Shown here piece by piece: positions 1 through 64,000 of a stretch of DNA of 64,000 nt. The notes below the pieces were generated by a model. The model was not told the origin of the DNA. It saw nothing but the letters and a program-made list of their open reading frames with translations, and made no database searches. This DNA comes from Tetragonia tetragonoides. Its lineage: Eukaryota > Streptophyta > Magnoliopsida > Caryophyllales > Aizoaceae. A program made the position numbers and the translations under genes. Numbering within the stretch: position 1 is the first letter of the stretch; each line of letters starts with the position of its first letter. Location: contig CM076147.1 in the NCBI GenBank assembly GCA_038025085.1, positions 11,776,501-11,840,500 on the forward strand, given 5' to 3'.

Positions 1-2825
<2,825 letters not shown>

Positions 2826-3640
2826 TTACTACAAAACCTGGGCAAGTGAGTATTTCACTCTAGCTCACTCCGCTAGAGAGACTCTCTCACCTTTACTTAC
2901 TGACGCACATTTTATTAGGAAAAAAAATAAAATAAACTGTTGTCCTTCATATCTCTCTCTCTCTCTCTCTCTCTCCCTCAGACTTGACCCACCCAGAAAC
3001 TCCACCCAGCTTCTCTCTCGGCTCGGCGGCGCTCCTCTCCGGTGGCGGAACGTAGCTTGTAGCTCTCAGGTCGCCCAGATCACGGTGTCAGTCGCGGTCG
3101 CCCAGCTCCTCCGGCATCAGATTTTGCCGATTCAGGCGGTGGCCAGGTGGTTTTAGGCGATTTCACCGATTGCTTAGGTATTATTTCTATTTCTTAAACC
3201 CTAAATAAGAAAGCATACTTGTTTGTTAGATCTGACAGTTCGTTTAGGAATTATGTGAGAGCTCTCTAGATATTAATTGTTTTATTTCTGGGTCTTTTGC
3301 TATTATTTGAGGGCAAGAAATCATTTGGGCTTTCTGGGTCTTTGCCGCAATGATGTGATTGTTACTTTTTTTTTTTTGAGGTAATGTGATTGTTACTTAG
3401 TAATGTGTTTATTTTGTTTAGTAATGTGTTTTCCTACTTAGTTTCTCATTTGGGGAATTGGGTATTTAACTATTTGCTATATTTGTATGTATTCTTGCTT
3501 TTGAAGTTGAAATGTAGTGGTTGTTTTTTTGGTTACAACTTGCTTTTTTAGTTGCTTAATGCTGATTTTGTTGCAATTTTGTCAATTGGATGTCAGTCAA
3601 ATCGATGGGTTTTTTGTGGAGGCTGTGATTTGAGTAGAAG
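2826..3640 (+). promoter_or_regulatory. O-fucosyltransferase-like gene: promoter and 5' UTR with probable leader intron
   Basis: Starts directly after the Helitron CTAG|T end. It contains a pyrimidine tract with (CT)n at about 2951-2975, then a GC-rich leader. A plausible intron starts at a GT about 3178 after GCTTAG and runs through T-rich sequence to just before the ATG at 3641. The same leader is present at 46079-46591 (plus) and 54877-55680 (minus). No clear TATA box is visible. The leader intron is inferred from composition, not proven. Confidence 0.5.
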
Positions 3641-5332
3641 ATGATGGGACCTTCTCCTATTCTTATGAGGGCTGGGAGCTTGAGGCCGGAAAACTTGGGT
3701 CAACATGCTCTAGCCATGATTGGGAACTTGTGTTTCTCAATGTTTGTTGTTGGGATTTTGATTTTCACAATTATCGCTGCGACTTATGAACTTGAGGACC
3801 CTCTTTTCCACCATTCTAATAAGATTGCCACATTCCTTACATCAACCTCGAATGCCACTTTTGAGTCGGATAACACTGTGGTCAAGACTGGTGAGGACTT
3901 CATGGCTGCTAATCAGACTACCTTTAACACTTTTATTAATATTACGGATGTTGCTGATGCTACTAAGTTGTCGGGCAATTTGGATTCTGAATGTGAGGGT
4001 GATGTTGGTAAACCCATTGATTGTAGGGACCCAGAAGTTTTCCATACGATGATGAGGGAAGCCATTGAGAAGTTCAAGGACATCCATTTCTATCGATTTG
4101 GCAAGCCTGTACGGGGATCTAAGGATAACACTTGTGATATGGCATGGCGGTTCAAACCCAAGGAAGGGAAGACTGCCTCATTGTACAAGGACTACCATAG
4201 ATTTGTAATTTCCAAGACAGCAAATTGCTCTTTGAGTATCACTGATATAGGGGACTATCATAGCGGAATGAATGCTAGGAAGAGGAAGGCAAAGAAGCAA
4301 GCTGTTTTCGAGAAGGCAACCCCAGAACAGTGACATCTCTGCTTTACCTGTTGTCGGGGAAATGGTTAATGATAGCCTTCCCATTGTTGAATCAGAAGGG
4401 TAATTCAACAATGGAAAATACTTGTTCTATCCGGGCGGTGGAGATCGATGCAAGAGCATGAATCATTACCTTTGGAGTTTCTTGTGTGCGCTTGGAGAAG
4501 AGCAGTATTTGAACAGCACGCTGGTCATGGATTTGAGCATATGTTTATCGTCCATGTACAGCAGGAGTGGCCAAAATGAAGAAGGGAAAGACTTTCGGGA
4601 TTATTTTGATTTTGAGCATTTGAAAGATGCAGCATCTGTCTTGGATCAGGTGCAGTTTTCGACAGATTGGAATAAGTGGCATAGAAAAGATGAGATGAGT
4701 CTTTCTCTGATTGAAGATTTTAGGGTTATTTTAGGGTTACACCAATGAAGTTGAAGGATTTGAAAGATACTTTAATCATTAGAAAGTTTGGTACTGTTGA
4801 GCCCGACAATTACTTGTACAGGGTTTGTGAAGGAGAAGCAGAATCTGTTATTCAAAGACCATGGCATCTGTTATGGAAGTCCAGAAGGTTGATGGATGTT
4901 GTCTCCGCAATTGCAGCAAGGCTGAACTGGGATTATGATTCTGTTCATGTTGTGAGCGGGGAGAAAGCAGCAAATAGGGAACTGTGGCCGAATCTTGATA
5001 GAGACACCTCTCCTGACGCTCTCCTCACAACACTGAAGGACAAGATTGAAGAAGGAAGGAACCTTTATATTTCCACAGATGAGCCTGACGTACCATTCTT
5101 TGATCCATTGAAAGACAAGTACACAACTCATTTTCTGGAGGACTACAAGGATCTTTGGGAAGAGACGAGTGAATGGTATTCTGAAACTGCCAAGCTCAAT
5201 AACGGGGCTCCAGTAGAATTTGATGGTTACATGAGGATATCTGCTGATACAGAAGTGTTCTTGAGGGGGAAAAAGCAGCTTGAGACCTTCAATGACGATG
5301 GAGTGAACACTTGCAGTGCCACCTCTACCTAG
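3641..5332 (+). pseudogene. Plant O-fucosyltransferase-family (GT65-like) gene, frame-broken
   Basis: The product would be a Golgi type II membrane glycosyltransferase of the plant O-fucosyltransferase family; the substrate is unknown. The first frame (3641-4333) starts MMGPSPILMRAGSLRPENLG, has one membrane segment (about residues 25-47) and an N-glycosylation-rich stem, then the conserved stretch around KPKEGKTASLYKDYHRFVIS. The second (4422-4748) holds YPGGGDRCKSMNHYLWSFLC and the third (4745-5332) the C-terminal region with RPWHLLWKSRRLMDVVSAIA. The three parts join in family order without introns, so about the whole protein is present. Breaks: a frameshift at about 4330, a TAA at about 4402, and a frameshift caused by an 11 bp tandem duplication at 4717-4738. 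The C-terminus is shortened. It could be a processed copy, but the matching upstream promoter argues for a decayed ordinary gene. Confidence 0.8.
4717..4738 (+). repeat. 11 bp tandem duplication breaking the O-fucosyltransferase frame
   Basis: ATTTTAGGGTT occurs twice head to tail (4717-4727 and 4728-4738). Removing one unit rejoins the reading frame from ...EDFRV to the next conserved block, so the duplication is the frameshifting lesion here. Confidence 0.85.
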
Positions 5333-6973
5333 TGATAGGTAATTAGGTATACGTCAGAATTTGACTATTCTAGAAATATGTCATTTGTAGTTTTAGTTGT
5401 TTATCTGCCTTCTTCATAGATAATTCAACTTTTGGAGGATACGTCTTACATTTAGTATATTTAGTTTCTTTATTCATTTGATGATTGATTACTCATGCTC
5501 ATAAAAGCTTGTTAGCATTGTGGCTTTTAGTGTTAATTAAGTGTCCTCTCTAGTTAAAACCTCAAATCGAGTATGTTTTATTCTGAACAGGATGCCCATT
5601 ATTCAGCAATATTACATGCATATGTTTCTGTGGCAATGTCAATTTAGGTTAATAAGAAAAATGAATCCCCCAGTGATAAAATCCACCTTCGCCATGTCTC
5701 CGCAGCTCCACCGGCCATTTTCCTCGCTCAATTTAAACGCTTTGTGATTCCTCATCTCAGAACTCTGTGTTGTGACCACTTTTGCGCTCCTTCCTTAAGA
5801 AAATATCCAGAAATATTTTTCAGTGCCCACTTTTTGCCCACATCCTCTAGTCCAATAAACCCGTGCCTCCATTTTTTCCGGCAAAATCAAAGACCCTTTA
5901 CTGTTTTATTGGTGAATCCTTCTTGCAAGACCAAAAAAGGGATATTTCGAGCAAGTTTCTTATGTTGCAGAATGTCCACACAGAAAAATAGATTCTCGTC
6001 AAACCTCTAGCCATGCAGCCCTGAAGCCCCCGCAGATTAGCATAGTGAGAAGATCTGATTGGTTGATTTATTTCTCGGAGAAGCGACTAGAGTATGGAAC
6101 ACTATTTAGTGCTCTGAAGAGGATCAATCGTTGGCTTTATCTGTTGATTGGAATATTTTCGGAGCCAAGGTTCAAGTTTTCTATGCACCTTAGAAGTGTA
6201 TTTGTTTAAGTTCTTATAACCAATCAGAATCAACTTATTTTTAGTTGGAGGGGCATCTTACTAGTATATTGCTTCTTTTTACTTGTTTTTCCTCTTCCGA
6301 AGCTGATGTTGTATTGATTAGTCCTAGAATCATGTTGAATTCAAATATCTTACGTAGTCTTTTTGTCAAAGCAGCCTTAACCGCATCAAGGATTAAACTT
6401 TGGTCTTCCATTGTCTGGGTTCTCTCCTTTTCTGAAAAATTGCTGTCTAAGTAATTCCATTTATCTGTTAGGGAATTACAATCAATCTATTTCTTCCTGA
6501 ACACTGACGTGTTGATTGCCATGTGCATTTCCTTATGGTCGCTGCTTCTTGCTCCTTTACTATAAATCTGAGTCTAACAGGTTTGGATGGTTTTTTCACT
6601 CTTATTACTTTATCACTTACTCTATACTGGACAACATTCTTCATGTTTTCATGCTCTTTATTTTTTCCTTTTTGTCGTGCATCGGACAATACACAATAAA
6701 TGGATCTGTACTCCAAAGTCCAAACAACACCCCCTTCCCCCCACCATTTTTCTGATAACAGGTTCTGGTCCTTTTCTGCTTGAACTTGAACACTTGCTAC
6801 TCTAATGCTTTTTCTTGCTGAGATCATTTCTCTCTTGTCATTTGGTGAGGGAATTTCTTCCTATGTATGGAATACTTCATACTTGATTGGCCCTTTAAAC
6901 ATGTTCGATTCAGCCACTAAATGCCTCTAGGCTCTAAATCAAGGACTTCATGGAGATGGATTCAGGGGTGAGA
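5333..6973. other. No gene recognised
   Basis: AT-rich sequence after the O-fucosyltransferase stop, presumably its 3' UTR and intergenic DNA. Short open frames at 5744-6010 and 6468-6827 have no recognisable domain. A region around 5690-6170 has exon-like composition and could be the degraded 5' part of the ankyrin/kinase fragment that follows, but I cannot support this. Confidence 0.4.
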
Positions 6974-7153
6974 TTGATGTATATGGCGATGAAAGTGATT
7001 TGGAAGGGATCAGTGAGGGTTTGGATTATGGTGGAATTGATGTTAATTTTAGGGACATTGATGCTAGAATTGCTTTACATGTTTCCGCTTGTTAAGGTCT
7101 TACGGATGTTGTTCTATTGATTAAACGTGGGGCTGAAATGGTGATTGTCAAGT
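6974..7153 (+). pseudogene. Ankyrin-repeat fragment of an integrin-linked-kinase-like (Raf-like MAPKKK) gene
   Basis: The reading frame from 6974 gives a segment with GDESDLEGISEGLDYGGIDV followed by NFRDIDARIALHV and, after an internal TAA at 7093-7095, GLTDVVLLIKRGAEM. This is the ankyrin consensus (DxxxRTALHxAAxxGxxDVVxLLxxxGAxx) in the form found at the N-terminus of plant ankyrin-kinases of the integrin-linked kinase group. The TAA sits where the family has CAA (Gln). No kinase domain follows. It is a short isolated remnant. The family assignment rests on the ankyrin text alone. Confidence 0.6.
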
Positions 7154-7159
7154 TTCCCT

Positions 7160-8010
7160 GTGACATGAGATGCTGATTGAGGACATTTCCTATCCTGTAG
7201 ATATGATGGGACTATATAATGTAGCATGTAGGTTCCTTTTGTATGTTAATGTATGTCAGAATGTGATTTTCAGGGAGATGGGTTAGGTTATCATTTTTGC
7301 TAATTTAGTTTCCTTTTTGAAATAAAAGTTGCACATTGTATATATAGATGCAAACAAGTGACTAGGGCTGATTTAGTTTAGATTGTTGACCAGGCAAGTC
7401 GAAAAGCCTGGAACTTAAGATAGTGCAACTGTGCAAGTCAGAAAACAAGAGCAACTTATCCAGCATAAAAACCTTAGATGTCTCTATTAGCAGCGACCCA
7501 TAGTTACTCTCGTTTAGTAGAAGAAGATTGCGATGCTAACCAACCGACATGGTAGCACCTGCTGCAGAACTGGCTGGCTAGCTTGAAGACGACATAAACG
7601 AAGTAAGAGATATGGAATACTGAATTTCAGCTGGCAATAGGGGATGAGCTCAAGCAGGTTGCCTGGCTGATAAGCTATGTATCTCCCTACATAGTTCGAC
7701 AGTTTCAGTGTGTCAAAAATATCTCTCAAAATCATTTATAATGCTCTGCATGTGTCATCCGTCAGGAATGTATGGGAGCTCTGACATCTATTCCAGAGGT
7801 CCTTAGTTTGTGTCCCCTTAGTGCCACTGGAAGTTTTCATGGCCATTATCCCGTTACCTTGGGCCTAGTCAAGCAAAGCCTGGACATCCACATTATCTAA
7901 CAAAAAAGAAGTAGCTAGGTATCATTTTGCTGTCAGAAAACAGGTTTTATGTTGCCCTGCTTGTATTTGATTTTGCAATTCTGTTGTCCATCAACAATAG
8001 GGTACTTATC
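7160..8010. other. No gene recognised; left flank of the truncated chromovirus
   Basis: No frame with recognisable motifs. The chromovirus homology on the minus strand stops sharply at 8010/8011, in the middle of reverse transcriptase. Confidence 0.4.
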
Positions 8011-8653
8011 GCCTTAATCTTACTAGGGTCAGCTGAAATCCTACCCTTTGTGATAATGTGTCCCAAAAATGCTACTTTCTCCAACCAAAACTCACATTTA
8101 GAAAGCTTAGCATACAAGCTATGATCCCTAAGGGTCTGTAACACAATCCTCAAATGCTTAACATGATCATCCTTATTCCTTGAATACACTAAGATATCAT
8201 CTATGAGTACTACAACAAATTGATCAAGGTACGGTTGAAAAATTCGATGCATAAGATCCATAAACACAGCTGGTGCATTAGTTAACCAAAATGGCATAAC
8301 AGTGAATTCGTAATGTCCATAACGAGTCCTAAATGCAATCTTAGGTATATCCTCTTCCTTTATCCTTTAATTGATGATATCCAGATCTCAAGTCAATTTT
8401 AGAAAATATCCATGCCCCGTTTAACTGATCAAATAAGTCGTCTATTCTAGGCAACGGGTATTTGTTCTTAATTGTGACTTTGTTTAACTCCCAAATAATC
8501 AATACATAACCTCAAACTTCCATCTGTCTTTTTCACAAACAGTACTGGTGCTCCCCAAGGTGAAACACTAGGTCGAATGTACCCTTTTTCTAATAATTAT
8601 TCCAATTGCTTTTTCAATTCTTTAATTTCTGCTGGGGCCATTCTGTATGGTGC
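8011..8653 (-). pseudogene. Chromovirus reverse transcriptase, N-terminal and palm part
   Basis: Minus strand. The frame 8297-7947 reads [20 protein letters not shown] and then [15 protein letters not shown], with the catalytic IDD pair intact. The homology ends after DPSKIK at 8011, and the remaining codons to 7947 are foreign. Upstream (8300-8653) the finger region is recognisable ([16 protein letters not shown]) but broken by shifts and stops. The enzyme cannot be made. The plus-strand counterpart is at 63001-64000. Confidence 0.8.
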
Positions 8654-9325
8654 TTAAGATATGGGTGCAGTTCTTGGCATAAGATCGATGGTAGAGTCTA
8701 TGGTTATTTGTGGCAGCATACCGGGAATTTCATCGGGAAAAACATTGGGGAATTCTGACACAACTGAGATTTTGGCTATTTCATTTGATGTTGACCTAGT
8801 ATCACTCACATAACACAAATAAACTGGATAACCTTTCCTGATTTGAGTTTTAATGTTCATTGCAAACACAATTTTAACCCTCGGTTGAGTTATCACTCGT
8901 CTATATGATACTCTACCACCATGTGGATTCCTAAGCGATACTTTTTGCAGATGACATTCAGTTCTAGCATGATATCTACTTAACCAATCCATTCCCAAAA
9001 TAACATCAAAATCTGATAAATGAAACTGAATCAAATCACCAGGTAATGACGTTTCAACAATCACGATAGGACAATTCTTTATCATGTTTTGATACGACAC
9101 AATAATACTATTAGGTGTGGTAATATCCATTTTGCATGAGAAATTTGGTGTTAAACCGTGTTTAGCTATGAATGAGGTGGATAAAAAAGAATGAGATGCA
9201 CCGGTATCAAACAACACATATGTCGGAAAAGAATGAATAAAGAATGTACCAGTCACAACATTCGGGTTTGCATCCACATTATACTGACTCGTGACGTGTA
9301 TCTTTCCCGTGGTGCTACTGGCCAC
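8654..9325 (-). pseudogene. Chromovirus aspartic protease domain
   Basis: A 223-residue open frame. The active-site motif is VLFDTGASHSFLS at about residues 37-49, followed by the conserved [17 protein letters not shown]. The C-terminal part reaches the [11 protein letters not shown] linker that precedes reverse transcriptase in this family. The frame is open, but it stops at the RT boundary (TAA at 8654-8656) and is cut off from gag by another stop. It would mature the Gag-Pol polyprotein in virus-like particles. Confidence 0.8.
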
Positions 9326-9364
9326 TTGGCTTGCAATAGGCCGAGCAAAGGTGACATGTGGAGC

Positions 9365-10466
9365 TTAGTTAGGGTTCCCACGAAACTGATTGTTATTGTT
9401 GCCATGATTAAAGTTACTTCCTTGTCGGTTACTCTCACTGCGGTTAAAGTTATCCCCAGGTGGAAGTTGTCTCTTGCTAGGACATACGTTCACCCTATGC
9501 CCAGGCTGTTGGCAAATAAAACAATTCCCTTCATTAGCAGGGCACGGTCGACCAGGGTGAAATCTCCCACATCTACGACATGCATTCCTATTTTTGTTCC
9601 TAGGATTAGACTGTGATCCTCCAGTTCTCCTATCATCTCTTCGGTATGAGTTGATACTCCTAGCTGGTGTGTCACTCCTAAATCTTTTTCTCCAATTTCC
9701 TCCACTAGATCCTTCACTTTTCTCCTCAAAATGGCGCTTCCCAAGTATTGCAGTTCTCCTATCCTGAATTCTTAACATATTGATTGCCTTGTCATACGCC
9801 TCCTGGAAAGTAGTAGAAGATCCTGCCACTAACTCTTGCAGATGCCAATTAAGGCCATCCTTAAGCCTCTCAACTCTTTCTTTTTCATCCTTCACTAAAT
9901 TCTCAGCAAATCGAGACAGTTCATGGAATTTTGAAGCATACACAGTCACACTCATCTTTTCTTGGGTCAAGTTCTTAAACTCCTGTTGTTTTCTCTTTCT
10001 TAAAGCTCTAGGGTAAAATCTCTCTCTAATCTTCACTACAAACTTCTCCCAATTGAATTCCTTATCCTCCAAATAAGCTTCCTTAGACAACTGCCACCAA
10101 TCATCCGCTTCTCCCCTACTTAATTTTCAAACTCTCGGGACAACCTATTGCCTCAAATAATTTTTCCATATTCCTAATCCAATTCTCTAAGGCTATTGGG
10201 TCGGATCCTCCCTCAAAAGTAGCTGGTGCATGAGTGGCTAAGTTCTTAATCATTACGGCTTGTGGATCTTTAGCCTCGGCTTCGGTTTTAGCTTTCTCTT
10301 TTTCCTTATCTTCCATTTGTTGCTTAATGGTATTACCAAAGAATTGGCACAAAGTCTCTAGGGTGTCTAGTCGATTCTGTTGCCCTTGTTCATCATTTGT
10401 AGGGTTCACGGTTATGGTATCTACGGGTGCTCCCGTGGTATGATCTTCTTCTCCCGACATTTTCAA
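9365..10466 (-). pseudogene. Chromovirus gag (capsid and zinc knuckle), frameshifted
   Basis: Two frames in order. 10466-10116 is the N-terminus, with ATFEGGSDPIALENWIRNME, the start of the retrotransposon gag domain. 10090-9365 continues with [20 protein letters not shown] and ends in a CCHC zinc knuckle CFICQQPGHRVNVCP preceded by CRRCGRFHPGRPC. The join at 10091-10116 is frameshifted by a small indel. The N/G-rich tail is typical. It would form the cytoplasmic particle and bind element RNA. Confidence 0.8.
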
Positions 10467-10879
10467 CTATATGAATAACAACAATTAATTTCCACAAAAC
10501 ATATACATAGGGTTCCTAGGTGTGATATTAGTTTCGTTTTCTTTTAATCATGATTTCTGCTTTCGATTGGTTAGGTTTTCTTACATTTTTCATGCTTAAA
10601 TGCTTATCACTTAAATGCATCCATAGATATATAAGCAAGTTAAGATAGGTCTAGAGTCCTAGTAGCTACCTAGCTACCAATTACAACCAATTAGCCTAAA
10701 ATACAAAACAAGGTTAGGCTAACTTCAACCATGCAATATGACCCTATCTAGCTAATGTCTTGGTCATATGCAAAATATTACAACACCAACGTAAATTGTT
10801 CAAACCATCACATAAACACAAGTTCATAATTAAGACTACCATGAAACTTCTCCTTGCATGATCACCTCCTCCTTGGCAA

Positions 10880-11527
10880 CTAGTTTCCACCCGAAGAACT
10901 CCCCCTATCATATTGGACCATGAAGCCATTCATGAATCCCCTAGGTGGCAACATGGTGAGTGCTACCGGCTGCTCGGGTGAGAACGCTGCTGGGGCTGCT
11001 GCTACTAGTTGGGTCGCGGGCTGCTGTGGTGGTGCGGCGGCAGCTGGCTGGGTGGTGGTAGAGGCACGGGCATTGCGTTGCCAAAGGTGGTAACGAAACA
11101 TCCTTCCCCTCCTATATTGCACTATAGTCTCGGGGACCAAGGGTATACCATTTTCAGCACACATGCACTCGGTGTAAGCTTGTTGTAACACACCCGACAT
11201 GTATTCTAAAGTCAAATACCAATCATCCCCACACATATAGTGATCCCAATTATAATTCACCCCATCAATCACAATGTTCATGTAGTTCAACTTAACACTA
11301 AGCCAAGGTTCACCCAAAGGAAAAGTTCTCAAGAGATTGTATACTTGCCAACCCGGAAATTCAGCGGCTTCATTAGTGAAAGAAGCAAAAGCATTGCAAG
11401 CATGATGGAAATGATGAACATATTCAGCTATGGTCTCTTCAGGATGCTTGCGCAAGGTCATAGAGTGAGGTGGTGGTTGAGGAATGTTGAGTGGTGCCAC
11501 AAGGTTAAAGGGATTGAGTTGAGGCAT
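10880..11527 (-). CDS. Extra leader ORF upstream of chromovirus gag, function unknown
   Basis: A 215-codon open frame between primer-binding site and gag, same strand as the element. The N-terminal half has gag-like words (TLRKHPEETIAEYVHHFHHA; LLRTFPLGEPWLSVKL). The C-terminal half is Ala/Pro/Gln-rich and ends in RGSSSGGN. No zinc knuckle or catalytic motif. It may be a decayed duplicate gag or an independent extra ORF. Intact length, in an element whose other genes are broken, makes it worth noting. The inverted copy at 59436-64000 has lost it by deletion. Confidence 0.5.
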   Translation of the reverse strand: MPQLNPFNLVAPLNIPQPPPHSMTLRKHPEETIAEYVHHFHHACNAFASFTNEAAEFPGWQVYNLLRTFPLGEPWLSVKLNYMNIVIDGVNYNWDHYMCGDDWYLTLEYMSGVLQQAYTECMCAENGIPLVPETIVQYRRGRMFRYHLWQRNARASTTTQPAAAAPPQQPATQLVAAAPAAFSPEQPVALTMLPPRGFMNGFMVQYDRGSSSGGN

Positions 11528-11739
11528 CTAGTAAACAAGTAAGCAAATAACATTTTGTGGGTTAGGCAACTAAATCATGTAAGAAGTCAAGTAAGCATAT
11601 AAGCACAAAGCACATAATACAACTCATATGCACATCAATTTTCCACACTAATTTCTACCCATCTCTCACACACGGCTTATCAAGTTTTATTTGTCAATTT
11701 TCTGATTTTGTTTCACTTTGTATTTACGCATTTTATTAT

Positions 11740-11751
11740 GCTATGATACCA
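11740..11751 (-). promoter_or_regulatory. Primer-binding site of the minus-strand chromovirus
   Basis: Minus strand TGGTATCATAGC, three bases after the LTR end. It matches the initiator-Met tRNA 3' complement TGGTATCAGAGC at all but one position, the usual primer for chromoviruses. Confidence 0.75.
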
Positions 11752-11754
11752 TCT

Positions 11755-14699
<2,945 letters not shown>

Positions 14700-14970
14700 T
14701 GTATCAACTATTTGGTGACTATGTACATGTTGATTACGATCTTTCTTTAAGACGGTAATTGTGTGACAGACCTATCCTCGAATCGAAGCTCCTCATTGTC
14801 ATTTTCAAAATTCACGCTAAAAAAAAGAGAGAGATTAGAAAACAAAAAAACAAAAATGGAGTAGAACAAAGAGAGACATAAGGGAGGGAAAAAAAAAGAC
14901 AAAACAAAACCTACTAATTTATTTTCCCTTCTCAATTTCTTGTCCGTAAGTCATAACCGATTTTTTATTA

Positions 14971-15073
14971 CTCCCTCTATTTCACAATATAAGTCATATT
15001 TTGACTTTGATTTTGTTTCACAATATCACTTTACAGTTTCCAATGGGTACTTAAAGCTATTTTTCCTAGTTTA
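14971..15073 (+). mobile_element. Truncated Stowaway-like MITE
   Basis: Begins CTCCCTCTATTTCACAATAT directly after TA, matching one end of the complete 262 bp element at 58907-59168 (inverted). Homology stops after CCTAGTTTA. A deletion of roughly 340 bp, relative to the other arm, removed the rest together with flanking DNA. Confidence 0.75.
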
Positions 15074-15687
15074 CGCAAACAATGTGTAATAGGCGTGTCG
15101 GTGCATGTGTGAACATTTCAATTTTATTTTTACATTAATAATTGATGATTAATTCTACGAAGAGCAAACTAAATCTTTGACCCCCCATCTATATACTAAT
15201 ACTAAAGAAGCTGCCACAGAGAGAATTAGCCATGTGTCAATTTTTTATGAATTTGGGCACATGTCACTTGCTTATGAGTTTGGCCATGTGTTATAAAAAA
15301 ATTAAAAAAGAAAATTAGAGTCTCACGAATTAAATATAGTGGTTCCATAAAAATTGAAAAACTAACTAACCAAATCCCTGTAACCAAAAAAAAGAAAAAG
15401 AAATAAAGACAGAAAGAAATAAAACTAACGCTTGAATTACACATTGCTTTTGAGAAAATTACACAAAAAAAAAAAAAAAAACAATAACAAACAACTACCC
15501 TATCCCACGTTTGATTCAACTTACCAGCATTCACACTTGCTAAACCAGTAATAAATGGATTAAAATTAGGCAAATTTTAAGTTGCTACAAAGGTCAACAA
15601 CCGAGATTCACAGGGTAGTTCCTCATTTCCTCCAACTAATGTAAAGTTTTACTGGAAAAAAAAAAAAAAAAAAAAAAGCAGCCTACC

Positions 15688-16553
15688 TGATATAACCAAA
15701 ATATCGAGGGTCGAGCTATCGACCCCCGTCCTAGCTACGCCAGAAGAATCCTGACCTTCAGCAGAGCCAAGATCATCGACAACTCTAAAAAGGCATTTGT
15801 TCACCTCGAGGGGCAACCCCTGATCGAGGGTTCCCCCTCCCGCTGCTCAACATCACCAACTGACCCGGAAAGATCTACCTCAACTACCAGTGTCATACTG
15901 ACCCAAGGACTACAATTATGCTCTGGCTCGACTACGAGGGTCGGCTCAGCCATGAATCGACCCTTAAGCTTTCTGTACGCTCAACCCTGACGCCAGCACA
16001 TGTACTATGCGAATATTCCTACAGAGATTCGGATGACTGCCTTGGCGCCCACGCTCTCTAAGCCCCAAGGACAGAAGTGATGACATCAACTGTACGAACC
16101 CCTACGTAGAATAATCCCAAGGGATCGTACCACAATTCACGTGACCACCCCCTCTAAGCCGACTTAGAGAGGGACGTACGTACAGGGATACGTGTCCACT
16201 GTTCATTCGACGAAGCTAGCCGACTTTTGAGAGAACATTCACGCTGTCTAACATTGAGCTCTAACATTCCGTCTTTCAGCTCTGATTCCCATAGTCTGAC
16301 ACTCAATAAAATCCTCACCTCATTACTCCATATATACCTGTCTGTACAAAAGTACCTCTCGTACAGATCTCCATTTACTAACTTAAGCATCGGATGGGTC
16401 TTCTCGGGTCGACCTCCCGAGCTAGTTCACCTTTACTTGTCTTGTGCAGGTAGCAGTGGAAAGGGCCAGGGAACCAGACAAAGAGCCCCTGCTCGCACAT
16501 CTCGATCCCAACATCTTCCCAGTGTTCGACCCCTCTTCAAATCGGGCGAAATA
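15688..16553 (+). repeat. 5' LTR of the Tat element (TATA-deleted)
   Basis: 866 bp against 913 bp for the 3' LTR. At 16229/16230 it lacks a 51 bp block present in the 3' LTR (41075-41125) which includes the TATA box at 41078-41085. The block's ends share TTG, fitting a microhomology deletion. Otherwise the two LTRs are nearly the same by eye. Confidence 0.9.
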
Positions 16554-16555
16554 TT

Positions 16556-16572
16556 TGGCGCCGTCTGTGGAG
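16556..16572 (+). promoter_or_regulatory. Primer-binding site of the Tat element
   Basis: TGGCGCCGTCTGTGGAG, two bases after the 5' LTR. It starts TGG, complementary to the tRNA CCA end. The tRNA identity is not assigned. Confidence 0.7.
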
Positions 16573-16589
16573 AAGGTGTATGGTTTTGC

Positions 16590-17207
16590 ATGAGTGAGCG
16601 GTCAGAAACCCTAGATTCAATCGAACTCCCTGACCTAATTACTACAAAATTGCTTACACCCCCATATCTACGCAAGAAACACACAACAGTTAACATGGAA
16701 GCTATCCCAGATCTCGAGGGATCACAACATTCTGATGAGAACGGGAGCAAAACTTTTGGAAATCCCGAAGTCCCTGTAACTCAGGGGGAACTACAGCAGA
16801 TCATGGGGGAATTACAAAATACGATGAAGGAAACTCTTGAGTGTCTGGCGAAAGAGTTGAGGCCTCCTAAAAACCGGGAAAAAGGGGAAACTTCGAGGGG
16901 AGGGAGCAGAGTTCCAACAGAGACCAGGCGTCCTCCCCCTCCTCCGCGACCCGAACCATCTCCGTCTCTAACAACTAGGTCTATGAGGGACAGCTGGTCC
17001 ACTCGTAGCACTGGCGGATCCAAAGAACGCAAAACATCTCGAGGGAAACCCTCGAATCGCCCGACTAACTTGCACAACTTGAGGAAATTCCTCGAGAAAA
17101 AGAGAGCGGAGAAAGAGGTCATCAAGTACGGAACCGACCTTAGGGGTATTATACTCAAAAGGGAGGAAGCCCGGCGAGCGGAAGAACAACAGCTCCAAGA
17201 GCTATAC
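16590..17207 (+). pseudogene. Tat gag, N-terminal part (interrupted)
   Basis: The probable start is the ATG at 16590 (MSERSETLDS), the first good one after the primer-binding site; upstream codons in the same frame come from LTR sequence joined by the 51 bp deletion. The product is charged, with an RPPPPPRPEPSPS proline stretch and a KKRAEKEVIKYG coiled-coil start. It runs to ...EEQQLQELY at 17207, where the chromovirus sits. After removing 17208-26964 (element plus one TATAC) the frame continues QLYEKEKQKG at 26965 without a shift. Gag would form the particle; here it is split. Confidence 0.75.
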
Positions 17208-19644
17208 TGTGATACCCCAATATTTTCTATAATTATTATATCGATTTATAAATGATTTATAAATAGTTCGGAAATTAAATCGTATTATAAATGGTTTATA
17301 AATAGTTTCGGAGATTAAATCGTATATTCATTTAAGGATTCGATTTAGTCAATTAAAGCCATAATAATATTAATTATTATTATGGGACTTTCATAAATGG
17401 TATTTATTAATTTTGAGGAGTTTAATTAAAATATTTTATATATGAATAAGAATTATTCATATTGTTTTAATTAGTTTTAATTAGTTTTAAATTAGTTTTA
17501 ATTATTTCTAATTAGTTTTAATTAGCTTTTTAAATCTGAAAAATTATGAAATTTATTCCTAACCCTAGTAGTCCTTGACTTGGGTTGACTAAGGGCCTAT
17601 ATAAGGAAAAGGTGAGACAATTAGTCAGTTTTGCAAACTGAGCCAAAACCCTCAAGCATTCACTCTCTCTCTCTCTCTCCTCTCGCCGTCCTCTCTCTCC
17701 CTTTCGCATTCTCTTTTTTTTCTCTCTCTTTCGGTCTCTCTTTGTTGATGGTCGTGAACCACCACGGTGGACCCACCACCACCACCGGCGCCGGTGGGTG
17801 GTGAGGGGGCCACCGGACCACCATTGGTGGTGGTCGTGGTGGTGGTTCGTGGATTGAGTATGTCGTTTTTTGTTTTCGCACTTTCGCAAATCGTCGTGCA
17901 GAATTTGTGGATTTTCAGCAGATTTTGATTTCTTGTTTTTATGTTTCTCCACTCATTCGGAATCGAAATTCGGATATTGGTTGGAATAAATTAAGGAATT
18001 TAATAAAAATACCAGATTGAGATTTCGATACTGTTTGTATTTTCGTATTTAATTAATACTGATTCAGTAATTCTTTTTAATTAGGACCTAACGAGCAAGC
18101 GTGATTATTGTCTATTGGTTGGAGCATACATACTGTTGATAGCGTTGTAGTGGTAAGCGCTCATGCCTACCTCCTTCCAAAGCCCCATCAAAACTATTTT
18201 GATGTGTTACGTGCTAATTGGAAAATTGTTGTGAATTTAATATGCAAAGCATGATTAAATTATAATGTCGTTATTATAAAGTTATTAAGCATGATTCACT
18301 GCTGTAAATATGAGTTATAATTAGCATGTTGATGTTAGCATGTTTTGGGAATTAATTAGTCCATATGATGATTATTGGACAATTGTTGAATAGCGAATTA
18401 TTAATATTATGATGCTATTAATTATATGCTAATTGGTATGGGTTTATTGAGTGGTAGTGAGCACCTATATATTATCGTTGAATGTCTCTGGTGATTTGTG
18501 AATATTTGGATATCATATTACCCTGCCAAAGTGCTGCCGGAATTTGGCTAGACATTCCTTGTCTTCATTATTGAATTATCGTCGTTATTGAATCAAAGCA
18601 TGTTTAATTCTCATCGTATGAATTATCATTATCGTCGTTATTTACTATTCATTGTCAAGAGCATGAAATGAATTAGTAAGTCGTGGTCTCGTAGTAACAC
18701 TTATGTCAACCAATGAAAATGATGAGAATTGAATTAAATGAGAGTAAGACTCCTAATGGATCCCTAGGAATAGTCGAGCAATCGGGATTGCACCTAATGG
18801 TGTAGTTCAAGGGATGAGTGATTCCCAAGTTACTTATGGACACCTCGCAGTGTGTCTGGGACTGATCATTCCCCATTTATTAAGTCCTCTGGGCTCGTGT
18901 AATTGTACTAGAGGTAGTGTGCACACTAGAGTCATTAAGTCCATGGCGTGATTGTATCTTCGATGAACAGTATGGGTAATCGCTGTTCTATTCGCTCTCT
19001 TACATCTCTCTAATCAAGACGGATTGTCTATGTCGTATTTTGTATGATCACAATACAACAATTGTATGTAAAAGAATGTCGTTGTGCGTATGCTTGATTA
19101 TATGCTTATGTGCGTATGCAAATGAATTTCAATGATTCTTCTAAAACCTCATGTAAGGTTTGCGAAATGTTTTTACTGGGTACGGATGACGCTTATTCAG
19201 TTTATCTGATTTTTGTTTCTCTTTTGTTTTTTTTTCTTTTCTTCAGTATTTTGTTTCCGTCACGGAAACCAAAGTGCAGGTTTAGTTGATTGTAGACGTA
19301 CAGCTTGGATGGTAAAGTTGGCGTCGGTTTATAGAACTGTTTCTGTGTAGATAGATTGTGGGATTATTTTTATTGGATTTAGCCCTTCGAAGGCAAGTTG
19401 TAATAAATTTGGTTTAATGGTTTTAGCTCACTATATAGACAACTCTGATTTTAACTGTTTAGTTTGTTTAGTTCCTTAGTAAGCTCCTTTTGATGCCTAG
19501 TCTTTCTTTCTGGTTAGCATTTACTCCTTAGTGATAAATGTTGCAGTGACATCCCCCCGGGGTCGGGACGGTTCAGTGGTGTCGAGTCGCGAACAGCGAC
19601 GTCGATAGTTCCTAGGAAATCGTTGCGAATTCGGTGGTGTTACA
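17208..19644 (+). repeat. Left LTR of the nested chromovirus, 2.4 kb
   Basis: TGTGATACCCCAATATTTTC ... GTGTTACA. It contains a TATA box CTATATAAGG at 17597-17606, then a CT-rich leader and CCACC/GGTGG-rich stretch (17640-17850), so transcription should start near 17630. No coding content; the open frames on the minus strand at 17530-17952 are leader composition artefacts. Confidence 0.85.
17597..17606 (+). promoter_or_regulatory. TATA box in the nested chromovirus LTR
   Basis: CTATATAAGG, about 390 bp into the LTR, followed about 50 bp on by CT repeats typical of a transcribed leader. Confidence 0.6.
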
Positions 19645-19646
19645 AA

Positions 19647-19658
19647 TGGTATTAAAGC
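19647..19658 (+). promoter_or_regulatory. Primer-binding site of the nested chromovirus (diverged)
   Basis: TGGTATTAAAGC two bases after the LTR end. The initiator-Met complement would be TGGTATCAGAGC, so two positions differ, both in the C-to-T or G-to-A direction. Confidence 0.7.
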
Positions 19659-20500
19659 CCTAGGTTTAAAAAGGTTGCTTAAGATTAATTAATGAATTAA
19701 TAAAGATTAGTTTCATTTTGGGAAAAATAAAATATAATTAAATCCGTTGAGCGTAGAAGTCCTAGAAGATAGGAATTATTTGAAATCACTTTGCTTGTGA
19801 TTTATAATGTTCTTATTGTTTGATTGTCTACCTGTAGATGGTAAGGACAAGAAACACCGCGCGATGGCCCTGCGTGGTCAATTTTTATGTTGGTGTAGTT
19901 GAATAGGCAACAAATATTTATGACTACCATTTACTTGCGATTTGTCTCATTGCAAGACTATTTCATTTGATTATATGTTATCGTTGAGAATTTATTTTAT
20001 ATGATCGTTTTATCACATAATTGCATGGTTGACTCATAGCTTCATAATGCTATCTCGTATTGCCTAGACATGATGGGAAATCCATGTCGGAGTTATGGCG
20101 AAATTTTCATTGAGCATCATCATATCAATTCTGAGCCAAAGGCTAAGCATGTATTGTATGCAATCAAATGTCATTGTTTATTGCCCTACTAAAATAGTAT
20201 GGAGCCTCGATGTGTGAATTGTGAATGTCATTGCTTATCAATCGTGTGAGACCAATGTGTCTACTTTGTTATTGCATATCAAACTATTATGCATGGGAAC
20301 TGAGAACATTCAAAGCAAGTATGTTGCTTAGACCTACAATGTAAGGTCGATCATTGAAACTTATATGCTATTTGCTAAATGTCAAGAGATTGGTTTCAAT
20401 TATAACCTATATCTCAATCAGACCTCAATTTGGGTTGAATGTGTCAATTTTGCTAAAATGGTGATCAACCATTGCTCTTTTATGTCTCAGATTTGTTATA

Positions 20501-23431
20501 ATGGCAACCAACGACCGACTCGTGAGATTAGAAGTAGGTCTTACCAATGTTGTCGAGCACATCACGCGCCAGCTAGAGCGCCAAGAGCAAGATCACAACG
20601 TGCAAAACCCTGAGACGCGCAACTTTAGGGATTTCGATGCACTCAAACCTCCGACGTTTGAGGGTAGCTTTGAGCCCACCAAGCTTGAGAACTGGATTAC
20701 TGAGTTTGAGAAGTTGTTTAGGGCGACTAATCGGCCCAACAATATCAAGGTCAACACCGCTACGTACTACCTGAAGGATGAGGCTAACAAGTGGTGGAGC
20801 GATGTGGGCACTGATCTACTCACCATTGAGGAATATGGGTGGACCGAGTTCAAAGAGTCTATTCGTGAACGGTTCTATCCAAGAGCTGTCCGTCGCCAGA
20901 AGCAAGGGGAATTCGAGAACATCTATCAAGGAAAGCTATCTGTGGCTGAGTACGCAACAAAGTTCAACGAGCTTGCTGCTTTTGCACCTAATCTGGTGAC
21001 GACCGAAGCTGAAGGGGTCGAGAGGTTCGAAGATGGCCTGAAGTGGGATATTCAGCGTTATGTTATGGGAAACTCGATGACGTTCAGAGGATCTTACGAG
21101 AAAGCCTTGAACCAAGAGTGTGCTGTGGATCGTCGTGATTCATTACTCGGAAAGCATAAACGTGACGAAGGGAATTCTTCCCAGTCAAGTGGCGCAGATA
21201 TCAGGCAAAGGCCGAACAACGGCAATCACAACAACCAAGGTGGTCAGAACCAAGACGGGAACAGGAATCGTGACTCGAATAGTCATAGAGCTACGATCTT
21301 AGCTAGGAGGAATACGCCTTGTAGTCGTTCCAACAAGACGCATCCTGGCAAGAACTGTCGTGGCGATGTACTTCAATGCTACGAGTGCAACAAGCCTGGT
21401 CACAAAGCTTCTGAATGCTGGAGTCGTGGAAGGAACGACAATGGTCAGAACCGCGATAACAACTACAACCGTGGTGGAAATGGAAATGCTAATCATGGAA
21501 ATGATGGTAACTACCGTGGAAATGGGGGTTACAACAACAACAATCGCAACAATATTGCTGCTCCTGCTGCGAATATTCAAACACTACTTCCCGCACCTGC
21601 CAACCCCGTGCAGAACAACAACAACAATAAGGGGGTGAATGGAAGGCTTTATGTGCTGAACCGCAATGAAGCTGAAGCGAACTCGAATGTGATCGCTGGT
21701 ACTTTTCTCGTTAACTCTCAACCTGCTTTTGTTTTGTTTGATAGTGGTGCAACACACTCTGTTCTTTCTAAGAGCTTTGCATCTAAGATAGGTTTAGAGC
21801 CTAGTTCTGTGTATAGTGCAAATATTAGGATGCCAGATGACACGATTGTTAATTGTAAAGCGTTGTATGAAAAGTGTCCGATTAGGATAGCTGGTTCCGA
21901 TTTGCCTACGGATTTCATTCAGATGGATTTGAAGGATTTTGACGTGATTTTGGGAATGGATTGGTTAGCCAAGTATAGGGCTAAGATTGAATTCTTTGAA
22001 CAACGTGTGTCGTTGCGTGGACCGAAGGGTTGGAGGATTACCTACAAAGGAGTCGTGGTTAAGCCAAAGTTGAAGGTAGTGGCAACCATGAAAGCAAAGG
22101 AGTGTATGGCTAAAGGTGAAGAGATTTACCTATGTCATGTAGTGGATACAAGCCGAGAAGCCGAAATTTCAAAACTTATTCCAGTTGTTTCAGAGTACGC
22201 TGACGTCTTTCCAGACGAGATTCCAGGAATGCCTCCGCAACGCATTATCGACTTCACGATTGACTTAGCTCCAGGTTCTGCTCCGATCTCGAAAGCTCCG
22301 TATCGTATGGCTCCTGTAGAGATGAAAGAACTGAAAACGCAACTCGAGGAACTACTGGAGAAAGGATACATACGCCCGAGTGTATCGCCTTGGGGTGCTC
22401 CTGTTCTGTTCGTACGTAAGAAGGATGGTAGTATGAGACTGTGCATAGACTACCGAGAGTTGAACAAGATCACGATCAAGAATCGTTATCCACTTCCGAG
22501 GATTGACGACCTATTTGACCAACTTCGTGGAGCGACTATTTTCTCCAAGATCGATCTACGTTCAAGAGACCATCAACTCAGGATTTCCGAGCCTGACATT
22601 GCAAAGATCGCGTTTAGGACGAGGTATGGAAACTACGAGTTCACGGTGATGCCTTTTGGGTTGACGAACGCACCTGCGAAGTTTATGGATTTGATGAACC
22701 GTACGTTCCAGCCTTATCTCGATCAGTTCGTTGTTGTCTTTATTGACGATATTTTGGTCTATTCGAAGAACGCTGATGAGCACGAGCGACACTTGCGAAC
22801 CGTTTTGGAGATTTTGAGACGACATCAGTTGTACGCCAAGCTGTCGAAGTGCGAGTTTTGGTTAGAAACTGTTTCCTTCTTAGGACATGTGGTGTCTAAG
22901 AGTGGAGTTGTTGTTGACCCGGAAAAGATTAGAGCTGTTATGGACTGGTCCGCACCGAAGAGCGTGACCGAGGTCAGAAATTTTCTTAGGTTAGCTGGTT
23001 ACTATCGTAGGTTTGTGGAAGGATTTTCGAAGATAGCGCAGCCTTTGACAAACTTGATGAAAAATACGACGAAGTTCGTGTGGTCGGAAAAGTGTGAAGC
23101 TGCTTTTCAAGAGCTGAAGAAACGTCTTACAAGCGCGCCGATTTTGACTTTGTCATCGGGAACTGAAGTGTACGAAGTCTATAGTGACGCGTCTAAGCAT
23201 GGCTTAGGCTGTGTTTTGCTGCAACATGGTAAGGTAGTGGCTTATGCCTCAAGACAATTGAAGAAGCACGAGGATAATTACCCTACTCACGGTTTAGAGC
23301 TTGCTGCTGTCGTATTTTCCTTGAAGATATGGAGACATTATCTTTATGGTTCTGCTGTCAAGATGTTTACGGACCACAAGAGTCTCAAGTACATATTCAC
23401 GCAAAACGAATTGAATATGCGACAAAGATGA
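20501..23431 (+). pseudogene. Chromovirus gag-protease-RT-RNase H polyprotein, one premature TGA
   Basis: A 976-codon open frame. Gag occupies about residues 1-280: [20 protein letters not shown] starts the capsid domain, and the CCHC knuckle is [14 protein letters not shown]. An Asn/Gly-rich linker follows. Protease has [13 protein letters not shown] and [15 protein letters not shown]. Reverse transcriptase has [30 protein letters not shown] and the intact catalytic [12 protein letters not shown]. RNase H has [16 protein letters not shown] and [11 protein letters not shown]. The frame ends at TGA 23429-23431 inside NMRQR-stop-WLELL, where the family has Arg (CGA to TGA fits). Apart from this and two later stops the pol is complete, so the element looks fairly young. 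Confidence 0.9.
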
Positions 23432-23443
23432 TGGCTAGAGTTA

Positions 23444-25096
23444 TTGACGGAGTACGACATCGACATTCAGTATCACGATGGGAAAGCTAACGTGGTAGCT
23501 GACGCTTTGACTAGAAAAACTTGTCATACGTTGAACACTGCTTTAGTACTTCCAAGGGACATCATTCGTGACTTGCAGAGTCTAGATGTGGAGATGGTGT
23601 TGAATGGTGACGTTCAATGTACCTTAGCACATATGTCAGTTCGACCAACCTTGCTCGACGAGATCAAGGGTAAACAGAGTGTAGATGAGGATCTTCAGCG
23701 GATTCTACACCACAAGGACGAGGGTAGATACGAGGACTTTTCTATTGGTCAAGACGGTGTCTTGAGATTTCGTGATCGTGTCTGTGTGCCGAATGACCCG
23801 GACATCAAGAGTCAGATTCTGGGTGAAGCTCACAATACACCTTATTCTGTACATCCTGGTGGAGACAAGCTTTACAAAGACCTTCGCCAAATGTTCTGTT
23901 GGAAAGGTATGAAACAAGATGTAGCTGAGTTCCTGGCTAAGTGTCTGACGTGCCAGAAGGTTAAGATCGAACACAAGAGACCTGGCGGAATGATAAAATC
24001 GCTTGAAGTTCCTACGTGGAAATGGAATTCAATTTCAATGGACTTTGTCATGGGTTTACCATTGACATAGAAGAAGAACAACGCCATTTGGGTAGTTGTG
24101 AATCTTTTGACGAAAGTTGCGAGATTCATCCCAATGAATGACACATGGGAAATGGAGAAGCTAGCGGATGCTTACGTCAAGGAAGTCATGAGACTTCATG
24201 GTGTTTCAGAGGATATCGCTTCGGATAGAGACTCGTGATTTCTATCACATTTTTGGCAGAAATTGCAAGAAGCTTTTGGAAGCAAATTGAAGTTCAGTAC
24301 TGCTTTTCATCCTGCGACTGATGGTCAGACGGAAAGAACAATTCAGACTGTGGAGGATATGCTTCGAGCATGTGCTCTCGAGTATCAAGGCTCGTGGGAT
24401 ACACACATTCCATTGATCGAGTTTTCTTACAACAATAGCTATCATTCAAGCATTGATCAAGCTCCATATGCAGCATTGTATGGAAGGAAGTGTAGATCGC
24501 CAGTTTGTTGGAACGACATTAGTGAAACTGCAGTTTTGGGTCCAGAAATGATCCAGCAGACCGTCGAAGTGGTCAAAGTGATTCAAGCAAAGATGCGTAG
24601 TGCTCAAGATCGCCAGAAATCGTACGCAAATAGAGGTCGTAGACATGAAAAGTTTGAGGTAGGAAGCAAGGTACTTTTGCGAGTATCTCCTACCAGAGGT
24701 GTCATGAGTTTTGGCCGTAAGGGGAAGTTAAGTCCTCGTTATATTGGACCTTACGAGATTCTGGAAAGGATTGGTGAGGTTGCTTATCGATTAGCTTTAC
24801 CTGTGGAACTTGCAAAAGTCCACAGTGTGTTTCATGTCTCTCAGTTGAAGCGATACGTACATGATCCAACTCATGTCGTTCAACCTGAAATGATCGATCT
24901 CGATGAAAGTTTGACTTATGAAGAGCGTCCTATCAAGATAGTGGATCGCAAAGAGCGCTCAACTCGAACAAAGACTATTCCGATCGTGAAAGTCCTTTGG
25001 TCTCGACAAGGTCAAGAGGAAGCAACATGGGAAGCTGAATCAATGATGCGCGAGAAATATCCAGATCTCTTCCTAGAAGGTACTAGTCCCACTTGA
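23444..25096 (+). pseudogene. Chromovirus integrase with C-terminal chromodomain, two premature stops
   Basis: The frame 23444-24070 ends RNase H and begins integrase, with the HHCC zinc finger (HNTPYSVHPGG ... CLTCQK) and the first catalytic Asp in SISMDFVMGLPLT. TAG at 24068-24070 interrupts. The core continues (WVVVNLLTKVARFIP; SDRDS), TGA at 24236-24238 interrupts again where Arg is expected, and 24263-25096 gives the catalytic Glu region and C-terminal GPYEILERIGEVAYRLALP. It ends with a chromodomain-like segment VKVLWSRQGQEEATWEAES, which in chromoviruses directs integration to heterochromatin. This tail is the main reason for the lineage call. Confidence 0.88.
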
Positions 25097-25100
25097 GTTT

Positions 25101-25376
25101 TGGGACAAAACTCCTTTTAAGGAAGGTAGAATGTCACGCCTCGAAATTTCGTCTTTTTGCGTGTTTTGTTTATCGCTTTGCACGAATTGCATGTTCAAGC
25201 ATTGCATGGTGCATGCTAATCAACTTAGAATCACGATCATACATGCTCATCTTGCATATGTTAGTGTCCTAGACATTGTTTTATACTTTCGTATAGGTAA
25301 ACTCGTTTTGTTTTGGGAAGTGATTACTTCATGTCTCAAGTTTCGGGACGAAACTTCTTTTAAGGAGGGTAGAATG
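25101..25376 (+). repeat. Duplicated polypurine-tract / LTR-start segment
   Basis: Two copies of GGGAC-AAAACT-CTTTTAAGG-GGTAGAATGT lie 243 bp apart (25102-25134 and 25345-25376). The second leads into the real right LTR (TGTGATACC at 25375). The first leads into TGTCACGCCTCGAAATTTCG, which itself looks like a gypsy LTR start. The intervening 240 bp matches neither LTR. Confidence 0.75.
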
Positions 25377-25602
25377 TGATACCCCAATATTTTCTATAAT
25401 TATTATTTCGATTTATAATTGATTTATAAATAGTTCGGAAATTAAATCGTATTATAAATGGTTTATAAATAGTTTCGGAGATTAAATCGTATATTCATTT
25501 AAGGATTCGATTTATGCAATTAAAGCAATAATAATATTAATTATTATTATGGGACTTTCATAAATGGTATTTATTAATTTTGAGGAATTTAATTAAAATG
25601 TT
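25375..25602 (+). repeat. Right LTR of the nested chromovirus, first 230 bp only
   Basis: Matches the start of the left LTR almost base for base (TGTGATACCCCAATATTTTC, GGGACTTTCATAAATGG), then homology stops after TTAATTAAAATG. Confidence 0.85.
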
Positions 25603-26959
25603 ATAGGGGAATTCCAATTGGTGCCCTTTTACTATTGACTTGTCCAACTGGTGCCCCTAACACAGAAAGAAATCCGGTCCGTACCCCTTTATTTTTTAAA
25701 AGTCTATTCCGTGACCTTATTTTATGTTTTCCGTTACAGGTTTCCGTTAATTGGTGACGTGTCAATGTTGAAAGAATTTTGGGTTTTTAGGGTCCATTTT
25801 CGACTAAAATAAGCAGACCAAATTGCCCCTATCACTGTCAGGCAGCTTCATTAACCTTGCTGTAAACTTTCTCTCTCCTCCCTCTTTCTCCACCGCCACT
25901 ACCACATTCTCCTCCTCATCTCTTTCTCTCTCATCAATCCCATCTTTAAAATTTAATCGCAACATTGTTGCTTCTGAATTAATCTCCCTGAAACAACAAT
26001 TCTTCAGTCATTCTCTCTCATCATCTTTTGCAACCCAAACTTACATCACTTTCTCTGTTTTCTGTAACCCCTATAATGATCATTCCGATTCCTAATTTCA
26101 TATGGTTTATCACGAATCAAAGGCAACCACCTAGTTATGTCTTGACTCTTGATGTTACAAAGCAAATCATATATTCCTAATTTCACTCGTTTGTGATAGA
26201 TCACTTTAGACGAACATTGGATAGATTGATTTTAACAACCTGAGCTAGGAGTAATGGCGACAGAATGACCAAACTTCAGCTAATCGACAACCAATTTTGC
26301 TAATAAAACATAGTTTTGGTAACTTTGCAGATTACGGATACCTTCGATTTTTATGCATCAACTTTCTAATCAGCAAACATAAACTTATGAGAAATAGAGG
26401 CAAAATTATGAATTCAAACAGTAATTCACTAAAAGATTTTCAGCTGACAACCAGTTGAATATATCCTATACATTGATGTGATGGTGGTGGTTGTCCGTCA
26501 CTGAAGCCCAGTAAGATGATGAGGAAGACGATGATGATGACGATGACGTAATGATAAACCCACCAAACAAGCCACCACACACAACGCAGGTTGAAATCCT
26601 CTCGAAAAAGTCGCCTAAAAGCATAGCTCAAGGTTGAGGATTGAAAGAGGCAAATCTCATGCCGACGGAAACTTTGGTCGATGGAATCACAGTGAGTGGC
26701 ATTAAAGAAACATAAGCCCCCAAAAACACTACTGCTCAGCATCTTCATTCTTCAAATTGCATCTATTTTCCTGGGTTTGCATTATTTTGCTTCAATTTTC
26801 GAGTTCGTCACCTCTACTAGTACCCCTAAAGCTCTCAGTTCGAGAGGAGAGAGAAAGAGTGTAAATTTGAAGATGCACAATGGATTAAAAGTTTACAACA
26901 GTAATTTGAGGTGCTGAGGAGAGAGAAAAATGACAGCTTAAAAGTTTACATCAGTTACA
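25603..26959. other. Foreign 1.36 kb segment replacing most of the right LTR; possible captured gene 5' end
   Basis: Begins at GGGGAATTCCAATTGGTGCCC; the element-like start includes repeated 'TGGTGCCC' words. It is unlike the left LTR except for the last six bases (GTTACA) before the TATAC duplication. The plus frame 25823-26095 (90 codons) is Ser/Thr-rich, low in acidic residues and ends ITFSVFCNPYNDHSDS, resembling an organelle transit peptide, so it may be a captured exon. There is no matching inverted end, so the transposon type is not settled. A short repeat, AAAAGTTTACA, occurs twice near the right end (26887 and 26939). Confidence 0.45.
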
Positions 26960-26964
26960 TATAC

Positions 26965-28442
26965 CAACTCTATGAAAAAGAGAAACAGAAAGGGTCGAGT
27001 CGGACTCAGGAAGACCTTCGCAATATCATTGAATACCAAGAGGCTGAACGCCAAATCGAAGAGCAGAAATTGAAAGAGTTGAATCAAAGATATGAGAATG
27101 AACGAAAACGGGATCAGGAACTCCTCACGGGGTTCAGTCCACCTCAAATTAGCACAATCTTGCAACCGTTGATACTCCAAATTCCGAGCCCCACCACCAT
27201 GGGGAACGTTGGGGTATCTAATACCTTAGCAAACTTGGAGAGTGAAACACCAGCTGTAGGATTAGCTCCGTTCAGCGACGAGATCATGGCGGCTCCAATG
27301 CCATCCAAATTAAAACCAATGGAGGACAAGTATGAGGTCCCCCAGAACCCACAAGATCACATCATGGCTTACAGAGCGACCATGATGAACCAAACTCTAA
27401 GTGATGCGGCGTTGTGCAGAAATTTTCCAATGACTCTGAAGGGGCTTGCCATCCGATGGTATGCCTCACTTGCCCCAAAGAGTATCTACTCTTGGGCTCA
27501 GATGGAAAAAAGATTCAAGAATCACTTCGCGGCACACATCCAGCAGAAAAAGACCACGGAACACCTCTACAAACTAAAACACGACAAGAAAGAGGGCTTG
27601 AAAGATTATCTTGCTCGATTCAATGCAGAAACCCTCGAAACTGATGACTTGGACGAAAGGCTCGCCAGCGCGGCCTTTGTGTCAGGGTTAACCGAGGGGT
27701 CGCACTTCAAGTTCCAGATAAATTTGAAGCGAGAGGAAAAAGGATTCCAAACCCTGCCAGAGGTTAGACGATTCACCGTGTCATATGCCAACTCACAGGA
27801 ACAGTCGGGACGATATACTCCGGGCAATCGGAAGACAGACCCAAAACCCGAGGCTAAGTCGAGTAAAAATACTAAAAGCGACCAGCAGAAGCACTTGTTG
27901 TGTCCAGGGGGCCTCCTAAAAGAAGTGACTGGAGGAAGACTGACCCTTCAGATGATCAGTGGTCGTTCAGTGTTGACCAACAAACTATCTTCAACAAGAT
28001 GGATCGAAAACTTCTCGACATCCCGCCTCCCATTGTTAGGGATCTCACTGAGACAAACCCAAAGCTTCGATGCGCATACCATGACGATGTGGGGCATGCG
28101 ACCGAAGACTGTCAAATGCTGGTAAAAAACCTTGAGAAACTAGCTGAGGAAGGAAAGTTGAAGCAGTTCCTCAAAAAGAAAAATGTCTACAAAAAACCCA
28201 AGGTGACAACGGTTGTCGAAGACGAAGAGTCGGAAGAGGATGATATGACCAACGTCGTTAAAATGATCTATGGTGGCCTAGGTGGAGGAGGATCGACCAA
28301 AAAGCAACGACAGGATCATTATCGCAGTGCTGAACAAATAATGGTTGTGGGGGTTCCCCCCATAGGCAAGATCCCGCCTGTAACCTTCGACGAGGTGATT
28401 TCCGAGCATTGCATCATCCACATGACGATCCACTGGTCGTAA
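26965..28442 (+). pseudogene. Tat gag, main part, frameshifted
   Basis: Continues the split gag: a coiled-coil stretch (EYQEAERQIEEQKLKELNQR), then the retrotransposon gag domain (AYRATMMNQTLSDAALCRNF; FKNHFAAHIQQKKTTEHLYK). Homology leaves the first frame near 27895 and continues in 27900-28442, which carries CAYHDDVGHATEDCQ, the Cys/His motif at the gag C-terminus of Tat elements, then an acidic stretch and the approach to protease. Two shifts in total (about 27895 and about 28420). Confidence 0.8.
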
Positions 28443-29240
28443 CTCTCAAGATCGCAGGCTTACTCACCGAGCGAGTCCTCATTGATACAGGAAGTTCGGC
28501 CGAAATCATCACCTATACGTGCCTCCGACGATTGGGGTATAGTGAAGACAAGATTACCCCCGTCTCACTGCCCGTCTTTGGGTTTGGCGGGCACAAAGTC
28601 TACCCTATCGACACCATCATTCTCCCGGTACGAATAGGAGAAAAGGGGGGCTCGTCGAAGGCAGATCATCGAATTCTTGGTGGTCGATACGAAATTGGCC
28701 TACAACGCCATCCTTGGTCGACCCACTCTAGCAGCCATCAACGCGGTGATCCACATGTCCTGGTTAATTATGAAATTTGATCGGGGGAACGGCCTAATCG
28801 GGTAGGTGGTTAGCGAACAGAAGATCGCCCGAATATCGTATGTCGATTCTCTGGATAGAAAGAAGCTGTAAAACGAAGACGAAGACCTTCCCTTATTACC
28901 TACGAAGTCAATGGTGATATCGCAGCACATAGGGACAGCACTGACTGTTGCCCCTACCCCTGCAGAGATCGCAGCAGCAAAAAAGAAGAGTGTAAAGGAA
29001 GGCAAGAGGAAGATAGCTGGATGCATGCTCCTAGAAATGTATATTGCTGATCATATCGATACCAGGTTTGAGCCTGAAAATTGACCCGAACCATCGGGGG
29101 AAACCTCGGAGGTCAGGCTGAATAAGTCACAGCCAGAAAAAATCACATATATCGGGGCAGACCTAGTCGACCCTCGAAGAAGAGACATAACAGGGCTACT
29201 CCAATAGTATTCCGACATCTTTGCATTCTCCCCATCCGAT
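28443..29240 (+). pseudogene. Tat protease and protease-RT linker
   Basis: ERVLIDTGSSAEIITYTCLR holds the aspartic protease active-site DTG at about 28484-28492. LRRLGYSEDKI and VFGFGGHKVYP follow. The frame shifts at about 28660 into the segment with AYNAILGRPTLAAINAVIHM and then contains several stops (for example about 28801, about 28869 and about 29082). It would cut the polyprotein; here it is inactive as a continuous product. Confidence 0.75.
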
Positions 29241-30412
29241 ATGCCAGGCATAGATGGTGATCTAATCATCCATAGGCTAGGGGTACAGCCCAATTTTAAG
29301 CCTGCAAAGCAAAAGAAGAGGCAAATGGGTACGGAGAGAAGTGAAGCTGCAAAAGCCGAAGTTCAAAAGCTGCTGAAGGCCGGATTTATCAGAGAATGCC
29401 TTTACCCGGAGTGGCTAGCCAATGTGGTGCTAGTCAAAAAACACAATGGGACTTGGCGGATGTGCGTCGACTTTACAGATCTTAACAAGGCAGGCCCGAA
29501 GGACGGCTTCCCCCTCCCTCGAATTAACCAGTTGATTGACTCAACATCTGGGCATGAACTTCTCAGCTTTATGGATGCTTTTTCAGGGTACCACCAGGTA
29601 CGTCTAGCAAAAGAAGATCAAGAAAAAGCAGCCCTCATCACTAACGATGGAGTATTCTGTTACAATATGATGCCCTTCAGTTTGAAAAATGCGGGGGCAA
29701 TATATCAACGCCTGGTAAAAAAGGCTTTCTCTCCTCGGCTAGGGAGAAATGTCGAGGCTTATGTAGAGGACATGGTCGTCAAAAGCAAGAAAAGCGACAG
29801 TCACTTTTCGGACTTAAAAGAAACATTCGACACCCTGCGTCGCCACAATATGAAGCTCAACCCTAAAAAATGTATGTTCAGGGTCCCGGGGGGAAAATTG
29901 TTGGGCTTCATGATAAGCCAGCGAGGAATCGATGCCAATCCCGAGAAAATACAGGTTGTAATAGACATGCATCCACACAAATGCCTAAAAGACGTGCAGC
30001 GGTTAACTGGCTGTGTCGCGGCTTTCAGTCGCTTCATCTCACGATCGGCGAATCGATGTGCCTCATTCTTCAAGGCCATCAAAAACAGAGAAAAGTTTGT
30101 ATGGTCGACGGAGGCCCAGGCCGACTTCGAGAACTAAAAGCATATCTAGCTAAAGCATCACAGATGGTAAGCCCAAAAGTGAGAGAAATTTTTTTTATCT
30201 ACTTGGCAGTCTCAAAACGGGCAGTTTCAACGGCCTTGGTATGTGAGCGGGATAAGACTCAGCACCCAGTCTACTTCGTGAGCCACGTCCTTTTGGACGC
30301 GGAAACGTGATATCCTGATATCGAAAAGTTTGCTTTGGCTCTGATCATAAGCGCACGACGGCTTTGACCTTACTTCTGTTCCCATGAGATTACTGTACTC
30401 ACTGATCAACCC
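29241..30412 (+). pseudogene. Tat reverse transcriptase and first RNase H, catalytic residue changed
   Basis: The frame 29241-30137 covers most of RT: GFIRECLYPEWLANVVLVKK, WRMCVDFTDLNKAGPKDGFP and FMDAFSGYHQV are the usual Tat motifs. The catalytic loop reads AYVEDMVVKS: GAG at 29766-29768 replaces the first of two adjacent Asp codons (YVDD in the family). A frameshift at about 30130 and stops at about 30308 and about 30366 interrupt the connection and first RNase H domain (VCERDKTQHPVYFVSHVL). It would copy element RNA into DNA. Confidence 0.85.
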
Positions 30413-31387
30413 TTGAAGGCAGTTCTGCAGAGCCCAAAGCGAGCTGGAAGACTAAAGCCATGGGCCACCGAGCTGGGCGAGTTCTCCATAGAATATGAGC
30501 CCCGGAGAGACATAAAAGGGCAAGCATTGGCCGACTTCACAGTGGAAATGGCATCTATCAACGAACAACCAGTGCTGTGGTCGATGAAGTGGGAACTGGC
30601 AGTCGATGGTTCATCCTGCCGTAACGGGAACGGGACAGGTCTGGTACTCATAAACCTCGAAGGAGTTGTGTTCGAATACGCCATGCGATTCCAATTCACA
30701 GCATCTAACAACGAAGCAGAATATGAGGCCCTGCTAGCAGGCCTACAAATGGCTCGAATGGTAGGAGCCCATAGTGTGGCAGTAATCATGGATTCCCAGT
30801 TGGTAGTATCTCAAATCACAGGAGACTATGAGGCCAGGGAAGACTCCATGAAGGCGTACCTCCAAAAAGCGAAGGAAGAAGTTTCAAAATTCGAAGAGTT
30901 CTCCATCAAGGATGTGTTGAGGTCAGACAACCAACAGGCAGATGCCCTGGCCAAGTTGGCCAGCTCTGCTATCAACGGACTCCCACGATCAATTTTTAGG
31001 GAAGTCCTGCAAAAAAAAAGCATCACAAAGCCTCCTGAAGTAAACTTGCTCGATAGGTCGGAAACTTGGATGCATCCCATAATCGACTATCTCAAAGATG
31101 GGACTCTACCGGGGGATGAAAAGGAAAAGGCGAAAGTAAAGAAGCGAGCAAAATGGTTTATCCTGGTTGATGAAGTATTGTACAAGCCAGCTTTCAACCA
31201 ACCATTACTCAGATGTGTCACTCCCTCGGAGGGAGCCGATATCTTGGATGATCTGCACAGTGGAATAATGTGTGGGTCACACATTGCTGGAAGAGCCTTA
31301 GCCAGAAAATCTCTCAGAACCGGATACTTTTGGCCGACCATAAGATCCGATGTTGTGAACTTGGTAACCCGATGCAAGAATTGCTAG
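30413..31387 (+). pseudogene. Tat second (archaeal-type) RNase H and integrase zinc finger
   Basis: A 324-codon open frame. After the end of the first RNase H, the second domain shows the four acidic positions: LAVDGSS (D), ASNNEAEYEALLAG (E), VIMDSQLVVSQI (D) and LRSDNQQADALAKLA (D). This duplicated RNase H is diagnostic of Tat elements. The integrase zinc finger follows, to VTRCKNC, then TAG at 31385-31387 where CAG (Gln) is expected. Confidence 0.85.
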
Positions 31388-32305
31388 ATACACTCCACAG
31401 TACAACGACAACCAGCTATGAACTTATCCCCAATACTAGAACCACTCCCCTTTCACCTTTGGGGAATGGACATATTGGGTCCCTTTCCAGAGGCACCAAG
31501 ACAATTCAAGTTCTTAGTCGTAGCAATCGACTATTTTATAAAGTGGATCGAGGCTAAGGCCTTACGGCGTATTGAGGAACAAGACATCAGGAAGTTCATC
31601 TGGGAGAATGTAGTCACCCGCTTTGGAGTTCCCAAGGGGATTATATTCGATAACGGTCCTCAGTTTGATAATCCAAGATTGAAAACATACTTGTCGGATT
31701 TTGGCATAAAGGCCCGATTCATCGCTGTGGCTAGACCACAATCGAATGGTCAGGCTGAAGCAGCCAACAAAATCATCCTCAATGGTTTGAAACGCAAGCT
31801 CGAGGCAGCCAAAGGACTCTAGGAGGAAAGGTTGTATGAAGTTCTTTGGTTGATCAGAACCACCACAAAAGATGCCACAGGGGAAACTCCTTTCAGATTG
31901 GTTTATGGATCAGAAGCTGTCCTACCCATAGAGTTGGTTACTCCATCTCCCCGAGTAATTTCATACGACCCTGAAGAAAACGACCGAAAGTTGAGGTTCA
32001 ACCTCGACCTACTACCTGAAACGAGAGGAGACACCCTCCTACGAATGAAAATAGCCAAAAATCAGCTGATACGACAATTCAATAGGAGGGTGAAGGGGAA
32101 ACATATGGCTGCAGGCGACTTGGTACTCCGCAAAACGGAGAGTACAGTTAAACAGTCTGGACAAGGGAAGCTGACTGCTAACTGGGTAGGGCCCTATAAA
32201 ATCACGGGGGTCATTCGACCAGGCACATACCGGCTGGAAAACATGAGTGGAATCCCACTGCCTAGAGCTTGGAACCTCAACAACCTGAGGAAATTCCACA
32301 TCTAA
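31388..32305 (+). pseudogene. Tat integrase core and C-terminus, one internal stop
   Basis: The core frame (31418-31822) contains all three catalytic acids: GMDILGPF, FDNGPQFDNP and NGQAEAANK. TAG at 31820-31822 sits where Trp (TGG) is usual (KGL-stop-EERLYEV). The frame resumes at 31832-32305 with ETPFRLVYGSEAVLPIEL and the C-terminal GPYKITGVIRPGTYRLEN. It ends TAA at 32303. No chromodomain. It would insert the element DNA. Confidence 0.85.
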
Positions 32306-33276
32306 CAGAGGTGGGGTGATTTTTTCCTAAAAATAGAACCAAATGGGTTAGCGAATCCCTGCAAAAATCGACCCCAGGATTCACAATTCCCCTTAAAAAA
32401 TTATCTATCTTTCTCATGGGTTCACAAATCCCTACAAAAATTGTCTACTAAATCAAAGGGTTAGGCGATCACTGCAAAAATCGACCTCTGTAAGGGGTGA
32501 GGAGCCCGACAATACCTCTATCAATGACAAACGGGTGGGAACCCCACAACATCTTCTATCAATCAACTACGTAATTGCTAAAAAAAAAAAAATCAATTAA
32601 CCCGCGAGCTTGGGGGCATACGCATATGCGTTTCGACTCCATAACAAGCTCGCAGGATAATTGATTTAACAAGACTCGATGGCCAGACGCGTAACAGGGG
32701 GCAAAATATCTAATGTTTTGACAACCCTATTCTAAACTATTACGCGCCTAACCACCGAACAATCGGGCTAAATAGGTCCAACGACCTTAAAACGCCTTTC
32801 ATTGGACTAAGATGATCCCACGATCATGAAAGTCTCACAGGGTCCAAACGGCCTAAATCTAATTGCGGGCAAAAACAGGCCCACAAAGACTAAAGCCTTT
32901 ACATGAGCTTCACGTCTCATGCGCAAAATACTACTACTTGGGGACGTATACTTGAGATCTTACGACCCGCCACAGCAGGACAAACGCCTAAACAATCGGG
33001 TTAAAGAGGTTCAGATAACCTAAACGCCTTACAGGGCTGAAACGCCTTACATACCAATAAGAAAAAGGGTCGATTGGCCAAGCCAAGACCTTTGTAAAAA
33101 CAAACGATTCTAGCAGATCAATACAGTCATAAGAGACAAAAGGAGCATAGCAAAAGGTCGATCTCATTCACTGAAACGATATTTACAAGCCTCATTGGGC
33201 CAAAAAGTTACATACCCCAACAGGCCAAAAAAAAAAAAGAAAAAAAGAAAAAAAAGAGCAACTGAAAGAGACCATA
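32306..33276. other. Non-coding spacer between integrase and antisense gene cluster
   Basis: No frame with motifs on either strand. Words such as AATCGGG, TCGACC and CGCCT recur irregularly. On the minus strand this is downstream of gene D and would hold its 3' UTR. A purine-rich A tract lies at 33225-33258. Confidence 0.5.
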
Positions 33277-33894
33277 TCAAGGGGCAAATCCTAGGGCAGA
33301 CTGACCACCAGGGGCCTCAAGCTGTCGACCGCCCTCAGCAAGACGGTGACCATACTCCTGGAAAAAAGAATGTCGACCACTAGCAGTAATAAGGGCAGTC
33401 TTGTGAAGGACCGCATCCTTCTCAATAGCCTCTACTCGAGCAGTCTCATTAGCAATCTCCTTTTGGATGGCCGTCACCCTCGACTCAGCCATCTTCAGCT
33501 CGATGGCCAACCTCTTCAAGTTATGGTCGGCCACCGCCAGCTTCTCACAAGCCTTTGCAAAGCCAGACCGATGATGCTTCCGATCCTACAGAGCTTTGGT
33601 TGCTTGAGCCTCAAGGGCCTGAGGGTCGACAGGAGCGTCAGCAGGCAGAGGGGGGAGATAGCCTTCCCTCCTCCTAGCAAATCTGAGAGCGTCCAAAGAA
33701 ACGCAGTAATCACACCCACAATGCTCCTCGTGGGAACGGGAGTCAAAGGGTATATTGACCATTGTCGACCCACTGGGCCCAGCGGCAGGCTCGATCTTAG
33801 GGGTGACTGGGACCCCGCCCATCGTTATAGACAGATGAGAGGTAGATCTACCCCCAAGATAGAGCTTACGACACTTGGAAGGCGGAGAAGACAT
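33277..33894 (-). pseudogene. Antisense gene D of the Tat element: small coiled-coil protein, one stop
   Basis: Starts ATG at 33894 (MSSPPSKCRKLYLGG), 120 bp after its own TATA box. About 205 residues. The N-terminal half is basic to neutral with a short Cys/His run (HEEHCGCDYC); the C-terminal half is heptad-like (LKRLAIELKMAESRVTAIQK) and predicted coiled coil, ending LGFAP-stop at 33277. TAG at 33586-33588 (KAL-stop-DRKHH) interrupts an otherwise continuous frame. The leader shares TTTCTCTCTCTAGA with gene C, suggesting tandem duplication. Function unknown. Confidence 0.65.
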
Positions 33895-34013
33895 GTCACG
33901 GCGACTACTAGGCTACCTGGAAGAGCTTATATGGAGCTCAAGAAATCTAGAGAGAGAAAGTGAAAACGAGAAATGACGATGAGAATGACGAAATTTTCAA
34001 GCAACCCTGGGGG

Positions 34014-34022
34014 TATTTATAA
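34014..34022 (-). promoter_or_regulatory. TATA box of antisense gene D
   Basis: Minus strand TTATAAATA, 120 bp upstream of the ATG at 33894. A CACGTG G-box lies about 80 bp further upstream (34096-34101). Confidence 0.6.
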
Positions 34023-34664
34023 CCTTTCCAAAAGAAGACGAACCGTCACCTCCAACCGGCGTCTGGGAGAGAAAGAGCCTCAATTCAGAGAGGACACGTG
34101 TGGTATCCCGAAGGGTTGAATCTCCCAACCGTCACATCAACCTGAAATACTTATGACAAGGGAGAGTAACCGGCGTTTTGAAAAACACCAGACTATACAA
34201 CTCCCAGAATAAAGTAAAAATCCGACCCAAACAGCCGCACCTCGAGTGTGGGGGCAGGGTATACTTACCTCAGTACATTTTACACTCGAGGTACGACGAG
34301 TAAAGGAGTATCAATGATCGAACAATGGAAAAAAGTCGGGCAAAATTTTGAAGTTTGCAAACAGCGACAAAATCAAAGCATTCAAACCAATAATCTTTAG
34401 ATTGATTAAAGAAAAAGATTACACAAGATCGAAGGATGAAACTACACAGGTTGAGTTCATCTACAAAGTTCATAGTCAGCATGCAAGCTTGACAAAGCCA
34501 AAAAGTCTACCTACGAAAAAGATAAGACTCGACCCTCCGACCTTACTCTGAAAGAAAGAGGTCGGGGAAGAGATTGCCAAGTACAAGACAACCTCCTGAC
34601 CTGCCCCTGGAAGAAAGAGGTCAGGAAGGGGATCGCCAAGTACAAGACTTGCTCAATACAGAGC

Positions 34665-35239
34665 CTAAAGGGATAGAGGGGGAGAAGCGAGAGGTTGATC
34701 CTCCAGCTGGTTCCTCAGAATCCTCACTTTATCGAGGAGCTCCTCCCTCCGGTCCCGAAGGCCGTTCAACTCCTCGACCCCTCCGGTAATCCGAGCCACC
34801 AGCTCGGTCCTGGCGTCAAGGAGGGCATTGTCCCTCTGCTCCCAGCAGTGGATTTTAGCTTGGGTGGCCGTCTCCCTCTCACAAGCTCCACCGATCTCCC
34901 GATGAAGCTCCTGAAGATGATTGGTCAACCGTTCCGATAAAGGAACAAGTCGAGCAGGCGGTTCAGGCCCGTTGGCGGCAGGAGGGGGAGCCAGAACCTC
35001 AACGGCAGGAAGTGGCCGACCATCGGACCCTCGATGCTTTCTCGAGATCTCCTAATAGCAGTGATCAGATCCCGAGCCTCCAATCCCAAGCTCGACCCAG
35101 GAGAGGATCGGGGAGTGGCTGGGGTGTAAGACTCCGAAGAAGTCGAGACACGACTCTTCACAGCACCCTCAACCTTCCTAGCCTGTCTACTAGATTCTCC
35201 ACGATGAATGGTTGTAGCTTTCCTCTTGGAACCAGCCAT
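34665..35239 (-). pseudogene. Antisense gene C of the Tat element: small basic coiled-coil protein, one frameshift
   Basis: Starts ATG at 35239 (MAGSKRKATTIHRGESSRQA), 112 bp after a TATA box. The basic N-terminus and Ser/Pro-rich middle (SESYTPATPRSSPGSS) run to about 35030. There a one-step frameshift moves the continuation (PPPAANGPEPPARLVPLSER) into the frame of 34928-34665, a coiled coil (NGLRDRREELLDKVRILRNQ) ending at TGA 34665. About 190 residues. The basic KRK cluster suggests nuclear targeting. Layout matches genes B and D. Confidence 0.65.
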
Positions 35240-35350
35240 CTCAAAAACAGAGAAAAGCTCCAGAAAGATCACTAGAGTCTGGAAGAATATTTCTAGAGAG
35301 AGAAAGTAATGCGAGAAGAGTTGGATGAAATTGTGAAAAGTTCACTCAAG

Positions 35351-35360
35351 TATTTATAGG
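35351..35360 (-). promoter_or_regulatory. TATA box of antisense gene C
   Basis: Minus strand CCTATAAATA, 112 bp before the ATG. A CACGTG G-box lies about 45 bp upstream (35403-35408), the same arrangement as gene D. Confidence 0.6.
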
Positions 35361-35628
35361 CAAAAAAGCCAGGGGAGACCAAGCGACGCCTCTCTTCAGG
35401 AGACACGTGGCACGAAGATACAGTGTGAACCCGGTTCGCGCCGCCGCCTGAAGAGAAAAGAAACGCTTCGGTTATCTCACATTTCCCTCGAGTGGGAAAA
35501 GTAACTACACAAGCTAGATTCAAGAACATAAAGTCATTCATTCATTCAAAATATCAAGGGTACAGATTATTACAGAGAAGCTACATAACAGATTCAAAAT
35601 AACTGCAGTAATGGAAGAGGACGAGGGC

Positions 35629-36402
35629 TTAGGGGTCTAGAGCTTCACGCTTGTGCTTGATTTCCTGCTCCAATGCTTGTTGTCTCTGAACCAGAGAACG
35701 ATGGAGTTTCCTCCCCTCTTTAAGGGCCAGGGTTTTATCCTTGACTACCCGCTTTGCAGCACAAAGGTCTTTCATGAGTTGATCGACCCTCCAAGCTACA
35801 TGTGTCTGCTCCTCCAATATTGATCTCCTAGTCTCCTCAGCACGCTGAATCTCTCGCTCCAAATCCTGCCTACGGGTTTGCTGAGCCTGACGACCCTGCT
35901 CACCCACTGTCTCATGCCGACTTTCGCCTCGAAGGGGGTCTGTACCTTCAGGATCCCTCACTCTAGGAGAAGGAATATCTGGACCAGGGTCGACTTTAGG
36001 AGGAACGGGGGAAGGAGAGTCAGGTCTACTTCCACCATCACCAGGCAGCCTTACGGCCAGAGGCTCGCCTTCGAGACATTCTAGGACCCCCTGGGATTGA
36101 AGTTGCTGAAACACCATCCAAATATGGGTATAGAGACGCTCGGACAGAGAAGTATCCTCGAAGAGGCGAACGAAATCAGGAACTGTTAGCCTAGCTAAAT
36201 TAGCCTCACTGAACTTATCAGGGACTTTCAAGGGCTCGTCATGAGTCGACTTCGAAGCACCTTCCTCACACGCTTTGTTTGATTGATTATTCCTTACAAC
36301 GCGCCTTCCCGACCGAAGGCGATACGCTCGGGATACCGACTCAGTATCCATGGAGGACTCATCACTAGAGCCTGAAGAAATGAAAATAGCTGAGGAAGAC
36401 AT
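35629..36402 (-). CDS. Antisense gene B of the Tat element: intact 257-residue coiled-coil protein
   Basis: A complete open frame from ATG 36402 to TAG 35629. The N-terminus is acidic and Ser-rich (MSSSAIFISSGSSDESSMD) followed by RLRSGRRVVRN. A middle helical part (FSEANLARLTVPDFVRLFED) precedes a Pro-rich linker and a C-terminal coiled coil (QDLEREIQRAEETRRSILEE; LVQRQQALEQEIKHKREALD). Its TATA box lies only 44 bp upstream, so the leader would be about 10-20 nt. It is the only unbroken gene in the Tat element. The N-terminus resembles that of gene A (MSMSSPIDVSSGSDSS). No known domain recognised. Confidence 0.65.
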   Translation of the reverse strand: MSSSAIFISSGSSDESSMDTESVSRAYRLRSGRRVVRNNQSNKACEEGASKSTHDEPLKVPDKFSEANLARLTVPDFVRLFEDTSLSERLYTHIWMVFQQLQSQGVLECLEGEPLAVRLPGDGGSRPDSPSPVPPKVDPGPDIPSPRVRDPEGTDPLRGESRHETVGEQGRQAQQTRRQDLEREIQRAEETRRSILEEQTHVAWRVDQLMKDLCAAKRVVKDKTLALKEGRKLHRSLVQRQQALEQEIKHKREALDP

Positions 36403-36445
36403 CTCTCTAGAAAGTTGGATGACGAAATCAATGAGCTAGACAAGC

Positions 36446-36455
36446 CTATTTATAA
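36446..36455 (-). promoter_or_regulatory. TATA box of antisense gene B
   Basis: Minus strand TTATAAATAG, 44 bp before the ATG at 36402. Confidence 0.55.
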
Positions 36456-36611
36456 GCAAAAAAGGAAAGGCATGAGCGGTTACCCGTGACAGCTGTCATA
36501 CATGCAATGACCTCTCAGAAAAACAATAAATGATCAATTATTGAAGTTGACGAAAGTATGAGCTAGAGAAAAAATAGATTCGAGTTTACTAAGAATCGAC
36601 ATCTCCATTAA

Positions 36612-39600
36612 TCAACCCTCAAAAGTGGAGGGGGCGCAAACAGTTTTCAACAAGGGTGACCAACCACCCTGAAAAGGAACAAGTACAAATCCCCCTAACT
36701 CAGGGGTGTAGGCCTCAGACGGCCCTGATCTTCCCGCTTCCTCCTCTGTCCGCCTCTCAGCAACAATGGCCTCCATATCCTTCAGATCCGAGGCAATAGA
36801 GTCCTCGATTCTACTGGCCTCAGCTAGATGATCGGGGTCGGTAGAAGTTCAGAGGTTCCAAATTCTAGCCATGGAGCTGATCACAGAAGCTCCAACATCT
36901 CCTTCTCCATACACCTGGAGCAGGGCTTCATTCCAGAATCGAGTCTGACGATACACAGCCACCCTCCAGTCAGCCTGGGCCCGAGCCTCCTTGGTCTTCC
37001 AATCTTCGGCTTCAGCCTTGGCAGCTTTGAGGAGACCTGTGACTTGAGCATTGGCCTTGTTAGCCTCCTCCAGTCTCCCTCTCAACTCCTCGAGGGAATG
37101 CTCTCTCTCAGTAAGAAAAGACTTCCCCTCCTTAAGGTCGACCTTCACCTTCTCCAACTCGGCACGAAGACCCGACAACTCAGCTCGAGCCTCCTCCCGG
37201 GCTTTAGCCTCGGTGGCCTGCCACTCTTGACACTGGATGACCAACCGACGCCTTTGAGCCTCGTTGACCCTAATAACCGCACTCAGGAGAATGTCATCCT
37301 GAAAAACACAAACAAATTAGTAACATCCGAAAAAACTTGGCTGAAAACAGATGAAGAAAACGGCTGTGACAGTACCTTCAGTCGACTTGTGGCCATAGGC
37401 CTCAGAAGGGCCGTCATGACATCTGTCGACCCCACCTTTGAAGTTACCAGCTCCATGTCCTTCTCATGGAATAAGTTAGGGAAGACGGCCTCGGCAATCT
37501 TGGATTGTTCATCCAGAGGAGCCCCCAGAACGGCCGGCATCTTGAGGGCATGACCTTCAGGACTCTGCCTGCTAATCATGTACGCCTGGCCCGTGAACTC
37601 ATTGTTGTCCCTTCGGGTAGATCGGATAGCCTGCATTTCATCAATGCTCCTCAGACTCGGTGGGGAAAATTCTCCTGCTACGACCGAGATGGAAAGGCCA
37701 ACACTCGTCTCTTGAATTCCGACAGGAGGGGTAACTATCCCCCAGGCAACGGCAGCGGGCTAACTCGCTTGGATCAACCCGACACCAGGGGTATCAACCG
37801 TCTTCTTCTTCGAAGGAGACACCCTCTCCTGTGACATCGGGACCTCGTCACCCGACCTCTTTCTAGGGTGAGGGTCGACGTCAGATAAAGCTTTAGTCGA
37901 AGAACCTCCCTTCTTCAACCTTGCCTTCGTCCCGAAGACCGTTGCTTTCTTCTTCTTGGGAAGCTTCATAAAACAAGAAAGTCATCAGCATCAATTGTGG
38001 GACTATCGACTACAACAGATGGGGGGAGAAGATCTGTTACCGATGCAAGCTTCTTCTGAGCCTCAGCCGTATCCTTGAAAGCTCTAAGAAAAGCCTTGGA
38101 GGTCGTGCCGGCCACCATCTAATCTCCCTCCGGCATCTCTAACAGCTCAACAACGGCGGCCTCTGCAAAACATAAAGAAAGGAAGAGAGTTAGGCAAAAC
38201 CCTCGACCAATAGAAAAGATTTAGAGCAAGGAAATAATGAAGACAAGGGCATTATACCATGGGTCATGGTCGACCGAAAACCAATGAAGACCAGGAAAGC
38301 TTCATTGGAGAACCAGGACTTATCGATCTTCCAATGGGAAGGAGCTTTGACCTTCTCACATACACCCTCATCTCGGTTAGGGTGACGGAAGTACTCTACC
38401 GTCCGACGCTCGGCCAAGGACAAAGAGTCCAGGGGCTCGCGGTCCGGACCAAACAACTCACTACCTATCTCCTCTAGATAGTTTTCCCTCCAAGGAGGGC
38501 ACACTCCATCCCATCCCTGCTCATTGTGCAGAAACAAGAAACTCTCTTTCCATAGGGTGACATTACTCAAGGACCGACACATGGAAAAACCCTTTTTAGG
38601 GCTCAAATACCAAGTCCTGAGCTTGGTCGACTGCACCCTGAGATACAGATGACGAAGAACAGCATCGGTCACCTCTAGCTTATGGACATGGACCACTGCT
38701 GCTAGGCCGATCAACGACCTCCAGGAGTTCGCCTGGAGCTGAAAATAGTGAACTCCCAAACGACCCACTATCTTTCTAATCAAACGAGGGAGGGGAAACT
38801 TCAAACCCTCGTCAAAAACTTTTGTGGAAAAAGGGATGCAGTTGGGCGGAGCAGGGTAGCACTCCTCCGACTTGCTGGGACAGATAAAACACATCCTCGG
38901 GGGCAGGTGATATCGCACCAAAAGCGATAAGATATCCTCAGCCGACCTGCCAGCCTAAACCGACCGTTTCAAATGAATAGGGACAGCATCGGGTTTTTTC
39001 CCTTGCTTCGATCCCCCATCCACGGGATCCTCCTCCACATGTTCCAGGCCTGGCTCTATCTCGACGCCTTCCTGATCAGCCTGTTCCACCTCCTCCAAAG
39101 GCACGGAAGTCGGTGAACTCTTCCTCCTACTGGACCTCGACTTCCTCTTCTTCTTCTTCTTCTTCTTTTTCCCCTCCTTCTTCTCCTCTGAAGAAGGGGG
39201 AGGAAGATCTTCATCCTCAACTGGAGAAAAATCCTCGACCTTGATCTCACCGCTCTCCAAAGACCCTTGAGAGGCCTCAGCCTCTTCATGTTCCGACCTA
39301 ACAGGCTCGGGCATGCCACCAAGCAAGCCAGAAGTACTAGCTACATGATCGATAGACCTGGTCAACCGATCAGATGAAGAGTCGGGTAAAACACCCGAAG
39401 CACTTGCTTGACCTGCCATTTGCCCCGAAGAACTTCTCTCTCTATACTCCCTACAAAATAAGCAAATGAAGAAGGTCAAAATGGGCAACATGACTTTGGC
39501 AAACATACAAAGAAAACTACTCGAAGGATTAAAAACATCATTATATGAGGGCAGACAAGCCGATCTCCTATCAGCTCAAAGTCACTCATGGGAGAGGAGC

Positions 39601-40103
39601 AGTCAAGACCCCCTCTTCCTGAACGGCAAGTTTGTTTAACACGAGCCCTGGACATTTCTTCTTCGTCTCCCTGCAGGGGAGAGACAGAACATAAGGGTTT
39701 GACCCCGTCTAAAACACGGATCTCTCCCAACGCTACACACATTTGAAAGACATTCAACACATCTTGTTTGAAGCCTCGTGGAATATCGGGGTCCGACAGA
39801 ACCCTGGCATACCAAGACTCCTCCCGAAGCCGGAACGGAGTGACCCAATCTTTAAGAAGCAATTCGTCCGGGCTCGACCACTCAAAACCCGGACGAAACT
39901 CAGAAAAAGGAAACCCTGGCGGAATCCGGGGGAACTGGGTCATTCGAAGGATGAGGGCAAGACTCCTCATACGACGGGTCAGGCCCCTAACTAGACGAAC
40001 CTCGACCGGAACTTTCGGGGAAAGATCCCCAGGTCCCTGGTCGAGATGCCTCAGGCGAGCTATCAGACCCCGACGATACATCAATGGGTGAAGACATCGA
40101 CAT
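36612..40103 (-). pseudogene. Antisense gene A of the Tat element: multi-exon gene with gypsy-type transposase-like domain
   Basis: Minus strand exons: E1 40103 to about 39557; E2 39450-38258; E3 38162-38041; E4 37963-37376; E5 37298-36612. The three introns E2/E3, E3/E4 and E4/E5 have GT..AG ends with T-rich 3' sites (for example TTTCAG|GATGAC). Splicing them leaves one frame of 862 codons plus stop, broken only by nonsense codons at 38955, 38119, 37760 and 36849. E1 has a frameshift and its donor is uncertain. Contents: a Ser/acid-rich start, KKKKKKKKRKSRSSRRK (nuclear signal-like), a region around LPRLIRKIVGRLGVHYFQLQ and ANSWRSLIGLAAVVH like the 'putative gypsy-type transposase' family, and a coiled coil (LKEGKSFLTEREHSLEELRG). 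Function unknown. Confidence 0.7.
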
Positions 40104-40310
40104 GAAAATAAAACAAAAAAATGCAAGCAAGAAAAGTACCAAGAGAAAAACGTTGTACCTTGTGGAAAAGTGGAAGGCGAATCTACAACGGTAGATCGAA
40201 CAGCCAGTAACGAATCAACAGAAGACTCGTGAGAAATTTTGGAGACCCACTTTCTCTCTCTAAAAACACAAATGGCAGAAATGAATAGAGGAAAGAGAGG
40301 TTGGCTCTGA

Positions 40311-40320
40311 CTATTTATAG
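40311..40320 (-). promoter_or_regulatory. TATA box of antisense gene A
   Basis: Minus strand CTATAAATAG, about 208 bp before the ATG at 40103; the leader may contain an intron (donor-like AAG|GTACAA at about 40160). Confidence 0.55.
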
Positions 40321-40521
40321 GCGGAGAGACCTAGAAAAGCACAATACCTGCATGACTAACAGGTGGACGGCCCAACTGCGCCCACCGACTATTCATCCCC
40401 AAAAAAGGGGCCCTTCCAAGGGAAAAATGGACCCGAAAGCAAGCCCACTGAACGAAAATCCCGTCAACGGACCAACCACATCTCAGCAGGACTCGACGGG
40501 AAATGACTCTCCTCCTACTAA

Positions 40522-40536
40522 GATGTGAGGGCAAAA
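40522..40536 (+). promoter_or_regulatory. Polypurine tract of the Tat element
   Basis: A purine-rich stretch GATGTGAGGGCAAAA abuts the 3' LTR start TGATATAACC at 40537. Confidence 0.7.
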
Positions 40537-41449
40537 TGATATAACCAAAATATCGAGGGTCGAGCTATCGACCCCCGTCCTAGCTACGCCAGAAATATCC
40601 TAACCTTCAGCAGAGCCAGGATCATCGACAACTCCAAAAAGGCATTTCTTCACTCGAGGGGCAACCCCTGATCGAAGGTTCCCCCGCCCGCTGCTCAACA
40701 TCACCAACAGACCCGGGAAGATCTACCTCAACTACCCTCATACCGACCAAAGGACTACAATTATGCTCTGGCTCGACTACGAGGGTTGGCTCAGCCATGA
40801 ATCGACCCTTAGGCTTTCTGTACGCTCAACCCTGACGCCAGCACATGTACTATGCGAATATCCCTACAGAGATTCGGATGATTGCCTTGGCGCCCATGCT
40901 CTCTAAGCCCCAAGGACAGAAGTGACGCCATCAACTGTACGAACCCCTACGTGGAATCATCCCAACGGATCGTTCCACAACTCACGTGACCACCCCCACT
41001 AAGCCGACTTAGAGAGGGATGTACGTACAGGGCTACATGTCCACTGTTCATTCGACGATGCTAGCCGACTTTTGCCCTATAAATACCTGCGCGGAAATCA
41101 AGGCAAAGGTAAGGTCATTATATTGAGAGAGCATTCACGCTGTCTGACATTAAGCTCTGACATTCTGTCTTTCAGCTCTGATTCCCATAGTCTTATGCAC
41201 AATCAAATCCTCACCTCATTACTCCATATATACCTTCCTGTACAAAAGTACCTCTCGTACAGATCTCCATTTACTAACTTACGCATCGGAGGGGTCTTCT
41301 CGGGTCGACCCCCCGAGCTAGTTCACCTTTACTTGTCTTGTGCAGGTAGCAGTGGAAAGGGCCAAGGAAATAGACAAACAGCCCCCGCTCGCACATCTCG
41401 ATCCCAACATCTTCCCAGTGTTCGACCCCCCTTCAAATCGGGCGAAACA
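40537..41449 (+). repeat. 3' LTR of the Tat element (TATA intact)
   Basis: 913 bp, TGATATAACC ... GGCGAAACA, followed by the CTACC duplication. It retains TATAAATA at 41078-41085. Its last 307 bp (from 41143) are repeated twice more downstream as part of a tandem array. Confidence 0.9.
41078..41085 (+). promoter_or_regulatory. TATA box of the Tat 3' LTR
   Basis: TATAAATA in CCCTATAAATACCTGCG. Absent from the 5' LTR because of the 51 bp deletion there. From here transcription would run outwards into the Helitron and tandem array. Confidence 0.6.
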
Positions 41450-44405
41450 CTACCCACAAAAGAGAATCAGTAACTAGAGGTGCGACGTGGCTAAAATAAA
41501 GGTGACCAGTTTTTTGAAGTAAACGTTACTTTATGAGAGAGGTGGCTGAGAAATAAGCGGAGCTAAACTCTCCAGATTCATCCTTCCTTCCCTTACTCAA
41601 ACTCAAAAAACAAAGTAACTGAGTGGTTGAGAAAATTAATTTTGTTTTTCTCCACCTCATTTACCACCTAATTGTAGCAACAAAGCCAAGTATGTTTAAT
41701 TTCTTCTCTCTTTTTTGGCAATTTCTTTATGTTTAATTTGTGGTTTTTGAAGTACTCTATTTTGCATGTTGGACTCTTTAATCTAAATTTCTATTACTCT
41801 GCTCTGCCAAGAAGGAAAATAAGGGGATGCATTTGTATCAAGGCAATGCATTTTAGATAGAGCATGATGATTAGTGTTCTTATAGTTTTTGTTTATTGGG
41901 GTTTTCAGTATTGAGATGGATGAATTAGGAGATAAAAAGGAGGTATTCAAAGGTTTTCATTATTGGAGAATTTCAAGTATTGCAACTTTTTAAATTAAAA
42001 TATGCTTCTTCTTCTTCTTTTTTCCTTCGCATGGGTTTCTATTTGTATGTTCTTCATATTTATATGGAGAATTCTCATAATATTCTTCATTTTGTTTGAT
42101 TATATGGATTCTGATTAACATATTAATTGTTGTTTGATGGGTAGATATAGGGAGCAAATTGGCAAATTTGAGACAGATCAATGCTGGAAGGGTTCGATAA
42201 ATTCAAATATACGTTTTAATTGTATTTTGTCTGACATTGAGCTCTGACATTCTGTCTTTCAGCTCTGATTCCCATAGTCTTATGCACAATCAAATCCTCA
42301 CCTCATTACTCCATATATACCTTCCTGTACAAAAGTACCTCTCGTACAGATCTCCATTTACTAACTTACGCATCAGAGGGGTCTTCTCAGGTCGACCCCC
42401 CGAGGTAGTTCACCTTTACTTGTCTTGTGCAGGTAGCAGTGGAAAGGGCCAAGGAAATAGACAAACAGCCCCCGCTCGCACATCTCGATCCCAACATCTT
42501 CCCAGTGTTCGACCCCTCTTCAAATCGGGCGAAACACTACCCACAAAAGAGAATCAGTAACTAGAGGTGCGACGTGGCTAAAATAAAGGTGACCAGTTTT
42601 TTGAAGTAAACGTTATTTTATGAGAGAGGTGGCTGAGAAATAAGCGGAGCTAAACTCTCCAGATTCATCCTTCCTTCCCTTACTCAAACTCAAAAAACAA
42701 AGTAACTGAGTGGTTTAGAAAATTAATTTTGTTTTTCTCCACCTCATTTACCACCTAATTGTAGCCACAAAGCCAAATATGTTTAATTTCTTCTCTCTTT
42801 TTTGGCAATTTCTTTATGTTTAATTTGTGATTTTTGAAGTACTCTATTTTGCATGTTGGACTCTTTAATCTAAATTTCTATTACTCTGCTTTGCCAAGAA
42901 GGAAAATAAGGGGATGCATTTGTATCAAGGCAATGCATTTTAGATAGAGCATGATGATTAGTGTTCTTATAGTTTTTGTTTATTGGGGTTTTCAGTATTG
43001 AGATGGATGAATTAGGAGATAAAAAGGAGGTATTCAAAGGTTTTCATTATTGGAGAATTTCAAGTATTGCAACTTTTTAAATTAAAATATGCTTCTTCTT
43101 CTTCTTTTTTCCTTCGCATGGGTTTCTATTTGTAAGTTCTTCATATTTATATGGAGAATTCTCATAATATTCTTCATTTTGTTTGATTATATGGATTCTG
43201 ATTAATATATTGATTGTTGTTTGATGGGTAGATATAGGGAGCAAATTGGCAAATTTGAGACAGATCAGTGCTGGAAGGGTTCGCTAAATTCAAATATACG
43301 TTTTAATTGTATTTTGTCTGACATTGAGCTCTGACATTCTGTCTTTCAGCTCTGATTCCCATAGTCTTATGCACAATTAAATCCTCACCTCATTACTCCA
43401 TATATACCTTCCTGTACAAAAGTACCTCTCGTACAGATCTCCATTTACTAACTTACGCATCGGAGGGGTCTTCTCGGGTCGACCCCCCCGAGCTAGTTCA
43501 CCTTTACTTGTCTTGTGCAGGTAGCAGTGGAAAGGGCCAAGGAAATAGACAAACAGCCCCCGCTCGCACATCTCGGTCCCAACATCTTCCCAGTGTTCGA
43601 CCCTCCTTCAAATCGGGCGAAACACTACCCACAAAAGAGAATCAGTAACTAGAGGTGCGACGTGGCTAAAATAAAGGTGACCAGTTTTTTGAAGTAAACG
43701 TTACTTTATGAGAGAGGTGGCTGAGAAATAAGCGGAGCAAAACTCTCCAGATTCATCCTTCCTTCCCTTACTCAAACTCAAAAAACAAAGTAACTGAGTG
43801 GTTGAGAAAATTAATTTTGTTTTTCTCCACCTCATTTACCACCTAATTGTAGCAACGAAGCCAAGTATGTTTAATTTCTTCTCTCTTTTTTGGCAATTTC
43901 TTTATGTTTAATTTGTGGTTTTTGAAGTACTCTATTTTGCATGTTGGACTCTTTAATCTAAATTTCTATTACTCTGCTCTGACAAGAAGGAAAATAAGGG
44001 GATGTATTTGTATCAAGGCAATGCATTTTAGATAGAGCATGATGATTAGTGTTCTTATAGTTTTTGTTTATTGGGGTTTTCAGTATTGAGATGGATGAAT
44101 TAGGAGATAAAAAGGAGGTATTCAAAGGTTTTCATTATTGGAGAATTTCAAGTATTGCAACTTTTTAAATTAAAATATGCTTCTTCTTCTTCTTTTTTCC
44201 TCCGCATGGGTTTCTATTTGTATGTTCTTCATATTTATATTGAGAATTCTCATAATATTCTTCATTTTGTTTGATTATATGAATTCTGATTTATATATTG
44301 ATTGTTGTTTGATGGGTAGATATAGGGAGCAAATTGGCAAATTTGAGACAAATCAATGCTGGAAGGGTTCGATAAATTCAAATATACGTTTTAATTGTAT
44401 TTTGT
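41143..44405 (+). repeat. Tandem triplication, 1087 bp unit of LTR end plus Helitron flank
   Basis: Units start at TGTCTGACATT at 41141, 42228 and 43315, an exact 1087 bp period. Each unit is about 307 bp of the 3' end of the Tat LTR, one copy of the CTACC site, and about 780 bp of Helitron. The third unit reads through into unique Helitron sequence (TTTTGTTGCAGTG). The joins share TGT, so the duplication probably arose by unequal exchange at microhomology. Units differ at few positions. Small open frames in it are repeated artefacts. Confidence 0.92.
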
Positions 44406-46078
44406 TGCAGTGTGTACAATCCTATGTTTTCATTGGCTGGTGAGGATGAAAGTTATTATCAATTTTTTGACGATGTTCAAGTCTTTTGAGTAATTACTTT
44501 GGACACACATCGTGATTTTCAGGCGTTGGTTTTGGCTACTCTTGCGGGATCGGAGCTACATGAGGTGAATATTCTTTTCCACTCCCTTGCTCTCCCTTTA
44601 GTGTGATTGTGCGACTTCCACCAGCCAAGTTGCGTTCTGATGCAACTTTTGGGTCATGTATTTGATTTTACATTTGTTTGGCCTAGAATCTTAAGAGAAT
44701 GTATACTATGTAAGCTGACTTTCTTTTGTGTGTTTGGCTTCTCTAAGCATCACCAACAACTGTTTCAAGAGTTTGGATCCTTCCCTTGCTTCAAAGACGA
44801 CATATTTAAAATGAGCAAAAGATTATATATATATTTGAAGAATCACGTTGTGTACTTTAATGTCGACAGATATCTGGACGAAGGGTGGAAATTTGGTGAT
44901 TAGGTATAAAAATGATTAGGGATATATCGTTTAAAGCACTTTTGCATAAAATTGTTAATATAGTAGTACTAACACCACGAGAGCGTATACCTAATATAGT
45001 AGTCTTGACTCTTTTCTTCGTGATTAGGGATACATTGATTAATTCATGAAGACAAGAGTCAAGACTGCTATATAATCACAAGAGCGTATCTTTTTGTTCT
45101 TGTGCCAGCAGAGTTGCAGTACTACCCCCTTTAGTGTGCTTTTTGTCATTTGGTACCTGACATTAAGATGATATAGTGCAATGTTTTGTGATGATGGGGA
45201 GTGTATTGCGAAATTATTGAGTTGTAGTCCGTACTGTTGTACAGGAACTTAATTTGTTATCATTATGCAAATTATAACAAGGATACTTTGTTGAATAAAT
45301 AATCATCAACAGCTTTTGATGGTTTAATGAGCTTAATATTGAATAACTAATTATGGATCCTCAAATGGTGGCAAAGCAGGGGATGATGCATGCATGTTCA
45401 TTCGGTTTTCTGGTTCAAGAGACAAGTAGTTAGGTGCCAAGAATATAATTGTTGACTGTTCATGTGTAGACACTGCAAATCCAGTGTCAATTGTCATTTC
45501 GCAATTGCTCATGTATGTTGAGAAAACCCGCATATTTTTTTTAGTTCATATGTGATTATTATTTCAATTTCCCACATTTGAATATTTTTCATGAAAGATA
45601 AATAAAAATTGTTAGTTTATGAGTTCTATATTTTCTACAGATGAACATTTTCTTGGGGACATTTACGATTCCATAATTGTCTATGGAAATAATTGATCTA
45701 AGATTTTGGCGGGGAAATACAATAAATTGATAGCAATCATTTGTGGAATTGATTTTCTCCTCAAAACATGCATACGCAGACGTTTGCATATAATGCCGAT
45801 GTTTTGGAATTTAGAATTTTTGACAAGTGACTGATCATGAAATTGGGTTTTCTTTTGTCTTAGCTACTCTATTAAATTACTATAGTTTCCTTTTCCTTTT
45901 CACAATCTTGCTCCATTTAAGTGCCTGAGCCATTAAAGACTTGCAATCCATTGTTTTAACTATGCATGCAATTAAATGGTAAATAAGTGAGGAAAAAGTA
46001 TGCATACTGAGATAATTTATATTTATATTTGATTAATAATTTTGTAACATCCGTGCACCGCACGAGTGAAAACACTAG

Positions 46079-46591
46079 TTACTACAAAATCTGGGCACGT
46101 GAGTATTTCACTCTAGCTCAATCCACTTGAGAGACTCTCTCTCCTTTACTGACTGACGCACATTTTATTAGGAAAAAAAATAAAATAAACTGTTTTCCTT
46201 CATATCTCTCTCTCTCTCCTTCAGACTTGACCCACCCAGAAACTCCACCCAGCTTCTCTCTGCGGCTCGGCGGCGCTCCTCTCCGGTGGCGCAACGCAGC
46301 TAGCAGCTCTCAGGTCGCCCAGATCACGATGTCGGTCGCCCAGCTCCTCCGGCATCAGATTTTGTCGATTCAGGCGGTGGCCAGGTGGTTTCAGGCGATT
46401 TCACAGGTTGCTTAGGTATTATTTCTATTTCTTTAACCGTAAATAAGAAAGCATACTTGTTTGTTAGACCTGACAGTTCGTTTAGCAATTATGTGAGAGC
46501 TCTCTAGATATTAATTGTTGAATTTCTGGGTCTTTTGCTATTATTTGAGGGCATGAAATCATTTGGGCTTTCTGGGTCTTCGCCGCAATGA
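46079..46591 (+). pseudogene. O-fucosyltransferase 5' UTR, copy 2 (no coding part)
   Basis: Follows the Helitron CTAG|T end exactly as in copy 1: pyrimidine leader, GGCTCGGCGGCGCTCCTC, intron-like GGTATTATTTCTATTTC. Homology ends at GCCGCAATGA where an LTR begins. Confidence 0.85.
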
Positions 46592-46996
46592 TGTTGCAAT
46601 ATCCTGTATTTTCAAGCAATTTTCTAAAATTAAAAATAATTATTTTCACGTATATTTTTTATTAGTATTGTTGGATGCTCTCAAATGTTCAAATATTATT
46701 ATTTATATCGAATGCTTATGCATAGATTCAGTTCTAGTTTAGCATGCCCACAATTTAGAATTTAGCTAGAAAAGAAAAGAAAGCTAAAGACGTGATTTAT
46801 TAAAATTTTAGAGATAGAGAAATTTAAGTTAGGAATTTAATTAAGAAATCCTACTACTATATATTGATCCAATAGGTGAGGAATTCAAATTGGGTTTTGT
46901 TAAGTTAAACCCACAAGGCTAAGAAAACGTTTAACCGACCTTCACTTCCTCACCCATATAAAAGCCACCATGAGCTTTCTCTCTCTTTCATTTAAC

Positions 46997-47521
46997 TAGA
47001 GCTGGCAAAAAAGTCGTGTCGTGTCAGGTTCGTGTTCGTGTCAAAGATAATCGTGTCAGAAATCTCCCAACACTAACCTAACTCATTTATTAATCGTGTC
47101 GGAAACCTTCAACACTAACCCAACCCGCTTAATAATCGTGTTATTCGTGTTGACCCGCTTAACTTTTTTAAACTATTTTCTTTTCAGAAAATAAAGAAAT
47201 GTAACATAAAAACTAATAAAAAACTAGTAAAGAAATTTTGAAATATCACTTTTAAGCTTCCATTGGTTACTAGTCTATTGAACTAACTAATATGATAGAT
47301 TTGAACTTTAATTTTTGATATTATCGGTAGTCAAGTGACTTATTTCTAGACATGTTTGAATAATCGTGTCAGAGCGTGTCAATTTCATGTTGAAAATCTC
47401 AACACTAACCCAACCCGTTTAACTAAATAGGTTACTCGTGTCAACCCGCTTAAGTTAATCGTGTCGAAAATCTCAACACTAATCCGTTTATTTCGTGTCG
47501 TGTAAGTATTTGCCGGCTCTA
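46997..47521. mobile_element. hAT-like MITE, 525 bp, with 8 bp target duplication
   Basis: Terminal inverted repeats TAGAGCTGGCAAA and TTTGCCGGCTCTA (one mismatch). Flanks CATTTAAC (46989-46996) and CATTTAAG (47522-47529), 7 of 8 identical. The interior repeats CGTGTC and CAACACTAACCCAACCCG motifs. No transposase, so non-autonomous. Confidence 0.85.
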
Positions 47522-47583
47522 CATTTAAGGGTTGAGAACTGAACACCCACAATCATCTCTCTCACTCTCTCTATTTTGCTATA

Positions 47584-47616
47584 CCATCACCATCACCATC
47601 ACCATCACCATCACGC
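47584..47616 (+). repeat. (CATCAC)n microsatellite
   Basis: About five CATCAC units within the LTR leader. Confidence 0.85.
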
Positions 47617-47726
47617 ATCACCATCGCCGTGCACCACTAGCCATCGGAGCTGCTCGCGGTCACTCTCATCTCCCTGCCCAGCCGCGAACAGCAGCGGTAA
47701 CACCAGCCTGCGAGAACCACGAGCCT

Positions 47727-47806
47727 CGGTTCTAGTAGCCACTAGTGACCCCTTCGGGATTCTCTTCGGTTCTAGTAGCCACTAGTGACCCCTTCGGGAT
47801 TCTCTT
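47727..47806 (+). repeat. 40 bp tandem duplication in the LTR
   Basis: Two perfect 40 bp units starting CGGTTCTAGTAGCCACTAGT, followed by the first few bases of a third unit. Confidence 0.9.
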
Positions 47807-48779
47807 CGGTTCAGGTTAGCCACGACACTCCACTACAATTTCTAGTAATTGAGTCTCTCCCAACAAAATAGATTAGCAAAATTGGAAATTAGGTTGGTAA
47901 ATTGTTATAGCTAGTAAATCAGAAAATTGTGATAAATATTTATTAAAACCTAGGTATTGATTTTCAAAATAGAAGGTTGGCTAGCTGTGGGCATCGCTAA
48001 TTAGGAGGAGAACTGCAAATTGAGGTAACCATTACGTCTACTAACGTACAATTCCCGTTTTTGAATTGATTTAAGCATAATTTGTGCGTCTGTGAAGCAT
48101 TCGGGATTTGTATGGCAGTAGCTATTCTATTGAAGTTTCAGTTATGCTTATATGAGTTCCATTAGTCAGTAGCTAAAAGTAAGTTTGGATGAAACCTTAG
48201 ATAACCTGTGTGAATTAGTTGTTGTTCATGTACTCTATATAAGCTTTTCTTTGATGTTCTGTGTGTTCTGTATGAAAGTTATGACCTGCCTTGGGTGTAA
48301 TATTAGATGGAAAGTAAAGTTCTGATCAGTAAGGTAAATTCTCATAGAGCATGTAATATATGTTCAGGTGGTTATGTATATAAGTAAGGATGTTCTTAAA
48401 GCCTAACAAAGTTGAAAGAGAAACGAGAACTATGGTACGCAGAGTACCCTGTCCCAGAGAATAAGTAACAAGCATCAGTAGAGTTAAAGTATAAGTTTTA
48501 AGAAATCACGCAGAGTGATTCAAGTAAAAAAAAAAAGAACGTGCTTTTGTTAGAATGTAACTCTAGTTGATTGGATGTGTTATAAAGTAAAGTATGTGCT
48601 TTGTGTTGACATTGACATGAATGGTGATAAGATCTACTCAAACAAAGAGATATACAAGTTATAAGCTATTTAAGCTATTAAAAACGTAAAGAGAAATATG
48701 GCTTTGGGCAGTAGGAACCTATGGGTACTCCGAATGTGTTATAATGAGTTTACGGGAGACGTCCCTGAGTTTTGAACTG

Positions 48780-48940
48780 TGCCCCCAAGATGTGGCAATG
48801 ATCAGCAGTTCCAGACCCCTATATGGGAAGAGTCCCCAAGATGTGGCTAGTTACAGATTACAGATAACACATTTGGCCCCCAAGATGTGGCTTGACCCCC
48901 AAAATGAGGTCAAGGGTTTAAACGCCCTCAAGATATGGCG
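48780..48940 (+). repeat. Imperfect CCCCAAGATGTGGC repeats
   Basis: Three close copies of CCCCAAGATGTGGC and one CCTCAAGATATGGC within 160 bp, spacing irregular. Confidence 0.7.
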
Positions 48941-49746
48941 GTCCTAGGAACCTAACTCCCTTATGCCCAGCTAAGGTTAATATAACAACAATAAAAGCTA
49001 ATAAGAAAAGCCAAGTTATTTAATGTTAACTACAATGTAGCTTCGTAACCTCTTAGAGTTGCTATATCAAGTTGACCATGCTTGGTAATCTCTCATGTTT
49101 GCTATAACAAGTACGTGATGTTCTGGACAAGTATGGCAAAGGTGAGAGCTAATGGTAGCCTTTTATATGAACTGCATAACATGAAAAGTGTTGTAAAATA
49201 AATGGTTTACTATACTTCCCTCTCATCTTTATTTCTAAACTGAATTTAAAGCTGTTTTTACATGGTAGAGTAATGGTTGCTGAGCTTCGGCTGACGTTTG
49301 TGAAAATCTTTGTTTTTCACAGGTATGGATCAGTTCGGGAAGGGGAGCATGTGAGGCCGTCCCACTTAGGCATATCAGTTGTTTTTAGCTCATAATAGTT
49401 CACTAAGTTATTTTGGTTATAACTAGAGTTTTGGAAATTGTCTCTGGTTATAAGTTATGTTTAGAAAAACCAGAAGTTGTTTCCTTGGCCATGTTTTGGT
49501 ATCATGTTTTGCCTTGGCCATTGTTAGGGATGTAATTTATTTATTTTTTTTATTTATTTTTTGGAAAAGTTAATAAATTTTATTTCCAAAACATGATATG
49601 AAACGTTACAGCACATGGGAGTTTATCTGACTGCTCCAGTCAATATAAACAAGCCACAAAGCAACTCGTGCCTGAAATAGAGAGAAGAACCCAGCCCACG
49701 CAAGGGAGGGGGGGATAACAAAAACTCATCTACAATACAAACAATT

Positions 49747-50230
49747 CTAAGGGAAACAATTCAGCTCAACATTCATCAAGTGTCGCAGCTTTTGGCATTT
49801 GTAGCTCTGTGCCTTTGCATGTAGTTGGTTGATAATTTTCCTGCATGCTCCATGGACAGTAGTATTTTCTTGCCTGAAAGTCTTGGCATTCCTGGCCTCC
49901 CATATCGCATGACATACAGCAGCTAAAATATCTTTCACCACTTTCCTTCTACCCACAGCAGCATGACTTGCCCACAGCAGAACCTGATCCCAAGACACAG
50001 TGGGGATAGGAACTCCAACCCAGTTCATCATAGTCTTCAACAGCTCCCTAGAGAAGGAGCATTCAAAGAACAAGTGACCGTGTGATTCAGCAGCATTATC
50101 ACATATAATACACCCCAGATTATTTATATTTCCAATGCCTCATCTTGCTAATCTGTCCACAGTAGGTAGTCTTTGTTTGCAGACCAGCCAGAAGCAAAAA
50201 GCTTGTTTTGGTAGGCTTAAAGGAGCCCAG
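49747..50230 (-). pseudogene. LINE C-terminal zinc-binding (zf-RVT) region
   Basis: The frame 50073-49747 starts MFFECSFSRELLKTMMNWVG and contains AVCHAIWEARNAKTFRQENT, the usual end of plant LINE ORF2. Just upstream (50074-50230) is the Cys/His part, broken by a stop. Associated with RNA binding in the element RNP. Confidence 0.75.
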
Positions 50231-50246
50231 CACAGCTTTGTCCAAG

Positions 50247-51654
50247 CTACCAAGGTATATTTGGGGCCAAAGCCCTGTAAGCAGCTCCTATAGTGTACCT
50301 GCAGCTTGACTGAACCACTGTCTTCACCATATTCTTGTCATCAAAGATTTTTTTGATCATCCACGAAGCTTGCATTGGACATTCCATGTCCCAAAATCCT
50401 TGCCTTTTAATATAATAAACAGCAATCCATTGTATCCATAATCTCTCCTTCATCTTATGGATATCCCAAACTAATTTACCAATGGATGCAACATTCCATA
50501 GATGTAACTGAAAAATGCCAAGTCCTTTAGATTTTGGAGCACATACTTGGTCCCATGCTACTAGAGCTCTCTTAGAAGGAGCACAAGATCCAGACCAAAG
50601 GAAGGAACGACACAATTTCTCAATGTGATTCAAAACAGTTTGAGGCAACATGAAAACCTGCGACCAATAAGACTTTAAAGGGAATACAACACTCTTTAGC
50701 AACTGTAATAAACCAGCATATGAGAGCATCCTACTGGTCCATACATTCATTCTGCCAGTTACCTTGTCTATCACAGGTTGACATTGAGCAATTGAGAGCC
50801 TCTTAGAGGATAGGGGCACTCCCAAGTACTTCACAGGTAATTCACCCTTGACAAACAAAGTATTCTGCATGATAAGTTGCTGCTGCTCATCTGTCAACCT
50901 TCCAAAGTAAATTTCAGAATGGAGCCCTGAAGTTGCTGAAAAATCATTAAGGCACTGCAGTAGACAACCTATAGACTGTATATCACCTCTTGAGAAGAGT
51001 TGCAAAAATACTGTGACACATCTTGAACTTGGAGCATTTAGGATGGTATTTGAACTGAGGTTGTCTCTTCAGTTGGTCAAGACACCTAGACAGGTACTCC
51101 ATACCCAAGACAAAAAGGTAGGGAGATAAGGGGTCTCTCTGTCTAAGACCTTTTCTTGCAGGGAAAGGTGACAGTAGAGAACCATTGTAACAAACAGAGT
51201 AGCTCACTGTTGATACACATGTCATGATCATATGTACAAATCTAGCAGGGAAATATAGAGCATAAAGCATTTGTTCAATAAATGACCATTCCACTAAATC
51301 ATATGCCTTCCTTAAATCAATGTTTAGGAGACATCTAGGTGAGATATGCTTCCTCCCATAGTGCTTTACTAGCTCATGTGCAAGTATAACATTATCTGTA
51401 ATTCTTCTCCCTTTCACAAAAGCAGATCGTTCTTCATGTATAACAGAATTAAGAACTGTACAGAATCTATTTGCAAGCACTTTGGATGCAATTTTGTAAA
51501 GCACATTACAACACGAAATGGGTCTAAATTCACTCACTTTGGAAGGATTTTTTACCTTGGGCACCAGGGTGATAGTTGTACAGTTTAGGCTATTGAGCAT
51601 TTTACCATTTTGCAGCATATCAAGCACAGCCTCACAAACATCCTCCTTGACCAC
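50247..51654 (-). pseudogene. LINE reverse transcriptase, catalytic FADD deleted
   Basis: The frame 51654-50983 gives fingers and palm (SEFRPISCCNVLYKIASKVL; RSAFVKGRRITDNVILAHEL; LNIDLRKAYDLVEWSFIEQM). It runs to SIFATLLKR and stops. The frame 51005-50247 begins at MQLFSRGD, the text normally just after FADDL. The join shows that about 13 bp holding the two catalytic Asp codons are gone, which also shifts the frame. The rest has VKYLGVPLSSKRLSIAQCQP and the thumb region. The enzyme is dead. Confidence 0.82.
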
Positions 51655-51667
51655 AGACCATGCTTTT

Positions 51668-52306
51668 TTAAAAAAACCCTACAGAAAAGCCATCAGGCCC
51701 AGGTGACTTATCTTCATCCATCCCCCACAGAGCTGCTTTAACCTCCTCAACTGCATAATCCTTTGCCAAATCTAGCTGCTGACTGAAACTCAATACAGTC
51801 CCCTGCTCCACAATCTCAGAATTTATAACAGGGGTGTTACTAGCAGTAGAGCCCATCAAACTCTTGTAAAAATCCACAAATTCCCCTTGTATGGCATCAT
51901 GATTCTCTATCTTACACCCTTGGGAGTCATAGATGTTAGTAATTTTATTGCTTGCTCTTCTAGCTTTAACTGAAGCATGAAAGAATTTCGTGTTTCCATC
52001 ACCACATTGCAACTAGTTAATTCCAGATTTCTGCCTTAAAGAAGCTTCTTTTACCTTACTGAATCTGTCAAGTTTTTCCCTAACTTGTATTTCATTTTCA
52101 ATAATTTGTGAGTTGAACAAGTCAGACTTCAGCTCCTCCTGAATATCAGCTAATTCATTTGCAGCCTCATGGAGCTTCTTATCCAGGCCCTTGAATTGTC
52201 GTGCAAACAATTTTAAAGCAGCTTTAACCCTCTTCAGTTTCTGGATGACCTGAAACATCGGTACTCCTCTCCCCTCAAAGCACCAATTCTCCTCCACTAA
52301 TTTCAA
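51668..52306 (-). pseudogene. LINE ORF2 segment between endonuclease and RT
   Basis: The frame 52306-52013 is a coiled-coil linker (RVKAALKLFARQFKGLDKKL), and 52012-51668 has GDGNTKFFHASVKARRASNK and EDKSPGPDGFSVGFF, the conserved text before RT. Short indels and stops separate the frames. Confidence 0.8.
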
Positions 52307-52917
52307 AAATTTTCATCTTCAGCCCAATGATTGAAGAATTTAAAAGGTTTATTTCCTAAGACAACATCCTGATGTATTGTAACAATCCCTGCAGAATGAT
52401 CAGATAATCGTGTCTGCACAAAATCCACCTCTGCAAGAGGGAACTCACTCAACCAGTCTTCATTTCCAACAACCCTGTCTAGTTTTGTGTAAACTCTACT
52501 AGACGAGTTGTGTCTGTTACACCAAGTGAAATCCCACCCTTTTGCTCGTATATCAGCAAGCTTCAGATCAAAAAGTAGGTCCTGCAATTCAGAGTCCCCT
52601 GTATGCCTACCTGCATGACTTAATATCTCATCAGGTCTCAAGGTTGCATTAAAATAACCCCCTATTAACCAAGGAACCATTACATTCCTCTAACTTAAAA
52701 AATTCCAGCATCTACTCCTACCAGCAATGTCATTTCTACCATAAACAGCAATAAACAACACAGTAACAGTAGTGCCAATCCAACAAACCTCAGCCATGAT
52801 GCATTGGTCCATTTCAGAAGTAATGTTCACAATGACTTTAGTAGAGTCCCACACAAGCATTACTCTCCCATTAGGAGCTGATTGGTGATTACAAAAAACC
52901 CTCCAGTCAACACCCAA
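52303..52917 (-). pseudogene. LINE apurinic-like endonuclease, catalytic Asp changed
   Basis: The frame 52917-52690 covers the middle of the domain (LVWDSTKVIVNITSEMDQCI; VLFIAVYGRND). The frame 52680-52303 covers the end: WLIGGYFNATLRPDE, where the family has GDFN, so the Asp is replaced by Tyr (codon 52654-52656). The C-terminal TRLSDHSAGIV motif is intact. It would nick target DNA. Confidence 0.8.
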
Positions 52918-53063
52918 GTTATTTTACAATTTTGCTATGCTAGAAATCTTTATTTTAGTCTCAAGTAAACCTGCTAAATCAATTTTATGCTGCTGCAGAA
53001 AATACCTAAGACCCCTCTTCTTAGAGGGTTTATTGAGGCCCCTCATGTTCATGAAGAGGCTCT

Positions 53064-54070
53064 TCATATTGCTGCATTCTGCACTTGGGAGGGCTTATCT
53101 CCTGCCTCCTTGTCACTTCCTTCCACTGTCTCATCCTCTATTACAACTATAGACCCATCAGGCATGCCCTCATAGAATACAGTTTTGCTAGTGCTTGCTA
53201 ATGCTGCAAAAGGGTTTGAAGTAGCAACATTAGTGTTTACATTTGCAATCCTCTTCCCTTTGGATTGAACAGCCTGCCAACCCTCCTTGTCAACTTCTTT
53301 TGGAGCAGTTGGAAATGGTTGAACAACTTGTTTCAGTACCCATTGACCCTTAGGTTTACTCTTCTGCTTTCTCTTCACCCCCTGAGGTTTTGCTGCAGGT
53401 AGATGCTCGGGTATTTTTCCACATTCCTCAATCTTATGGCCAAACTTCAAGCATTTAGAACACAGCACTGGTTCCCAATCATATAACACTCTCTGTGTAA
53501 AAGTCAGACTATCATCATCTGTTACTGTAATCTCCCTCAGCAAAGGCTTTGTAATGTCTATATCTATCAGCAATCTAGCAAAAGAAATTCTCTCCTGCCT
53601 AGATGTCACCTGATCAGCCAATATAGGTTTACCCAAACAGCTTGCTATTCGACTCAAAGAGTCAGAGGACCAGCAAGATAGGGGAAGTTTTGGTAATTGA
53701 ACCCACAGCGGCAAAATTCTCACAGTTTCAGAATTAATCTGAAAGTTTTCAGTCCATGTTCTCAGTAGAAAGGGCTTGAAATTATAGACAAAAGGACCCA
53801 TGTTAATCACCATCTGCATATCTTCTTCAGTTTTAAAACGAAAAACATAATACCCATCCTCATGAGGATAAATTTGAGGTTTAATCCCCTTCCAATAGGA
53901 CTCCACATAATTCACCATTTATTTCAGATAAGGGTTTTCCCCCATTACAAACCCAATGAGTGTGAATTTCCACTTCTCAGATTCTGATTTCAGTTCCATT
54001 TTATTTAATACCCCAATTGGTTTTCCTTCACGAATTACTGGAGGAACGAAATTCAATTTTAAACATGGGG
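53064..54070 (-). pseudogene. LINE ORF1 (DUF4283-like, CCHC)
   Basis: The open frame 53918-53064 has LPLWVQLPKLPLSCWSSDSL and the CCHC zinc knuckle CSKCLKFGHKIEEC. The same frame extends upstream past a TAA at about 53919-53921 with FVPPVIREGKPIGVLNKMEL and KWKFTLIGFVMGENPYLK, the N-terminal DUF4283 part, to about 54070, so the true ORF1 was longer. It would bind element RNA. Confidence 0.78.
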
Positions 54071-54085
54071 AAGCAGTGTTGGATT

Positions 54086-54675
54086 TGCCCTATGAACTAA
54101 TTATAAGAATTAATAATCGCATTATTGATTGGACTATGGAAACCGATCTTTACTTAATATGGGTAATTGTAATGTTTTGCTAATAACCAATTACGATTTG
54201 TGGGCTCGAAAAGAGTTTTGGACTTACTGCCACATTAAGTAAACCAGCAGAGTCGCACACTTAACAGGCTCGTTTTATTAGAAGGGTCTAATTCGGATTA
54301 GGCCCATTACACACTTAACCTAATCAGCCCTCCTGCCTCCTTATATATATTGTGACTTCTAATCAGTTAGGGTTACACGTGATAATCAGTTTTCACGAAA
54401 CCCTAACTGTGTGTCATTACAGTAAGGAGAGAACGGAGGTTGTGAACGGGATCGTTGTACTAGCATACTGACGTGTAGATTCGAGCCTGTGTGTGGATAC
54501 CAGTTGAGGCATGACATCTGACGTGTTCATCCATACCAACCACTATTAATCCAACCAACGACCAAGGAGTGAGGTAGGATTTCGATTTGATATTTAATTA
54601 CAGTAATCACATGTTTTTTGGGTTAATCGAATTTCTATTATACATGTATGATCATGTTAGTGGTTAGAAATTCCT
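54086..54675. other. Unassigned segment, possibly an LTR fragment
   Basis: Contains a TATATATAT box (54342-54350) followed by CTAATCAGTTAGGG and an ACGTG motif, and a leader-like stretch to GGAGTGAGGTAGG. This could be an LTR fragment, but there is no matching second copy and no coding frame with motifs. Confidence 0.3.
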
Positions 54676-54876
54676 TCAAGCAGGTATAGGAGGGTTTTGC
54701 ATACCAGTAGGTGATGGAGCTGCAAACGAAGCTTGTGACACCGGAGATGGTGCCTGAATAGTTGTACCCACCATTTCCAATCGCCTCGCCACATTACCCC
54801 CTGGTTCGCCAGATAACCCCAAGTTTTCCGGCCTCAAGCTCCCAGCCCTCATAAGAACATGAGAAGGTCCCATCAT
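54676..54876 (-). pseudogene. Chimeric ORF: O-fucosyltransferase N-terminus fused to unrelated sequence
   Basis: Minus strand. The first 20 residues MMGPSHVLMRAGSLRPENLG are the O-fucosyltransferase start (one difference, P to H). At 54816/54817 the sequence switches to LSGEPGGNVARRLEMVGTTI and SFAAPSPTGMQNPPIPA then stop. The second part has no recognisable origin. The promoter and leader of the original gene are kept upstream, so it could be expressed. Most likely a truncation joined to unrelated DNA. Confidence 0.6.
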
Positions 54877-55680
54877 CTTCTACTCAAATCACAGCCTCCA
54901 CAAAAAAACCTTCGATTTCACTGACATCCAATTGACAAAATTGCAACAAAATCAGCATTGAGCAACCAAAAAAGCAAAATGTAACCAAAAAAACAACCAC
55001 TACATTTCAATTGCAAAAGCAAGAATACATACAAATATAGCAAATAGTTAAATACCCAATTACCCAAATGAGAAACTAAGTAGGAAAACACAGTACTAAA
55101 CAAAATAAACACATTACTAAGTAACAATCACATTACCTAAAAAAAAAAGTAACAATCACATCATTGCGGCAAAGACCCAGAAAGCCCAAATGATTTATTG
55201 CCCTCAAATAATAGCAAAAGACCCAGAAATTCAACAATTAATATCTAGAGAGCTCTCACATAAATGCTAAACGAACTATCACATCTAAGAAACAAGTATG
55301 CTTTCTTATTTAGGGTTTAAGAAATAGAAATAATACCTAAGCAACTGGTGAAATTGCCTGAAACCACCTGGTCACCGCCTGAATCGGCAAAATCTGATGC
55401 CGGAGGAGCTGGGCGACCGCGACCGACATCGTGATCTGGGCGACCTGAGAGCTGCCAGTTGCGTTCCGCCACCGGAGAGGAGCGCCGCCGAGCCGGAGAG
55501 AGAAGCTGGGTGGAGTTTTTTGGTGGGTCAAGTCTGAAGGAGAGAAAGTGAGAGATATGAAGGAGAATAGTTCATTTTATTTTTTTCCTAATAAAATGTG
55601 CGTTAGTCAGTAAAGGAGAGAGAGTCTCTCTAGTGGAGTGAGCTAGAGTGAAATACTCACTTGCCCAGGTTTTGTAGTAA
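54877..55680 (-). promoter_or_regulatory. O-fucosyltransferase promoter/5' UTR, copy 3, inverted
   Basis: Minus strand copy of 2826-3640, from the Helitron end (55681) to the ATG at 54876. It keeps the leader intron whereas copy 2 is cut in it. Confidence 0.8.
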
Positions 55681-58609
55681 CTAGTGTTTTCACCCGTGCG
55701 GTGCACGGATGTTACAAAATTATTCATCAAATATAAATATAAATTATCTCAGTATGCATATTTTTTTCCTCACTTATTTACCATTTGATTGCATCCATAG
55801 TTAAAACAATGGATTGCAAGTCCTTAATGGCTCGGGTATTTAAATGGAGCAAGATTGTGAAAAGGAAAAGGAAACTATAGTAATTAAATACAGTAGCTAA
55901 GACAAAAGAAAACCCAATTTCATGACCAGTCACTTGTCTAAAATTCTAAATTCCAAAACATCGGCACTATATGCAAACGTCTGCGTATGCATGTTTTGAG
56001 GAGAAAATCAATTCCACAAATGATTGCTATCAATTTATTGTATTTCCCAGCCAAAATCTTGGATCGATTATTTCCATAGACAATTATGGAATCGTCAATG
56101 TCCCCAAGAAAATGTTCATCTGTAGAAAATATAGAACTCATAAACTAACAATTTTTATTTATCTTTCATGAAAAATATTCAAATGTGGGAAATTGATATA
56201 ATAATCACATATGAACTAAAAAAACATGTGAGTTTTCTCAACATACATGAGCAGTTGCGAAATGACAATTGACACTGGATTTGCAGTGTCTACACATGAA
56301 CAATCAACAATTATATTCTTTGCACCTAACTACTTGTCTCTTGAACCAGAAAAGCGAATGAACATGCATGCATCATCCCCTTCTTTGCCACCATTTGAGG
56401 ATCCATCAATAGTTATTCAATATTAAGCTCATTAAACCATCAAAAGTTGTTGAGTATTTGTTCAACAAAGTATCCTTGTTATAATTTGCATAATGATAAC
56501 AAATGAACTTCATGTACAACAGTACGGACCACAACTCAATAATTTCGCAATACACTCCCACCATCACAAAACATTGCACTATATCATCTTAATGGCAGGT
56601 ACCAAATGACAAAAAGCACACTAAAGAGGGTAGTACTGCAACTCTACTGGCACAGGAACAAAAAGATACGCTCTTGTGATTATATAGCAGTCTTGACTCT
56701 TGTCTTTGTGAATTAATCAATGTATCCCTAATCATGAAGAAAAGAGTCAAGACTACTATATTAGGTATACGCTCTCGTGGTTTTAGTACTACTATATTAG
56801 CAATTTTATGCAAAAAGGCTTTAAACGATATATCTCTAATCATTTATATACCTAATCACCAAATTTCCACCCTTCGTCTAGATATCTGTCGACATTAAAG
56901 TACACAACGTGATTCTTCAAATATATATATAATCTTTTGCTCATTTTAAATATGTCGCTTTTGAAGCAAGGGAAGGATCCAAACTCTTGAAACAGTTCTT
57001 GGTGATGCTCAGAGAAGCCAAACACACAAAAGAAAGTCAGCTTACATAGTATACATTCTCTTAAGATTCTAGGCCAAACAAATGTAAAACCAAATACATG
57101 TCCCAAAAGTTGCATCAGAATGCAACTTGGCTGGTGGAAGTCGCACAATCACACTAAAGGGAGAGCAAGAGAGTGGAAAAGAATATTCACCTCATGTAGC
57201 TCCGATCCCGCAAGAGTAGCCAAAACCAACGCCTGAAAATCATGATGTGTATCCAAAGTAATTAGTCAAAAGACTTGAACATCAAAAAATTGATAATAAT
57301 TTTCATCCTCACCAGCCAATGAAAACATAGGATTGTACACACTCCAACAAAATACAATTAAAACGTATCTTTGAATTTATCGAACCCTTCCAGCATTGAT
57401 CTGTCTCAATTTTGCCAATTTGCTCCCTATATCTACCCATCAAACAACAATCAATATATTAATCAGAATCCATATAATCAAACAAAATGAAGAATATTAT
57501 GAGAATTGTCCATATAAATATGAAGAACTTACAAATAGAAAACCATGCGAAGAAAAAAAAAAAGAAGAGAAGAAGCATATTTTAATTTAAAAAGTTGCAA
57601 TACATGATATTCGCCAATAATGAAAACCTTTGAATACCTCCTTTTTATCTCCTAATTCATCCATCTCAATATTGAAAAACCCAATAAACAAAAACTATAA
57701 GAATACTAATCATCATGCTCTATCTAAAATGCATTGCCTTGATACAAATGCATCCCCTTATTTTCCTTCTTGGCAAAGTAGAGTAACAGAAATTCAGATT
57801 AAAGAGTCCTACATGCAAAATAGAGTACTTCAAAAATGTCAAGTTAAACATAAAGAAATTGCCAAAAAAGAGAGAAGAAATTAAACATACTTGGCTTTGT
57901 TGCTGCAATCTGTAGGTGGTAAATTAGGTGGAGAAAAACAAAATTAATTTTCTCAACCACTTAGTTACTTTGTTTTTTGAGTTTGACTGAGGGAAGGAAG
58001 GATGAATCTGGAGAGTTTTGCTCCGCTTATCTCTCAGCCACTTCACTCATAAAGTAACGTTTACTTCAAAAAACTGGTCACCTTTATTTTAGCCACGTCG
58101 CACCTCTAGTTACTGATTCTCTTTTGTGGGTAGGCTGTTTTTTTTTCCAGTAAAATTTTATATTAGTAGGAGGAAGTGAGGAACTACCCTGTGAATTTCA
58201 GTTGTTGACCTTTGTAGCAACTTAAAATTTGCCTAATTTTAATCCATTTATTACTGATTTAGCAAGTGTGAATGCTGGTAAGTTGAATCAAACGTGGGAT
58301 AGGGTAGTTATTTGTTATTATTTTCTATTTTTTTTGTAATTTTCTCAAAAGCATTGTGTAATTCAAGCATTAGTTTTTTTTCCTTACTTTCTTTCTTTTT
58401 TTTTTTTTTTGGTTACAGGGATTTGGTTAGTTAGTTTTCCAATTTTTATGGAACCACTATATTTTGTGAGACTCTAATTTTCTTTTTTAATTTTTTATAA
58501 TGCATGACCAAACTCATAAGCAAGTGACATGTGGACAAATTCATAAAAAATTGACACATGGCTAATCCATTTTCTCTCTCTGACAGCTTCTTTAGTATTA
58601 GTATATAGA
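55681..58609 (-). mobile_element. Helitron copy 3, complete, 2929 bp
   Basis: Minus strand: 5' TCTATATACTAATAC starts at 58609 after host A; 3' hairpin CCGTGC-ACC-GCACGG at 55694-55709 and terminal CTAG at 55681 before host T. Non-autonomous, no Rep/helicase frame. This intact copy defines the ends for copies 1 and 2. Confidence 0.9.
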
Positions 58610-58906
58610 TAGGGGGTCAAAGGTTTAGTTTGCTGATGATAGAATTAATCATCAGTTATTAATGTAAAAATAAAATTGAAATGTTCACACATGCACCGAC
58701 ACGCCTATTACACATCGTTTGCAAAATGTTTGTTCTATTGGTAATGTTATCATTGTCGATAACGTTAATTCATCGTTTTCTTAACAAATCTCTTCATTAT
58801 TTTGATATTTGTTTGGCGTCGGAAATTGGTGAACCATCATTAATTGATAACTAAAAGGGCGTCTCTATGATAATACTTAATAAGAAAGGTCTACGCTAAA
58901 ATAATA

Positions 58907-59168
58907 CTCCCTCTTTTTCATATTATAAGTCATTTTTTGACTTTGCACATAGATTAAGAAATTATGAATTCAAGAGAAATAGATGGTAAAATTACTAAAG
59001 TATCCTTCATTATTAAATGCAATATTGGTGAGAAAAAATAAGTAAATGATATGAAAAAGGGAGGGTAAACTAGGAAAAATAGCATTAAATACCCATTGGA
59101 AACTGTAAAGTGATATTGTGAAACAAAATCAAAGTCAAAATATGACTTATATTGTGAAACAGAGGGAG
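58907..59168 (-). mobile_element. Stowaway-like MITE, 262 bp, complete
   Basis: Starts CTCCCTCTTTTTCATATTAT and ends with the imperfect inverted repeat (ATTGTGAAACAGAGGGAG), flanked by TA on both sides (58905-58906, 59169-59170). The orientation is arbitrary. The matching element in the other arm (14971-15073) is truncated. Confidence 0.85.
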
Positions 59169-59435
59169 TAATACAAAATCGGTTGTGACTTACGGACAAG
59201 AAATTGAGAAGGGAAAATAAATTAGTAGGTTTCGTTTGGTCTTTTTTTTTCCTCCCTTTTATCTCTCTTTGTTCTACTCCATTTTTGTTTTTTTGTTTTC
59301 TAATCTCTCTCTTTTTAGCGTGAATATTGAAAATGACAATGAGGGGCTTCGATTCGAGGATAGGTCTGTCACACAATTATCGTCTTAAAGAAAGATCGTA
59401 ATCAACATGTACATAGTCACAAAATAGTTGATGCC

Positions 59436-62400
59436 TGTAATAACCCAAAAACTTAAACACACTTATTAGATTAAAATAGTATATAATTAGCTTAAAATTT
59501 TTCGCTTAGTATTATAAATCATACTTAATCAAGTTAAAAAATCCATTAGTGTTATAAACCCAATTAACGAAACTAACGAATGCATTAGTGACTAAAATGT
59601 AATCAATTAAATTAAGATTGAAATTAAACTTTGCTTAGTTAACTAAAGCTTACCAATTAAACTAATAAGAGAGCTAAGCTTGATTTCGGTTTTGCTTAAG
59701 ATAAACTAATTTAATACTTAAGCTAACGTATGGATTAAGCCATGATTAAGGGAAGTTAACCTCACTTAACAAAATTCAGAATTTTTCCTCTTTGTTCACT
59801 ATTTACACTTGCTTACTCATCATGCTACTTGTCCATTTCACAAACACTCAACTTTCACTTATCATCACCCCAAAGTTACACCATGTGCATCCTTGCCAAA
59901 TCATATCAGCAAGGAACATCCCATGTTATATTACTATTCACCCAAACAATTAACATTAGAGAAGGGAAAAAGAAAACAAAAACATTTATGCATGAAAAAC
60001 ATTAGAGAAAGGAAAGGAAAAGAAGGAAGAGAAGAAGAAAAGGCAAGAGCCTTTGTAAAATAAATCAAAGAGAAAGAGAAAGAACCAATGAGGGATAAAA
60101 GCACATCATCATTGCAAATATTAGAACTAAATTCACAAGTAAATCTAAGCCTACAATCCCTCCTTTTTCTCTTCCCCAAACCGGCAACACCACCCCCAAA
60201 AAACCACTCCATTTAATCCCTTGTCATACCTCTACCAACAATCAAAGCTCATCCAACTTCATTCAAACAAAACAAAACTAAAATGAAGTAGAAAAGAGAG
60301 AGAAACCGAGAGAAGAGAAGAAGAGAAAGAAGAAAGAAAGTTGTAAGAAATAATAAAACAAATTCATTCATTCATCATTTATTTTGCTCTTCATTTTCAT
60401 AATTAATCTCTTACATAATCTAACTCTCTTTTGTTCTCTTCCTCTCACCACCGTCACCACCACCGTAGCTCCACTGTCCCCTGGCAGAACCGACCCCGGA
60501 CCACCGCAAGCACCACCACACCACCTTCAAGGTCCATAAACTCTTTAACTTCTTATTTTCATAATTATTAATGATCACATAGAAAATCCATGCTTAAGAA
60601 CTCAAAATCCTAAAAAGTTGATAAATAACAAGATCATAATAAAAAGAGTTAATCTTTGGAAAAGAGAAATTAAATCTAAGGATCTTGATAATCTAGAGCT
60701 AAAAATCCAAATTTACGTTCTTGCATGTTAAGATGATATATATGTAACTTGATCTTGACTTATATTGACCATAGCTAAATAATTTAGATTTTTCTTCACT
60801 TTGAGTTGATAGTTTCGAAAATGAGGAAAAGCTTAGAATATGGACTATTATCACTTGGAACTTTCGAAAAGGAAAATAGAGAAATAAAACAAGATTACTT
60901 AATAAATTTCAAAAATTAGAAAATTAAAGAGATTAGTATTATTTAGATCACTTATAGAATTGAAAAAATTAAAAAGGATTATTTTTGGGATTAAAATGGC
61001 CTAAGGCCGAAAAGAGAAAAAAGGAAAGAAAGGATATGAAATCGGAATTTTGGTTTAATACTTGTGAAATGTTTGTACAAACTTAGGAGCTTGTGTTAGT
61101 GAGTAAAAGAAGAAGGAAGCTAGAGGAAGAGTGAAGTTTTTGGACCTTGGAACCAAGGTCCTCTCATGTCCATCAAAACCCCCAATTTTTAAATGAACTA
61201 AAAAGATAATCACTTGTTTTTATATAATTATGTGCTAGATGATTTTCGAATGGATTTATGAATTATTTTTGTGAGTTTTGTGTGAGATGGCCGAATCGTT
61301 TGATCATGAAGAATCCATGATTAATTACCTTTTTATAATTTATTAGATAAGATTATTTGGTTGATTGATTGTATGATGGCCGAAAGGTTTAAGTATTGAA
61401 TGCTTATGATTAATTGCTTTGATAAGTTGATTAATGATTGTTTGATGGATTATGAAGTTATGTGACTATTGAGATAGATAAATAATTATGAGACTTGTGT
61501 GTGATACATGATGACCGAATGGATTTTATGATGAATGATTATGCTTTAAGCTTGTGATGAGAAATGATTGATTAATATTAAGTATATATATGATTGGTAT
61601 GGAATGTGTGATAATCGAATGGTATATGACAAAGTCTATGAACGACTAAAAGTGAGCTAAGTTTGGGAAGCATGAGACTTGTGATGATACCGAATGATTG
61701 AGACAATGAAATAATAAGAATATATGAATATACATATTGAGATGATATGACCGATTAAGAAAAAAATGAACTTGACTCACTAATTTGTAGTGTGATCCCA
61801 AACTTGATACCCTTGGGATATTGAAGAGCATGTAGTGTGCATACTTTAAAAAAATATGAGATACATGAATTATGAGATATATGCGTATGGTGATAAATAA
61901 ATGATATACGCAGACATGCTGGATGAAATGATATATGTAGGGTTGACAAACCCGAGTGTAGGACTTTCGAGTCTGAGTTAAGCATGCTCTTCCACACTAC
62001 CTAATTTAATAATATTGACTAACTCTAATTTCGTCTAAGCATTCAAGTGACTTTTGACATAATAAGTTTATTTAATAATTAGACCTCAAAGGCCATTTTC
62101 TGAGTGATAACAAGCTTGAGTATTTTGCTATTGCTTAATATTCCTTTAGTATGTATTTCACATGCATGGCTACTTACGTAAATGAGAAATGGATGAAACA
62201 TGATAAAAAGGACAAACAATCTCTTTATATATATATACTGGATATTGTTATTATTATTATAAATTAGGGGTTGTTGATGCTAAATGTATTTGAAGTATAA
62301 ACCAAAATGTATTTCACATGGTGGGGTGAGTTTACTTAGCTTTCGCTAATTTTCTCTTTGTTTTGTGTTTGTTCTCTTCGCATGGTTCGTCTTGTGATAC

Positions 62401-62601
62401 AGATTTGGGCAAGGGTGAGAGCAAAGATGGATGGATGTATTTTATGCTTTGTTAGTTCATGCTTATGTTGCATAGTTGTACCATGGCTTCCGCAAATCGA
62501 CGAGAACTCCATGTAATTCACTTAGTAGCAATCGGTTTGTAATAATGACAATTACACTTTATGAATATGTAATATAAGTTTGACTTCTCTATATTATCTT
62601 A
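59436..62601 (+). repeat. 5' LTR of the plus-strand chromovirus, 3'-deleted
   Basis: About 3.1 kb. Matches 11866-14699 inverted, plus about 390 bp (61720-62108) absent from that copy. It lacks the GGGGCGTTCCA end. Confidence 0.8.
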
Positions 62602-62880
62602 CCTGGTGATTTGATTCAGTTTGATTTATCAGATTTTGATGTTATTTTGGGAATGGATTGGTTAAGTAGATATCATACTAGAATTGAATGTCATCTGCAA
62701 AAAGTATCGCTTAGGAATCCACATGGTGGTTGAGTATCATATAAAGGAGTGATAACTAAATCGAGGGTTAAAATTGTGCCTGCAATGAACATTAAAACTC
62801 AAATCAAGAAAGGTTATTCAGTTTATTTGTGTTATGTGAGTGATACTAGGTCAATAGCAAATGAATAGCCAAAATCCCAG
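62602..62880 (+). pseudogene. Chromovirus protease fragment (active site deleted)
   Basis: Starts within [20 protein letters not shown], the part after the active-site DTG, which is deleted. TGA within GG-stop-VSYKG at about 62732. Matches 9050-8760 of the other copy. Confidence 0.75.
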
Positions 62881-62882
62881 TT

Positions 62883-64000
62883 GTGTCAGAATTCCCCGAT
62901 GTTTTTCCCGATGAAATTCCCCGTATGCCGCCACAAAGAACCATAGACTCTACCATCGATCTTATGCCAGGAACTGCACCCATATCTAAAGCACCATACA
63001 GAATGACCCCAGCAGAAATGAAAGAATTGAAAAAACAATTGGAAGAATTATTAGAAAAAGGGTACATTCGACCTAGTGTTACACCTTGGGGAGCACCAGT
63101 ACTGTTTATGAAAAAGAAAGATGGAAATTAGAGGTTATATATTGATTATCGGGAGTTAAACAAAGTCACAATTAGGAACAAATACCCGTTGCCTAGAATA
63201 GACGACTTATTTGATCAGTTAAACGAGGCTGGGATATTTTCTAAAATTGACTTTAGATCTGGATATCATCAATTAAGGATAAAGGAAGAGGATATACCTA
63301 AGACTGCATTTAGGACTCGTTATGGACATTACGAATTCACTGTTATGCCATTTGCATTAACTAATGCACCAGCTGCGTTTATGGATCTTATGCATCGAAT
63401 TTTTCAACCGTACCTTGATCAATTTGTTGTAGTATTCATAGATGATATCTTAGTATATTCAAGGAATAAGGATGATCATGTTAAGCATTTGAGGATTGTG
63501 TTACAGACCCTTAGGGATCATAGCTTGTATGCTAAACTTTCTAAATGTGAGTTTTGGTTGGAGAAAGTAGCATTTTTGGGACGCATCATCACTAAGGATG
63601 GGATTTAGACCCTAGTAAGATTAAGGCAGTTGAGGAGTGGACCAGACCTACCAATGTTGGAGAAGTTCGAAGTTTTCTGGGTTTAGCTGGTTATTATCGG
63701 AGATTTGTAGAGAATTTTTCTAAAGTAGCTCAGCCTTTGACTAATTTGCTTAGGAAGACCACAAAATTCCACTGGAGTGATAAGTGTGAATTAGTTTTTC
63801 AGGAACTGAAAAAGAAGTTGACAACTGCACCTGTTTTAGCTTTGCCTACTGAAGGAGAAGATTATGAGGTTTATAGTGATGTATCTAGGGATGGATTGGG
63901 ATGTGTTTATTGCAGAATAGGAGAGTTATCGCTTATGCTTCTCGTCAATTAAAATCCTATGGAGTAAACTATTCTACCCATGATCTTGAGTTAGCCGCAG
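62883..64000 (+). pseudogene. Chromovirus reverse transcriptase and RNase H start
   Basis: 62883-63131: [18 protein letters not shown] and [18 protein letters not shown], then TAG at about 63129. 63189-63608: [29 protein letters not shown] and the intact [15 protein letters not shown], ending at TAG 63606 after a small deletion (the other copy reads GISADPSK). The frame resumes ([35 protein letters not shown]) and is shifted again near 63915. It continues off the window. Confidence 0.8.

Follow-up and report, generated by a model that had tools for sequence, protein, structure and literature searches.

A putative spliced antisense gene with conserved introns in a Tat-lineage LTR retrotransposon of Tetragonia tetragonoides

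The stretch of DNA analysed here (the window, 64,000 nucleotides) contains an LTR retrotransposon of the Tat lineage, and on the strand opposite its gag-pol lies gene A, with its TATA box at 40319, an ATG at 40103 and a stop codon at 36612. Gene A is very probably a true protein-coding gene of the element family, lying antisense, equipped with its own TATA box, composed of five exons and four spliceosomal introns, and spliced by the host. At the sequence level, the original prediction of a spliced antisense gene inside a Tat element is supported by the splice sites, the reading frame and the dN/dS of the relatives. The full-length spliced gene model makes the long-open question of accessory-protein function testable, and the family offers a natural case of introns passing through retrotransposition over deep divergence.

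The host element and its antisense genes

Self-comparison of the window and alignment of the LTRs revealed that one LTR retrotransposon spans 15688-41449, with a 5-bp target-site duplication, CTACC, directly before the 5' LTR (15683-15687) and directly after the 3' LTR (41450-41454). A TGGCGCC... sequence, which we take to be primer-binding-site-like, adjoins the inner edge of the 5' LTR. The K2P divergence between the 5' and 3' LTRs is 0.062. The parts of the element other than gene A are as follows:

15688-16553, plus strand: 5' LTR, beginning TGATAT..., about 866 bp (LTR alignment with flanks, repeat map)
26905-32305, plus strand: decayed gag-pol with gag, protease, RT, RNase H, archaeal-type RNase H (RVT_3) and integrase (Pfam)
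33277-33894, minus strand: gene D, one nonsense codon in the window copy; TATA at 34021; dN/dS 0.25 and 0.29
34665-35239, minus strand: gene C, frame broken in the window copy; TATA at 35358; dN/dS 0.14-0.28
35629-36402, minus strand: gene B, 257 codons, open, no intron needed; TATA at 36454; dN/dS 0.30 and 0.27
40537-41449, plus strand: 3' LTR, with terminal CA, about 913 bp (LTR alignment with flanks)

The gag-pol region carries at least 13 disablements, and its Pfam matches for protease and RNase H were below the curated cut-offs. RT_RNaseH_2 was located at 29867-30310 (below cut-off), RVT_3 and then Integrase_H2C2 at 30368-31387, and rve at 31388-31822 (Pfam). The archaeal-type RNase H sits between RNase H and integrase, which is a feature of the Tat lineage, and a layout with this domain before integrase is given for the Ogre and Retand clades in PMC6317226. 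The domain order bears out the earlier placement in the Tat lineage, and the antisense ORFs between pol and the 3' LTR (genes A-D) represent a Retand feature. Judged by domain order, the window element is an LTR retrotransposon of the Tat lineage, probably of the Retand type, and the window copy is a dead, decaying member of its family.

Approximately 51 nt including a TATA box are present in the 3' LTR (at 41078) and missing from the 5' LTR (at 16227), so the sense promoter of the window copy may be gone. The Tat element is embedded in repeat sequence of another element, and 8011-15664 and 58138-63627 form an inverted pair of other gypsy-type sequence, approximately 91-95% alike, with the Tat element inside such repeats. 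Nested in the Tat element, at about 17208-25605, is another one whose integrase bears a chromodomain and whose ends carry short direct repeats, approximately 3 kb separating its left repeat from its gag, and a unit of approximately 1,087 bp (3' LTR end plus flank) occurs three times in tandem at 41141-44405 with approximately 98% identity. By appearance only, minus-strand ORFs at 49747-53918 resemble a non-LTR (LINE-type) retrotransposon and ORF pieces at 3638-5332 resemble a host enzyme gene.

Between pol and the 3' LTR, a distance of 8.2 kb, the minus strand bears four TATAAAT motifs, each before an ORF. Gene B gave 149 matches in the genome. Of the 60 best gene A matches, 47 had a gene B match downstream on the same strand at no more than 12 kb, 39 of them at 2.36-2.67 kb; no other A-B arrangement was found within 12 kb when these 60 best matches were compared with 148 of the 149 gene B matches. 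In two diverged copies, A is followed by B, C, D and then the integrase end, in the same order as in the window. One of these copies lacks the TATAAAT before B, and the other has all three (B, C and D). The dN/dS of B, C and D was 0.14-0.30, a range based on these two diverged copies only. Moreover, the B-C and C-D promoter stretches match in register, suggesting duplication, and BLASTP yielded no cross match between proteins A and C.

The predicted anatomy of gene A, in the direction of transcription, is as follows:

40311-40319, minus strand: TATA box, TATAAATAG from 40319; TATAAA in 49 of the 57 copies covering the site
39537-40103, minus strand: exon 1 (E1); ATG in 50 of 59 copies; dN/dS 0.24; codon model negative
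39451-39536, minus strand: first intron (E1-E2); GT and AG in 47 of 58 copies; 88-92 nt in 56 of 58
38258-39450, minus strand: exon 2 (E2), with a lysine-rich run at about 39180-39140 and a TRP28-like segment; codon model; dN/dS 0.19
38643-38825, minus strand: Transposase_28-like segment (PF04195) within E2; E 0.14, 12.8 bits, profile 4-65 of 69; below cut-off
38163-38257, minus strand: second intron (the first of three originally predicted); GT..AG, 95 nt; both ends in 54 of 59 copies
38041-38162, minus strand: exon 3 (E3); codon model; dN/dS 0.28
37964-38040, minus strand: third intron (the second originally predicted); GT..AG, 77 nt; both ends in 47 of 57 copies
37376-37963, minus strand: exon 4 (E4); codon model; dN/dS 0.27
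37299-37375, minus strand: fourth intron (the third originally predicted); GT..AG, 77 nt; both ends in 52 of 58 copies
36612-37298, minus strand: exon 5 (E5), with a coiled-coil-like part; codon model; dN/dS 0.21 (37298-36860)

The original prediction of an antisense gene preceded by a TATA box agreed with the window sequence, in which the motif begins at 40319 on the minus strand. The three introns predicted between E2 and E5 all proved to be GT..AG stretches, of 95, 77 and 77 nt, and their removal joins 39449 to 36612 into a frame of 2,589 nt, that is, the expected 863 codons including the end stop, with exactly the four internal nonsense codons that had been counted. The count of five exons also held, and relatives show an additional intron between E1 and E2. 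The predicted gene has five exons and four introns, as this further conserved intron joins E1 to E2. The E1-E2 donor of the window copy is unlike that of its relatives, yet a GT in phase is available at 39536. In addition, E1 shows a private 1-nt length difference from the relatives in the window, where its open frame extends over 284 codons, a length reached by none of 1,000 shuffles.

Introns in the window copy and in its relatives

The earlier view that three frame-keeping splices are unlikely by chance was upheld by a free search in which up to three GT..AG introns were allowed: the window sequence gave 3 stops, whereas 60 dinucleotide shuffles averaged 19.5 and never fell below 14. For a codon model, gag-pol and pieces of genes B, C and D of the same element served as training data; E2, E3, E4 and E5 scored positive in the predicted spliced frame and in no other, and E1 scored slightly negative in its open frame. 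The second and fourth introns were negative in all frames, and among exon windows 3 of 437 and 2 of 449, respectively, had scores as low. No exon window of equal length was as rich in T as either of these two introns. For the third intron, 69 of 449 exon windows scored as low and 1.9% of exon windows equalled its T content. The introns are T-rich, and branch-like motifs (CTAAC, CTGAT and CTAAT) occur 19-28 nt upstream of the acceptors, which together with the GT..AG ends are features of U2-type introns. An ORF on the sense strand over E5 (36828-37553) was also considered as a gene and rejected, its codon-model score being near zero.

Compared with a model of one frameshift, the intron model gained 17.7, 3.6 and 15.6 nats for the second, third and fourth introns, respectively, and the best of 563 control GT..AG stretches within exons gained 7.7 nats. 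The third intron is thus weak in the window copy alone, its 3.6 nats lying under the best exon control. Read without introns, E2-E5 contains 7 disablements in 2.84 kb, near the 2.4 per kb of gag-pol, and 4 under the intron model; for gene A, neutral decay to the extent seen between the LTRs would predict 2.8 stops, and 4 were observed. As the disablements of the window copy fit indels as well as introns, only the relatives resolve the question.

A search of the own assembly (752.8 Mb, 27 contigs) with the E2 ORF returned at least 150 matches. The alignment comprised the self locus, the 19 matches scoring next highest and 40 chosen manually for divergence, coverage and partly for few stops, so that counts of open frames are biased upward. 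The 59 other copies show 61-94% amino-acid identity in the E2 domain, and splice ends were counted in copies with 60-140 nt at the place of the intron. As anticipated, the relatives keep the splice sites: GT and AG occurred together in 54/59, 47/57 and 52/58 copies for the second, third and fourth introns, respectively. The lengths of all four introns among the copies span all residues modulo 3, and 56 of 57 copies have a third intron of 76-89 nt. The most diverged class comprises 31 copies with less than 80% nucleotide identity in the E2 domain; in it the interiors of the second, third and fourth introns were only 62, 59 and 54% identical to the window, while both splice ends were kept in 28/31, 25/30 and 27/31 copies; in the 15 closest copies, both ends were kept in 14, 10 (third intron) and 13. 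Intron positions are conserved while lengths and interiors drift, as is characteristic of spliceosomal introns. No precise intron loss was found among the 59 copies, which fits the earlier proposal that antisense introns survive reverse transcription; two copies carry deletions that removed the third intron together with adjoining exon sequence.

The E1-E2 intron behaves likewise in the relatives, with GT in 54, AG in 51 and both in 47 of 58 copies, a GTATGT donor in 50/58, a TTGTAG or TTGCAG acceptor in 48/58 and a T content of 0.49. In the diverged class both of its ends were retained in 24/30 copies, and its interior was 63% identical compared with 82% for the upstream exon. Furthermore, the last 60 codons of E1 in the joining phase contained 10 stops among 3,480 codons (58 copies), compared with 232 and 226 in the other phases. 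With the intron removed, 8 of 58 copies are open up to the ATG column, a count subject to the upward bias of the set. A single exon comprising E1 and E2, as read through in 5 of 58 copies, was considered and rejected because the conserved intron lies between them; its length is exactly 90 nt in 39 of 58 copies, and with this length so frequent some copies read through it by chance. Among the E2-ORF relatives, three, on contigs C12, C6 and C9, were listed with open frames of 1,917, 2,083 and 1,976 codons, far exceeding E2, and for those on C6 and C9 stops were also listed inside the match.

Selection on the spliced frame and affinities of the protein

For dN/dS analysis, 60 sequences including the window gave 1,770 pairs, 1,707 of them with dS below 2. 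The median dN/dS of the spliced frame was 0.20-0.21 at dS 0.4-2 (1,473 pairs), consistent with the expectation of values below 1 across E2-E5; it was 0.28 at dS 0.25-0.4 (74 pairs) and 0.65-0.73 at dS below 0.25 (160 pairs), where dead copies drift. In two shifted frames, used as a control, E2 gave 1.16 and 1.15 (1,605 and 1,614 pairs, dS 0.1-1). Per exon, the medians at dS 0.3-1 were 0.24 (part of E1), 0.19, 0.28, 0.27 and 0.21. The relatives keep the frame as well as the splice sites, as had been anticipated. The predicted spliced frame of gene A is under purifying selection, and no age in years is claimed because dS above 1 is near saturation. Most copies are nevertheless broken, with a median of 18.5 stops in the spliced E2-E5 frame and 3 of 56 stop-free (a count biased upward by the choice of copies); exon gaps that are not multiples of three make up 26/30 in E1, 42/98 in E2, 42/61 in E4 and 14/20 in E5. 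Relative to dS, the divergence of the three introns between E2 and E5 amounted to about one half where dS exceeded 0.4 and to between one third and four fifths at lower dS. Intron divergence is thus lower than synonymous divergence at every depth, a pattern that is unexplained and could reflect alignment bias, dS bias or real constraint.

The order of segments proposed for the protein, namely a lysine-rich segment, a transposase-like domain and a coiled coil, was recovered in part: the lysine-rich run was seen, the likeness to Transposase_28 was weak (E 0.14), and the coiled coil corresponded to weak matches to coiled-coil families. For a 90-residue piece of E2, Transposase_28 (PF04195) was the only match among 24,736 Pfam models, with the same E of 0.14 below the cut-off, and a 232-residue piece gave no Pfam match. 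Three of 26 domain sequences matched PF04195 (best E 0.034), and z-alpha matched equally many. In alignment A1, G50, P54 and N76 are invariant and fit G21, P25 and N47 of TRP28 without gaps; the published conserved residues of TRP28 are G21, P25, N47, L34, P46 and F55 (PMC11963269), of which L34, P46 and F55 are replaced mostly by V, A and L in alignment A1. The E2 segment is probably a distant homologue of TRP28, as the spacing of G50/P54/N76 equals that published for G21/P25/N47. No relative emerged when protein collections were searched with the spliced protein, with the E2 ORF or with the alignment of 26 domain sequences. Neither IMG/VR, queried with the E2 domain and RT, nor GTDB contigs, queried with RT, gave a match, and PDB sequence searches returned one chance-level match and otherwise none. 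No homologue of gene A outside the source genome was found in the protein searches or in IMG/VR with the E2 domain.

Proposed explanation, alternatives and known antisense systems

Under the preferred explanation, transcription of gene A by RNA polymerase II would begin at 40.3 kb and run toward pol, and the introns would be taken out by the spliceosome of the host. New element copies would come from the sense RNA, in which the introns read CT..AC and stay unspliced, so that they would persist through every round. The predicted protein comprises a lysine-rich part, a TRP28-like, probably DNA-binding part and a coiled coil, and it may act in the nucleus on element DNA or chromatin, possibly as an accessory regulator. 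It seems that a retroelement can keep a spliced gene on its antisense strand, as dozens of copies in the same genome keep both the introns and the protein.

Alternatively, there could be no introns at all: indels would have disrupted what was once one long-standing antisense ORF, and the resulting shifts of frame would mimic splice junctions. The disablement rate without introns, close to that of gag-pol, and the weak third intron of the window copy would fit such an ORF, whereas ends kept at four places in most of the 59 copies around interiors of 54-63% identity, the absence of coding signal in any frame of the second and fourth introns, and exon dN/dS of approximately 0.2 in the spliced frame make it extremely improbable. 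It might also be the antisense RNA that matters rather than the protein, pairing with genomic RNA and acting in small-RNA silencing or regulation, with the frame as a relic. Double-stranded RNA roles have been proposed for such transcripts (PMC7264820) and most copies are broken, but amino-acid purifying selection acts in all five exons and, as judged from two copies only, on B, C and D, rendering this reading unlikely; such selection implies that a protein function is needed, with which an additional RNA role is compatible.

As to origin, backward capture of an intron-bearing host gene, subsequently kept by the element, is possible although doubtful: spliceosomal introns and own TATA promoters resemble nuclear genes and antisense capture would preserve introns, whereas similarity to TRP28 outside mobile elements is absent according to the text of PMC11963269. 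The cluster is common to very diverged copies, so any capture would be old. Capture is a matter of origin and is compatible with the preferred reading of gene A as a spliced protein-coding gene of the family. By analogy with the HUSH system of mammals, which surveys intronless foreign RNA (PMC8770142), it may tentatively be proposed that Retand elements permanently shelter a complete set of intron-bearing genes on their antisense strand, the introns being kept because they serve the element, with a spliced messenger being taken for that of a host gene and so evading HUSH-like surveillance. The introns may help the element or may only be tolerated by it.

Antisense TRP28 ORFs between pol and the 3' LTR are already known in Retand elements (Vicient 2025, PMC11963269), and gene A shares with them the antisense orientation, the position between pol and the 3' LTR and a TRP28-like segment. 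Those ORFs were predicted by ORF Finder, whereas the window element has four conserved introns and four antisense genes, and its distance from pol to the 3' LTR of 8.2 kb compares with the 2,933-6,566 bp stated there; the word "intron" is absent from the main text of that paper. No printed account of introns in antisense accessory genes of Retand or Grande was found in the literature covered here, namely PMC11963269, PMC7264820 and the titles and opening lines of abstracts on the subject. Grande gene23 (Gomez-Orte 2013) is described in PMC7264820 as an antisense accessory gene with its own promoter and a nuclear protein, similar to gene A in orientation and, as predicted for A, in having its own promoter. 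Plant LTR retrotransposons are generally without introns, with Ogre and EVADE as named exceptions (PMC12786077), and the intron of Ogre, a Tat-clade element, has been shown to be spliced (PMC6317226). In contrast to the sense intron of the Ogre type, the introns of gene A lie opposite the gag-pol strand. Beyond plants, HBZ of HTLV-1 is an antisense gene with a spliced mRNA in a retroelement (PMC6237760), although this retrovirus of people and its protein are unrelated to the element and gene described here. Similarly, an antisense homing endonuclease gene of a group I intron carries a spliceosomal intron that is removed in vivo (PMC9548176), which differs from gene A in the kind of element and in the presence of a single 47-nt intron.

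Two large surveys of extra ORFs relied on ORF finders (getorf in PMC6317226 and ORF Finder in PMC11963269), with which a gene interrupted by antisense introns would be overlooked or recorded as short pieces. Table 1 of PMC11963269 includes five clusters whose TRP28 lies only in an ORF of less than 600 nt.
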